Of a stretch of 64,000 nucleotides of DNA, positions 1 through 64,000 are shown in pieces. Position 1 is the stretch's first letter; each line of letters opens with the position of its first letter. The notes below the pieces were generated by a model, which did no database searches, was not told where the DNA came from, and worked only from the letters and a program-made list of their open reading frames with translations. Made by a program: the position numbers and the translations under genes. This DNA comes from Monosiga brevicollis MX1 (lineage: Eukaryota > Opisthokonta > Choanoflagellata > Craspedida > Salpingoecidae): contig NW_001865041.1 of NCBI RefSeq assembly GCF_000002865.3, positions 1,907,529-1,971,528 on the forward strand, read 5' to 3'.

Positions 1-1003
1 CATTCAGTCAAGCATCATCACCCGTCTCCTTGTGCATTCATTCACGCAACACTTGGCACCCATGGACACACGCTTTCACCTTCATTGTCTTTGAGTGTCG
101 CCGTGTCTTCTTGTCTGATTCCGCTCGCTCGTGCATTCGACGCCCTTGGGTCTGCCTGCCTGTTTCCCCCACACCATGTGCCCCATTGTCGCTTTTGCTT
201 TTTTTTCACGCTTGGCGAACCCCAGCCTGTGATCCCCCTCTCCCTCCTCCACCTCTACCCTCTTCACGTGTTCAACGGAAGAGCGCTGGTGGATCACTCG
301 TGTGGGACAAGGCGCCGCATGGCGCCTGGCTGATTCCCGTGTTTTCTTGTTGGATCCAAGTTTTGCGGAACTCGTTTCCCTGCGCCTCCCCCTTGTCTCC
401 TCCCAAGGATGCTTGGGCGATCTTGGCTGCTTTTGGCTCGTGGACATGCATGCTTGTCCTTTTTGTCAGAGTTTTCTTTCCTTTTCTTCCTCGTTGTTCC
501 TCTGCGTGGTGTCCACATCACTTTTGCTGACACGAGAGAATGCATGCAGCCAACCACTCTCAGTCTTTTGTTCTCGACGAAGATTGCGTGGTGGGGCTTT
601 CATTTTCCCTTGCTCTGACTTGCCTCCACCTTTTGTCGTCATTCCCATTCGCTGCCCCCTCTTGCGCGTGCATGTCTTGCTCGTGATTGTTGCCCCCTTT
701 TTTTTGGGCCCTTTGTGTCCCTCTTTGACTGTTGGTCCATCGCTGCTGCCTTACGTGGTTGGTCAAGTGGGATCCTGCGGGGCAGATCAGTTGGGCGCAT
801 CCTCTGTCTGTCAACATTGTCTTCCTCGCCGCTCTTCGTCACTCAACAAAGCTCACCACCCATTCTCTTTTCATCACGTCGCATCCCAACACCGCATCCC
901 TCGACCCGCACACCACTTAGAACAGACACCACTTCCCCCTTGGCTTCCTCGCATCCCCCAGCTCATTTTCTTTTCTGCTCACCCCGCCTCGCTGCCGTAT
1001 CCG
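1..1003. other. Upstream/5' leader region of the C2H2 gene, no supported gene
   Basis: Pyrimidine-rich DNA with several short overlapping open frames. The frame of the zinc-finger gene is open from about position 302, but the translation before position 1004 is rich in Cys, Phe, Leu and Ser from T/C-rich sequence and does not look like protein. I therefore read it as promoter and 5' leader. Confidence 0.45.
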
Positions 1004-3595
1004 ATGGACCTGTTCTGCTTGAACTCTGATTTATCCACACAGAAGTCCAATTTTCCGTCGGCCCTCGCGCCCCCTTTGCCTTCGGGCAGCAGCAATCTCG
1101 TGCCTGGCACCATGCCGCCTGCGGCCTTGTCAGGGCCTGTACCCTCGTCAACCTCCCACCTGTCCCTCCCCTCGCTCGATTCAACCGGCTCGGGTAGTTC
1201 CAACGACGTGCACCATGCCCACAAAATGAACCTTGTGACCGACCCCGTCGTCATGCAACAAATGGCTGCCGAGGAAACCATCACTGCCATGGAGGCCCAC
1301 GTGAGCTGCTCCATGAACCTGCAGCGGCAGGCCGATCAACATGCCGCTGCGCGCCAGCAGGCCGAGCTCATTAAAAACTCAGCCCTCACACAGGCTCTCA
1401 ATGGTAACTGTACCCAGAACGTCGTCGAGGAACACCAACGCGCCGACTCGGAAGCGCAGATGCACGCTCAACTCGAAGTGGCTGCTCGTCAAAAGGCGCA
1501 AGCCCATGCTCACGCTGCCCAAACACTGGATAGCGCTCTGGAGGAGCAGGTCATTCGTCTGCAAACGGATCCGCAAACCACCATCCTGGCCAGCGCAGCT
1601 ACCACGCTGCCCGCCAACGTCGTCCCTCTTCCCGAGGCTGTTGATACGCTTGGCGCTTCCTCCAATCATGCCTTTCGTATGCCCGGGCTGCAGCCTGATG
1701 CCAACAGCAACATGGATGGACTGGCCATGGCCAACCCAGACACCGCCCTATCCAACGTTGGAGATCCTTCCACTCCACTTGGCACTTTGAGTCATGCCAG
1801 TACCCCCTCGGTCAACAACGCAGCCGTGGTGGATCCCCACGTTCATGCTTCAGCAGCCATGGGAAGCTTGGCAAACCCGGCGAGTACCGCCAGTTTTGAC
1901 GATCTCACAGCCTTGTCAGAAACTGCTCCGCCCCCTTCCGTGATGGGCGTTGGTACCGGCGTGGGCATGGGATCACCCTCATTTGCAGCCTCAGCTTTGC
2001 CTACCACTGATGCCACATCAGCCCCCATCATGTCAGACCTCCTGCCCACCATCAACGCGGGTCAAAGCACTGAACCGCTAGCATCCTCTAGCGCGGGCAA
2101 GGCGCTCGACGACATGATTCTCAGCAAGCCCGCCCTCTCTGCCTCGTCTGTCGCCTCGTCTGCCTCGAACAGCACAACTGGTCACGGTCGTGGCCCTTCG
2201 GCGACAGACTCGGGCGTCAACCTTGCTGGCCTGGCCGCCGTCACGACCGCCACTGGCAGCACCAGCCTGTCCCATCCCTCGCCCAACCTCGTCTCGCTGG
2301 CCTCGTCCAGTTTGTTGCCAACTTTTGGCAGCAACGTTGCCAGTAGCTCGAGCGCCAACATGACCAGCAACAGCAATATGGGCTTTGCCGGTGGTATGGG
2401 CCTGCCGACCGTCACTGCCACGCAGTCGACGCACATTATGGATCAGGCCGATGCTGCCATTGCCCAGGCCCAGGCCATCGCCGACTTGAATGGCATGGAC
2501 CAGCCGCTGTTGAATGCAGGACAAACGCCCCTGTCCAGCGACGCGCTCTCCATTTTGGGTAACCGCATGGGGTCCTCAGTGGTCACCACCAACGCCGATC
2601 TCGACAGCATCATGCTGCAAATGCATGAGGAAGCTTCTGTTCAATCCATTGCCGAGGCATTGGACGGGAAGATCCCTTCAATGCCCTCGATTCCAGCCGG
2701 CACGGACGTTCCTGGCGTGCGTGAGACACTCGATCGTATCATGACCCGTCGAGCCCACGCGCAACTTCGTTTGTTGTCCGGAAGCTCCGGCGCTGCACCC
2801 CCGATCCCTACCGCCACCACAACCGTGGGCTCGGGTTTGTTGAGTTCTTCGGGTACCACAGCGTCCACCTTTGCCCCTGCTGATGATTTTGCAAAGCCCC
2901 TCCCTTTCACCGGCCTTCGTCGATCGGCGCGCATGGCTGCCAAGGGATTGCCCTCGAAAAACCCTCCCCCCTCGTCACATGTGGCTTCGAAGCGCGCTCC
3001 CTCCAAGGGGAGCGGGGGCCATGCTGGCGCTGGGGGTCAACGTCGACCTTCCGCTGGTAAGCGTGGGCACGGTGCATCTGTGCATGCGGTGGCCGGCAAG
3101 CGTGGTCCCTCATCGGGGTCCATGGTGGCCGGCAAGCGAGGCCCTACGGCCTCAAATCGCAGTGGTCAGGCGAATCTTCCTACCTCCACTGCAACCCGCA
3201 GTGGTAGTGGCGAGCCCGCCGCTAAACAATCAAAGTCGGCCCGCCGCAAGGCACGGCGCTCTTCCAAGTACCCTCGCGAGTGTCCCGCGCCGGGCTGTGA
3301 TAAGATTTTCAGCTCTTCGGCCGGTTTCTATTACCACGTTCGGACTGTTCACAACGCCAACAAAAACGCTGCGTTGGATTGTCCCGTCCGTGGCTGTGGG
3401 AAAAGCTTCCGCTCCGCCCCTGGCCTTGAGTACCACTTGCAGAAACACAAAGAGGGCCAAATTACCGACGACAATGGCAAGCTGTTACTGTGCGATGATA
3501 CCAAAATTGCCAAGAAAACTGCCATGACGCGACGTCGCAACGGTTCGCTCAAGGCTACCGAGGCGTGTGATTTGGCTTCAAATGATCAGTTTTAG
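1004..3595 (+). CDS. C2H2 zinc-finger protein, probable DNA-binding regulator
   Basis: Single open exon of 863 residues from the chosen ATG. I chose this start because upstream sequence is pyrimidine-rich and composition becomes protein-like only here. Most of the protein is low-complexity Ser/Ala/Thr/Gly/Pro sequence, with an early helical Ala/Gln/His-rich stretch at about 1220-1600. A basic Ser/Gly/Lys region with repeated 'AGKRG' motifs (about 3040-3150) and an RRKARRSS basic patch precede two adjacent C2H2 fingers near the C-terminus (about 3280-3450). Each finger has the C-x4-C spacing, closed by H-x4-H in the first and H-x3-H in the second. Two fingers plus a basic region suggest a nuclear nucleic-acid-binding regulator. 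Target and partners cannot be told, and the long disordered region is not assignable to a family. Confidence 0.75.
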   Translation: MDLFCLNSDLSTQKSNFPSALAPPLPSGSSNLVPGTMPPAALSGPVPSSTSHLSLPSLDSTGSGSSNDVHHAHKMNLVTDPVVMQQMAAEETITAMEAHVSCSMNLQRQADQHAAARQQAELIKNSALTQALNGNCTQNVVEEHQRADSEAQMHAQLEVAARQKAQAHAHAAQTLDSALEEQVIRLQTDPQTTILASAATTLPANVVPLPEAVDTLGASSNHAFRMPGLQPDANSNMDGLAMANPDTALSNVGDPSTPLGTLSHASTPSVNNAAVVDPHVHASAAMGSLANPASTASFDDLTALSETAPPPSVMGVGTGVGMGSPSFAASALPTTDATSAPIMSDLLPTINAGQSTEPLASSSAGKALDDMILSKPALSASSVASSASNSTTGHGRGPSATDSGVNLAGLAAVTTATGSTSLSHPSPNLVSLASSSLLPTFGSNVASSSSANMTSNSNMGFAGGMGLPTVTATQSTHIMDQADAAIAQAQAIADLNGMDQPLLNAGQTPLSSDALSILGNRMGSSVVTTNADLDSIMLQMHEEASVQSIAEALDGKIPSMPSIPAGTDVPGVRETLDRIMTRRAHAQLRLLSGSSGAAPPIPTATTTVGSGLLSSSGTTASTFAPADDFAKPLPFTGLRRSARMAAKGLPSKNPPPSSHVASKRAPSKGSGGHAGAGGQRRPSAGKRGHGASVHAVAGKRGPSSGSMVAGKRGPTASNRSGQANLPTSTATRSGSGEPAAKQSKSARRKARRSSKYPRECPAPGCDKIFSSSAGFYYHVRTVHNANKNAALDCPVRGCGKSFRSAPGLEYHLQKHKEGQITDDNGKLLLCDDTKIAKKTAMTRRRNGSLKATEACDLASNDQF

Positions 3596-4647
3596 ATCTT
3601 GGACTTGTTTGCACTCGTTCATTCCTCTTATTCTCGCACTGGCGCTTTAAAGCCCCTCTTTGTCTCAAGCTGGGCGGGCGGGCGTGCGGGCGTGCTTGTT
3701 TGTTTTCCATGTGTGTGCTTCGTTTCTTTGTTTTTGTTTTTTGTTTAGTACAACCCATGTTTGATCGAGACCGGCTGTGCCTTGGAGGCCTTTGGCAGTC
3801 GTGGTCTCTCGTGAGCGCACGCACGCATGTGCGATTTTGTATTCATTGGAGTCGTGTGTGCGTGCGTGCGTGTGTGTGTGCTCATATTCTTTGCTTCATA
3901 TGTTGAGATGGATGTCCAACATGTTTGTCGAAGGCCGTGCCGGCCATGCCACAGTGTCCTAAGGGCACTTTCATTATTATCGAGTTGCGTTCTTGCTTGC
4001 CTTCCCCTCTTTTTCTCCCCTCTTTTTCTTTTCATCAGAGAATACATCTGTAGGGGCTTTGCTCCTCTTCTGACTCTTGTGATTTTCCTTCTGCTCCCTT
4101 GCCTCTTTTATTCTTTCCCGTTTTTTTAAAGCATAATATCCCCTCCCCCTTTCGTTGATGATCCAGCCATTTTCAACGCTGTTCTCAACGAATTGATCAC
4201 GACAGAAGAATTCTGCCATGACCCGTCACACACACACAACAAAAAAAGTAATTTCTTGGGTCATTCATCCGAGTAACTGCGCGACGGATGATGACCAGGG
4301 CTTGACGGCCACTTACTGAAGCACAACAAAGAAAAGAAAAGCTCCCTTTGTTGATTGGAGGTTGTACATTGATCACGAAACGAGTCAAAACGAGCAAATC
4401 TGATGAAGGCGGCGACGAAAAACAACAAAAAAACACTAAAAACAGACTATATGGACGGTGATTGTGGCACAATGACCATGCGGCCACAAACGGCAGCATG
4501 CCAGGGTTGACAAGAAGCAAAAAAAAAAAAGGAAGGGACGCAGGCATATCTCTTGAACTGTGCAAAGAACAGAGGCTGTTTGGCTCAGACGCCGCTGCGC
4601 TCCGTTCAGAGAGAGGCAAGACGGGGGTCGTCAGGCTTTTCGCGCCT
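3596..4647. other. Intergenic region between convergent genes, nothing recognised
   Basis: About 1 kb between the 3' ends of the C2H2 gene and the myosin light-chain gene. It contains T-rich runs, a short GT-rich stretch (about 3850-3885) and an A-run near 4510. Open frames are short and of non-protein-like composition. It presumably holds both 3' UTRs. Confidence 0.5.
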
Positions 4648-5536
4648 TTACGCCGACTTCTTGAACGAATCGATAAGCTCTACGGAGATGTCGTGATCAC
4701 ATGTGAGCGTGGCCGCACAGCCGATGAAGAGAAGGAGCTAGATCATGTGCACGAAACGAACTTTCATAGTTGATGCTGCCGCTGTTGGCGTGCTGCATGA
4801 GCTGGGCAACCTCAGCATCAGAGAGACGATCGCCAAGAATCTGCGAATACTGAGCAAACTCCTTGGCCGGGACGGTGCCATTGCCAAGCTTGTCAAACAC
4901 TCTTGAGTCAGAGATAGATGCAGAGTGGGTGGAATCCGTCCCATGAGATTAGATGCTCACCCTTGCGACAAAGCTCTGGGCCAGTCTGGATGTTGGAGAA
5001 GGGGGGTGGGGAGGGGGCGGCTCGACAGAGATGCACCATTGACAGGTCAGGGTGCGTACCGGAAGGCTGCATACAATGTATCATCCGAGGGAGCACCGCG
5101 GGCCGCAAAGGTTTGTGCCAGCGTCAGGAACGCTTGAAGGTTGGTCGATCCACCCGCTAATTTTAGTTTCATTGACAGACCCCGTACGATTGAGGTGAGT
5201 TGACATCTCAACAAAGGCAGAAACGGCACGGCACGCCCTCGGCGTCAATGAAAGAAAAAGCTGTCAAGCGGGCAGTAGAACCTGACCTGAGGTGGCCACC
5301 TCGCCGTCAGAGACGTTGAAGCCAAGGCTACGGAGAGCATTGCCGCACTGTGGCAGGCTTAGCGACCCGGCGGGGCCAGCATGGATGTGGAAGGCATCCT
5401 CATACTCTGAACTCCACGAAAGCAGAGCCCGTATCGAGCAGGCAGGCCAAGAACCAAATGAGCACAAGTCATGCTGCCTTTGCTGTTTTTGCTCGCTTTG
5501 CGCGCTTCACTCACGTTGGCGTCGCTGATCCGTCAT
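4648..5536 (-). CDS. Myosin essential light chain-like EF-hand protein
   Basis: Four short introns can be placed by eye (5' to 3' on the minus strand). A seven-residue first exon starts at 5536. It is followed by an exon beginning QYEDAFHIHAG, one with GGSTNLQAFLTLAQTFAARG, one with VFDKLGNGTVPAKEFAQYSQ, and a tiny last exon ending DSFKKSA and a stop. The joined protein is about 136 residues, slightly shorter than typical 140-150 aa essential light chains. It follows their pattern: N-terminal EF-hand with a QCG...LG motif, central hydrophobic helix, RVFDK-GNGTV third EF-hand, and a C-terminal INYE segment. The Ca2+ loops are degenerate, as is usual for essential light chains. The role would be binding the IQ motif of a myosin II heavy chain in the actomyosin cortex. 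A calmodulin-like protein is the alternative. Confidence 0.7.
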
Positions 5537-6239
5537 TGTTGCTGGCGAGCTAAGCAAAGGCGCCAGCACAGGACCAAGGGGGGCGGGGCGCATGAGATGT
5601 TATTCACAAAAAGCTCAACAACCTCCAATCACCACAACTTCTTTGGCATGCAGAAGACCATAAGACCACACGAATCCATGCCACCTTCCACGATGCCCCT
5701 TGGTCCAGAAAACCTCAGACGGGGCCAGCGGCGCTGCCCTTTTCCCCCACATTCCAGCCGAGCCGGTCTCCATCTGACTGACTTGTTGTTGTTGTTGTTG
5801 TTGTTGTTGCTGTTTTTTTTTGGCGGGAAAAACGCTGACCACGGCTACCAAATGATAGAACAATGGTCCGTCTGGTAATAGCTCAAGGTATTCTACGCTG
5901 AAATAAGACTTTATGCGGTTGTGTTAAAGACTTTAGCTTCAGTTGATGGCACGAGTTGAGCAGTTAATGTAGATGAAGTTGCTCCTTTGATTGAATTTCT
6001 GACGTTTTCTGTGGTGGTGACTTGCGACCGAGTGTTTTTTTGTTTTTTTAATTTTTTTGGGGAAAGGTGTGGTCCTGAACAGTGGCAGTGGGAGGGGAGG
6101 GCAGCGGTGGTAGACGGCGGTGGGCAGTGGGGCAGCAGCACTGCTTGAGAATAGGGTATGGTGCTGGTGTGTAGAATATCCACTGATGCTGTTGCTTTTG
6201 GCATTCTGCTGGCTAGTTGATACGACAAAACTGAAAGTC
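5537..6239. other. Divergent promoter region with a (TTG)n microsatellite
   Basis: About 700 bp between the starts of the light-chain gene (-) and the enoyl-CoA hydratase gene (+). It carries a TTG triplet run of about 9 units at 5784-5810. No TATA box or protein-like frame is evident. Confidence 0.5.
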
Positions 6240-8324
6240 ATGGCTGCCTCTCTGGTTCGCATGTGCCGCGGCGTTGCCGCGCCCTTGATGGTGACTCGTC
6301 GTTTGATGAGTGAGTTCAGCTTCTATGACCCGACATAACCGGTCCGTGCCTTGACTCATCTGAATTGCTGGCATTTGTGCGCTCCCACGGTCTTTTGCTT
6401 CTCGGTTGCGTTAGGCGCCAGCGCAGGCACCTTCAACAACATCCTGGTCGAGCGCACGGGCTCGAACAACCAGGTCGGCGTCATCACCCTCCATCGCCCC
6501 AAAGGTGAGTCATGCAAGGCTTGCCCTCGCAGCTTGCAAGAGCCCAAGACAGTGGACTGGCCCTGTCCGTCACGCGGGGCCCCCAGGTTCCCCCGACAAC
6601 CTCACCCCCGACTCTTCAACGCGTCCGCACCAATCGCAGCCCTGAATGCGCTGTGCGATGACCTCATGACCGAAATGAACACGGTTCTGGACGACTTTGA
6701 GGCCAACAGTGACGTGCGCACCATTGTCATCACTGGCCATGGCAAATCTTTTGCAGGTGTGTATCCTTCGGCGGCTCGAGAACCCGTCTGGCCGACGAGC
6801 AGAGCAGACATACCCCGCTTACCGTGCTCGTGCATCCTTGTTTCATTTGAATCGCATGCCCGCTCTGCCTTTAGCGGGCGCCGACATCAAGGAGATGGCC
6901 GATCGCGACTTCATCGGCGTTTACTCGGTATGTGTTGACCGGCAACCGGGTCGAGGCTTTTTCTTGCTCTATTGCTTTGCCTTGTCCATACGCAGGGATT
7001 GCCTTCCTTATTCTGCCAAACTTGCTATGGCTGCAATCTGTAGGGCAACTTCCTCTCCCACTGGGACCGTGTCACGCGCTGCACCAAGCCTGTCATTGCT
7101 GCTGTCAATGGCTTTGCAGTACGTATAGGCATCTCTCTGATGCAAAATTCCCCGGGTCCTGTGCAGGCAAACAGCTGCAGGCACTGTCCTAGCAATCCAC
7201 CTCCACACGACTCGAGGCCTGCTCATCATGAGGACGGCTGGGCCCGCGCTCTTAGTTTGGTGGTGGTTGTGAGCTGGCCATGATGTGCGACATCATCTAT
7301 GCCAGCAGCTCGGCCAAGTTTGGCCAGCCCGAAATCAAGCTTGGCACCATTCCCGGTTCGTAGACATACACCTAGGCCATTTGCCTGTGATGCCTGAGCC
7401 ACGCGCATCCCATCCTCTTTTACTGCTACCGTGCCATCTTTCTGTCAACTCTGTTTTGTGTTTTGGGGGCTTCTCTTCGGTTTCTTCAACGGACTTTTGT
7501 TTTGATTTTCTTCTTTTCCAAACTCCTCCTCATCATGCTCCTCCGCTGTGTCTTTGATGGTTTTGGTTTTAGGTGCGGGCGGCACGCAGCGCTTGACGCG
7601 CGCCATTGGCAAGTCCAAGGCCATGGAACTCGTGCTCACAGGTACGCAGCTGTGTTTCCAGCGGAGCACATACCGGCGCTTCAGCTCTCGCATTGTGCTC
7701 ACTTCCTTTGCGCACTGTAGGTGACCACATTTCCGCCAGTGAAGCCGAGCGCATCGGCCTGGTCAGCAAAGTGTTTGAGGGGGACCAACTACTGCCTGAG
7801 ACCATCAAGGTACGTCACCAGCCTCTCTCCGCAATTTTTACTCCTCTTTCTCCTCTTTCTCTCAAGCAATCCAAGACATCTGACCCACGATGGCATCCGT
7901 ATTTTGCAACAGTTGGCAGAGCGCATCGGTGCCTTTTCCCAGCCCGTGCTGCAGATGGCCAAGGAAGCCGTCAACAAGTGTACGTTGCAAACATAACCAG
8001 CCGCCGCCGCCGCCGCCGCCCTGTGTTTCGTGTTGGCTACAGGAGCCAGGCCTCTTAGGAGCTACTCTGACCTGCTTTGCCTTGTGTTCACAGCGCAAGA
8101 GCTGAGCCTCGCTGAGGGCTTGCACCTGGAGAAGCGTCTCTTCCACTCCTCCTTTGCCACGGTGGGTTTGTCAACCTTCAAACCACACGCCACCCTGCCT
8201 CGACCGCTATCCTGCTCAAGGAAATAACTCATGCACCTCACTGCCATCTGTACCGCAGGCCGATCGCCGCGAGGGCATGAAGGCCTTTGCCGAGCGTCGG
8301 GCCGCCGAGTTTAAGGACGAGTAG
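6240..8324 (+). CDS. ECHS1: Mitochondrial short-chain enoyl-CoA hydratase (crotonase family)
   Basis: It hydrates trans-2-enoyl-CoA to 3-hydroxyacyl-CoA in mitochondrial beta-oxidation. The gene is split into about 11 small exons by GT-AG introns. Exon 1 (from ATG 6240) encodes a basic, Ser/Ala/Met-rich leader typical of a mitochondrial presequence. Later exons carry [10 protein letters not shown], the oxyanion-hole segment [11 protein letters not shown], the [21 protein letters not shown] block and the [17 protein letters not shown] block; these hold the two catalytic Glu residues of the family. The C-terminus is [18 protein letters not shown] and a stop. Length is about 290 aa, normal for ECHS1. 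A CCG triplet run (8001-8020) lies inside one intron. Strong match; paralogous crotonases (ECHDC, auxiliary hydratases) are less likely because both Glu motifs and the C-terminus are ECHS1-like. Confidence 0.92.
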
Positions 8325-8706
8325 ACCCCATGACATGCCCCGGTTCACTTTGCATCAAGCAATGGAAATTGACTTTGAAGCATCCCCAATGTCCATTTTG
8401 CCTGCTGCCAAATGTATGGTATGCCAACCTCAGCCAGCCAGCCCGGCTGTTATCAAATCAACCGCACACCCCGCCGTCGACCCCACCCCCAAGTTTGCGC
8501 GCGCGCGGCACACCATACGGCACGACAAGAAACACAAATATGACCAACTGATGCACCTCAAGCACCTCAGGCAGATAAATCAGAGGTAAACATGGAGTGC
8601 TATCAGGGAGAAACGCATGCACGTGGCTTTGCTTCAATTGACGATAACAAGACCACATTTTAGACGGCTGTAGGAAAGAGATGGTCGAACTTAAAGATCA
8701 GATAGC
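8325..8706. other. Short convergent intergenic region
   Basis: About 380 bp between the stop codons of the hydratase and ribosomal L34 genes, holding both 3' UTRs. Nothing else is seen. Confidence 0.5.
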
Positions 8707-9368
8707 TCACTTCTTCTGAGTCAGCTTCTTGACAATCTTCTGCTCCTCAACCAGGAAAGCACGCACAATGCTAGAGGACCATGACATGCGACGTACACAA
8801 TGACATGAGTACAAGCGACGCACCTGAGGTCGCACCGAAAAAAAAGAACGACTGAAACGACTAGACAAGGCGTTGAACAGCGATGATAACCTACCGCTGC
8901 TTGACGCAGAGATGGCAGCGAGAACCACCATAGGCGCGGTTGACGGTCTTCTGGGGCTTGCTCAGACCCATGTAGGCCTTTGGTCGCAGAGCAGGCACGC
9001 CCTGAAGCTTGAGGCCGCAGTCACCGCACTTGGGAGCGGAGACGGGCTTCTTGACGTACAGGTACGACAGGGTGCCACCGGGCGTCTTGACACTGCACGG
9101 AGCATCACACACAGCAACAACAAAGAAAAAAAAGGATGCGTAAAGCAAGAGTGAGCACCGCTTCGTGGTAAAACCTATGTACGAGAAGCGACCCTGCATC
9201 GGCTCAAACATCGGCCCATCTCGTCTTCCTCCCTGAGATATGGTGCCGCATAAAAGAGATGGTCCGCAGCACCAAACCAATTCAGGTGCCAAACAAGACT
9301 TACACGCGACGGCGGTTGCCGCGGGTGTTGTACGACAGGCGTCGGCGGTAGGTAAGACGCTGGGCCAT
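8707..9368 (-). CDS. RPL34: 60S ribosomal protein L34 (eL34)
   Basis: Three exons on the minus strand. Exon 1 (9368 to about 9303) encodes MAQRLTYRRRLSYNTRGNRR. Exon 2 (about 9093-8895) begins VKTPGGTLSYLYVKK and includes the zinc-ribbon cysteines (CGDCGLKL...RCHLCVKQR). Exon 3 encodes IVRAFLVEEQKIVKKLTQKK and a stop. This is the full eL34 layout at the normal length of about 115 aa. The protein is a component of the large cytosolic ribosomal subunit. Introns use GT-AG; the first is about 200 nt. The start is fixed by the conserved MAQRLTYRRR N-terminus. Confidence 0.93.
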
Positions 9369-10222
9369 TCTGTGGTCGGGGCAAGGGAAAAAAAAAGTCA
9401 GGCAACGTGGGCAGCAAGCACCGAAGAGAGCGGATGAGCAAGAGCATATGAGAAAGAGTTGATGTATAGCACGTGGAAAGGAAACAAGACACGAAGCACT
9501 GCCACAACACCAGCTCATGCCAAGCGCGCTGCGGGCTGGCGACAAGTCGACAACAGGACACAGCTCGCTCGACTTCAGAACGCTGAAGCGAAATCACGTG
9601 CAGCTGAGGCTCTGTCCATCGTCCCCTGGACCCAGAGGCAGGGCCCACGCGGACCAAAAGGGCAGTGCCTCAGCAATGTTCCTTGTGCCGCCTGTGACCA
9701 CGACCACAACACGCGGCAGGGCTGCCCTCAAAGGAAGCGCGACGAAGCGGTCACTCGACCCTGGCTGAGCCGCTCTGACACACCTGTCGGTCAAGAAAAG
9801 AAAAAGTACACGAGACAGGGTTCAAACCTCAGAAGACGTAGACTATAATTTGGTAACAAGGCGATCATAAGCAAACGCTATCAGCAGATTTTTTTCTCCC
9901 TTTGTCTTACGTTTTTCGAAAAGGCGCAACACCGTTAACCGGACTTTGTGAAGAAAGCTTATCACTTAGAGGAGAAAGACATGCACATAGTGCGATATGC
10001 TTTTGGGGTCTTGGTCAAGTTATTGCGGCTGTATCAGTACTTTGTGCAGCTCTCGGTCTCTCACTTAACTGATCACACACACTCACGGAAAGAACGAGCA
10101 GCGACTTGTGCGCCGGACCGCCGTTCTCGGACGTTGGAGCACCCTTCCCCGCTGCCTGCTTCCCCTCTTGGCTCTGTTTTTGCCTTGCATTGCATTTGAT
10201 ATCCTGTTCGAAGACCAGGATC
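9369..10222. other. Divergent promoter region between RPL34 and the export-adaptor gene
   Basis: About 850 bp upstream of both genes. Open frames here have arbitrary composition. A GGTTCAAACCT string near 9820 superficially resembles a tRNA B-box, but no acceptor or T-stem pairing accompanies it. No other element recognised. Confidence 0.45.
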
Positions 10223-12412
10223 ATGGATGTGAACAAGTCACTGGATGAGCTTCAGGCGTCGCTGAAGGCCAAGCGCGCCCCTTCCAAGGCGGGAGAAAAC
10301 GGCGCGAAACGTGCAAAGGGTAACGGCAAGCCCAGCCAGAATAGCAAGCCTGCGGCACCCGAGGGACGTGGGCGTGGCCGCGGCCGCGGTACGCGTGGCC
10401 GTGGCTCTCGTGGTGGTCGCGCTGGCCGCACGGCCGTGGTCGCAGCCCCCCCAACCCTGGCCCCCAAGAGCCTGAAGGTGCGCGTCGTCAACGACTTGGC
10501 CACAGACCCGGGCCTTATGGCCCTCCGCAAAGCCCGTCAGCCAGTACGTTGATGCAGACTCGCAATCTTTGGGGCCCTTTTCAACACAATGACGAAGACA
10601 GGAGGATCGGCTCGGTCCGTCTCCCGACCTCCACCATGCTGAATGATCGCGCAACACACCTGGCACCAGCGCAGCAATGTTGCATCTGAGGATGGGGGGA
10701 GTCGGTGGACTTGAAAGGTGGGCGGGGTAAGATGACACGCATCGAGGTGGTGAGCCAGCGCTTGCGCCAAGCTTGATGCCGCAAATCGAGGCTTCCAGAA
10801 TGATTGCACTGGAATTGAGCAACGGAGCGTGCTTGCCGAAGCCGGCCATGACGGCCGGCTTTGCTACCACCAAGGGCGCCGGGTGGGTGTGGTCCATAAG
10901 CCACCCGCCACTGGGGTGGCACGGACTGACTCACGAGAGAAAAGACAGCCTTTTCGGCTTGTACTCTCTCCATGTGCTGGGACTCGACCTGCCATCACCA
11001 TGCGCATGGCACGGATGGGCTGATGCACCGGCTCCTGCCCTCGGGCGGACACCACCGCTGTGAGCAGCGTCGCCGAAGTGTCAGACAGCAAGGCAGGCCC
11101 GGGTTTAGTTGGAAACTTGACCTTGCTGCCAAGGACCGCCAAGTTTTTGCTTGTTCATTTTTTGCTGTAAGGGCTGGCACGGCGTCGCGTCTGAGACAGC
11201 GACCGCCCGCAAGCCACTGGGACAGGCTTGGCCTGCTCTTGCAATCAAGGTGGCTTGTAGGGCTGGCTCGTAAAGACGTTGGTTGCGAGACCCCGTGTCA
11301 CTGTCCCATGCGGCGGGACTTTGTTCCGTGCTCCCTCGATGCTTGTCGTCTGTGCACAAGCCCCCTGCCCTTGATATACGAGCCGACGCATTCAAGCGAT
11401 GCTGGCTGCTGAAGACGTTGACCGAGCAATCCGGCATAAGATTTCATTCGGGAACTTGGGACACACGGACACCATTGACCACACCCTTTTCTCTACCCGC
11501 ACATGGTCTTGTCTTGCTCAAGGCATGCTGACGCTGATTTGCTCGACGTGACTTTGTCGACATTTGGTGATGTTCCTGCTTTGTAATCTTTAGGGTGTGT
11601 ACATGTTGGGCGGTGGTCATGGTTGACAAACGAGACACGAGCCTCTGCACTGCCAGTACCGCATCCCGCCTCTTTTGCTGTTCATGCTTGCCACTGGCTA
11701 CTGGCTACAAACTGGCTGCCGCATGTACCCAGGAGCATCCACTCATCTGTGCTCGTGCTGTCGTGTTTCCTCATCTGTGATTTTTATTTCTTGTGTTCGT
11801 GCTTTTGTTGGGGCATGTGCACGTTGCCTTCTCGCGGCACGGATGTCGATGTCTGCCCATGCGTACAGACCTCCGTTCCCTGCTCTCCTCTCGCCAGCAA
11901 CGTGGCCCGGCGCCCACAGCTGCCGCTGCAGTTGCCCTGGTTCCGGCCCGGGCCGCCGCCCCTGCTCCGGCGCCAGTGCAAAAGGCTAAGGATATTAAGC
12001 GTGGTTTCAAGGTCATGATTTACAACCTGCCCGAAGTGACCGAGGAAGAGATTCGGGTTTGTTGCGCTTCATGCATATACCACAAACTCCCGGCTTGTCC
12101 TGTGCTCCATGTAGCCTGATGCTTCCGTTTGCGCCTTTTAGGAGCTGTGCGCTGAGTTTGTTGATGCCAAAGGCGTGCGTACGGTCAAGATTGAGGATGA
12201 GGGTGTGGCGTCGGTCATTTTCCAAAAGAAGGCCGCCGCCCAGTTGGCCGTTGAAAAATACGATGGTGTCAAGCTTGATCGTAAGTCATGTTTCAGGACC
12301 CTTTAAAATTTTCGTCATTTTATCTTTCCCTCGCTTGGGAGGTATGTGTGGTGCTGACGTGCTGGTTTTTGTTTCAGAGCGCCGCATGATTTGGGAGCTC
12401 AAGGACGAGTAA
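10223..12412 (+). CDS. ALYREF/POLDIP3-type mRNA export adaptor (UBM + RGG + RRM)
   Basis: The N-terminus MDVNKSLDELQASLKAKR resembles the UAP56-binding motif of TREX adaptors. It is followed by a Lys-rich stretch and a GRGRGRGTRGRGSRGGRAGR box. After a very long intron (about 10.54-11.87 kb) come an Ala/Pro linker and an RRM. The RRM begins RGFKVMIYNLPEVTEEEIR, continues ELCAEFVDAKGVRTVKIEDE and GVASVIFQKKAAAQLAVEKY, and ends RRMIWELKDE and a stop. The two later introns are about 85-95 nt (after EEIR and after VKLD). The GVA-V-F-KK pattern is closest to POLDIP3/SKAR and the overall order fits ALYREF; I do not decide between them. The expected role is to bridge spliced mRNA to the UAP56/NXF1 export machinery in the nucleus. 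The exact donor of the long intron is unresolved: the good GTACGT near 10541 is in phase 0, while the best acceptor (about 11868) wants another phase, so a missed small exon is possible. Confidence 0.72.
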
Positions 12413-12987
12413 TTTGCCATTTCAAAAACACCTGTCCGGCACGCAAGAAGAATCAAAATTCTATGTGCTCTGCTTGCCCGGCCGCGCCTGATGTTTTTAC
12501 AGACTGTGTGTGTGATGAAAATTTGTGTTTGGTTCTTGCTTGCCTCGCCCTTTGGCTTTGTGTACAACAAAATTTACGCCAACTTATTTTTATCATCTTT
12601 TTCTAGTGCCAATTTTGCACCCGTTTCTGTTCATCAAATAACATTATGGGCGAGAAATTATCCAAGCTGAAGATGAGATGCAAAAAAATGCGAATTGCGA
12701 TGAATCGATTGAAAAAGGGCAAGAAGCAAAGTGGAGCCGAGGCAAAAGCTCACAATGCTAAATAACCCGCTCCTGGAAATGGACCGAGGCCCCGCATCAC
12801 GACAGTCATACCGTGCGCTGCGGAGCAAACCAGAGCCAGGACATGAAAAAAAATCAATAATCGAAACAAGCATCAAAAAAAAAAAAAAAATGGGTGGTGG
12901 GCTGTTGTTGGGGTGGTCTCGAGGCCGCACACGTCAGCGACGGGGGCACTTCGAGGCGCAGATTCCTAATGCCTCAGGAGTGGGCGT
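12413..12987. other. Convergent 3' region, no gene seen
   Basis: About 570 bp between the stop codons of the export adaptor and the poly(A)-binding protein. It is T- and A-rich with an A-run at about 12876-12890. Presumably 3' UTRs and poly(A) signals. Confidence 0.45.
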
Positions 12988-13402
12988 TTAAGCCTTGTTG
13001 GACTCGTGCTTGACAAGGAGGTCATAGGCCTCACGAGCGCGCTGCTTGAGCTGATCCTGATCCTGGAGCAGGTTGAGGACCTCGGCGGTCTCCATACCCA
13101 GCAGCATACCGGTAATCTTGCCGGCACGCTCGTGGTACTCCTGCTGGATGAGAGGGAAGAGCTTCTCACCCAACAGGTTCTTCTGTTCGGCATCAGTCAT
13201 GTGCGCCAGGTTGGCAAACTCGTCCTGGTTGTTGTTGGGAGCCGGAGCAGCGACGCGGGCGGCGGAGGGAGCAGACTGCATGGGCATGGGCTGGCCCTGC
13301 GACGGCATGGGACCCTGACCACGGCCGCGGCCGTTGCCCTTGTTGGGGTTGCCACGTCCACGTCCGCGCATGTTGCCGTTCATGCCGGGGGCATGCTGTT
13401 GC

Positions 13403-13435
<33 letters not shown>

Positions 13436-14802
13436 ATCATGAACTGGTTCATCATGTGCATGTTGGGCATGACCATGGGAGGGAAGCGGTTGCCCATGCG
13501 CATCATGTTGGCCTGGGGCGGGGGCATCATGAAGGGAAGGTAGCCCATGGGCATTTGGCCGGGCATGGTGCGGCGCGAGGCCAGCTGCTTCTGGCGATCA
13601 ACCTTACGCAGAGCAAGGGCCACGTACAGGGGCTTGCCATCGATCATGCTGCCATGCATCTCCTGGATGGCGGCAGCGGCCTCATCAGCCGAGTCAAAGT
13701 TGACAAAGCCAAAACCACGCGAGTCGCCGTTGTTGTCAGTCATGATCTTGAGGCTGGTGATGGTACCAAACTTGCTGAACTTGTCGCGCAGAGCATCCTC
13801 GGTCACATCCTCGGGCAGGTGCTTGATGTAGAGGTTCGAGTTCTTGTTCTTCTCATCGCGCTCCTGGCGGATCTTGTCGTGGATGCGCTTGAGTTCGCGT
13901 TCACGCTCGTGCTTCTTCATGGCACGGCCAACGAAGAGCTTGCGGTCGGTCTCAATCTCCTTCTCGTTCATGGCCTCAACGGCAGCGTTGGCAGCCTCCG
14001 AGTTCTCAAAGTTGACAAAGCCAAAGCCACGCGACTTGTCGTTCTCGTCCTTGGCCAAGAAGGTCGAGGTGATGGTGCCAAACTTCTCAAAGAGCTTCTT
14101 GAGGTCGTCGTTGGTGGCGTACGAGTCGGGCAGGTTCTTGACATAGATGTTGGTGTAGGTGCGGCCACCCTGCTGTTCGCGCTCCTTGCGGGAGAGGAAC
14201 TTGGTCACGGTCACAACCTGCTTGAGCAGCATCTTGCCGTTGACGGTGTCAATGGCCTTTTGAGCGTCCTCCTCCTTCTCGAAGTGGACAAAGCCATAGC
14301 CACGGGACTCGCCCTTCTCGTCGGCGGCGACCTTGCACGAGAGGATGGTGCCAAAGGCAGAGAAGGTGTCATAGAGGGCCTTGTTATCAATCTCCTTGTT
14401 CAGATTCTTGATGAAGATGTTGCCGGCACCAGAGCGACGGGCAGCGGGGTTGCGCTGAGCCCACATGATGCGGCAGGGCTTGTCATGAATCTTCTCAAAG
14501 TTGAGCTCCTCCAAAGCATGCTTGGCATCGGCGTGCTGCTGGTAGTTGACGTAGGCGTAGCCGAGCGACTGGCGCGAGACGGCGTCACGGCACACGCGGA
14601 TCGAGATGACGCTGCCCATCTGCGAGAAGAACTCGTAGAGGGTAGCCTCGGTGACCTCGGGGTGCAGATCGCCAACGTACAGCGAGGCGTTTTGCTGGTG
14701 CTCGGCCATCATGGGCATGGCAGGAACAGCAGCGGGCATGGCGCTGCCGTACGAGGCGGGGGCGACATTGGCCGCGGGGGTGGGGGCAACCTGAGCAGAC
14801 AT
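12988..14802 (-). CDS. PABPC1: Cytoplasmic poly(A)-binding protein
   Basis: Intronless 604-residue protein from ATG 14802; the frame stays open further upstream, but family similarity starts just after this Met. There are four consecutive RRMs. The first starts at ASLYVGDLHPEVTEATLYEF and the second at GNIFIKNLNKEIDNKALYDT. The third starts at TNIYVKNLPDSYATNDDLKK and the fourth at SNLYIKHLPEDVTEDALRDK. They are followed by a Met/Pro/Gln-rich linker with a polyQ run and an RG-rich patch. The C-terminal MLLE/PABC domain carries the KITGMLLGME signature that binds PAM2 peptides. Length and order match PABPC/Pab1. It binds poly(A) tails and contacts eIF4G in translation and mRNA turnover. High codon bias toward G/C-ending codons fits strong expression. 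Confidence 0.95.
13395..13435 (+). repeat. CTG/CAG triplet run encoding polyglutamine in PABP
   Basis: Tandem CTG (CAG on the coding strand) with a few CAA-type interruptions. It encodes about 14 consecutive Gln in the linker between RRM4 and the MLLE domain. Confidence 0.9.
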
Positions 14803-16911
14803 TTTCGGTTTTGAACTATTCAAGGCAACAAAGGAAAAGAACCGAGTGGCAAGCAGCGACAGCGGCAGCGTGAGGTTGACGTCCCAGGATGCTTGCAAAA
14901 AGGATGCACAGGGATTTGATTGGGTGGCCAAGGAAGTTGGGGGTCATTGCGATGCGTGTTGCGTTGCCGTGTTGTGTCGCGAGCAAACACAAGCCAAGAG
15001 AAGCGCAGGCCATGTCAAAGGCAGAAGAAGAGAGAGAGGTTGATGGATAAATGTGTGCGCGCGCTCATGTGCTGCGCGGGTGAGGGAGATGATGGAAAGA
15101 CTTGTGACGAGATCGGCACGGGCTGCCAAACGGAGAGGAGAAAAAAAAAACAGAACGAGAGGTCATCAACGCCACAGCTGCATTCTTATCCGCGGACTGC
15201 GTGCCGGTCGCGATGAAAGAAAGGGACGGCGGGTGTCGGGGTCACAACACACATCAACAGGAAGAGAGCGTTGCACAACCAACACGAGCTCGGCCATGCC
15301 TAAAAAAGCGTGCTTCTGGTGCAGAAGGGAATGCCGAGGCTGTCGAATTTTGTCTCGGGTGTGTCTCTGTATGTGTTATCGTGTGAGCGCATGTGGGTCG
15401 ATACAAACGGCAGCGTACCTTTTTTGTTTCCCAGTCAAGGGTTGTTTCAAAGTTTTGCCGTTTTTGTTTGGTTTAGCCTTTTTTAGTTTCGGCGGGGGAA
15501 CCCGGCGAGCGCGAACCGCAACGAGAGTTACGATCCGAAGAATCTGACCCAACAGCCCGAAAAGGAAAAAGGCCGAAACCCTCCAACCAGCACCGCCACA
15601 CCTTACTCTCCCCTTACTTAACCCTTATTCTCTCCCCTTACTCCTCTCTCTCCCCTCATCCTTTCCCTTGTGGCTTTGAGAACGTGCCAGTTGGTACAAA
15701 GGGGCCTTCTTGCTTGTGGCTACCACGCGGTGGGATGGACCCTTTTGGACTCAAACACTAACCCTTATGGCTGGTTGAGTTTGACGGCTTTTGTTTCGGG
15801 TCGTCACGTGTCAAATACAAAAGGCTTGGCTTAACGCTTTCCCCTTCTACGCCACGTGTGGTGCTGGTGCTGGAACAGAGTTGCGTGTGCATCATGTCGC
15901 TGGGCAAGCTTGATGGCTGTTGGGAAATGATGGTACACGGGGTTGGACCGTGTGGCTTCTCTGGGTCTTGCCCAGCGTGTGCGATCCAAAGGCAAGAGGC
16001 TGGAGTGTGTCGTATATCACGCTTGAACATCTTGATCACTCTGTGATTTTGTGTATTGACGTAAGAGCTCTTTTCACCGTCAAGCTATTCATTTTTATTG
16101 ATTGGCCAGCAAAATGTAAGACTGTGTTCGGATCCATTTTATCTGCATGCATGCAAGTTGTTCAGCGACGCTCAGCGCTATGGGTCACGCCCCTCAAACA
16201 CTAAGGTGAGACCGCGCGGTAAAGCCCCATCACACTGGCGCCACGCGCCCCTTTGTTCAGCGCCAAAATAAAGTCGATCGCTCACACAACAAAACGTCCA
16301 CCTTGAAAAAAAAAAATAAGACACTCACACACAAAAGAGAGCAAGAGCCGACTGATCTCAAGACAAAAAGTCGATGCAGCCAGCAGCAGAGGGACTCAAC
16401 CTTATTTGACCGTTGCCGGTGCTGGCTGCGCTGGAAGTCATTCAGCCGGCCGTTGACCTATGCCTGACCCAGCGCTGTCACAGCGCATCAGCCCGTGCGT
16501 GCTGCAGCCGAGGTAAATGCGTGTAAGCAACAGCAGATAGCAATCAACGTGCATGCACCCCCTGCTGCTGCTGCTGCTGCTGCTGCCACAGCCGCCGCCG
16601 CCGCCGCACCTGCGAGTTTTGCTTCGAAACTTGCGCGATTAGGACCTGCCCCACCTCAAAGTCTCGCATCTGGGCTGCCCCCAATCATCAGAACGCTACT
16701 TTGATTCAACGAGAAGACCATTGTCGAGGTCAGCGTGCCCGTGTCGCCCCAGGCGCCCATGTGTCTCAAAAACGCTTCAACCTTCTCCTTGTTGGCCGCC
16801 ATCTCATCAGCTGTCTTCCCTGTAATGTCTGCCCGTGCTTCGCAGGCATTGCTTGTCAACACGCCTCCCTCTGCAAACGGCAAAAAGTCCGCGTTCCCGA
16901 TCATCGGGGCC
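14803..16911. other. Long divergent upstream region between PABP and the receptor locus
   Basis: About 2.1 kb. A C/T-rich low-complexity block lies at about 15590-15670. A short CTG-plus-CCG triplet run at 16562-16606 would encode polyalanine in one frame. I find no convincing exon. The receptor frame is open from 16735, but residues before ATG 16912 are not needed for a signal peptide. The nearby minus-strand frame (16656-17108) overlaps the receptor start and is not supported independently. Confidence 0.45.
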
Positions 16912-19900
16912 ATGGCCGCCTCATGCGCATCGCTCCGACAATTCTCCCTCGTTCGGAAAGTTTGCGCCCACGGCCCCAAACCCCGATGGCTCGTGTGCTT
17001 TGAAACCCTCCTGCTGCTCGCCCTGCTGTGCGGGGCCAGTGCGGCCTTTTCTCCGTGCCCCGGTTCGACCTTTCGCCGACCCGGTACCAGTGACTGCCAG
17101 CGCCTCACATTATGTAAACAGTCTTCGGAATATCAAGCCCAAAGCCCAACTTCAACCTCGGACCGACGCTGTGCGCCCGTCCGAAATCTGTGCTCCCTCC
17201 CAGAGGTCGAGGTTGCACCTCCCACTGCAACCACTGATAGGCAATGCGCCGTCATTTTTGACCTGCCACTGCCCTCTCGCTCATCCAGCCAAAACCTGCC
17301 CTCTGACCTGGAGCCCTCGGTTGAGCCACACCACCCCAAGGCGCGCGCCCCGTGGCGTCAAACAAATCCCATGCTCGATCCTGTCGCGGATGTCGCTCAG
17401 GACGATCATGCACGCCACCCGTTGCGCCGCAAACGCGATTTGACAAACATGGCCGACGTTGAAGCCGCGGCTGCAGCCACCGCCACCGCCACAGCCTCCC
17501 CAACACCCACCCTGGTGCCATGCCCCGATGGGTATTTCCTCCACCCAAGCGGCGTCTGCCACCCTTGCACCTCTTGTCAGGACCATCAATATCGTCTGGC
17601 CCCATGCAATTTGTCAACAGATACCATCTGTCAAAACCTGACCGACTGCTCTCTCAGCCAGTACCAAGCTTCGCAAGGAACTGACACATCAGATCGCATC
17701 TGCTTGCCCCTCCGCCAGCAGTGTATCCCACTAACGTTTGGCCACAACTTTTTCTCTTTCCATGTTCTTGACCGCAGTGGCAGCCAGCGCGTCGACCCCT
17801 TCCTGCCCAATCTCACCGCAGCCACATTTGGTGACACTCTGGAAGCCAATCTTGCCGTGGCCATCTACCTCGGGTCCTGGCTTCAAACCAGTGCCCTGCC
17901 GGACGTTTATGGCACCTTCTTCCGCCTCTACACAAGCCATCCAAACCCTGAAGCTTGGTGTCTGCGTGGCCGCCCCATGAACCTTTCACAGACGATACCG
18001 GTCGTCAATGGCTTCAATCGACTTGGCTACCCAAACAACATTGCGGTCGAGCTAACGCTTGGTCTAGCCGCACTGCCACAAATCAACGGCATGACCATCT
18101 ATCGCCTGCCCGTGGGTACTGGTATGTTCCTTGCCCCCCGTGGAAACGGAAATTGTGGTCGCAGGGATCAACAGCTAACCGACTCCTCCGTCATGTCCCA
18201 CAGGTAACCCAGCCATCCAATTGGGGGGCACCTGGTTCACCACAGACCTGACAACGATTCAGCCTGGCGCAGCCTACATTCTCACCATTCCTGAAGACGG
18301 CCTGGTGCAGGAACCATTTCAATTCACATGGGGCCGACCCAATCGCCGCAGAACCTTGAAGCCGCAGCCAGACCGACGGACGCTGCCTCGCCCGTCCATG
18401 CCGGATTCAATGCCACATATGATTCCCTTTAGCAAAGATGCCCATGACACAACGTGCAGATACATTTTAGCCGCCCCCGAAACGAACGTGCAAGTCTCAG
18501 TGTGGGATCGCAGTACTCTCCTGAGCCGCGTCAATAGTGTTTTGGGCCCCAACGGCGAGATCTTGCGCCTAGACTTGCCACTGCATCCGACATTTAGCCT
18601 GCAGCTTGTGACATCAGAAGCTAGCGGGTTCCTTGACTTGGAGGAGTTACCAGAGTGCTCAAAACCAGGAAGCACATTTGGCCACTTATTTGCCCCACTT
18701 CCCCTCCCAAGCTGGCGAAGGTCGATTTCCCACGCACGTTCGCGGCGTGCCAATGAACCGGACTGGCAGGTAGATGGTAATCAGTTTCAAAACAGCATGC
18801 AGCTCATGGCAAACGCCAGCATTAATGGTCAGCCCCTACGCAACCCAAGCGCTCGACTCGCCAGCTTTACCGATGGCCGGCTCTCGGGCACTGTATCAAG
18901 TATGCTCAACTTTGGAGACCAATACTTTTTCCTGATGGCCGTGGGTGGCAACAATGCTGGTGAGGTGGTAACGCTGAAGATCTATGATCCGGACCTAGAT
19001 CTAGTGCTAGATGCGAATGAAAGTTTTGACTTCCAGCCAAACGGACGACAGGGTGATGTCGTGTCCAACAGTCTATTTGAGCTAACCGCACAGGCCACGG
19101 CATCTTGCAACTACAGTCTCCAATACCTGGATGAGCAAGGAGAATGCCAACAGATAACAACCTGCACAGAAGATGAATATGTGTTGAATGAGGCTACAAG
19201 CACAAGCGACCGGACATGCGTCAATTTGACAGAGTGTGAGGGCGACGAGGTGGAGTTTGTTGCAGCCACGGCAACAAGCGACCGCACATGTCGGTTGTCG
19301 TGTACTCTGGGCGTCACTTATGCATGGAATGCGAGCCACTGTGAAATCTGCAGTACCTGCGACAGCGGCGAGTTTGAGGCCGCAGTCTGCACCAACACGA
19401 GCGACACGGTGTGTCAGCCCTGCGCGACCTGCGACAGCGGCGAGTTTGAGGCCGCAGTCTGTACCAACACGAGCGACACGGTGTGCCAGCCCTGCGCGAC
19501 CTGCGACAGCGGCGAGTTTGAGGCCGCAGTCTGTACCAACACGAGCGACACGGTGTGTCAGCCCTGCGCGACCTGCGACAGCGGCGAGTTTGAGGCCGCA
19601 GTCTGTACCAACACGAGCGACACGGTGTGTCAGCCCTGCGCGACCTGCGACAGCGGCGAGTTTGAGGCCGCAGTCTGTACCAACACGAGCGACACGGTGT
19701 GTCAGCCCTGCGCGACCTGCGACAGCGGCGAGTTTGAGGCCGCAGTCTGTACCAACACGAGCGACACGGTGTGTCAGCCCTGCGCGACCTGCGACAGCGG
19801 CGAGTTTGAGGCCGCAGTCTGTACCAACACGAGCGACACGGTGTGTCAGCCCTGCGCGACCTGCGACAGCGGCGAGTTTGAGGCTCACGGCTGCTCAGCC

Positions 19901-22900
19901 CTCAACGACACGGTGTGCCAGGCATGCTCCATTTGCGCGGCACACGAGTTTGAAGTGGGCCCCTGCTCCGGCGACACTGATCACCAATGCCAGAACCTGA
20001 CCATATGTGTGGGTGATCAAATCGAATCAAGTGCACCAACGGCTACCTCAGATCGACTTTGCGAGCTTGCGTGCGAGGATGGTTTAACCTTTGACGATGG
20101 CGATCCTGTTGCTTGCGAGGTGTGCAGCACATGTGGCAATGGCTCTTTTACCGTCTCAAACTGCACGGTCGTGTCCGATACTAGCTGCACAGCCTGCAGC
20201 ACATGTTCGACTCATCAGTATCTGGAAAAGGCATGCACGCCCTGGTCTGACTCGGTGTGTCACAACCTGACGATCTGCAACAGTACGAGAGAATACGAGT
20301 CCGAAGGCCCTTCAGCAACGTCAGACCGCACGTGTGCAGATTTGGATGTATGTGACTTTCAAATTGAGTTTGTGGCCGCCAACGCGACGGCCACGAGCAA
20401 CCGGGTGTGCCAGCTGCTAACCGAGTGCCAAGGTGACCAGTATGAAGTGGAAGCACCAACCATGTACTCAGATCGAGTCTGTGGTGGCATTCCAACCTTC
20501 AACTCCAGTGTATATATTTATGGACAGCTTGCCTCTGGTTCCGGCCTGGGTGGTGTAGTTATTGAGGGCCCAACCCAGGTGGCACGGGGCGAGTATGACT
20601 TTAGCGTTGTCGCGGGTGCCAGTGGTACCTTTGTCGCATCAGCCGTGGTGGCACAGGGTGTCTCATCCTTCACCAGCGCTCGCCGTGCAGCCACATCGCT
20701 GCGCGGATATGCCAGCCCATCTGATGTAGTTTATGGTGACAACGGCCGCATAACCGTGTATGTGCAGGCTTTTGACGACGTTGGCTCGACCCAGGTTTTG
20801 CCAGGCACACTCGTGTCAGTGCGGCTAAACCCACACGGAACCCTTGTCACAGATGCTAGCCAACCTGTTACTGGCTCGTGTACTGTCGATGCAATGGATG
20901 GCATCTGCAGCGTGACCCTCAGCTTGCGTGAAACTTGGCTCATGGGAACGGCCAGCGACGAGGACCACATCACTGTTGAGGCTGGTTTGGCCAGCCCGGA
21001 TGAGGTCCAACTAGGCAATATTAGCGTCATCCGACAGCTTGCGACGGCGATCTCCGACAACATTTGGATTGATCTGCCGCAGACTAGCATGTATGCCGGT
21101 GCCTCTGCCGTAGCCCGTATCTACAGCAACACAACGTACGCTATTGGGGGATTCACCATTCAGGTCACGTGCGAAGGCTCTGACATCTTGATTGAGGATG
21201 CCAGTGCTGACAGCAACATTTGGAGCGGTGCACGTGCACTCCTCCCCAACGGCACCAGCGTTCGCCTTGTTTACACGCTCAAGAGTGGACAAAGCGCCCC
21301 AGTAGATGCCAGCGGGGCTGCCTTACTAGCTGAGATTCAGTTTGCTGCTGCCAGTACCTTGAACGGTGTTGAGGTGTTCAGTTTGATCAGACTCGAAACG
21401 CGCGGGTTGTTGGATACCGCGGATGCCACTCGCGTGCCTGCTGGCGAGATGACCTTTCCTGTGCCCGGCATTGTCGTGTCGCGCGATGGTGCGAGTCAGA
21501 GTGAAGGTCGTGTATATGCGCGCTCCGATCAGCCCATAGGCCTGCTTGGTTACCTTTCTCAGGTCGAGTTGGTCAATACGGCCGTTCTGACTGAACAGGC
21601 TTTTTCTGCAGCGTCCTTTCGGGCGTGGAGTGTCATGCATTCGGGCCAACGCGTGCCGCACACTTTGACGTCGCTGGCATGTCGCGTCGAAGGTGCAAGT
21701 GATGTCGCTACCATTGAGGCCGGTTGTGTCGGACTCTCACTATCAGCCAGCCATACTCAGGGCAGTGGCGTTGTGTCATTTGTGGCGGAAGACACTGAAC
21801 GCAGCTTGGTCTTGTCACTTCCATTTCGCGTCATGTACCCAGAACTCCCGTTGACCGTTTCTGTTGACCGTTCTCAATTACATCGCGTCGAGGACTGGAT
21901 TGGCCCTGTCAGCCTCGCTGTGTCCTGTTCGGGAGCTGGCTGGCAGTCTGCTGCTGTGCGAGTATTGGCACGCTTCTCGGGCGCGGGCGCATCGTATGAA
22001 TTTTGAAGGGGATGTGACGAGCTTATTGTCCATTTCACAGATCCAAGCCACCTCCTCGGCTATCTTGTCCGTGGAAGCTGGGCCCACTGATTTGAGCGGA
22101 GATGTGCGTGTTCGCGGCATCGAAGTGGGGAGCAGCGAATTGCGTGTCGTACGCGGGTCCACCGAGCTTGGTCGCACTGGCACTATTAGCGTTCTGAGCA
22201 CGAGTGTGCGGGCAGTAGCTATGGACGTACGGGCAATCAGCCAAGTGCGCGCAAACTTCATGGGCACGGTTGGCTCCATGCCCTCGGTCGAGCGGGTTCG
22301 AGTGCAAGTCGTCGAAGCTGCGCTCAAAGCTGAGGGCTCATCCGTGCGCATGGTGGCTTCTGCGGTTTACGCCGACGGCACGCGCGAACCACTGACGGCT
22401 GCATTGGGCCTCATGTTCAACAGCTCAGACTCACAGCAAATTACCATGAGCACAGACGAAGCGTCCGTTGCTGTGGGTGCTGCATCGGGTGTTGGTCCGT
22501 ATGTGCACGCCGCGTGGTCTTCGGTGTTGGCCAATGGTAGTGTCTGCGAGAATGCTCGTGTGGCATCAGGCTTTGGAAACCTGACCATTGATTTACCACC
22601 TCCTTCGAGCGTCTCCATCAGTGGCGTGGTCTCTCGTTATGTCCGCACAGATGATGTGGCGCGTTTTGCTGGTGTCAGCACAGGTTCCGAGTTGATCGTA
22701 CGCCTTCAATTTTTGGATGGTAGTCAACGCACCATGACATCAGACACGCGTACGGTTTTTGACACCAGCAACAACAATGGAGTCTTCACGGTTGAGTATG
22801 CTGGCTCAACTGGGGCGCGCATCGTGCCTCTACAAACTGGCACTGGGATGCTCACCGTTAGGTTTAGCAATCCAGCCTACGCAAATGTATCAGCAAGCGC

Positions 22901-22974
22901 TACGATTCGGGTGGTCGAGTACAGCGCTTTGAGCATCTCCTCTACCCCAGAACCGGATACACCGTTCAGCAGTA
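16912..22974 (+). CDS. TNFR-repeat / TMEM132-like cell-surface receptor, part A (3' end lost in assembly gap)
   Basis: Exons 16912-18121, 18204-21961 and 22041 to the gap; the two introns (82 and 79 nt) have GT-AG ends and keep the frame, giving about 1967 residues. The order begins with a long n-region and a hydrophobic signal core (CFETLLLLALLCGASAA). Cysteine-rich TNFR/Eph-receptor-like modules follow (17050-17240, 17515-17735), then a unique extracellular region of about 1.4 kb. A long cysteine-rich array (about 19140-20490) includes seven exact-type 24-aa repeats. Next comes a cohesin-like beta fold (about 21045-21360, starting ISDNIWIDLPQ). The last part resembles the Ig/BIG-like modules of TMEM132 proteins (about 21460-22920). 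A membrane segment is not seen before the gap. It is either the N-terminal half of one huge receptor continuing at 23026 or a paralogue whose 3' end is missing. Confidence 0.7.
19355..19930 (+). repeat. 72-bp tandem array (TNFR-like cysteine repeats), array 1
   Basis: Seven almost identical 72-bp units from 19355 to 19858, then a diverged unit. Each encodes 24 residues beginning TCDSGEFEAAVC and ending DTVCQPCA, with four cysteines. The only variation is at silent or near-silent sites (for example CTGC/CTGT and TGTCAG/TGCCAG). Such homogeneity implies recent expansion or concerted evolution. Confidence 0.95.
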
Positions 22975-23024
22975 NNNNNNNNNNNNNNNNNNNNNNNNNN
23001 NNNNNNNNNNNNNNNNNNNNNNNN
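22975..23024. other. Assembly gap of 50 N
   Basis: Fifty N bases of unknown true length. The reading frame before the gap and the frame after it are not in register across the 50 N. Sequence after the gap begins exactly at the start of a 72-bp repeat unit, which suggests a repeat-induced break. Confidence 0.99.
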
Positions 23025-23025
23025 T

Positions 23026-23670
23026 ACCTGCGACAGCGGCGAGTTTGAGGCCGCAGTCTGCACCAACACGAGCGACACGGTGTGTCAGCCCTGCGCGACC
23101 TGCGACAGCGGCGAGTTTGAGGCCGCAGTCTGTACCAACACGAGCGACACGGTGTGCCAGCCCTGCGCGACCTGCGACAGCGGCGAGTTTGAGGCCGCAG
23201 TCTGTACCAACACGAGCGACACGGTGTGTCAGCCCTGCGCGACCTGCGACAGCGGCGAGTTTGAGGCCGCAGTCTGTACCAACACGAGCGACACGGTGTG
23301 TCAGCCCTGCGCGACCTGCGACAGCGGCGAGTTTGTGGCCGGAGTCTGCACCAACACGAGCGACACGGTGTGTCAGCCCTGCGCGACCTGCGACAGCGGC
23401 GAGTTTGAGGCCGCAGTCTGTACCAACACGAGCGACACGGTGTGTCAGCCCTGCGCGACCTGCGACAGCGGCGAGTTTGAGGCCGCAGTCTGTACCAACA
23501 CGAGCGACACGGTGTGTCAGCCCTGTGCGACCTGCGACAGCGGCGAGTTTGAGGCCGCAGTCTGTACCAACACGAGCGACACGGTGTGTCAGCCCTGCGC
23601 GACCTGCGACAGCGGCGAGTTTGAGGCTCACGGCTGCTCAGCCCTCAACGACACGGTGTGCCAGGCATGC
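23026..23670 (+). repeat. 72-bp tandem array (TNFR-like cysteine repeats), array 2
   Basis: Eight full units (23026-23601) plus the same diverged final unit as array 1. The order of silent variants in the first copies matches array 1, and near-identity continues about 145 bp beyond the array to about 23745. It differs by one extra unit, in which EFEAAVC becomes EFVAGVC. Confidence 0.95.
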
Positions 23671-26600
23671 TCCATTTGCGCGGCACACGAGTTTGAAGTG
23701 GGCCCCTGCTCCGGCGACACTGATCGCCAATGCCAGAACCTGACCGTATGTGGAAATGATGAGATTGTTGTTCAGCCAGCAACCACCACCTCTGATCGAG
23801 TATGTGCCTCGATCGAGCATTCGATTGTCCCCATTGAATGGTCTGCTGCTGTCTCTCCCCCGGAGTTTGCTGCTTTTGAATGGTGTGAGGGCAATCAAAG
23901 CTGCTCCGTCCTGACCAATGCTGCAGAGGTGCTTGTGACGGCTGATGTTGGCTCGCTATCGTCGTCATCAACGCTCTACTTTGACGTTCGTAGCCCGGTG
24001 GCTGGTCTCCATTTACAAGCAGCCACGCCACAAGTGTTTCGACCTGCGAACCCAGCTGACTCTGCCAGACTTGACCTTTTTGTCTGGACCACAGATCGAC
24101 TTGGTAGTCTCACGCCGGCTCGTGAAGATATCATCGTGGATCTGGCTCATCCACTGTCAAACTCTGTACTCTCGCGTGTTCTCAAGCCTGGCGATCAGGC
24201 AATCTCGGCTTTCACTTTTGACATTCCATATGATTGGTTCTCAAGTCAGTCGGCGACTGTATCAATCACTGCATCCTACGCAGCTCAGGACTTATCAGCA
24301 GACTCGACAATCCAGCTGGTGCGACCTGCCGCTGCCATGAATGATGCCGAAAATGCAATTTTGATGTATCTCCCAACGGCTCCTCAGATTGGTGGCGATT
24401 CTTTTTCGGTTGAAGTTTGGACTGATGTGACCGAAAATGTGTCAAGCTTCACGTTGTCTATTGAGTGGGATGCGACAGCTCTGGCTCTTGAATCGGTCAA
24501 ATTTGATGCCGGGGAATGGCAAGGCCGATATTCCTCTGCCGGCAAAGAACTGGCGGCCAATGGCATCCATGTTGGCAGTGGTGATTCCTCTTATAGTCGT
24601 TTGCTCTCGGCTACTTTTCGCGGCCTGCCTGATGGAGGCCGGGCCATGTTGTCTGCGCAGGGCAGTTTGCATGATGAGAACAACAACCCGATTGAAGTTG
24701 ATGGCAGCTTCCAGGATGCCCTTTTGACCATAGTCTCGCGCGATGGCCGGGACACGAGCGGATACGTGTACCTTACCAATCTCGAGCCGATCCTGCTTCT
24801 TGGCACTTCCTCCTTGCCATTTTGGGTGGATACATCCCGCCTTGAGACAGACAGCAATACGGGTATCGAAATCCATCTTGTACAACTCTTTAACGACGGC
24901 ACAGTTGCATCAACGGATGTACAATCGTGCCGTTTTGCTGGCTCTCTTCGCACTTGCTCTCCAGCACAGGCATCGGAAGATGGAACTCATTCTCTCGAAA
25001 TTTTTGCTGGCGAACTTTCTGCTAACATTGATGTGATTATTTACCGGCCATCCAATATTGCAGTTCTTGTCGATGATCTGGAGCTGAACCGCTTAGACTT
25101 GAGCAATTGCTCGACGCGATATCAACGCTCGCAACTTCGTTTGCAGGGAGTGATCAACGGACGTGAAGTCGACTTGTCGGCCTATCTCAAGCCATCCCAC
25201 GTGAGCGTGGACGACTCCGACGTGGCTGCCATTGGAGTCGCGCCTTCGGGCTCCTTATATGTGCAGGGCGTGTCTCCGGGTAGCACGGTCGTACGAGTGG
25301 CGATGCCTGGCTTTGAGAGCGATTTGACCGTGCTCGTCACACCCGCAGCAGTTGAACCGGTGCAACTCTCGGTTGAAGTGATCACGACCATTGCGATCGA
25401 ACAAGATACGCTAGAAGCCGTGGTGCGGCTCTCAAGCGAGTTTGTGCGCGAAAAGCAGCAAGGCTGGTTAATAGCGCAAGTATCATACAGTGATGCCACG
25501 TCAAGGATGCCACGTGATCAGGATTTACAGCTTGACATGCTGCAGGCCGAAACGGCTGTGGATATCAACGGCACTGCCCTTACAGCGATCTCCCAGGCCA
25601 ACAATGCCGTGCTTCAAGTGACGTTGCTGCCTGATAGCTGTGTCGTAGCGCAGCCCATTACGGCTATTACCCCACTCGACTTGCACCTACCTGACCCTAC
25701 TGGTATTGTGGTAAGCGTCTCTTCTGCAGCGATTGCGGCTGCGAACAGCGTTGCAGCCTGTGCAGGGATTACCACCCAAGCCACCCTGTCCGTAGTAGTG
25801 CAGTACCCCGGTTATAGCCTGGATCTTAGCCGCGACGATCGCATGCGAGTCAGCCTACCGGAGACTTTGAATCTGACTGATACCCGCCTGGTGGTCACCC
25901 AGGCTGTACCGGGACTGTATCTAGTCAACGTCAGCTTTTTACACATCAATTTGACTGGTAGCGTGGCGATTAGTGTTGCGGTGGTGGACGAATTGCGTAC
26001 GGTGCTACGACCTTGGCCAGCCTACGCAGGCTCCGGCAGCGTGATCATGAATTCACTTCACCCCATCGAAGGTACCGACGTAATTCAACGAGCCCAGCTT
26101 GAAGCAGTGGTTACTCTCCTGCCAAATAGTCTTGGCTCGATCGATGTGAGCCACATGCTTTCCGTCACAACGCCAGATACTCAGCTGAGCATTGTTGACA
26201 CCAACCGCATCGTACCATTGTCGGTGCAAAGTGGCTTGCGATCGGTCACAGTGCAGTTTTGCTCGCTTGAAACGGTGGTTGATGTGGTCCTTTCTCAGGT
26301 TCCACGCAGAATTGCCGGCATCTTCCCGACAGCGTTCCCCTCTACCCTGAGCGGAATTGCTGGTTCGTCTGTGCAGTTGCAAATCGACGTGGAGCTGGAT
26401 GATGGCACCCGTTGGAATGCAGCCGATTCGTACACAAGCGAAGGCGATTATTTGCTCGCAGGGGCCGTCATTTGGGAATCCACAGACAGCAGCGTGGTTG
26501 TGGATGGTGAAAACGGAATGCTGCTCCTGATGGGTAACTCTTTTACTGCCACTGAAATATTTGTGACATCCCCATTCACATCCGCTAACGCTCGAGTGGC

Positions 26601-29499
26601 AACATTTGTCAACCTAGTGCCTGAGCCTGGTGACATTGACCTGGGCGCCAGTTCGGGCGCAGCCCTAGGCGAAGATTGGGGATTGGGAGGAAGCCTGACG
26701 ATCCCGGTCCGCGTCAATGCGGGACTTACCGGTCTCGCTGGACTGGATTTGACAATCGAGTACGACCCAGCTGTGCTTGCCATTCAAGCTGTGGAACCTG
26801 GCAGCGATTGGGTTGGCAATTCGTTCATCTTTACGGCCAATGATCCGCCTGGTCAATTGCGCTTTGGTGGCACTACGACGACGAATGACGGCATCGTTGA
26901 AGTGGCAGTCATCACTTTTTCCATCATGGGAACGGAAACAGACCCGGCATTGCATGGATATGCCACAAGCGTGTCCGATGCCGAACGACGGGGTATCGGT
27001 TCGCCCACGCCGCGCGCTTTTGTGGCCGGGGACCTACGCGTCGTGGGCCCCGATCGGTTTCGCCGAGGTCGCATTGATGCAACACGCTGGCGACGTGATC
27101 AGTGCGCTACACACAAGGTCGTGGGGGATGCAGATGCAGACTGCGTCGTTGGTGTGAATGACGTGTTATATCTGCAGGACTACCTCGTCCAAGCCCAGGT
27201 AGGCCCAACTGCAGCACCTCCTTTAGAGCCGGGACAACTGGACGTGGACCTTTCGGGAGACGTGACCATTCTGGACGCTGTGCACTTGTTGCGCGTAGTG
27301 TTTGGTCAGCTGCGCTTGCTGTCCCAGCCCACTGTGACGTCAGTGCGGACTGGCCCCTATTGTCGAGTTGTCATCACGGTCAACATGACCATGGCGACTC
27401 AAGCCCCAGCCGTCAACCGCACTTTTGTCTATTTTGATGTGGAGCACCCAAACCTCGCTGGAAGCTGGGAGGCTGTACAGGCAGATCCGGGGCTGGATAG
27501 CATCAAGACGGGTGCGGGTCTGGGGGGTGCTGTGGTGCGTGCGCGCGGCTTGGCCTCTGGCCTATACGAGGCACACTTGGAGGGTCTGCCCACAGTGCAA
27601 GGTGTCGGTCTGAGTGTGATTCAAATTACTACGGATCAAAATGGGGGCGTGGTCGCATCTCGTCGATTCCTACACGTTGGTAGTCGCGTGGGCTCCTTTG
27701 CATACCCGGCTTTTACCTTTGATGTATCGGCACCAGCCGCAGCTGCGCCACTCCCAACAGCCATTTTTGGCTATTCGCCCTTGCTCCGGTTTGACGTGGG
27801 CCGGGGCGGTGCTTGTGGGAATTTTGCTTCGACCACGACCACCGCCGAACCCACGACTTTGCCGAGTCAGGCGGACGACTACGATTTCTTGGCGAGCACG
27901 ACTTGGATTGTGGTGTTGATAGTCTTGATACTTTTGGTTTGTTGCTGCCTGTGCCTGTGCTTCTGCTGCTGGCGCCGGCGCATGCCTCAAGACAAGGAGG
28001 GCGATGATGTTACAAGTGAGTCACAGCTGTCTGGACGCCGGGCAAAATACGATGTGGCGCGCGCACATGCAAAGGGTTATGATTTCAACAATGCTATGCA
28101 CGAACCCGTGACCCTTGTCTCAAGTCGACGAATTGGCTCATACTACCATGAGGATGCGGAGGAGCCGGTACAGCCAGAAATGATCAACCTGAACCTCATG
28201 TCTTTCAAAGAGCACGATGTGGACGTGTCCGACACTGGGCATGACGTACAACTGGGTGAGGGGCCCGTCGCGGAGACGATCTTGAGCGGGGCTGGCCGCA
28301 GTAAAAACCCTTTCCTACCGGAAAACAATGATCCGGATGAGGATTTGTACAGCGATGACGAGGATCTGTACAGCAGTCGCGCTTCGGACAATTCTTTGGT
28401 GGCCGCTAGATCAAACGCTCAGAAGAGCAAGCAGGGAGCAACCGACCAGTTTCAGGCCGTGCTGCACAATCCCACATATGACCCTTTCAATGTACGCGAG
28501 GTGCCCTCGCTCGATGATGATATGGCGACCAGCATGGGTGGAGCTACAGCAATGACCAGCCTCTCCGGGCGCAGTAGCTTGCGACCTTCCACGTCTGCAG
28601 CCACGCCACCGTCTGCGGGCAGAAGAGGCGCGTCGAAAGCCTTGCCCGCCTTGCGAGAGACGAACATCGATTCGAGCATGCCAGATAATGGTGCGCGGGC
28701 TGCGCCACACGAGGACGATTTTGTTATCCTGGATGAACACGACCGGCCCATGACGGCCGCAGCGACAGAGCTGTCTTCAATTGAGCTCGGTGCGTCTCGG
28801 GCAGGAGGTTTTGACGACGCCTCTGGCATTCAAGCGTTCAGCTGGTTACCAGGCGCCACAAGCAAGGCCGGGCGGGCTTTTGAGCAGTCCATGGATGGCG
28901 GCTCGACCGAGGTCACCTCGATGACTCCAGAGCTTCCACACCACATGGACGACTTTGACGAAGTAATGTCACCCATGTCCAAGTCGATGACCGCGGCAAC
29001 GAGGACGGCGGCGCCACGCGAGGTGCTGCGCAAGTATGGCGAGCCTCACTTGCTAGAGTTGGTTGTGGAGAAGGGACCCGGTGAACCGCTTGGCCTGGTG
29101 CTTGAGGAACGGACTGACGAACCTGGCGTTTTCATTGGCAGTGTAGCCTTGGACAGTCCTTGTCGTGACCTGGTTCAAGAGGGTGATGAGCTGTTGGCCA
29201 TTGGTGCCACCAACGTTCGTCAAAGCGGCCTCGACCGTGCACGTGAAGAGCTGTCAGCGGCGACTCAGTTTCAGCCCATCCCAATGGTTGTCGGTCGACG
29301 TGCGGAGCTGCAAGACACCAGCTTGCGCGATTTGGCGTCAGCCGGCACCGGCAAATTCAGCCTGGCGCGCCCTCTGCGCAAGGCTGGCCTGGCTCAGGCG
29401 GAGAACGGTTCCCAGCGCTTCAAAAACACGTTTTCCGTCAATGATTTTACTCCCACGCACCCGGGCGTTGACCCCGATGGAGATGATTCTGAAATCTAG
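23026..29499 (+). CDS. TNFR-repeat / cohesin / TMEM132-like transmembrane receptor with PDZ tail, part B (5' end at gap)
   Basis: One open exon of 2157 residues from the gap to TAG. Order: eight full 24-aa TNFR-like repeats plus further Cys-rich units (to about 23815), then a beta-rich domain. A cohesin-like domain (about 24345-24650) includes SFTLSIEWDATALALESV. TMEM132-like modules follow (about 24740-26610; for example SGYVYLTNLEPILLL and YLKPSHVSVDDSDVAAIG). A second cohesin-like domain (about 26660-26950) includes LAGLDLTIEYDPAVLAIQ. A dockerin-like pair of Asp-rich loops lies at about 27126-27315. A transmembrane helix (about 27895-27960) is followed by a Cys/Arg border. The acidic cytoplasmic tail has an NPTY motif at 28468-28479, a candidate PTB-domain ligand, and a C-terminal PDZ domain (about 29040-29310). 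It is likely a plasma-membrane adhesion or sensing protein. A PDZ domain inside a receptor tail is unusual. It may be the same gene as the part before the gap. Confidence 0.75.
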   Translation, partial: TCDSGEFEAAVCTNTSDTVCQPCATCDSGEFEAAVCTNTSDTVCQPCATCDSGEFEAAVCTNTSDTVCQPCATCDSGEFEAAVCTNTSDTVCQPCATCDSGEFVAGVCTNTSDTVCQPCATCDSGEFEAAVCTNTSDTVCQPCATCDSGEFEAAVCTNTSDTVCQPCATCDSGEFEAAVCTNTSDTVCQPCATCDSGEFEAHGCSALNDTVCQACSICAAHEFEVGPCSGDTDRQCQNLTVCGNDEIVVQPATTTSDRVCASIEHSIVPIEWSAAVSPPEFAAFEWCEGNQSCSVLTNAAEVLVTADVGSLSSSSTLYFDVRSPVAGLHLQAATPQVFRPANPADSARLDLFVWTTDRLGSLTPAREDIIVDLAHPLSNSVLSRVLKPGDQAISAFTFDIPYDWFSSQSATVSITASYAAQDLSADSTIQLVRPAAAMNDAENAILMYLPTAPQIGGDSFSVEVWTDVTENVSSFTLSIEWDATALALESVKFDAGEWQGRYSSAGKELAANGIHVGSGDSSYSRLLSATFRGLPDGGRAMLSAQGSLHDENNNPIEVDGSFQDALLTIVSRDGRDTSGYVYLTNLEPILLLGTSSLPFWVDTSRLETDSNTGIEIHLVQLFNDGTVASTDVQSCRFAGSLRTCSPAQASEDGTHSLEIFAGELSANIDVIIYRPSNIAVLVDDLELNRLDLSNCSTRYQRSQLRLQGVINGREVDLSAYLKPSHVSVDDSDVAAIGVAPSGSLYVQGVSPGSTVVRVAMPGFESDLTVLVTPAAVEPVQLSVEVITTIAIEQDTLEAVVRLSSEFVREKQQGWLIAQVSYSDATSRMPRDQDLQLDMLQAETAVDINGTALTAISQANNAVLQVTLLPDSCVVAQPITAITPLDLHLPDPTGIVVSVSSAAIAAANSVAACAGITTQATLSVVVQYPGYSLDLSRDDRMRVSLPETLNLTDTRLVVTQAVPGLYLVNVSFLHINLTGSVAISVAVVDELRTVLRPWPAYAGSGSVIMNSLHPIEGTDVIQRAQLEAVVTLLPNSLGSIDVSHMLSVTTPDTQLSIVDTNRIVPLSVQSGLRSVTVQFCSLETVVDVVLSQVPRRIAGIFPTAFPSTLSGIAGSSVQLQIDVELDDGTRWNAADSYTSEGDYLLAGAVIWESTDSSVVVDGENGMLLLMGNSFTATEIFVTSPFTSANARVATFVNLVPEPGDIDLGASSGAALGEDWGLGGSLTIPVRVNAGLTGLAGLDLTIEYDPAVLAIQAVEPGSDWVGNSFIFTANDPPGQLRFGGTTTTNDGIVEVAVITFSIMGTETDPALHGYATSVSDAERRGIGSPTPRAFVAGDLRVVGPDRFRRGRIDATRWRRDQCATHKVVGDADADCVVGVNDVLYLQDYLVQAQVGPTAAPPLEPGQLDVDLSGDVTILDAVHLLRVVFGQLRLLSQPTVTSVRTGPYCRVVITVNMTMATQAPAVNRTFVYFDVEHPNLAGSWEAVQADPGLDSIKTGAGLGGAVVRARGLASGLYEAHLEGLPTVQGVGLSVIQITTDQNGGVVASRRFLHVGSRVGSFAYPAFTFDVSAPAAAAPLPTAIFGYSPLLRFDVGRGGACGNFASTTTTAEPTTLPSQADDYDFLASTTWIVVLIVLILLVCCCLCLCFCCWRRRMPQDKEGDDVTSESQLSGRRAKYDVARAHAKGYDFNNAMHEPVTLVSSRRIGSYYHEDAEEPVQPEMINLNLMSFKEHDVDVSDTGHDVQLGEGPVAETILSGAGRSKNPFLPENNDPDEDLYSDDEDLYSSRASDNSLVAARSNAQKSKQGATDQFQAVLHNPTYDPFNVREVPSLDDDMATSMGGATAMTSLSGRSSLRPSTSAATPPSAGRRGASKALPALRETNIDSSMPDNGARAAPHEDDFVILDEHDRPMTAAATELSSIELGASRAGGFDDASGIQAFSWLPGATSKAGRAFEQSMDGGSTEVTSMTPELPHHMDDFDEVMSPMSKSMTAATRTAAPREVLRKYGEPHLLELVVEKGPGEPLGLVLEERTDEPGVFIGSVALDSPCRDLVQEGDELLAIGATNVRQSGLDRAREELSAATQFQPIPMVVGRRAELQDTSLRDLASAGTGKFSLARPLRKAGLAQAENGSQRFKNTFSVNDFTPTHPGVDPDGDDSEI

Positions 29500-30305
29500 A
29501 GCCTTCTGTGCCGACTTTCTCGCCGATTTGGCTGAGTTTGTTTGCGGGCTTTGCCTGTTGAGTGTCAAGTACTCACGGCCTCAAAGCGAAGCAACCATAG
29601 ATATTTGATGAAGGTGTGTTTATTAGGTTTGATATCTGCGCGTGTGAGTGGTGTTGGTTGGTGTGAGCCACGCGTTTGCAATGAGCTAGGCCTGAGATGA
29701 CACAGCCGGCATGTTGGTTGAGGCCCAGAACAAAAGTAGTGTTATAGCCAATGACCGTTCTTTTATCGCTGTCGTCCGCCCTGAGTTTGACTTGACTTGC
29801 TGAGCGCCCTGGCCATGAGCGCTGGGGCAGCACGCAGGTTCGGACATTGTGCTAGTCCAGCTCTGCTCGGAAAGGTGGTTGGTCTGAGGCAGTGAAAATA
29901 ATTTGTATTGATGCGGTGTCTGTTGGTTGCCCAGCAAATTGCATTGAGATATGAAGACGGGGGCGATGGTATTCTTGTATCGAATGGATTGTGTGGAGGG
30001 ATACAACGAACATGGATAGAAGAAGACGCACCGCGCACTATACATACAAAGGTGTCTGAGGGACGACGCCTTTTAACAAACAACATGAAGCTCTTGACAG
30101 CAGTCGGCCATGTCATGCAGCATTGCCACTGAAGACATGTGGAGGACAAAGGAGACGTACAGCACTAATCAAGACCGCTGCAACTTGTGCGGTCAAAGGA
30201 CAAGCTTCGAGCGTACACCCATGTTGTGTCTCCTGCAAGTTGGCGACGAAAAGCCAACTTGTGTGTCTTCCAAGTAACTGGCAAGCACAGTTGGTGTGGA
30301 GATGA
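29500..30305. other. Convergent 3' region, no gene seen
   Basis: About 800 bp between the receptor stop and the stop of the RMD1-like gene. Short frames only, with no protein-like composition. Presumably 3' UTRs. Confidence 0.45.
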
Positions 30306-32301
30306 CTACATGGGGTCAATGTGGCCATGCTCAAACAAGTTCCAGAAGATGTCGATCAAGCCGAGCACAATCTCAACGACGATAAGCCAAATGACAATCA
30401 ACTCTAAGCAAGGTTGAATACATGTCAAAGCGGGTCAGCAGGAGACCTTAAAAACGTATGTAAATGCCCCCACAGCACAGATCAAACGGGACACAAACAA
30501 GGAGAATCCACGAACCGAGACGGGAGGAGTGCTGCTCCGTCTGGAAGGACCGCAGGATGTCCATCAAGTTGGCCAGGACATCGAGTCGCTTATTGAGCAC
30601 CTCACAGCGATTGTCGATCTGCAGGAACTTGCGGGTCTTTTGGTAATACGATTCGAGAGTGGGCTTGTCCTGTCATGGGAACAAAAAACATCCCACCGGC
30701 ACGTCACGACAACAGAGTGAAATGAGTAGGTCAGGCGGACCTGCGTCGAGAATAAAATCGGGCACGGCGCGGAAGCAATTGAGAAACGAGGGACAAGAAC
30801 AAGATGACGAACCCAAAGCCAATCGGGCGAGTCGAGGAGATCAGTCGTCAAGTTGACTGCGCTTTTCTGCAGGGGGAGAGAGAGAGAATGAGGACGCTGG
30901 TCGGCACTTGGCTACACTTGGAGCGTATTGCAACTGCTGACCAACCTGGATGTAGAGCTCGCCAATGTACCGGCTGATCTCCTGCTTGCTGAGAGAGATC
31001 TCACCCTTTTGCGAAAGCTCTTCGGGAATGTGCTGCGTAGCTTGAATGGTGGCTTCGATGGCCACTTCAAAAGTATCGAGCTTGACGCTGGTAGCGCAGG
31101 CATAGCTCAAAGCCAGACGTTGCATGTTATCGTCTTGCTCGTTGACACGGGGCAGGAGAAAGTAGCTCTCATAGACCATCATGTCGTCGCGATCCGAGAC
31201 GTAGTACCAGTCAAAGCTGCATTCGGCCATGAGGATGACACAGAATGCACATGAGCAACCATAAGAACGTCAGCGACAAGGCGTGAAAGGCTGCCGCATG
31301 ACCGTAGGTCGCCGTCTTATGGCAGCATGCAGGCGTGTGCGCACCTGTCGGCCTCCTCGTCTTCTTGGAGCAGGTCTTCGTCATCGATCCAACTCTTCAT
31401 AAACTCGATGAACTTGTGCTCGGCTGTCTCCTCAACGCTCCAAAACACGAGGCATCCGTAGCTGGCAAAAATAAACACATCACCTGGTGGCAGTTTCCGG
31501 CAACCGTACGCAGGGCGGGAGGGGGGTGGAAGACACAAGGGTGGGCGTGAGGAGGGAAGCATGGAGAGACACCACACACGGGTCTTCGAGTGCCAAGGAG
31601 AGTGGTCGGTAGCACACATACTGCCCGGCGGCCAAGTGGCGAGGGTAATGCGCAAAACATCTTCGTTGATTACGACATGTTCTTGAGCAACGCGTCGGGC
31701 TTGCTTGACCTATTTGCGTGCAGGGGGGTCGGAGCCAGCGGCATCATGAGGCAAGAAGGTTGAGAAGGGGCAAAGAGCCATGAATTGATGTGCGCGGGCA
31801 ACAAACCAGCTTGGCCCATTCAAAGGCCTGGGCGATACAGTAGCATCCCATGCGTTGAGGGGAGGGCACGGTGCTCTCCTCATCGAGGTCCGAGAGGGTA
31901 TCAAGAACTCCGCGAATTTGACTGCGATTGGTGCGGTTGGTGACGCGACGACGGCTGGGCAGGAAGGATTTGCCGGGCAAACGAGGGATTTGCCTTCTGC
32001 GGCTCCGTTCACGTCCGACGAGGCGAGTCTCGAGCATTTCGTGGCCATGCGACCCGTAGATGTTGCGGGGTGGACTTGGACTGCGAGAGACGCCATCGGT
32101 CATATCGGGACCGGCAAAGTGGGGAGGGTTGGCACTGTCGAGCAGCTCCTCGTCTGTGTCGGTGGTGTCACCGCCTTCGTAGCGCAATGGGCGTGGGCGA
32201 GAAGGCTTGCGTTTGCGGGTGGAAGGGGAACGAGTGCCGTATTGCACATTGCCGTCACCCAGCAGGGACCGCTGCGCATCGTTGTGCTCTGACTCGGACA
32301 T
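30306..32301 (-). CDS. RMD1/RMND1 family (DUF155) membrane protein
   Basis: About eight exons on the minus strand from ATG 32301. The N-terminal ~160 residues are hydrophilic, Arg/Ser/Pro-rich and look disordered. The DUF155 core follows in order: MGCYCIAQAFEWAKL, VINEDVLRITLATWPPG, DVFIFASYGCLVFWSVEETA, then a segment containing MMVYESYFLLPRVNEQDDN. It continues with LALSYACATSVKLDTFEVAI and SQKGEISLSKQEISRYIGEL. C-terminal exons encode DLLDSPDWLW, a helical stretch including QIDNRCEVLNKRLDVLANLM, and a membrane helix (EWIVIWLIVVEIVLGLIDIF) near the end, as in all RMD1/RMND1 proteins. Animal RMND1 anchors at the mitochondrial inner membrane and supports mitochondrial translation; yeast Rmd1/Rmd8 are cytosolic or membrane paralogues. 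No mitochondrial presequence is evident, so the RMD1 type is more likely here. Confidence 0.85.
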
Positions 32302-33981
32302 GCTGGAGGTGCCTGTGAGTTGAGTCAGGAGATCAGAATATTTATGATATCAGCTCAACGAAGGCAAGAGGGTCAGATGCAAGTTTGTTGGGAACAATGA
32401 CGCGCGAGAAGAGTCAGCAAGGGAGAGCAGGGGCTGGTCCACCACTCGTATGCCTCTGATCAGCTGAACAAAACGTGATGCGGACTCCAAGAGGACAGGG
32501 GAACGGAGGTGGCGGGGGGGGGCAGTACCTGTTCACGGGCTGGGCTTCTGCGGGCGTTGTCGCACGTGAAGCGGAGCAAACGCCAGAAGCGTTGTTGTCC
32601 AAACTATAGCAGACTGGCAGGCTGGCAGGCAGCTGGCACGCTGGCACGCTGGCTGGTTGGTTGGCGCGGGAAGGCTTCGTAATTGTACACTCTGCGTCCA
32701 ACGTCAAGAAATGCTGCAGCAGCTGCGCGAGCCCAAAGCTGGGATGAGTTTAGAATATAAAGTGGGCCACCACGCGATGCGCAAAGCGACCGGCTGACTA
32801 GTGGCGCCCGTTGCTTTGACTGCTTGTTCTGCCATCACATTGTAACCCCGCCGCCAGAGCTGTGGGAGTACACCCGCCGCCGGTTGCCATCATACCTCAA
32901 GTCGAGCCGAGTGTGAATATTGACTTTCTGCAGCCGTCCTTGCCGTTTTTGCTGTTACCCTTGAAGCCCTGACGTAACTTGATGTCGCAAAGCATCAAGA
33001 AGATGCAGAAATAATCTCGTCGCCTTGACCAAAATCGAAGAACAGAAGAAGAAGAAGAAGAAGAAGAAGAAGAAGCGTTTGATCTCCTCTCTCTCTCTCT
33101 CTCTTGTTCCTCTCTCTCTTGTCCCTCTCTCTGTGCAACAACCACATGATGTGCGCTCTCTCTCTCTTTAATCTCTCTCTTTCTCTTTCTCGTTATGGGT
33201 AATGTCAGGCATGTGGATAAACCAGTGCAAGCTCATGTGATTGGCAGTATATAATACTGTCATCACGAGGCCTCAGGGCACCACACACACACTCTCTCTC
33301 TCACACACACACACACGTTTGCTAGACCGCGCCCTATTCGCTGCCCCCTCCCCGCACCCCTTCCTGACATGTACATGTATCTACATGTACCCCCCCCACC
33401 AAACATGAGCGTGGTGACCCATGTGTGTGGCCTCGAATCGAGCGAGTTGCAGCAACATGCCCGAACCCAGGCATAATAATGTCTGACAATGGTGCAACGA
33501 CAAGACGCTGACAGCTTTTTGCCTCCAGTTTACATTTCTGACCTTTCGAAATGCCCCGCGCGCCGTCGGTGCTACTGGGAGAAGTTTGGGGATCAGATTA
33601 GAATGCAGCAAGAAGAAAAATATAAACGAAAATCAACTTCTTTTCAATCGTCGCCAACATCCGATAAAAAAAAAAAAAGACGAAAAAAAAAAAGCAAAAC
33701 TCCAAACAAAAAAAGTTCGAGTCAACCTGGGGCACCAGGCGCACGCAAAAACACTAAGGAGAACAAGGCAAGCAGTGCCCGCTCCCGGTACCAGGCCACT
33801 CCCAACGGCAGTCGAAAGCGCAAGCCTCGGGCTCGGCGCAATCCCTCTGCAATAGACTGCACATTGCATCTCCACCTTCTACATCATCATTCTCTTTTGC
33901 CGTCTTGTCTTGGTGTGCTCAACGCGCACGCGTTGGTGGCATGCCGAATCACGGCTGACCACCCCATGCAAGGCAGCGCAC
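32302..33981. other. Upstream region of the RMD1-like gene with simple repeats
   Basis: About 1.7 kb. Direct repeats built on GGCTGGCA/GGCACGCT occur near 32610-32660. CT/GA- and CA-rich microsatellites occur between 33045 and 33320, and a self-complementary ACATGTACATGT motif lies near 33366. A lysine-rich open frame beginning at 33489 runs into the antisense of the DnaJ gene and is not accepted as a gene. Confidence 0.45.
33054..33111 (+). repeat. (GAA)n followed by (CT)n microsatellite
   Basis: About seven GAA/AGA triplets (33054-33075), then a CT dinucleotide run at about 33086-33103. They lie upstream of the RMD1-like gene and downstream of the DnaJ gene. Confidence 0.85.
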
Positions 33982-35717
33982 TTATTGGTGGGCACAAGGA
34001 ACGCCACCGGGGCCACTACGGGCTTCGTGGTCGTCCTCATCATAGGCTTCACTCGAGGTGGCCGCACCGGTACCCTCGCCCGGGTTGCGCTTGGGCTGAG
34101 CCAGGAACACCTCCTCAGGCTCACCTTCGCCAGTCACGGCAGGACGGTTTGGTCGGGCCGGCAGCAACTTCTCCAAAGCACTGATGCGCTCGGCCGACAG
34201 GAAACCCTCGGGGAAGTCAAAGTCCACCTCAAAGCGAATGTACAAGTCTCCCTTCTCAAAGATGCGGCGGTGCTCCGGAAAGCCCTCCTCAGGCACAATC
34301 TTGATGGCGTCGGGCTGAATCACCTCGCCGGGACGGCAGGTAATGGCCAGAACGCGGTCGTCCAAATGCTTGACCTTGATGGTGAAGCCGCACAGCGCCT
34401 CGATCAGGCCAATGTTTATCTTCATGACCAAATCCTTGCCGTAGCGCTCAAACATCGGGTGCTTCTTCTCCTGAAGCACGAGCACGACATCTCCGGGCTC
34501 AATGCCGGGCTCTTGGTCACCCTCGCCACGGAAGGTAATCTTCTGTCCGTTACGCATGCCCTTATCAATGTGCACCTCCAAGATCTTGCGCTCCTGTGTC
34601 AGCTTCTTGCCGTTGCAGACCTTGCACACATCCGAGGGGTTCCAGATCTCACCCGAACCGCTGCAGCGGTCGCAGGCCACCCGCATTTGCTGCACCATGC
34701 CCGGGCCAATCTGTCGTAGCTGGACGCGCACACCCTGGCCGTCGCAGCTGGTGCAAGTTCGGCCACCTCCGGCCTTGCCACCCCGACCTTCGCAGCTCGA
34801 GCACAACACCTTCTTGCGAAGTGCAATGCGCTTGGTCGTACCCTTGAACATGTCTTCCATCGACACACTACCACGGTCAACAGCCAAAGCACCAGGCAAG
34901 CAAGAGCACCATGAGGTAACGTACACCGTAAACGTGGGCCGAGCCAGCACATGTTGCCCAGCCAGAGCCACAGTAGTAGGTCGATCAGGCAGCTTTGCCC
35001 CAGAAGAAGATGATCGTTGCCCTACCTCAGAGGCTGCACGGTGTCTTCACCGCGACGAGGGCCACGCTGGGAGCGACCACCGCCGAATCCAAAGAGGTGC
35101 TCAAAAATGTCGGCAGCACCACCGCCCTCACCACGGCCCTCTTGCAGGCCCTCAAGGCCATGGCGATCGTAGACGGAGCGCTTCTCGGCGTTGGAGAGAA
35201 CATCGTATGCCTGGCTAATCTCCTTGAACTGTCCAAGTCACACACACAGGAACAGACACGCACGCACGGCGAAACGTCAGTCAACAAGTCGAGACGCAAC
35301 ACGGCGAGATGCGTGGCATTGACAGCAAACACATGAAGAGAGAAAAAAAAAAAGATGAGGCAAGAGTCAAGACTAGGGCCAGCCGGCCAGCCAGTTTTGA
35401 CCCAGGAAGCGACAATGTTATGTCACCCACCTTTTCACCGGCCTCAGGGTTGCGGTCGGGGTGATACTTCATGGCCTTCTTACGGTAAGCCTAGGCAAGC
35501 AATGCCAATTGAATATTGACAGTCCGATGTGCCATGGACGGGGACGATGGCTCGCCAAAAACCAGCAACAACAGCCACGGGGAGCAGACTAATCGGTGAA
35601 CCGGTTTGCAAACCCATAAAGTTTGTGTCAGAGCGAGGCAAGACGCACCTTCTTGAGGTCAGACTCCGAGGCGCTGGGGGCCACGCCCAAAAGGTCGTAC
35701 AATTCGGTGTGCGGCAT
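33982..35717 (-). CDS. DNAJA2: Type I Hsp40 co-chaperone, DNAJA2-like, with CaaX tail
   Basis: About four exons on the minus strand. Exon 1 starts at 35717 with MPHTELYDLLGVAPSASESD. The HPD motif lies in the next exon (MKYHPDRNPEAGEK). An exon with a Gly-rich GGGAADIFEHLFGFGGGRSQ stretch follows. A long last exon has the four CxxCxGxG-type zinc motifs (LCSSCEGRGG, CTSCDGQG, CDRCSGSGE, CKVCNGKK) and the C-terminal substrate-binding folds. The protein ends GGVPCAHQ, identical in its last four residues to animal DNAJA2 and a CaaX-type farnesylation signal. Length is about 410 aa, normal. It stimulates Hsp70 ATPase and delivers unfolded clients in the cytosol. Intron borders are GT-AG. Confidence 0.92.
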
Positions 35718-37459
35718 GATGAATGTATCTACCAACACAAGCACGCAACAACGGCGCCAACAAATACGGAACCGCGCAATAAAAAGAGCATGAAACACGA
35801 GGGGGCAGCATGCAGGGTTGATGAGCAAATCGAAAGCCGAAGGAATAAAGCACGCGGGCCACATCCTGACACGTCAGCCAGCTGTCGACAACAACGTCGA
35901 AGAAAACTTAAGAGAACACAGCTTCAATCCGCAGCGCGGTAGTCACATGGTCTCGACCCCCCACAACAAACTAGCGCCCCACCCAAAAATAAAAACGGCA
36001 ACAGGGAAGAAGTCTGCTACCCTTTCAGCGATGGCAGCCTGACAGGTCGCCTCTACAGGCTCGCCGCGTCGTCGGCCAGCACCATCACTCACCTCAAGCA
36101 CGAAGGAAGAAAAATAAGATAAAAGCAGCTCACTGCACAGAAAGGATGTGGAGAGAATGTGTGTGAAAGAGAGACCGGGCTAGAGACAGAGCGGCCTAGT
36201 GTTAAGGTTTAATGCGTGAAAGCAAGGGTGAATCAGAGATGGGAAAGAATGGCAGAGAATTTTCGAGGTGAAGTTGCAGACAACTCGGAACGGTTGGAGA
36301 AGAAGCGACGACGTGGCGTCGAAAACGAGTCACGCCCATTTTGGCCTTGGGCTTGATCCACTTCAAAAGCACCCAGACTGCTTGAAAGAACAAAACCCCT
36401 TCAATGCCCTGCTGCAGCATCAAGTTGAACGGCCATTGCCATCAAATGCATTCCATCTCACCCCCGACTGCCGTTTTAAGATCCACCCCCTTCACGTTGT
36501 TATGGAAAGCTTAGTTGATTTTTTTGTTTGTTCCATCGCCTTCTGCGAAGCCCGTTCTACCACACCCACGTGAAGTGGTGTAAGCTAAACCTGCTCACTC
36601 TTGTCCTACGTCGAGATGCACGTGAATCGCGTCATCTTGTCTTTGACTTGGCTCCTGCACGTGTGGCACACAATAAGCAAGCAGACCTCGAGTCTTCTTC
36701 TTTGGTCTCTTGGTCTCTGTTGGAATCTCTTTCGAGAAGAACCTGTGGCTGCTTTTGGTAATTGGTAGGAAACGGTTTTTGACCTCAGGGCAATACAATC
36801 ACGCTCTGCAATGATGACAATTGTTGTCTGACATCTTGGCAAAAAAGTGGCTGACACTTTTAGCATGAAGAATGATCATTTAAGCTTCAACTATCCAACG
36901 TGCAACACGAACACCAACCCCAGGAGGGCGGGCAATAAGCCCTCCAACGACCACACTGGCCAAACACAAATACCGCTACTTCGATCCGCCCTTGCTTTGC
37001 AAAAAGACGGCACTCAGTGACCTTGGGCCAAATGAGAACGGTTTAACAGAGGGGGACGCAAGGAAAACAAAAAAAAAACACACACGAGAACCAAAAAAAA
37101 ATCGAAATCGTGGTGCGAGCTGCTACCACGCATGGCCTGCCAAAGTCCACTCACTACGGCACACGGCCATGTAGGATTTGCTGGAACGACCATGGGCCAG
37201 CGCACAACCAAACGAGAGTGTGGAACCAATACCATCACGAAGACAGAACCCTCTTTACGAACATAACATGTAAACACACAAAAGGCAAGCTTAATCTCGG
37301 CTAGCATGGAGTGACAAACACGCACTCCGCGCCGACGACCGCCCGCGCCAAGAGGCAGCCTTGGAATATAAACACACAAACAGCGGGGCTGCGAGTTGTC
37401 GGCGCAGGTAGAGCATGGCACACGGGCATTGAGGTGGTAATCCATAAGAGCCGCTGGCC
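35718..37459. other. Long intergenic region, no supported gene
   Basis: About 1.7 kb between the start of the DnaJ gene and the stop of the ribonucleotide reductase gene. Open frames are short with no recognisable similarity. A-rich runs occur near 37070-37105. It presumably holds the DnaJ promoter and the reductase 3' UTR. Confidence 0.45.
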
Positions 37460-38696
37460 TTAAAAGTCAGCATCCAAGGTAAAGACGTGCTGGTCCTTGT
37501 CGGCCATCACACCAGCCTTTTGGTACTCGCCCACGCGCTTCTCAAAGAAGTTGGTCTTGCCCTCGATGGAGATGCTCTCCATAAAGTCAAAGGGGTTCTC
37601 CGAGTTGAAGATCTTCTCGCACCCCAGGGCCACCAGCAGGCGGTCTGAGACAAACTCAATGTACTGCTTCATCAGGGTAGCGTTCATGCCGAGGAGACCG
37701 CAGGGGAGAGCGTTGGTCAGGAAATCCTGCTCAATCTCGACGGCATCCATGATAATGCCGGTCACGCGCTCCTTGGAAGGGCGCTTCTTGAGCATGCTGA
37801 ACATGAGGCAAGCAAAGTCAGTGTGCAGACCCTCATCGCGGCTGATGAGCTCGTTGGAGAAGGTGAGGCCAGGCATGAGGCCACGCTTCTTGAGCCAGAA
37901 AATGGCAGCAAAGGAGCCCGAGAAGAAGATGCCCTCGACGGCCGCAAAGGCCACCACACGCTCACCAAACGAGGCCTTGTCGTGGCTGATCCAGCGCATG
38001 GCCCACTCGGCTTTGCGGCGCACGGCTGGCAGCGTCTCAATGGCGTTGAAGAGGCTGTCCTTCTCAGCAGAGTCGTTGACATATGTCTCAATCAGGCGCG
38101 AGTACATCTCAGAGTGAATGTTCTCAATGGCAATCTGAAATCCGTAGAAGCAGCGGGCCTCGGGCAGTTGGACTTCAGTCATGAAGCGCTCAACCAGGTT
38201 TTCGTTGACGATGCCATCACTGGCGGCAAAAAAGGCCAGGACGTGCTTGATGAAGAATTGTTCGTCCTTGTTGAGCTTGTTCCAGTCGACCAGGTCACGA
38301 CCCAAGTCCACCTCCTCGACCGTCCAGAAGGAAGCTGTCATCAGCCCAAGGCATCACCACGACGCGCGCGAATAGACAGGGCAGTGAGTTGATAACGAAG
38401 CTGACGGGATGGTGGAGATATCCCGCAAGTGATTGAGGTCTCGGAAGAAAAGCGAGCTCACCTTCGGCCTTCTTGTACATTTTCCAGATGGCATCATGCT
38501 GGATGGGCAGGATGACAAAGCGGCGCGGGTTGGCGCGCAGCAGAGGCTCGGCCTGAATCTCTTCGGGCGTGAGCATGGTGCATTCATCAGAGGCCAGCGC
38601 GGCCTTGGCTGCCACCTTCAGGTTGGCTAGATCTTCAGTGATGGTGGCAGTGTGGTCGGTCACCGAAGCGGTGGTCGAGGCGGGAGTGTCCAACAT
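37460..38696 (-). CDS. RRM2: Ribonucleoside-diphosphate reductase small subunit (R2)
   Basis: Two exons. Exon 1 (38696 to about 38462) begins [20 protein letters not shown] and ends WKMYKKAEG. After an intron of about 120 nt, exon 2 starts with [20 protein letters not shown]. It carries the di-iron and tyrosyl-radical centre ([53 protein letters not shown]). The C-terminus FTLDADF is the R1-binding tail. Length is about 370 aa, close to animal RRM2. R2 generates the radical that lets the R1 subunit make deoxyribonucleotides. An N-terminal KEN box like that of animal RRM2 is not apparent. The upstream region contains E2F- and Myb-like sites (separate entries). Confidence 0.95.
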
Positions 38697-38923
38697 GGTG
38701 CTGGGTCTGCTTGATGGTCAACAACGGCGGCCTGAACGTCCTTGTGATTCAACACGAAGGATGTAGACGATCGGAAGACTGGTTGTCGGAAAATACCACC
38801 TCGAGTCGGTTGGCGGTTACCAGATCTCACCCGACAGGTGGCATGACCACGGGCCTCCTGCATGGCGCCGCAATATCTGAGCGCACCTGCACCTGCGCAC
38901 GGTTTCGCTCAGCGCGCATTGCT

Positions 38924-38932
38924 TTTCCCGCC
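38924..38932 (+). promoter_or_regulatory. E2F-consensus site upstream of RRM2
   Basis: TTTCCCGCC, an exact match to the classical E2F/DP site (TTTSSCGC), about 228 bp upstream of the RRM2 start codon in the divergent region shared with PSMA7. RRM2 is a classical E2F target in animals and plants, so the placement is meaningful, but activity is inferred. Confidence 0.55.
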
Positions 38933-38941
38933 AGAGAAAAT

Positions 38942-38963
38942 TAACGGTGCATAACGGCCGTTA
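38942..38963. promoter_or_regulatory. Cluster of Myb-type YAACGG motifs with a 12-bp palindrome
   Basis: TAACGG at 38942-38947, then a perfect palindrome TAACGGCCGTTA at 38952-38963 that gives two more, inverted, copies. It lies 10-20 bp from the E2F match. A TATAAAA-like string follows on the + strand near 38983. The cluster may serve RRM2, PSMA7 or both. Confidence 0.4.
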
Positions 38964-39446
38964 ATATTTTCTAAAAGCGTAGCTATAAAAAAGGGCGTGA
39001 AATGATACTATAGATGGGACAGCACAAGCCAATCATCCGGGGGTCTAAATGTATGAGCGGCTAAAAGTTGACCCCTTGGTCGTGCACCTCAATCTTTGTC
39101 GTGGAGGTGTGTCAATCGTAACAGCAAATGGCAGTCGAGGGTCGCCGCTGAGGCTGAGAGATGCGCCGCGGTGCTGTGGAAAGGGTCCAGGGCAGCCAGT
39201 TGAGCCAGATAGTTCTGGCCTTGGCGCCTCTCAACATCGACTTCCAGCTTCCGTACAACTGTCCTTTGATAACTGATGTGGCACCTTAGTTAGGGAGCCC
39301 CCTCAACTTTGCGTTTGATGTGTTCAGTGGCTTTGAAGCATTTTTTGCTTTGTTTGGCTTGAGCCCTTTATTTTTCTTTGACTCGCCTCCCTCGGCTCGC
39401 TGTGACACGACACGAACCTCGAGGTAGACGAGCCGAGCCCAGCAAC

Positions 39447-41306
39447 ATGTCGGGTTCCTATGACCGTGCCATTACCGTCTTCTCGCCAGACGGCCACCTG
39501 TTTCAGGTGGAGTATGCCCTTGAAGCTGTACGCAAGGGTACCACTGCCGTAAGTCCTCGCAAGTCTGGTTCAGTGGCTTTTTTTTTTTTCGCATAAAAGT
39601 CGACTTGTGCACCACAGCTCACCAACAACCTGCCGTGATGATGATGCAGGTGGGCATTCGCGGCAAAGACTGTGTTGTACTGGCCGTTGAGAGGAGATCT
39701 GCGGCCAAGCTTCAAGACACGCGCACGGTGCGCAAGATTTGCAAGCTTGACGACCACATCTTTATGGCCTTTGCGGGTACGTGACGTGGTTCAGCTTTTC
39801 CCTCGCCAATCCAGTGACCTTGCCCAAACTGGTCATCCTGGCAAGGTTGCGTTAACTCTGCCCCGGTATTTGAACCCCATTCTCACTGACTATGTCGCTT
39901 GCGGGCATTGCCGTGTGGTCGTTTGACATTAGGCCTGACTGCCGATGCGCGCGTACTGATCAACAAGACGTGTGTCGAATGCCAGAGCTATCGTCTCACG
40001 GTCGAAGACCCTCCCACGGTGGAATATATTACGCGCTTCGTCGCACAAATCAAACAGGTTGGTAACACTTGCATCTGCTGCTCAGTCCTTTGCTGGAGTG
40101 TGTGTGCCTCCCTGTTGCGCTCATGTCCTCACGCTTTCGCTTTGCCTCGCGCACGCTGTTTTCAGAAATACACTCAGAGCAATGGCCGTCGGCCCTTTGG
40201 CATTTCAGCTTTGATTGTGGGATTTGACCCGGATGGCACGCCCCGTCTCTTCCAGACAGACCCCTCTGGCACCTATTCAGCTTGGAGCGTGAGTTTCCAT
40301 TCTCGCTCACTTGCTCCCTCTTGATGTTTACTTTGAGATGACGATTGAGTCATCTGGGCCTGCTACCTGTTGGTTCTATCCTTTCCCCCCCCCCCCCCCC
40401 CTTTTTTTTCCTTCCCTTTTTTTTTCCTTCCCTTTTTTTTTCCTTCTGTGTGTCTTAGTCTGTGTCTGTGTCTGTGTCTGTGTCTGTGTCTGTCTGTGAG
40501 GCAACGACATGACATGACCATGGTGGCTGGCCTGTCCGAGGTGTCAATGATGACAACTTGAATTCCTCGTTCCTTATGGGTGGTCTCGACTACCTTGCCG
40601 ACAACCAAACAAGATCTTTTTGGCTGAGCTATCCTCTGCAAGCCAGACTACCGTGGTCGCTTCGTTTGTCATCTTGTCTCCTGCTTGTTTGTGAACATGT
40701 TCCATGTCAAGTGTGTGTGGGTGTGCGGGTGTGTGTTATATGTGTGTGTGTGTGTGCTGCGGCGGCGGCTGGGATGCATGACTGTGATGACAACTTGAAT
40801 TCCTCGTTCCTTATGGGTGGTCTCGACTACCTTGCCGACAACCAAACAAGACTGTTTGGCTGAGCTCATCCACCTTGTCCGCCGCTTGACTCGTCTGGTT
40901 CTATTACTTCCTTGTTCTTTGATCGAACGGAGTGCCTTCGTGGCGCTTTCATTTACTGAACAATGTCATTACTTTGCGCTCATGTCTGTCATGTCTTGTT
41001 GTGCTGCGATAGGCCAACTCCATTGGTGGACCTCGCTCCAAGACAGTGCGCGAATATCTTGAGAAGCAGTATTCTGAAGAAGCAGTAGCAGACGTGGAGG
41101 GCTGTCAGAAACTGGCCGTCAAGGCCCTTCTGGAGGTTGTGCAGTCGGGTGGCAAGAACATTGAGCTCGCCGTGATGCGCCGGGGTGGTCGTCTCGAGGA
41201 GATCTCTCCTGAGGACGTTGAAGCCGTTGTCAAATCGGTGGAGGCCGAAAAGCAGGCCGAGGCCGAGGCCAGCAGGGCTCAGGCTCTGGCTGAGGGCCCC
41301 CGATAA
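39447..41306 (+). CDS. PSMA7: 20S proteasome subunit alpha type-7 (alpha4)
   Basis: Five exons. The start [20 protein letters not shown] is the conserved N-terminal gate helix of alpha subunits, with [14 protein letters not shown] following. Next come [20 protein letters not shown], then [20 protein letters not shown], then [20 protein letters not shown]. The last exon starts [20 protein letters not shown] and ends in an acidic/Gln-rich tail ([20 protein letters not shown]). Total length is about 250 aa, as expected. The [10 protein letters not shown] signature and [17 protein letters not shown] region are typical of alpha4/PSMA7. It is part of the alpha ring of the 20S core. The last intron (about 40289-41012) is long and filled with simple repeats and a direct duplication. 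Confidence 0.94.
40386..40498 (+). repeat. Homopyrimidine tract and (TGTGTC)n run in PSMA7 intron
   Basis: C-run and T-runs with TTCCCTTTTT-type repeats (about 40386-40445), followed by TGTGTC hexanucleotide repeats (about 40456-40498). Both are intronic. Confidence 0.85.
40548..40866 (+). repeat. Intronic direct repeat of ~80 bp, copies 237 bp apart
   Basis: Copy 1 at 40548 to about 40630 and copy 2 at 40785 to about 40866. The first 67 bp (starting TGATGACAACTTGAATTCCT) are essentially identical; the ends differ by small changes around a GGCTGAGCT string. A TG-rich microsatellite lies between the copies. Function unknown. Confidence 0.9.
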
Positions 41307-41823
41307 ATGATTTCCAATATGGTACCCTCCTGTGCTATGCGTGGTTGGGGCCAGAAGTGATCTACACCACCTTGTCTTGTCTGTGTGTTGCCTGCTTGTG
41401 ACAGCCCTCGTATTTGTTCGTTGTTTCATTTGGTGTTTTTTCTCCCCCTTGCGAACTTTTTTTGAGGGGTCAATCCCCCCCCTTTGAATACGCTAGCGCG
41501 CATGTCTGCATTGATCATTCGCTTGGGGACGCTGGGGCTACGCCCTCTTCCTGTTTTATATTGCGTCTTGTTTCCTGTTACTGAAGGCCTGAGTGTTTCC
41601 GTGTTTGGTCGTGGACTTGTATCTTGTCATTCCCCATTTGGATGCTCATTGGCTAAATTGACATCGTTAAGTTCACAACAACAGCAAAGAATATGGAGAG
41701 GGTTCTGCACAGGCAAGTTTGACATTGAGAAACCAATCAGCACATGATTGGGTTACCTTGGGTGGGCTCGGCCCACAAAAGCTGGCATGAGCAGCGCCGG
41801 GGCTACCAAACGGCTTTCCGTTC
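41307..41823. other. Convergent 3' region, no gene seen
   Basis: About 520 bp, T-rich, between the PSMA7 stop and the stop of the next minus-strand gene. Holds 3' UTRs; nothing else recognised. Confidence 0.45.
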
Positions 41824-44079
41824 TTATTGCGCTGCTGACTCGGCCTGCCGTGCTTTGCCATCCTTCAGTCGCTGAGAGATGTAAAACAACAGCTCCAGCG
41901 TAACAGTGGTGCTGACACTGTCGTTGCTATACATGTTCAAACACAAAGCATGGCGCTGTGAGAGAGGTACGCCCTTGCCAGCGAGCAACAAGGCAGCTCC
42001 ACTCCTACCGGTCTATGTTAGCAAGGCAGGCATCCAAGAGACGCTCAGTATGCAACTCAATACCGGCTTGTACCTGCCGCAGCATTGTCACCCATGAGGA
42101 ATCGCGCACATCGCCAATGTGTGCGAGAAGAAGCAGGACAACCACGCACAAAGTGTTTCAGCGCCACAGCCGCTTCGTGGCGGGCGCGTGCAAAGTAAAA
42201 CATTGAGAAGCTCTGGGCATCAATGGCCCAGTCCGAGTCGCCCCGCTGTAACACCTGAATGATTGCAGGAAGTGGGCCAAAAGGTCGTGAACTACCACAG
42301 CCAAGGCGATGCGTCGACAATTTCGGACGTGGCAAAGTTGTACCGTGATCAACATCTCGGGTAGACCGTGCTCGCTCAACAGTGGGATGAGATCGGGCTG
42401 CGTTGAAGCCACTTGACGAACGGCCGAGGCACCGGGCAGTGGGCCCCAGCGACGCTCTGCGGACAGCATGATGGTAATTCAGCGGAGCATGCTCACACGC
42501 GCTACGGATCAGATCTGGTAAACTAAAAGCGTCCCAAAGCACGTATTGCTCTTAGTACGCTGTTGAGCTTGGCCACAACGAACCTTGATATTCCACGCCA
42601 TTGATCGCCGCGCGGAGTACCTGTGGGCAGCAACAGGTTCGTCATGCAGCAAAATGAACGTGGTCCGTGTCTGTAACCTTGAAGGAGCAACTACACACTC
42701 AAATCGCAGAATGCTGCTTGCCAGGGCACCTTCAACTGGGACCACCCAACCCACCAAGAGAAGTTTTAGCAGCAGCTGTCGGCCCGGCTCGTTGTCAACA
42801 ATGGCAGGCACGAGATGGCGCCAGTAGGGTCGACCTTCTAGGGCAGATGGAATCTCCATGTCTAGTGCTGCCGCCACGACGCGCGCTCGGGGCGGTGCCT
42901 GAAAAGCAGCATCCAAGAGATGAGATCGGATAGCGAACAGAGATGTCAAAGGCAGTGCTGGCAGGGAAGGCAAGCCACCCGCAAGGCCCATGAGCAAGGA
43001 CACTCCACGCAAAGGATTGAAAAAAAAAGCGTGTACACCCACTTGCTGTAAAGAGGGCAGAAGGACGCCGCCCAAGCTGAGGTACAGGAGAAGAGAGACG
43101 CTTGTCCCGACGCTATCGCGGCCGAGGTAGTTGAGAATGTGTGGAAAGAGCGGCAACAAGTAGGGCCGACACAACTCCGGTCCCTCATCTGTCAAGATTG
43201 AGCCATACATGGACAAAAGTTCGGGGGCCACCAGCCCATCTGCATGTGATCGACAAGTGAGGAAAAGAAGCGCTGAAGAGAGAGCTCCCATCTCAACCGA
43301 CCCGCACCACACTCTCGCCGAGCAGAAAGGGAGCAGGAGCAAACCCCAACGTGGATCACCGCCAGCTGGGGTATGAGCAAGCTGTTGAAAGACATGCACA
43401 CCTGGGGCTTCGTCAAGAGTGCTGGCCATGACGGGCAGCACCTCGGGCAGCAAGGAGGCGAGCTCCATGTTGATGGCATGACAGGGCCGGCACATAAATC
43501 TAGCAGACGCCGACTTTTGCATGAGCAAAGGTGATTGTGATCAGCTGGTCGGGGACATGATAGGGATGAGGCCCGGACCGGAAGGAGGTCAAGAGATGAA
43601 CAATTCTATCTTGATGTGGGGAGTTGGAGACGCAATTGCCCACGTCAACGACCATTGACGAGACCAGGTGGTGTGCGGCATTTCTGTGTCCCATTTCATT
43701 TTCGCAACCACAGCGCGGTGAGCTGACTCCAAGCAGAGCAAGGACTAGCCAATACAGCAGGGAGGGAGAGCGCATTGAACAGCACGATGGGCATGTGACG
43801 CACTGTACGAGCCGTTTCAAGGCCACATCGTTGAGCACGGTAAGACGCAGCGTCAACTGCTCCACGTCTTGCAGCGGAAATTCGCAGAGGGGCCGAAAGA
43901 GAAGCCGACCCAACTATTACACAGCGGAAGCAGAAGGTGAGGAGAGCTCGAGGGCAGTGGCTGGGTTATTCTCAGCAGAAGGCCTTGCTCAATTGTATTT
44001 GCTGCTGCCACCAAACGGTAGGCTTCTTTACCTCTGCTGCCATGGGGCTGGCGATCAGGGCCTGGAGGGCTTGATCCAT
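41824..44079 (-). CDS. Unrecognised multi-exon protein, probably alpha-helical repeat type
   Basis: I do not recognise the family. Likely start ATG 44079 (MDQALQALIASPMAAE), then a phase-0 GT-AG intron leading to LGRLLFRPLCEFPLQDVEQL. Later exons carry CHAINMELASLLPEVLPVMA, VAPELLSMYGSILTDEGPEL, RPYLLPLFPHILNYLGRDS, FNPLRGVSLLMGLAGGLPSL, LFAIRSHLLDAAFQAPPRAR and RPYWRHLVPAIVDNEPGRQL. Further on are VASTQPDLIPLLSEHGLPEM and PLPAIIQVLQRGDSDWAIDA, and a C-terminus LELLFYISQRLKDGKARQAE ending in a stop at 41824. The Leu-rich amphipathic helices suggest a HEAT/ARM-like solenoid scaffold (inference only). Most introns are short; some exon borders in the middle remain unresolved. Confidence 0.5.
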
Positions 44080-44413
44080 CCTGTCTCCATCACCCTCGAC
44101 CTGATGTCGGAGGGCACTCGTTCCAACAGCGCCGTTCACAGCAAACACCCACCCCAATCCGACCCAATCTACCACCAGCCCACACCACCAGCCCACACCA
44201 ACAACCCCTCTCCCCCCGTTGGTCCAACTCTCGACTTCCAGCAAGCTGGCCGCTCCCTGTGTCTGCGTCTGCGTCTGCGTCTCTGTGTGTGTGTGCCCTT
44301 CCTCTCACAAATTTTTTCTGTCTTTTGACACCGAAATCATTTAATCTGACATCGCTCTTTTTGCTCTCTCTCTCTTTCAGTGGTAGTTGTGCTATTCCTT
44401 TGTGTCTTTGCTG

Positions 44414-44506
<93 letters not shown>

Positions 44507-44750
44507 GATGTTTTGGAGTGTCAGTGTGTTTTTCTCAAATTTCACAAAAAGAAAAAGAGAGAGAACAGCAGAGCAGAGCAGAGAGAGATCATTTGGGCAG
44601 AGGGTGCTGGGTGGAGGTGTATCGGAGGAGAAGGTGGGAAGGAGTTGACCTTGTTCGAACGGGAGGACCCTTTATGTTAGGCACGGAGGGCCAAGTGCTG
44701 CCGGTATCGAAGCTGCACGGCTGTCGGTTTGATTGCCACCCAACGGCACC
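44080..44750. other. Divergent promoter region with long CT microsatellite
   Basis: About 670 bp between the starts of the unrecognised gene (-) and the alpha-mannosidase gene (+). Its centre is an 87-bp pure CT dinucleotide run (44417-44503), flanked by other CT-rich and GA-rich segments. CT-rich tracts can act as GAF-like promoter elements, but nothing here proves it. Confidence 0.5.
44417..44503 (+). repeat. (CT)n microsatellite, ~43 units
   Basis: Uninterrupted CT dinucleotide run of about 87 bp in the shared upstream region of two divergent genes. Confidence 0.97.
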
Positions 44751-47700
44751 ATGTCGACCATGTCCCTGAGCCGACCACTGTTTGGGCTGGTTCTGGTCCT
44801 AGCATTCGACGCGCCGATTCGCTTGGTGTGCGGCGAGCCGATCAAGGTCATCATCGCGCCCCATACTCACCTGGGTTGGTTGCTCGTGCCTCGCTGGGTT
44901 GAAAACAAACTCCTCGTCTCTCGGCAGTGCACCCTCACCAATCTTGCCGTGGCTACCTCCCCAGATGTTGGGTGGCTGGAGACGATGGATTCGTATTACG
45001 ACCTCAACGTGAGCCATATCATTCCCGGCGTGCTTGATGAGCTGGATAAGGACCCGACGAAGCGCTTCAGCTGGGCAGAAGTGGTTTACCTCAAGGTGCC
45101 GCGTTGCCCCGGCATGCTCACCGGCCGCCCTCTTGCAAAGGCCACCCCCCGCCACCACTGATGAGCTTCTCCTCTTTTTTGCAGCTCTGGATAGAGCAAG
45201 ACGCCACAAGTGCCCAATTAGCCACGCTCAAGCGCCTCATTGCCAAGGGCCAGTGGTCCTTTATCGATGGAGGCATGGTCCAACATGATCAGGTCAGGTC
45301 AGCCCGCCAGCACCAGATGCAGATACAGGGATATCCACAGACGTTGGCGCACACAAACTGACCGAAATACAACGCATGGAGACAAAAATTTGCGTTTCAG
45401 GTCCATGGGGAAAAGGGCAGCTGGCCGATGAGCCGACGCACATGACGAAGTCGCCCGTCGTGCCACACACCTCACACGCTTAAACTCCCCAACAGGCCTG
45501 CCCGACAACAGAACAGATATTGCGCCAGATGAGCGATGGCCACCGCTACTTGCAAGACCACTTTAGCACCCGACCACGCGTGGGCTGGTCCATAGATCCC
45601 TTTGGCTCTTCCAACATCAACGCCCTGTTGTATGCCACCATGGGCTTTGACGCCCTGGTCATTAACCGTATTCCCGACGATGAAATGAACCTGGGCAAGG
45701 CCAACCGCCAACTTGAGTTTGTCTGGCAACCCTCACCCATCCTAAACGATAGCACCGCCCGACTCTTCACTCACATATTTGACTCCTACTACTGCATGCC
45801 CGGTGGCTTCCGGTGGGGCATGGAAGGCGATACGAGCCCAGACATCACCCCAGCCAACGCGGCCGATCGAGCCCAAGCCTTTGTGCAAGCCGTCTTGCCC
45901 CGAGCTGACTGGTACCGCACGCCCTATGTCCTCGTCCCTTGGGGCTGCGACTTTATGTATCAAAATGCCACCCTAGTCTTCTCCAACACGGACCGACTCA
46001 TGGCCGAAATCAACAGCAAACCTCAAGTCTACAACATGACCATCCAATACGCCACTGTGGATGAGTATTTTGCCCTCCTTCAGCGTCAAAACTACACCAA
46101 GTGGCCCACTCGCGGTCCGCGCGACTTTTTCCCGTTGGCCTACAACATGCAATCCTCCAAACAGGTTCAGCAATTGCCCCCCGCCCACCATCATTTCTTG
46201 ATATCCGATGTCGTGGCTGTCCCTACCAGCCCCTGAGAAGGACTTTCGTTGATGAGAATGGACCCCGCGGTTGCCCATGCTAGGTGTGGTCTGGCTTTTA
46301 CACTTCGCGCCCGGTGCTGAAGCAACGGTCACGCGATGCCCACGATTTCCTGATCGCCACAGAGGCCCTCTTGGGTCTACACACAAACTTCTCCGCCGCT
46401 ACGGTCGGTCACTGCCCCACTTCGCCCGTGCCATCTCCATCCCGCACAGTCGGACTCCATCCTCAGGGCCATGGCTTCCCGTTTGCACCTCACCCCATGA
46501 TGATCTTCTTTGGCTGGTCTCCCCGCCAGTCCGAGGCCCTGGTGGCAGCCTCTACCCTCCAAGATATCATCTTGCACCACGATGCCATTACTGGCACAAT
46601 GTGTGTGGCAGAAGAAGGGTGCACCGGCGGTGGACAGACCGGGGGCGATCACAACGTACTCGACGACTACTATCGCCTTCTTGACGAAAGCGAAGCAACT
46701 ATCTGGAAGTTGCTCCGTCAGGTAAGACGAATGAAGCTTATTCTGTCACAAACTCGGGAACTTGACCCTCTTCGCCGCCTGCTCTGTCTCGCCAGGGCCT
46801 AGCCAACGGCACCTGCTCCTCCTCTGACCTGTTCTTGTCTGAGGATCGAACTATTCTCCGCGCTCTGCAGCGCCGCCAAACAGTAAGGCAGCCTACAATG
46901 TTGCAATGATGTTGAGCGCAGGCCACGCTTTGAGTGCTGTTGCTCACCTTGGCCAATGCATCTAGGTGCAATATCACGTCTTCAACCCGACCCCACACAA
47001 TCAGACCTTTGTTGTGGTGTAAGTGTCTGGCGCAAATCTGCTAGCAGTTTTCCATTTTACCCCGTCTCGTATCGGCTGACGACGACCATGCCATGCGCGA
47101 TCCTGTGGCTGCTTTGCAGACTCCCCTCCGTTGTCACTGCCGTCACCACTCATGATGGTGCACCCGTTCCCGCTCAAGCTGTACCTTCGGGGCTGTACGG
47201 AACCATGTACGTCTTTCAAACTAAAAAACAATCACTGGAGGCGCACGAGCGCGCAGCCCTGGCACTCACGATGGCCGTTGCTGTTTGTCGTGGCAAACTT
47301 TGCCTCTGATTTGCTCTTGCTCCTCAGCATTCCCCGCGGCTTGGCTCGACGCATGAACGATCCTACTCGAGTAGTCTTGGACCTCGCCCCCTTTGAGCTG
47401 CACACCATTAGTGCTGCTTCAACCGTGCCCTATGCCGGTGCCCACGCTGGGCAAACACATAACACCTCACGCACGGTTGTCGTGCCCCATTCCACGGTGC
47501 TGCCAAGGGAAGACCAGACGTTTTCCACGACCAACGGCGTCTTCACTTTGGAGGGTACTCTCACGCAGGGTTGGTAGTGGAGTGATAGTCTCCCCAGCCT
47601 GGGGTCCGCTTCAGTCGCAGCCCATGCCCGGCTGAATGATGCCGCGTACTTTTATTGTTTGTAGGCGTCACTCGCATAACCAATCTCCGCACCAACGTCT

Positions 47701-49333
47701 CGACCCCCATCGCGTTTGGTTTTGCTTTATATGAGAGTTCCAAGGACGGCGCCTACCTTTTCAACGTTACTGGCCCTAGCGTTCCGATTGGCCCTGGGCC
47801 GTCAGACGTGCAGGTTTGGCCATGTCTTCAACTCTCGACACTCTGCTTTGATCATTTACATTCCAGTCATTGCCCGTGGCCTGGCTTAGATACTCGAGGG
47901 TGCTGTCTTCAACCAGGTCACTCAGGTATACCATGGGCATGTGGTGCAGCTCCGCTTGTACCATCATCAGGGCGCCAGCGGTGCGCTTGAGCTTGATGTG
48001 GGGGTTGATGTCTTGGATGTGGCCTCCGAGGTCAGAAAACTCGTCCTTCGCAATTTGCTCCTGCTTGCAACCTCTGGGCTTGTTTCATGCATGCGCCTTG
48101 TTGGTTGATTTGTGCGTCGCTTTGGGTCTGCCAGCTCGTTCTCGAGATTGTGGCAGATGGGGCAGATGCGGGCTGGCTGCTAACTGACACCAATGGTCTG
48201 GGTGCACTGCCGCGCCTCGTCAACGGCACATCTGATCTGCCTACGCAAACCTATCCTGCCACGTCGTGGACCTCGATGCATAGCGCAAATGGGGCCAACA
48301 CTGTGTCTGTCGCCTTTCGTCAGTCGCACACAGTCATCCATCCAGCGCCTGGCCGCCTGCAGCTAATGCTGCAGAAGCGGATCCGAACGGTCCGTGTTTT
48401 TTGCAGCGCAAGCCACCGGCTTCAGACATGAATGCGCATCCGTGTTTTCCCCACTTGTATGCCTCCTTGATTGTGTCAATTGCCTCACACATAGCGAGGC
48501 TTGTCAAGCACTGTCGTTCATGACGATGTCAGCCCCCTGCATCAACGTATGCTACTCACTGTGGGCGAAGCGCCCAATCAAAGGTTGGTTCTGCGGACAG
48601 TGCTGCTAGAGTGCGGCCATGTGCGCCCTCATTCTTGGCCTGCGTGGGTGGAAATGATTCAGCCAAAGCTCGGTCACCGACATGGTGGCTGCGTTACAAA
48701 AGCCATTGATTTACTCGTCATTAGCTACTGGCCCGTGGTATGTACATGCCAGCGGTGTGGCGGTTGGACGCGACCCAGGACGCTCATCACGTTTTATGTC
48801 GTGTACAGCTTGCCCCGCGCCGTGGCTCCCGCCATCGCCGCCATTCCAAGGCAGCTTCAGCTTGTACGCCTCTTTGCTGTGTCAGCCACCGAGTACCTGC
48901 TCCAGCTGAAAAATATGGATTTAGCTCAGGTGCGTCTGGGTGAGGCTGTGGCTCTACTCCTTCGTCGGGTGCAGTTACGTGCCTCTGAGCTCCCCAATGC
49001 ATCGCCTCTAGGCCACGTCCGTCGATTTGCGGAAATTGTTGGGGCGCGATCTCACTGTGACTGTGCTTACGGGCACTGGCCTAGTTGAGGCCGACCATGT
49101 TTCCAGGCAAGTGTCCTTTTGTTTTGAAATTTCAGTCAATTTTTGGCTAATTTCGCTTGTATTTTTGCTGAATAAATCCGCAATTCTTCCTTTTTCTTTT
49201 CTCTCCTAGACTTGTATGGCAGTCTGAGGACGGGGAGTCGACCTCGGTGCGCCCTGTGAGTTGTAGCCTCAGTGGTACTGTTGCAACGATTTTTGCAAGT
49301 ACCGTTGCGACGCTATCCGTTAAACTGTTGTAG
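44751..49333 (+). CDS. Secreted/lysosomal alpha-mannosidase, GH38 family
   Basis: Many small exons. A signal peptide follows ATG 44751 (SRPLFGLVLVLAFDAPIRLV). Removing a 90-nt in-frame intron (44875-44964) restores the zinc-binding motif HTHLDVGWLETMDSYY. The catalytic nucleophile region is GWSIDPFGSSNINALLYATM. Next come GGFRWGMEGDTSPDITPANA and an exon with VWSGFYTSRPVLKQRSRDAH, typical of the GH38 middle domain. C-terminal beta-sandwich exons include IPRGLARRMNDPTRVVLDLA, VTRITNLRTNVSTPIAFGFA, VYHGHVVQLRLYHHQGASGA and GWLLTDTNGLGALPRLVNG. The last exon ends in SGTVATIFASTVATLSVKLL. Overall this is closest to lysosomal MAN2B1-type enzymes, which trim alpha-linked mannose from N-glycans. Exons between 46.7 and 48.9 kb are only partly resolved. 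Confidence 0.85.
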
Positions 49334-49705
49334 AGCCTGAGCCGCATTTTTCATCCTCAGAATAGGCTCCCCCGGAATGGACGTAAAAAGTCATAACTGA
49401 ATTTACATGTTCAGCAAGGTTGAGAGAGGCACTTGTGACATGCAGTTTTGCAGTTTGTTCAGTCAGAGGCCAATGAAAAGGGCAGAAACGATTGCCTCGA
49501 AAAAGAAATGAAGGATCTCGTTCGATTGTGACCGGCAGCTGGTTCATCAACGACCACTCCATCTATTTCCGCACAGCGGCAAGTGGCACAGCAGAACCAT
49601 GAACCGAGACTATATGGACGACGGTCGTTTGGCTTGGCACGAGGTTATTCACCACCAAAGAAAAGGGCCACAGGTCCTACTTCTAGCACATTACAAAACG
49701 AAACG
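49334..49705. other. Convergent 3' region
   Basis: About 370 bp between the alpha-mannosidase stop and the HECT ligase stop. No feature recognised. Confidence 0.45.
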
Positions 49706-52700
49706 CTACACCAAGCCAAAGCCTTCCGTCTCTTGCACGGCAAAGCTGAGGCGAGCATGAAGCACATCTCGCGAAGCATATGCCGGCAGGTCTAAGCGAT
49801 TCACACAGGTGTGCGCGGCTGGATAACGGTCCACATCGCCAACCCTGGCGCACCGTACGCGAAGGCATACCCAGAGTCAGCCAAGGAACGAATACAGTCG
49901 CAAGCACGAGTCACGCCGCGGCATGGGCACAACACAAGTCAGTCGACCAACCTGGCGATGACGAACGGGCAATAGCCGTGAATTCCACTCAGGCCATGAA
50001 AGCCTTGCGCCGGGAGCTGAGTCGAGCCGGTGCAAAAGGTTAACAACTTGGCACGCTGCGCTTCGTCAGCTTGGTCGACCCACTGCCAAAACCATTGTAC
50101 TTGGATCGCATCTGCAAGCAGTGAGCCACGTCGCAGCAGTCAGGCAGGCAGGCAAAGCAAAGACACAAGGACTAAACCACACAAAACAATAACAACAGCA
50201 AACACGCGCCCGACACGTAAGGTCTACGGCGCGTGCGAGAGTTTGGCCACACCTTCGCCATAGCCATTGACATAAGCTGTGGCTGTTCTCCATTCGCGCA
50301 CATCAATCTGCTGCAAGCCGCTGACGAGAAGGCGCAGACGAGGCGCTGTGAAACCAGCCAAGGCCGAGAGCGGAATAAAGCTGTGTGACAAAACCACGCA
50401 GGACGTGCAAGTTTGATGAGACACGATCGTCCGGCGCAAAGCCAGGGGCGACGCAGCGTAGCAGCACAGTACATACCTGGTGAGGCCAATTTTGAAGGCC
50501 TCCAAGAGCTCGGCAACGCCACGATTCAGCCGCCACTGCAACAAGCAATCCACATAGTCTCGTTTATTGGCGTCGGTGACAGGCTTGGTCGATCCTACAG
50601 TGCGAGGAGAGAAAAGATCAGTACGGCAGACATCATTGGACTATGACCCACCCAGACCCACGCGCGCGAAGACGTCACGCACCACCTTCAATCAAAGGAT
50701 GAGTTTTGCCATCGGGGTCTGTGACTTCAAAAACCATGTCCAGACTTTCAACATCGCTCATCTTGAGCAAGGACATCAAGCTGAGATGAAACGCACCACA
50801 CGCGTGAGGCTGGGCTGTGCTTCTCATACATATTGCAAGACGCAAATTGCCAGAACATACCCATGATGCATTTCAGGATCCACGGTGGCAAGGTCATCCA
50901 GAGACGCGCAGGGCTGGTCCAAAAGCATCTGCGAGCAAACAACGTATCCTCAATGTGGGAATTGTGTACCTGTTGAAGCGCAGAGCCACACCAAGTGTGC
51001 CAATAGAGCTTACCTTGTACACAATCAGACTGAAATGTGGATTGATAAGTCGGCCATGAAATAGGGCAAGTCCAACAACTCGTCCCAAAAATTCAATGGT
51101 ATCGAGCGCTTCTTTAGTGGGAGTCATCGTTGGGCTTAGCTATCCAATTGACATGTGAATCAAGCGAGGGTAGTGTGGATATTGTGAGCGGGAAGAATCA
51201 GCGCAAATATACCATTTGAGGATGCACAGCGCGAAAGCAAAATTGCAGTAAGGCAAGCCGCTCTTCGCAGCTAGCTTGCCTCACTGCAAAGAGAAAGAGA
51301 GAGAGAGAGGGAGCGAGAGGGAGAGAGGGGGAGAGAGAAAGAAAGCACATACCATCAAGTGTTGGGCATGTCCGGTGACGTCTAGCAAAGCCTTGTGTTG
51401 AACGGCTTGTCGAACAGCACCTAGTTGAAGGACAGAGGTGGTATCAGAAGTCAAGCGCGCACCAAGCGCAGTCCCCTCCACAATTGAATCATCTCACAAC
51501 AAGGATGACACAAGTGCCAGAGGCAAGTGGTGAGACATACCATTGCACATGAGATCCATCCACTCGCGAGCCAAGCCTCCAAAGTCACGGCCTGCCTCGC
51601 CCTGGCAAAGATATTGGACATGGACACAAGAACACAACGTGAGGGTTGGGCCGAGGCGGGTGACAGTGCGATATCAGGAGCTTTTGGCATAGCAGGAGGC
51701 GGGCAGACCTCAAAGGATACGAATAAGCGTCGCTGAAGTTGATGCACAGGTAAAGCCGTCATGGCTAGCCACGAGTCTCGCATCAAGCCTTCCCGTTGCA
51801 GCACGAGCTCCAGCTGCAGCAATAACGGAGAGTTGAGACAGAGTGAGTCAACGCGTCACCGGGCAAACGATGTGCAGGAATAGCATTCGTTACCTTGCCG
51901 GTCTTGCGTGCATGCAGCTGCTGCGCTCGAAAAGATTGACAAGCCTCGCTGCAGCAATTACATCAGCAACACCATGGGTCGCAAAGTGAGGCTGGCACAG
52001 GGTGTCAGGGCAACAAAATGATTGAGCGAAATTGGACAAGCGAGGAGTCGACCGGGCACGCACGCGTCATGCAAATCTTGAATGCGCTGTTCAAGCGTAG
52101 CTTTGCGCCCTTCTTGCTCCTCGGTGTACCGCACAGACTTGCGACGCTCATGACTGCTATCGCGCTCGGCTTGGCGCAAGTCACGGATGGTGGAGGACTG
52201 ACCCACAGAAAGGCGCTCAAGCACAGTCTGCGTGGACCGCATCGTGTACATGTTGAGGTTTGTGTTAACACCAAGCATGACGGGGTCTTGTCCCAGGAAC
52301 ACCAGGTAAGCTGGCTTGGACGTCGGGAGAGTCACGCACCATTTGTTTTCGGATGCGCAAGCGCTGTGCTTCGGCTGCTTCTTCATGTTCAGGCTGTCGC
52401 TCAAGCAGAGCCAATGCAGCAGCCGTCTCAGCAATGATCGTGATGCAGCGACGGTGAATCAGTCTATCGACAACGGGGAATGGAGCGAAAGCGTTTGCGC
52501 GTGGATGCCAAGCACGAGTGAATGATGGACAAGGCGATAAGAGATGAATGTGGTGACAGCGGTTGACACAGCCGCTTGAAACCAGGCGTTGACGGAGGTC
52601 AGCAAGAGTTGGGACGGGGCATACTTGAGTTCAAGTTCGTCTCTCTCACGCTTGCCCGCGGTTCGTAGCATGTCGCCTTCTACGGAATAGCAATTGGAAG

Positions 52701-54131
52701 GCAGCGGTGGGCATTTCAAATTGGAGTTGTGAGTCGGGGCTGCATTGACAAGAACGGTGAAAATGTGGCTCGTAGCATGCGGCAGCCGCTCACCGCTTTG
52801 GCTCAAGTGGCTATTGAGAAGATCGTACTCCTGTTCCAATGCAAGAACGTCAAGGTGGGCCTCCACGACTTCACGATCGGCCCGGATGCGATTTAGCTCA
52901 TCCTCGGCACCAACGCGTTCCTTTTGATCGAGATATGCCATGGCCAGCATCTCCTGGACTTCGAGCAGGACTGTACGTATTCCCAGGCAGAGATGGAGTG
53001 AGGCGCGATGGTGGGCGCGAAGCTGCAGAACCCATTGAAGGGAACCCTTCGATCTTACTTTCTGCTAGTGAGGTCGGGTGACTCGTGGCGATGAGGTCTT
53101 CGACTCGACGCGGGGGCGAGCCGGCCGGGGTGGGGTCGGGGTTGGTGAGGTCAGAGATGGCGCTGGCTTGTTCGTGGCTCAAGTCCAATCGACGGCTGTG
53201 TTCACGTTGTACTTGGCGAAGACGATCGCTTGCGTCGTGGGAAGGAGGCAAGAGACCCACGTGGCTTGCTGACTCGAGCTGTAGGGTAAGTGAGCCATCG
53301 GACTGGCGACTGACGCGAATGCCAATTCCGTCCCGGTCCATGGAGTGGAAGGAGTCGCGCGGTTCTAGCCAGTTGAGGGCACCAAGGCATGGAGCGCAAG
53401 CGGGGTAGATTGAGAAGGGCAGCAAACACAACGCGTGGCACTCGCAGTCTGGGTGTCTTTGGTATCGGAGCATGCAGGTAGATTGGGTCAACGTGTGGGG
53501 AGTCGGGTAGCGTGGGGGGCTTCGAAGTGACTTGATCATCAGCCGACCAGTGATGCACTGGTGTTGCACAAGAAACGCATCAAAAAGAAACTAAGAGGAG
53601 GGACATCCTACCGGTCGGTGTGCCAATCGGCGAGGTGCGTCCTGAGCTCTCGCGCGACGAGAAGCGGCTGTGATGAGCAGAGCGGGTACGCGGGAGCATT
53701 GGAGCTGCCTGAGGCTGATCTGTCGAGTCTGGCAGGCTCTGTCCGAGAGTTGGCAGTTCAGTCGAGGGCGCTGTGGCCATGTGCCCCGCAAAAAGTTGCT
53801 GAATCGAGTTAAGCTGACGTTGCTCGTTTTGTCGCCGGAGGGCAGCTGCCGTTGCTGGCATGGTGCCAAGAAGATGCGTGTCTACGGCCTCGGGATCAAC
53901 AATGTTGGAGCGCCGACGAGGTCCCTGGCTGGCACTGAGTGTGGTTGGGGTTTGCTCGCGAGGGCGGACGCTGACTGCCAGCGGGGTGTTGGAGGCTCGG
54001 AACATGGCGCTTTGGCTCTGTCTGGCCAGGCGTTGTTCATGGCGTTGCGCACGACGTTGTTCACGGCGCTGCGCACGACGTTGTTGACGTTGCGCGCCGC
54101 GCGCACCACCCCAGCAGCAGAGCCAGGGCAT
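49706..54131 (-). CDS. HECT-type E3 ubiquitin ligase
   Basis: Multi-exon minus-strand gene. The HECT domain fills the 3' third. Its N-lobe starts LELVLQREGLMRDSWLAMTA, followed by GRDFGGLAREWMDLMCN and LDTIEFLGRVVGLALFHGRL. Later segments carry SLLKMSDVESLDMVFEVTDP, RDYVDCLLQWRLNRGVAELL and LSALAGFTAPRLRLLVSGLQ. The C-lobe has QRAKLLTFCTGSTQLPARGF and, after an intron, VGDVDRYPAAHTCVNRLDLP with the catalytic Cys. It ends ETEGFGLV. The 5' part is Ser/Pro/Arg-rich and contains acidic helical stretches (RVGAEDELNRIRADREVVEA) likely to form a coiled coil. I see no WW or C2 domain, so a NEDD4-type assignment rests on the HECT domain alone. The start at 54131 is tentative; exon joins around 53.2-53.6 kb are uncertain. 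Confidence 0.78.
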
Positions 54132-54745
54132 GGCGCTGGTTGAGCCTGTTCACTGCGTCTACAGCAAAGCAAGTCTGCCCTGGCACCAACAGCTTTCGAG
54201 CAGCAGGGCACTGTCTTGGCGGTCACCAGCAGCAGCAGCAGGAATACAAGCACCCAAGCTTAAAACGTCAACACCGTTGTGACGTACACAAGGCGCTGTG
54301 CGAGCGAGGAAACGGCGCAATAGAGAAACGCAAGGCGAGAGAGGGTGAGGGAGCTTATACAATGGCAAAGACACGACGAAAGCCCAATGGTGAGCAAGCC
54401 CAGGGAGCCGAGAGCGGGCCGAGGGAGCCCGAGGGAGCCCGAGGGAGCGGGAGTCGCAGGAGCCGAAAACGTCAATCTGCTCAGCAACAGAAAAACAAGA
54501 AAAAAAACAACAACACCGAAACGGTCTGACATTTATGCATCTGGTGTGGTTTGGCTTGAAATGTAGTAATCTGGCGTGATCTGGTGTTAATTTCAGGTAT
54601 GATTTAGCGTGATATGGCGTGAGGATGAGGGTTACACCTGTGGCATGAGCGCCGACTTTGTGTAGTAGATTGAATAGTTTTTGCAGAAAATCTTGCCATT
54701 AGATCGTCATTTACCTTTGGCACCGTCAACGTTGCGGAAGGACTT
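54132..54745. other. Divergent upstream region
   Basis: About 600 bp between the HECT gene start and the small coiled-coil gene. A GAGGGAGCC decamer-like repeat (about 54410-54450) and a repeated 'TGTGGT/TGATCTGGTGT'-like T/G pattern near 54540-54620 are the only structure seen. Confidence 0.4.
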
Positions 54746-55713
54746 TTGGAACAAATTGTTGAGTGCTCGGCACTGGAGTGTGGGAGAGGAGATGCAGTGG
54801 CGTCAACGGTGATGGCTGGCGGTGCGGCACAGGCAGCGCGGCCCGCCTCGCAGAAGCGGAGGCGAAGGAAAGGGCGCAAGAAAAATGGCAGCGCTGATCA
54901 ATGCACGGCAAGTTTACAGGCAACTTCGATTGCAAAACCACGACTCAACCGCTCTCTTCGTGATGTCGACAAGGTGAGACATTGGCTGATGTTGGCGCGT
55001 TGCGGCCCCCGTCGAGTTGTCCAAACCTGCGATTAATACTCGCCATTGACTTGTTATGCCACGGTATTGGCAGGATCTAGCTGAGCTACAGGTGCGCATG
55101 AGCTTTACCAAGAGCCCCTTTTACCAGGCAGGTCTCGAGTCTTGTCGCCTCGATTCGCATTGCCTCTTCCACACCCACTCACTGGGCCAATTTTACTGGG
55201 CCATGCGGTCAGGCCTATCTCGAGGCCCGTTCGCTGCACACACGCCCGGTACGATGGACGACGAGCCTACGTGTCCCTTTCATACACCCTTATCTCATGT
55301 TTGCCAATATCTGCTTCGAACCTACTCTTTTTTTTGTGGTCTTGATGCTGTGCGGCATAGACGGCCGGAATGGCTGAGACGAGTGAGACGAGTGCGCGGC
55401 AGGAGGACAAGGGGACTGAGGCAAGCATGCTGGCACAGGTGAGGAAGGCTAGGGCTCTATGCACGAGGGTGTAAAGCCGCTGCTCGACCAGCATGCACAG
55501 ATGATGCCATGTACTTATTTGAATGTGGGTACGCCTTTTGGGTTTTGGGGGATCTGCCATCAGGTGGCAACACTTCAAGAGGCATGTCGACAAGCTCAGG
55601 CACAGCAAGCTGCTTTGCGCAAGGTTTTACAGGACTTTGCTACTGCCTTTGTGTCTCCCAGCAATCCCTTTTTGGATGTCTCTCTGCCGCAGATGCGACC
55701 CACCTCGAGCTGA
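54746..55713 (+). CDS. Small predicted coiled-coil protein, unrecognised
   Basis: Predicted from splice-consistent pieces. Exon 1 from ATG 54746 has a basic RRRRKGRKKNG patch and ends NRSLRDVDK at a GTGAGA donor. An 18-nt microexon encodes DLAELQ (about 55074-55091). A later exon encodes MAETSETSARQEDKGTEASM and ends at a GTGAGG donor. The final exon begins VATLQEACRQAQAQQAALRK and ends FLDVSLPQMRPTSS before a stop at 55713. Pieces after the first have heptad-like Leu/Ala spacing, consistent with a short coiled coil. The join between the microexon and the MAETSE exon is not verified. I cannot name a family; it could be a small scaffold subunit or not be a gene. Confidence 0.4.
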
Positions 55714-56162
55714 CCGCCCTGTTCTCTCTCCGATCCGCGTGATGGTTATTGGTTGGCTGGTTGATGGAGCCAGACCCATGCGAGCATTCGCTCTACCGCA
55801 TTGAGACTTTCATCTACTAGCGATAATTGATCCCTATGTATATAGCCTCCGCGGCTGCTTCACATCCCCTGCTGCCCTGCTGCCCACTGCGCCGCGCCCT
55901 TCCACACACCACCGCTCCATAGCATCCGAAAGTATTTTACTTACATGTTGGGATCAAGTACATGTAGGCACACGACGTGTGCGTGTCGTCCCATTTTGAT
56001 GACAAGTTCAGTCCGAAAAACAAACAGTGACTTCGCTTTGCTGCTGCATCTTCATACACTTCGACTTCTCACAAGAATGGATTGGGGTGTGGGCAGTCAG
56101 TCAACAGTTGTTGACCAGGGCTTTGACCCTTGTTCTTTTTTTTTTTTCCCCTCAGCGTCTAG
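55714..56162. other. Intergenic region upstream of the repeat-protein gene
   Basis: About 450 bp with no protein-like frame. A T-run lies just before the next ATG (about 56138-56148). Confidence 0.4.
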
Positions 56163-59100
56163 ATGGAGCTGTACAGTTGGTTTATGCTTGCCGCTGCCAG
56201 CCTGATCGGCTTGCTCTGGGTACTATACAGCCTGTCATGGCTTGATCAACAAGAGGCGCAGCCGCAGCCAGCTGCTTCTCAAGAAATGCACGAGCAGTCA
56301 GATAAACGATCTGTCTCGACGCGACCTGCCCAAAATGCAAGTCCAGCGGCAGCTGTACTTGCAGACCCATCCTCGACAACGAGTGCCAGAGCGATGCCAG
56401 AGGCCGTGCATGAAAAAGGTGAGCCACTCAAACAACACCACTTCCTCGCCAAAATGCTGCTCCAATAACCACTCACCTGCAAACCGTGCAATCCAAAGCC
56501 GTCCTGGCCAGTACTGCGCATGCAACAGGTCCTCAAGCAGCCGCCCAATCTTCCTCGGCCGTTCAGCTTGCGGCTCGACCAAAGTCGATGCAACCAAATG
56601 CGCCCAACACCAAAGCTTCCGAAGCTCTGACTGCGCAAGTCAAGTCCGATCAAGCAAATTTTGCTCAAAAACAAGCTGCCCAGGAGCGAGCTGCCAAAGA
56701 ACGAGCTGCCCAAGAACGAGCTGCCCAGGAGCGAGCTGCCCAAGCACAGGCTGCCCAGGAGCGAGCTGCTGAAGCAAAGGCTGCTCAAGAACGAGCTGCC
56801 CAAGAACGAGCTGTTCAGGAGCGAGCTGCTCAAGCACGGGCTGTTCAAGAACGAGCTGCTCAAGCAAAGGCTGTTCAGGAGCGAGCTGCTCAAGCAAAGG
56901 CTGCTCAGGAGCGAGCTGCTCAAGCAAAGGCTGCTCAAGAACGAGCTGCTCAAGCAAAGGCTGTTCAGGAGCGAGCTGCTGAAGCAAAGGCTGCCAAAGA
57001 ACGAGCTGCCCAAGAACGAGCTGCCCAGGAGCGAGCTGCCCAAGCACAGGCTGCCCAGGAGCGAGCTGCTGAAGCAAAGGCTGCTCAAGAACGAGCTGCT
57101 CAAGCAAAGGCTGTTCAGGAGCGAGCTGCTCAAGCAAAGGCTGTTCAGGAGCGAGCTGCTCAAGCAAAGGCTGCTCAGGAGCGAGCTGCTCAAGCAAAGG
57201 CTGCTCAGGAACGAGCTGCCCAAGAACGAGCTGTTCAAGAACGAGCTGCTCAAGCAAAGGCTGTTCAGGAACGAGCTGCTCAAGCAAAGGCTGCTCAGGA
57301 GCGAGCTGCTGAAGCAAAGGCTGCTCAAGAACGAGCTGCTCAAGCAAAGGCTGTTCAGGAGCGAGCTGCTGAAGCAAAGGCTGCTCAAGAACGAGCTGCT
57401 CAAGCAAAGGCTGTTCAGGAGCGAGCTGCTCAAGCAAAGGCTGCTCAGGAACGAGCTGCCCAAGAACGAGCTGTTCAAGCACGGGCTGTTCAGGAGCGAG
57501 CTGCTCAAGCAAAGGCTGCTCAGGAGCGAGCTGCTGAAGCAAAGGCTGCTCAGGAACGAGCTGCCCAAGAACGAGCTGCCCAGGAGCGAGCTGCTCAAGA
57601 ACGAGCTGCCCAAGAACGAGCTGCTCAGGAGCGAGCTGCTCAAGCAAAGGCTGCCCAGGAGCGAGCTGCTCAAGCAAAGGCTGCTCAGGAGCGAGCTGCT
57701 CAAGCAAAGGCTGCTCAGGAGCGAGCTGCTCAAGAAGGGCTGCTCGAAAACGAGCTGCTCAAGAACGAAGCAAGAACGGCCGCTCAGGAGCGAGCTGCTC
57801 AAGCAAAGAGCTGCCCAGGAACGAGCTGCCCAGGAGCAAGCTGCTCAAGAACGAGCTGCTCAACGACTGGCCGCTCAAGAACGAGCTGCTCAGGAACAAG
57901 CTGCTCAGGAACGAGCTGCTCAACGACTGGCCGCTCAGGAACGAGCTGCCCAGGAACGAGCTGCTCAACGACTGGCCGCTCAAGAACGAGCTGCTGAACG
58001 ACTGGCCGCTCAAGAACGAGCTGCTGAACGACTGGCCGCTCAAGAACGAGTTGCTCAACGACTGGCCGCTCAGGAACGAGCTGCCCAGGAACAAGGTGCT
58101 CAGGAACAAGCTGCTCAGGAACGAGCTGCTCAACGACTGGCCGCTCAGGAACGAGCTGCTCAGGAACGAGCTGCTCAACGACTGGCCGCTCAGGAACGAG
58201 CTGCCCAGGAACGAGCTGCCCAGGAACGAGCTGCTCAGGAACAAGCTGCTCAGGAACAAGCTGCTCAACGACTGGCCGCTCAAAAACGAGCTGCCCAGGA
58301 ACAAGCTGCTCAGGAACGAGCTGCTCAGGAACGTCAAGAGCGAGCTGCTCAGGAACGAGTCGCTGAAGCAAAGGCTGTCAAACAAGCTGCTCGAAAACAA
58401 GCTGCTCGAAAAAAAGCTGCTCAAAGACATTCTCAGGAACAAGCTGCCCAGGAACGAGCTGCCCAGGAACGAGCTGCACAAGCTGCTCGAAAATATGCTG
58501 CTCAAAAACATGCTGCTCGAAAAAAAGCTGCTCAAAGCCATTTCCAGAAACGAGCTGACCAGAAACGAGCTGCCCAAGAACGACCCGCTGAAGCAAAGGC
58601 TGTCAAACAAGCTAATCGAAAACATGTTGCTCGAAAAAAAGCTGCTCAAAGACATTCTCAGGAACGAGCTGTCCCAAAAAGAAGTGCTCAAGCAAAGGCC
58701 GTTCGAAAACAATTTGCTCACGCAAGAATTGCTGAAGCAAAGGTTGCTGAAGCACAGGCTGGTCGAGCAAAGGCTTTAGAAGCGAAAGCTGCTCGAATCA
58801 AGGCTGCTGCTCGAGCAAAGGCTGCTCGAGCAAAGGCTGCTCAAGCAAAGGCTGCTCAAGCAAAGGCTACTTACGCAGAGGCTGCTGCTCAAGCACAAGT
58901 TGCTCAAGAACGAGTTGCTCAAGCAAAGGCTGCTTACGCAAAGGCTGTTGCTCAAGCAGAAGCTGCTCAAGGACAAGCTGCTCTGGCTCTCAAGCACGGG
59001 TTGCTCGAAGACGAGCTGCTCGAGCGAGGCCTGGCTCTCAAGCACGAGTTGCTCAAGCATGGGCTGCTTATGTACGGGCTGGTGCTCTAGCACGGGCTGC

Positions 59101-59995
59101 TCAAGGAAGGGCTGCTCAGGCAAAGATGGCTTATGCAAAGGCTTCTGCTCAGGCAAAGGTAGCCCTCTCAAAGGTTTCTCCTCGAGCAGAAGTTGCTCGA
59201 AGTCAAACTGTTCGAGCTGGACCTGAAAACCCTCAAGTGAAGGCTGCTTTTGCAAAGCTCTTTCGAAGAAAAAAAGCTCGAAGAAAAGCTGCTCATGCCA
59301 AGGCTGCTCGAAAACGCGCTGCTCTAGCAAAGACTGCTCGAGGACCAGCAGGGGCTACTGAAGCAAAGGCTGCTCAAAAACGCGCTGCTGCTCAAGAACG
59401 CGCTGCTGAGGCAAGGGCTGCCAAAAAAGCTGCTCGAAAACAAGCTCAAGCCCAGGCCGCGAAAGCAAAGGCTGCCAAAAAAGCTGCTCGAAAACGAGCT
59501 GCTCAAGAACGAGCTGCTGAAGCAAAGGCTGCTCAGGAAAAAGCTGTTGAAAAAGAATGGACTGCTGAAGCAAAGGCTGCTCAGGAAAAAGCTGCTCAAG
59601 AACGAGCTGCTGAAGCAAAGGCTGCCAAAAAAGCTGCTCAAAAACGAGCTACTCAAGAACGCGTGGCTGCAGCAAAGGCTGCCAAAATAGCTGCTCGAAA
59701 ACAAGCTCAAGACCAGGCCGCTGAAGCAAAGGCTGCCAAAAAAGCTGCTCGAAAACGAGCTGCTCAAGAACGAGCTGCTCAAGAACGAGCTGCTGAAGCA
59801 AAGGCTGCTCAGGAAAAAGCTGTTGAAAAAGAATGGACTGCTGAAGCAAAGGCTGCTCGGGAACGAGCTGCTCAATTAATAGCTGCTGAAGAAAGAGCTG
59901 CTGAAGCAAGAGCTGCTGAAGCAAGAGCTGCTGAAGCAAGAGCTGCTCGGGTTTATGCAAGATCTTCCGCTCAGGCAAAGGTAGCTTCTTCTTAG
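56163..59995 (+). CDS. Membrane-anchored alanine/glutamine/arginine-rich tandem-repeat protein
   Basis: Exon 1 (56163-56418) starts with a short N-terminal membrane anchor (MELYSWFMLAAASLIGLLWV) followed by a polar stretch. An 80-nt GT-AG intron (56419-56498) joins in frame to exon 2. From about 56668 the protein is almost entirely AAQER/AAQAK-type pentapeptide repeats, predicted to form a very long charged single alpha helix or coiled coil, loosely like bacterial TolA. The A/Q/E/R reading changes frame twice: about 57815, where one base appears added, and about 58987. It ends at 59995 in a Lys/Arg-rich version (KAAKKAARKRAAQERAAEAK). The frame changes may be assembly errors in repeats or true shifts. 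The downstream vWFA/alpha-kinase gene could be its C-terminal part. Function unknown. Confidence 0.5.
56668..58350 (+). repeat. 15/30-bp minisatellite encoding AAQER/AAQAK
   Basis: Tandem 15-bp modules of two main kinds (GCTGCTCAGGAGCGA and GCTGCTCAAGCAAAG), alternating as 30-bp units to about 57735. A second block has the insert CTCAACGACTGGCCG (about 57860-58290). The motif lacks stops in several frames on both strands, so long spurious frames overlie it (for example an open minus frame across 56.3-57.8 kb). Confidence 0.95.
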
Positions 59996-60247
59996 GATAT
60001 GATCTGTTTGTGGTCAATTCACAAAGCAAACAGAGGAAATTGAGGTACAAAGTAAGAATGCCACTTCCGGTCTACAGGACCGTACTTATATCTCGGTGGC
60101 AGGAACAATCACAATGTTCTACAGGCTTCCTTGACGAGCGCCGTCAAGGATCATCAGACATCATTCTGGACTGATATCTTCCAGAGTGTTCCAGTAGCTT
60201 CTGGACATACGTCTATGCTTGTAGTCCAATACTTCTCGTCGACCTAA
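59996..60247. other. Non-repetitive spacer between repeat gene and kinase-like gene
   Basis: About 250 bp of ordinary-composition DNA with stops in all frames. It separates the repeat protein's stop from a duplicate of its own 3' sequence. It may be intergenic or an unrecognised intron: a GTAGCT donor-like site lies at its left and CTAAAG at its right, but the phases do not match simply. Confidence 0.4.
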
Positions 60248-60479
60248 AGTTGCTCGAAGTCAAACTGTTCGAGCTGGACCTGAAAACCCTCAAGTGAAGG
60301 CTGCTTTTGCAAAGCTCTTTTGAAGAAAAAAAGCTCGAAGAAAAGCTGCTCATGCCAAGGCTGCTCGAAAACGCGCTGCTCAAGCCAAGGCTGCTCGAAA
60401 ACGCGCTGCTCTAGCAAAGACTGCTCGAGGACCAGCAGGGGCTACTGAAGCAAAGGCTGCTCAAAAACGCGCTGCTGCA
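60248..60479 (+). repeat. Duplicate of the repeat gene's 3' segment (copy of 59191-59392)
   Basis: Near-identical copy, offset about 1057 bp, of a stretch beginning AGTTGCTCGAAGTCAAACTG. It has one extra 30-bp unit, and a C-to-T change turns an Arg codon into an in-frame TGA at 60321-60323. It leads directly, in one open frame, into the vWFA/kinase-like gene. Confidence 0.9.
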
Positions 60480-60539
60480 GCAAAGACTGCTCAAAGACTG
60501 GCAGCGGCTGCTAAAGCACAGACTGCTCAGGTCCAACCC

Positions 60540-62310
60540 ATGCGCGTTGAACTAGCCTCCACTCTTATCGTTTCCCCTCAAACCTTGAGGGACGCAGCAC
60601 TGTATGGTCGCGAGGATAAAACTCGTCCAGGGCCAAGTGGTGAAGTGCGGTGTAAGTTGATTCATCATGGCGTCGTGTACATCACCGACGAAACGAAAAG
60701 CACAGTCATCACTCATTGGCGCCTTGACGGTCAACGCAAAGATGACGTCAAGAGTTTGGTGAATGTTTTTGAGAGCGTCCACATTGTGCTGGTGGTTGAT
60801 GGTCGTGGACTCATGCGCGAGGACGGCGTCACTCAATATCAGTCTCGCGCAGAGGTCGTCTTCATGTCCCTCCTCAAAGTTTTTCGCGACTTGCAGGCTA
60901 ATGCCAGCCGTGATCTTCAAAGCGCCCTGAAGAACTTGTCTATTTCCCTGATTCTCTTTGCAGAGGAAGCAAGAGTTGAGCTAAACCGGGTTCCTCTGAG
61001 TCCAGCTCTCTTGTCAAAGCTTCAAGATCTTGCAAAGGCAGTTGCCAGTGATCAGGGGTCTTACTTATCTGGATTGACGGCCCTTGAAGAGCTGTTGGGA
61101 CCGGAAGTAGAGGCCAGCTCGCGCATTATGGTGCTCTGGCTCAGTGATGGGGCGCCCAGTGACCATGTCTTCGAGCGATGCTCCCATGACATCGAGGTTT
61201 GGAAATGCCTTGACGATTCCGACGATTCCGACGATTCCGACGAAGCTGATTGTGTCAAAGGTGATGCCTGTCGAACAGAAGTCAAAACAAACGTTCGAGA
61301 GCAAATCTTGCGCCGCGTTCAGCGCCTTGGTGATACGCTTGGGCAAAATCGCTTGAGCTTCAATACCGTTGGTTTTGGGCCAGTAGACTCGGGGTTTGAA
61401 ATGCTTCACGACATGGCTGCTGTCTTGATACATGGTCAATGTCTCAGCCTGGGCCTTAACGTGGCTGCTCTTATCAATGCTTTTTTGACATCGACCGAGA
61501 CTAGCTCAACGCTTCTGTTGGCGACCGCCGGCAAGCGTCAAGAACAGGTCAGAAATGAAGTGGTGGAGAAGCGAGCATGGCACCTGTATACCAACCGCCT
61601 GCGTCGCAAGTATACGTTTAGCAAGAAGCAGCGGTTTCGGAGTCAGCGACTGGTGCCGGGAGCTGACGGCATTGGCGTTTCCAAAACACATTTTTCGTCG
61701 GGCCGAGAGCGTTACGCCTTTGATTGCACGGAGGTGGCTCGCGAGCGTGCAGATGCAGCGCAGGTCAAGGGGCTCCGTCTTGTCGCCAAGAAGAGTCGAG
61801 CTGAGAAAAAGTTGAGGTTCTATGAACAAAGCGTCAAAACGCAATCGGCTGCCCAAGCGATGGCCGACTGCTTCAACAAATGTTTGCAGGCTTGTTTTTC
61901 CAGTCCTCAGCCCACATTGCTCCTCAATTTTGTGCCTTGTGCGATTTACGAGGTTGATGATGCCAGTCGTTCAGGTGGCAGAGCCTGGTTCTTGGCCGAG
62001 CCGTTCCTCGAGGGCAGGTTCTGCCAATGGAACGCCAAACAATGCTGGTGGTGTACGGAAGAACATTGGTGTAACAGTGCGTATCGGTACTAGCGAGCTG
62101 TGTATCGACGACGTCACTCAGGCCTTCAGTCACTTTTCCTATAGACGGTCCAACTGTTCAATGCTGATCTGCAACATTCAGGGCATTTGGAATGAATCCG
62201 ATGGTTTTTGGTTAACTGGCCCGGTCATTCATTCTGACACCGATGGAGAGGAGGGCATCGACAAATTTTTCCATTCCCACAGGTGCTCCAAGTTGTGCCA
62301 AATGCTCTGA
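60540..62310 (+). CDS. von Willebrand A plus alpha-kinase-like protein, probable pseudokinase
   Basis: The frame is open from 60324 and the first Met is at 60540. A vWFA-like domain (about 60770-61170) has the core VHIVLVVDGRGLMR and IMVLWLSDGAPSDH; the MIDAS DxSxS is replaced by DGRGL. A DDS triplet repeat follows. The atypical alpha-kinase fold then covers GLRLVAKKSR (ATP-site Lys), the block RFYEQSVKTQSAAQAMADCF, LLNFVPCAIYEV, AWFLAEPFLEG, TQAFSHFSYRRSN and EEGIDKFFHSHRCSKLCQM. The acidic residues of the usual DLQG and TDP motifs are Asn and Gly here (CNIQG, LTGP). The reading frame changes near 62020-62090: either a 76-nt intron (62018-62093) or a single-base shift. The nearest known architecture is Dictyostelium VwkA. 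Start and connection to the upstream repeat gene are uncertain. Confidence 0.7.
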
Positions 62311-63127
<817 letters not shown>

Positions 63128-64000
63128 ATGGAGAAGTGGGTGTCAGCACATCCTCGTGAGGTGCGCGCTGCCATCGGGCGGAGCGAGGGACCCGAGGGCA
63201 CTCCGCCACCACCCGGACACTTTGGTATGCAGCCCACGTCCGGTTGCTGCGACGGCTACTTACAGGTCCGACCGCCACAGCCGCTCTCCTGCTGTTATTT
63301 CACCCGTCGCACAATGTTCATGCTGATGTACTTGGTTATGATGCCTGCCACCTCTCTCCTGCCCAAGGCCAACATTGTGATGATTCCTGAGGAATACGCC
63401 GATCAATTTGAGGAATTCTGCCGCCTCAACTGTCGGCCCTGTCCTCTGCTGTTTCGCAGTGCCCCAGGGCAGACTGATGCAGGACCACTCGCTTTGAGCG
63501 CTGTTTGACCAATGCTGGAGTGCCTGTGCGAAACATCGAGCAAGGTTGCAATGTCAGCATGTACCGGTGAGCTTGGGCCCCTGCTTCATTTGACCCACGA
63601 GCCATGATCATGGGCCACCATTATTAAACAAATCCACGTCTTGTTCAAGTCATTTTGCTGCCTCCCTCTCATGCCGGCGGGCCGCTTTTGCATGGTTGAT
63701 ATTCCTGTACCAATCAGTACCAACCGTCAGTGTGACCCCGTACCCCCCTTTCACGGACCCATGGTCGTCAGCATGCGGCCCGTGCCTGCTGACATGGTGG
63801 ATCGAGCCACCGAAGCCACCATCGAGAGTGTGCTTGCACACGGCGCTGTCATCCATGCTGGCAATCCCCTCGCACTTGGTATTACCGATATTGACGAACC
63901 GGACTTTGGCGATCCGGTCCGCTTTGAGCCCGGGGACGTTCCCTGCTTCTGGGCTTGTGGCGTCACCTGCTCCATGGCCGTTGTCTCGGCTCGGTTGCCT
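63128..64000 (+). CDS. DUF1445/UPF0317 (D-glutamate cyclase-like) protein, 3' end beyond window
   Basis: From ATG 63128: MEKWVSAHPREVRAAIGRSE, then GCCDGYLQ. A phase-0 intron (63266-63367) is followed by ANIVMIPEEYADQFEEFCRL and NCRPCPLL, the conserved UPF0317 start. After a frame change at about 63480 come FERCLTNAGVPVRNIEQGCN and VSMYR, then an intron (63569-63715). The gene continues with TNRQCDP, FHGPMVVSMRPVPADMVDRA, LGITDIDEPDFGDPVRFEPG and DVPCFWACGVT, and is cut by the window end. In bacteria the family is annotated as a putative hydro-lyase; animal DGLUCY carries this domain before a DUF4392 domain. About 55 residues usually found between CPLL and FE(R/E) appear absent here. Substrate is not established from sequence. 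Confidence 0.75.

Follow-up and report, generated by a model that had tools for sequence, protein, structure and literature searches.

A candidate cohesin-dockerin clasp with predicted convertase sites in a giant TMEM132-related surface protein of Monosiga brevicollis

The TMEM132 proteins, variants of which have been associated with hearing loss and panic disorder, share their five-domain order with the lefftyrins, coherins and hedglings of choanoflagellates and sponges (PMC6030884, 2017). The same study notes that bacterial cohesin-dockerin pairs break above 120 pN and that in vertebrates a dockerin partner is undetectable (PMC6030884). TNFR domains are present in some hedglings, as stated in one account (PMC4054682), and M. 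brevicollis has 44 TNFR-repeat proteins, none of them with a death domain according to another (PMC4979521). As to the enzymes that could process such proteins, a further source (PMC2770060) records PCSK-family proteins in the choanoflagellate, none of which groups with bilaterian Furin, gives R-X-R/K-R as the site common to PCSKs, attributes the S1 cut of Notch to Furin and reports Furin of the bilaterian type from bilaterians only. Our own search of the M. brevicollis genome (39.5 Mb in 57 contigs) yielded three matches to the convertase P-domain.

In line with this species, one PDZ stretch of the genome agrees at 68 of 68 residues with the solved mbDLG protein 6X1P, which PMC8512817 assigns to Monosiga brevicollis; two further PDZ stretches matched mbDLG incompletely. 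We analysed a stretch of 64,000 nucleotides from this genome, termed the window, along with paralogous loci. Positions 16912-29499 of its forward strand encode a predicted giant surface protein of about 4,150 aa, with frames that are open up to a stop at 29497-29499. The locus is not a single open frame, being broken by an intron, by a frame change near 22,000 and by an assembly gap, and its reading as one gene depends on the following elements (dot: no strand):

16912..18121, + strand: exon 1, with the start codon candidate, a hydrophobic leader and 3 TNFR_c6 stretches
16981-17064, + strand: hydrophobic leader, KD peak 2.13, lying 23 residues past the ATG at 16912
17425..17436, + strand: R-R-K-R, a further convertase-type site (by pattern) near the N-terminus
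18122..18203, + strand: intron of 82 nt, GTATGT...CACAG (GT-AG), frame-keeping
18204..22001, + strand: exon 2, first part, with 13 TNFR_c6 stretches and then the first TMEM132-type module
18737..18748, + strand: R-S-R-R, the sole R-x-[KR]-R in the frame 18179-22003
21996..22010, + strand: 1-nt frame change at a homopolymer (run of T), a probable assembly error
22975..23024, strand (.): assembly gap of 50 N, apparently a fixed-size placeholder

Besides 16912, in-frame ATGs occur at 16759 and 16825. Conserved protein sequence continues downstream of the frame change near 22,000. An intron at 21962-22040 would also account for it and fits in phase, but was rejected as it would delete residues with aligned counterparts in the paralogs; for this reason a 1-nt assembly error is the preferred and probable explanation. 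Among three other gaps in the examined loci (the remaining two being of 139 and 1,435) that at locus C41 is also exactly 50 N, because of which the size of the window gap is probably that of a placeholder. The left edge of the gap ends in GCAGTA and the right edge starts with TACC, while GCAGTACC precedes the left TNFR array described below. If the edges are taken to overlap by TA and the 1-nt correction is applied, the two sides join in frame to give 12,453 nt of coding sequence and 4,150 aa. We regard 16912-29499 as quite probably one gene.

The protein carries TNFR-type repeats, with 27 TNFR_c6 Pfam stretches (each at E up to 1) distributed as 3, 13 and 11 over three parts of the protein, for which the respective protein E-values are 6.5e-14, 6.3e-62 and 1.7e-45. 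Two tandem arrays of 72-bp units flank the first TMEM132-type module:

19358..19933, + strand: left TNFR array, made up of 8 units of 72 bp, of which the last has diverged
23029..23676, + strand: right TNFR array, made up of 9 units of 72 bp and 99% identical in sequence to its left counterpart

Against this 99% identity, the cohesin-a regions beyond the arrays are only 25% identical to each other. The right array has variants that are absent from the left one and is therefore a real second copy, either duplicated or homogenised in recent times, rather than one sequence used twice. A DNA search of the genome, of a kind that skips common words, found no other copy of the array.

The modules flanked or preceded by these arrays are related to TMEM132, and comprise the following segments:

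20500..21050, + strand: region where the TMEM132 conserved region/second domain is expected; weak match, PF23481 at E 0.2
21053..21481, + strand: cohesin-a1, a TMEM132-type cohesin; leave-window-out profile iE 1.2e-15
21554..21847, + strand: TMEM132 fourth domain (BIG1), PF16070, E 1.9e-7, 31.3 bits against a cut-off of 27
22005..22956, + strand: additional BIG-like domains in the first module, by paralog homology, best E 3.6e-29
24235..25140, + strand: second TMEM132-type module, with cohesin-a2, fourth domain and the start of the next BIG; iE 3.8e-18
24346..24591, + strand: matched part of cohesin-a2; leave-window-out profile iE 3.7e-10
25027..26640, + strand: additional BIG-like domains, with PF23486 and PF23487 weak and paralogs at E 3.6e-26 and 1.2e-17

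The cohesin-a alignment comprises 14 segments, two from the window and 12 paralogous ones from nine other loci (three from C40, two from C22, and one each from C38, C27, C31, C10, C11, C54 at 95 kb and C34). The leave-window-out profiles were made from these 12 paralog segments, exclusive of window sequences, and the corresponding module profile recovers 20948-21985 at 3.3e-46 and 24235-25140 at 3.8e-18. PF16070 itself matches the window once, and the fourth domain of the second module is recognised only via the paralog profile. The second, fifth and sixth TMEM132 domains match the window at E 0.2, 0.028 and 0.067, all under cut-off; for PF23486 and PF23487 the paralogous loci give matches at 1.4e-16 and 2.4e-11, respectively. 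Across the genome there are 14 PF16070 matches, 13 of them over cut-off, at nine loci including the window; a tenth locus with the module, C54 at 95 kb, was linked to these through protein search alone. In the BIG region the KD threshold of 1.6 is also passed by two hydrophobic stretches of lesser strength, 25702-25764 (peak 1.8) and 25930-25986 (peak 1.78), which are read as beta strands.

The cohesin nature of cohesin-a emerges mainly from the family. Five of the 14 segments match the Pfam TMEM132 cohesin-like domain PF23039 (best 2e-5) and one matches Cohesin, with neither window segment matching either model when scanned alone; for the Pfam cohesin no match was obtained in these two segments at E up to 5. 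In hhalign comparisons the cohesin-a profile matched that of cohesin-b, the membrane-near cohesin of the protein, at 96.7% (P 3.8e-10; 95.7% with C34u2 left out; reversed controls 0.1%), a figure that depends on the paralogs, as the two window segments alone reach only 34.7%. Against solved structures the cohesin-a profile gave just two matches, both to scaffoldins and not significant (E 0.56 and 0.73). A structural model of cohesin-a1 plus the fourth domain, predicted from a two-row alignment, had a pLDDT of 40 with zero residues at 70 or above. A Foldseek search with this model placed cohesin entries at ranks 1-4 (three chains of 2jh2, best E 2.7e-4, and 1g1k) and, at rank 5, a related clostridial module, cohesins being mixed with unrelated proteins from rank 6 on; as matches to low-confidence models can be meaningless, we take this only as a hint of cohesin likeness.

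An earlier, sequence-only reading of this DNA had described a signal peptide, TNFR units, a TM helix, an NPTY motif and a PDZ domain, all of which are present, the signal peptide in the form of a hydrophobic leader. Its three cohesin-like segments were recovered by the leave-window-out profiles, and its Ig/BIG-like stretches and relation to TMEM132 are borne out by the PF16070 match and the PF23039 matches of aligned segments. It had further viewed the protein as an early TMEM132 relative that gained a TNFR front end. A singular position of this kind is not supported, given the presence of the module at ten loci and the occurrence of TNFR and PF16070 matches in one open frame at three other loci, C31, C34 and C11 (PF16070 being just under cut-off at C34 and TNFR under cut-off at C11); C31 also has a cadherin match, from a search in which 150 of 288 candidates were scored. 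The pre-animal TMEM132 architecture had already been published for lefftyrin, coherin and hedgling cadherins (PMC6030884). The evolutionary story of that reading is partly old and partly unsupported.

The part worth following is a cassette near the membrane, which had been overlooked and which we think is the most interesting part of the protein:

26641..27042, + strand: cohesin-b, the Pfam-recognised cohesin (PF00963), 9.9e-11, 42.4 bits against a cut-off of 24.1; leave-window-out iE 4.3e-28
27055..27066, + strand: R-F-R-R, predicted proprotein convertase site 1 (pattern)
27085..27096, + strand: R-W-R-R, predicted proprotein convertase site 2 (pattern)
27118..27324, + strand: dockerin, with the two calcium-loop motifs DADADCVVGVND and DVDLSGDVTILD; leave-window-out profile iE 1.4e-14
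27325..27783, + strand: conserved domain, which follows the dockerin in several paralogs too

The family profile of cohesin-b, with the window sequence included, matches solved cellulosomal cohesins (best 1.3e-6). The likewise inclusive dockerin family profile matches solved dockerins (best 1.2e-8), with EF-hand proteins lower down, while the leave-window-out dockerin profile was made from ten other dockerins. The window dockerin is not among the 13 genome matches to the Pfam dockerin PF00404 at E up to 1; judged by sequence comparison, 27118-27324 is dockerin-like by its paralogs and not a Pfam member. A model of cohesin-b plus dockerin from the single sequence was unusable (pLDDT 31). The sequence-only reading mentioned neither the dockerin nor the R-x-R-R sites at 27055 and 27085.

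We then counted the cassette over the examined loci of this one genome, such that the counts concern paralogs and not independent events; dockerin matches on C56, C35 and C11 and two on C31 were left out. The dockerin profile has 16 matches in the examined frames, 15 with upstream sequence and the 16th at the edge of the sequence. An R-x-[KR]-R site lies within 90 aa upstream of the dockerin in 15 of the 16 (the exception being that at the edge), and a match to the cohesin-b profile is found just upstream in the same 15 of 15. Excluding two identical duplicates, 13 distinct linkers remain, and the cassette is seen in 12 open frames, with two cassettes each in the C40, C38 and C34 frames. The profiles derive in part from these very sequences, since among the 13 distinct cassettes 7 cohesins and 11 dockerins had gone into them; the other 2 dockerins and 6 cohesins were detected without such inclusion, the cohesins at E 4.8e-6 to 1.9e-20. 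For three matches to the cohesin-b profile, located in the C34, C37 and C54:1268086 frames, a dockerin was not found within 330 aa, and the one at C34 is a cohesin-a.

The sites are strongly concentrated in the linkers: 27 occur in the 1,352 aa before dockerins versus 8 in the remaining 37,333 aa of these frames, a 93-fold difference in density, where the count of 27 out of 35, taken over 90-residue stretches, includes the two identical duplicates and one overlapping pair. All 13 distinct linkers have a site within 60 aa, whereas 5,000 composition-keeping shuffles gave 1.3 such linkers on average and never more than 6. The linker windows are rich in arginine (12.3% versus 4.8%) and contain 0.9% lysine, and the residue after the site is A, S, T, G, D or Q in 19 of 23 sites. 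From the cohesin to the last site the sequence is cysteine-free in 12 of the 13 distinct cassettes, and hence a disulfide from that stretch cannot bridge the cut; on the dockerin side two to five cysteines are present in 11 of the 13 and none in two. Both calcium-loop patterns are matched by 12 of the 13 distinct dockerins, that of C54 (95 kb) matching only the second.

Downstream of the conserved domain the protein crosses the membrane:

27898..27969, + strand: transmembrane helix, KD peak 3.6
27970..29496, + strand: cytoplasmic tail, 509 aa
28468..28479, + strand: NPTY motif
29059..29292, + strand: PDZ domain, 25.6 bits against a cut-off of 23.2

With a C-terminal query the genome matches at E up to 0.01 all stop at or before 27867, and so none reaches into the tail. 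The list of PDZ matches (150 of 197 candidates scored) contains 145 besides that of the window protein, and none of these shares an open frame with PF16070, in a test that goes exon by exon, such that a PDZ domain in a separate exon would escape it. Among the features of the window protein only the built-in PDZ domain looks special. The tail has one match to a WIRS-like pattern.

The location of a convertase-type site between a cohesin and the dockerin adjoining it suggests that the chain is cut there with its halves held by the pair. On this basis we propose that the locus would encode one giant type I membrane receptor of M. brevicollis of about 4,150 aa, with an ectodomain of TNFR-type cysteine-rich arrays, two TMEM132-type modules and a membrane-near cohesin directly followed by a dockerin. 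A furin/kexin-type convertase would cleave the R-x-R-R sites between cohesin-b and the dockerin in the secretory pathway, and the calcium-bound dockerin would grip cohesin-b in cis, keeping the halves joined non-covalently. The very large N-terminal piece would thereby be retained on the cell by a short membrane piece, consisting of the dockerin, the conserved domain, the TM helix and the tail with its NPxY motif and PDZ domain. Pulling, loss of calcium or a ligand might then release the outer piece or signal through the tail. That a convertase cut at R-x-R-R and a cohesin-dockerin hold together yield a calcium-dependent, force-sensitive heterodimeric receptor is, judging from the protein sequence, a proposition to which we assign an even chance. 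More tentatively, and with somewhat less than even confidence, we can imagine an M. brevicollis family of giant surface proteins that are convertase-cut within a built-in cohesin-dockerin pair and so carry their pieces on calcium-dependent mechanical clasps, forming a pre-animal, detachable and force-sensing type of receptor distinct from those of the Notch, GAIN and SEA kinds, of which TMEM132 would be a descendant that lost the dockerin.

These cassettes could also serve in other ways. The sites might be cut and the ectodomain shed with no hold in cis, the freed cohesins binding dockerins of other molecules or of neighbour cells to form a matrix or an adhesive velcro. Cutting is supported just as well by the enrichment of sites in the linkers under this explanation, for which the frames with two cassettes each would suit multivalent networks, and bacterial cohesins and dockerins mostly act between separate proteins; however, the cohesin adjoins the dockerin in every one of the 15 cases with upstream sequence, suggestive of a working unit, and we consider shedding with binding in trans rather unlikely. 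Another explanation, which we judge to be unlikely, is that of an uncut adhesion rod, wherein the receptor acts as a single chain and its basic linkers serve for flexible spacing or as patches that bind polyanions. It could draw on the overall arginine-richness of the linker windows and on the few sites that shuffled windows yield by composition alone (a mean of 1.3 of 13), but the real windows bear sites in all 13 instances, far beyond the expectation from composition, and both the scarcity of lysine and the preference in residues after the site argue against it.

Other alternatives bear on the integrity of the gene rather than on the clasp. Two neighbour genes might have been fused by the assembly, 16912-22974 being devoid of a 3' end and 23025-29499 of a 5' end. 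A 50-N gap beside near-identical arrays is a spot where a scaffolder can err, and the first TMEM132-type module is without the usual cohesin-b or dockerin ahead of the gap. Yet the TA overlap of the gap edges gives an in-frame join with, upon the 1-nt correction, a total in whole codons, the C41 gap of the same size lends the 50 N the look of a placeholder, and the arrays differ in their variants, so that a fusion of this kind appears improbable to us. It is very doubtful that the left half is decaying and the frame change near 22,000 genuine: the reading frames do change there, but to either side of the break the protein sequence stays open and can be aligned with paralogs, and the break sits at a homopolymer about 1 kb from the gap.

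In the sister group of animals some members of the same module family do carry a dockerin, adjoining a second cohesin and with convertase-type sites between them. A pair that is cut and holds would constitute a new kind of receptor clasp and offer a testable idea of the first role of the module. A clasp of this type would be unlike those of the Notch, GAIN or SEA domains, and our literature search, subscription papers aside, found no earlier description of a cleavable cohesin-dockerin clasp.

Like the animal TMEM132 proteins, the window protein has a cohesin-like domain followed by BIG domains, with PF16070 over cut-off in the first module, and one TM helix (PMC6030884); it differs in the addition of a second module, TNFR arrays, an extra cohesin, the dockerin with its basic sites and a PDZ domain in the tail, in which the RVxF (PP1) motif has no pattern match. 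It resembles the lefftyrin, coherin and hedgling cadherins, which carry the five-domain order, in its TMEM132-type modules, and some hedglings in its TNFR domains; no cadherin repeat was matched in its four pieces at E up to 1. Like members of the TNFR superfamily it is a predicted membrane protein whose ectodomain bears TNFR_c6 repeats; a death domain was not matched in it at E up to 1. Bacterial cellulosomes offer solved counterparts to which cohesin-b and the dockerin are similar, whereas here the two adjoin within a single membrane protein and have R-x-R-R in the linker. The window protein has no match to a Notch-type domain, and resembles the Notch-type furin-cleaved receptors in having R-x-[KR]-R near the membrane in its ectodomain (two sites), the non-covalent association being one that we infer. 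In Notch the halves are held by the Notch heterodimerisation domain, while in the M. brevicollis protein the clasp would be the cohesin-dockerin pair.

The cassette of cohesin-b, a linker with a predicted proprotein convertase site (R-x-[KR]-R) and a dockerin also occurs on two other contigs of the same M. brevicollis genome (C37:102972-109196 and C4:36003-48170), in frames with no PF16070, the marker of the TMEM132-type module, among the matches listed, which argues that the cassette is independent of that module rather than bound to it. At a further locus, C38:611515-622080, two module units lie at a distance of 4,749 bp from each other. They score identically, and their linker and dockerin sequences are also identical, pointing to recent tandem duplication or homogenisation.

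The N-terminal region of the window receptor contains two further predicted sites:

17425-17436, RRKR, R-x-[KR]-R site
18737-18748, RSRR, R-x-[KR]-R site

Given their presence, an additional cut may occur there. Between the TNFR blocks, at 17740-19100, Pfam gives nothing else at E-values up to 1; by eye this stretch is beta-rich. Window frames near the receptor match other families:

37463-38353, - strand, ribonucleotide reductase small chain
45484-46233, + strand, glycosyl hydrolase family 38
60324-62090, + strand, alpha-kinase

Convertase P-domain matches were found at C33:124392-124742 and C53:245888-246223, within open frames whose great length, 6,256 and 9,628 aa respectively, is unusual for a convertase.

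Finally, C31:376525-382296 and its upstream sequence combine cadherin, TNFR, TMEM132-type, EGF and cohesin-RRRR-dockerin in one frame, which may encode a hedgling, a kind of protein with a Hedgehog domain. If so, a cut at RRRR would release an ectodomain bearing Hedgehog.
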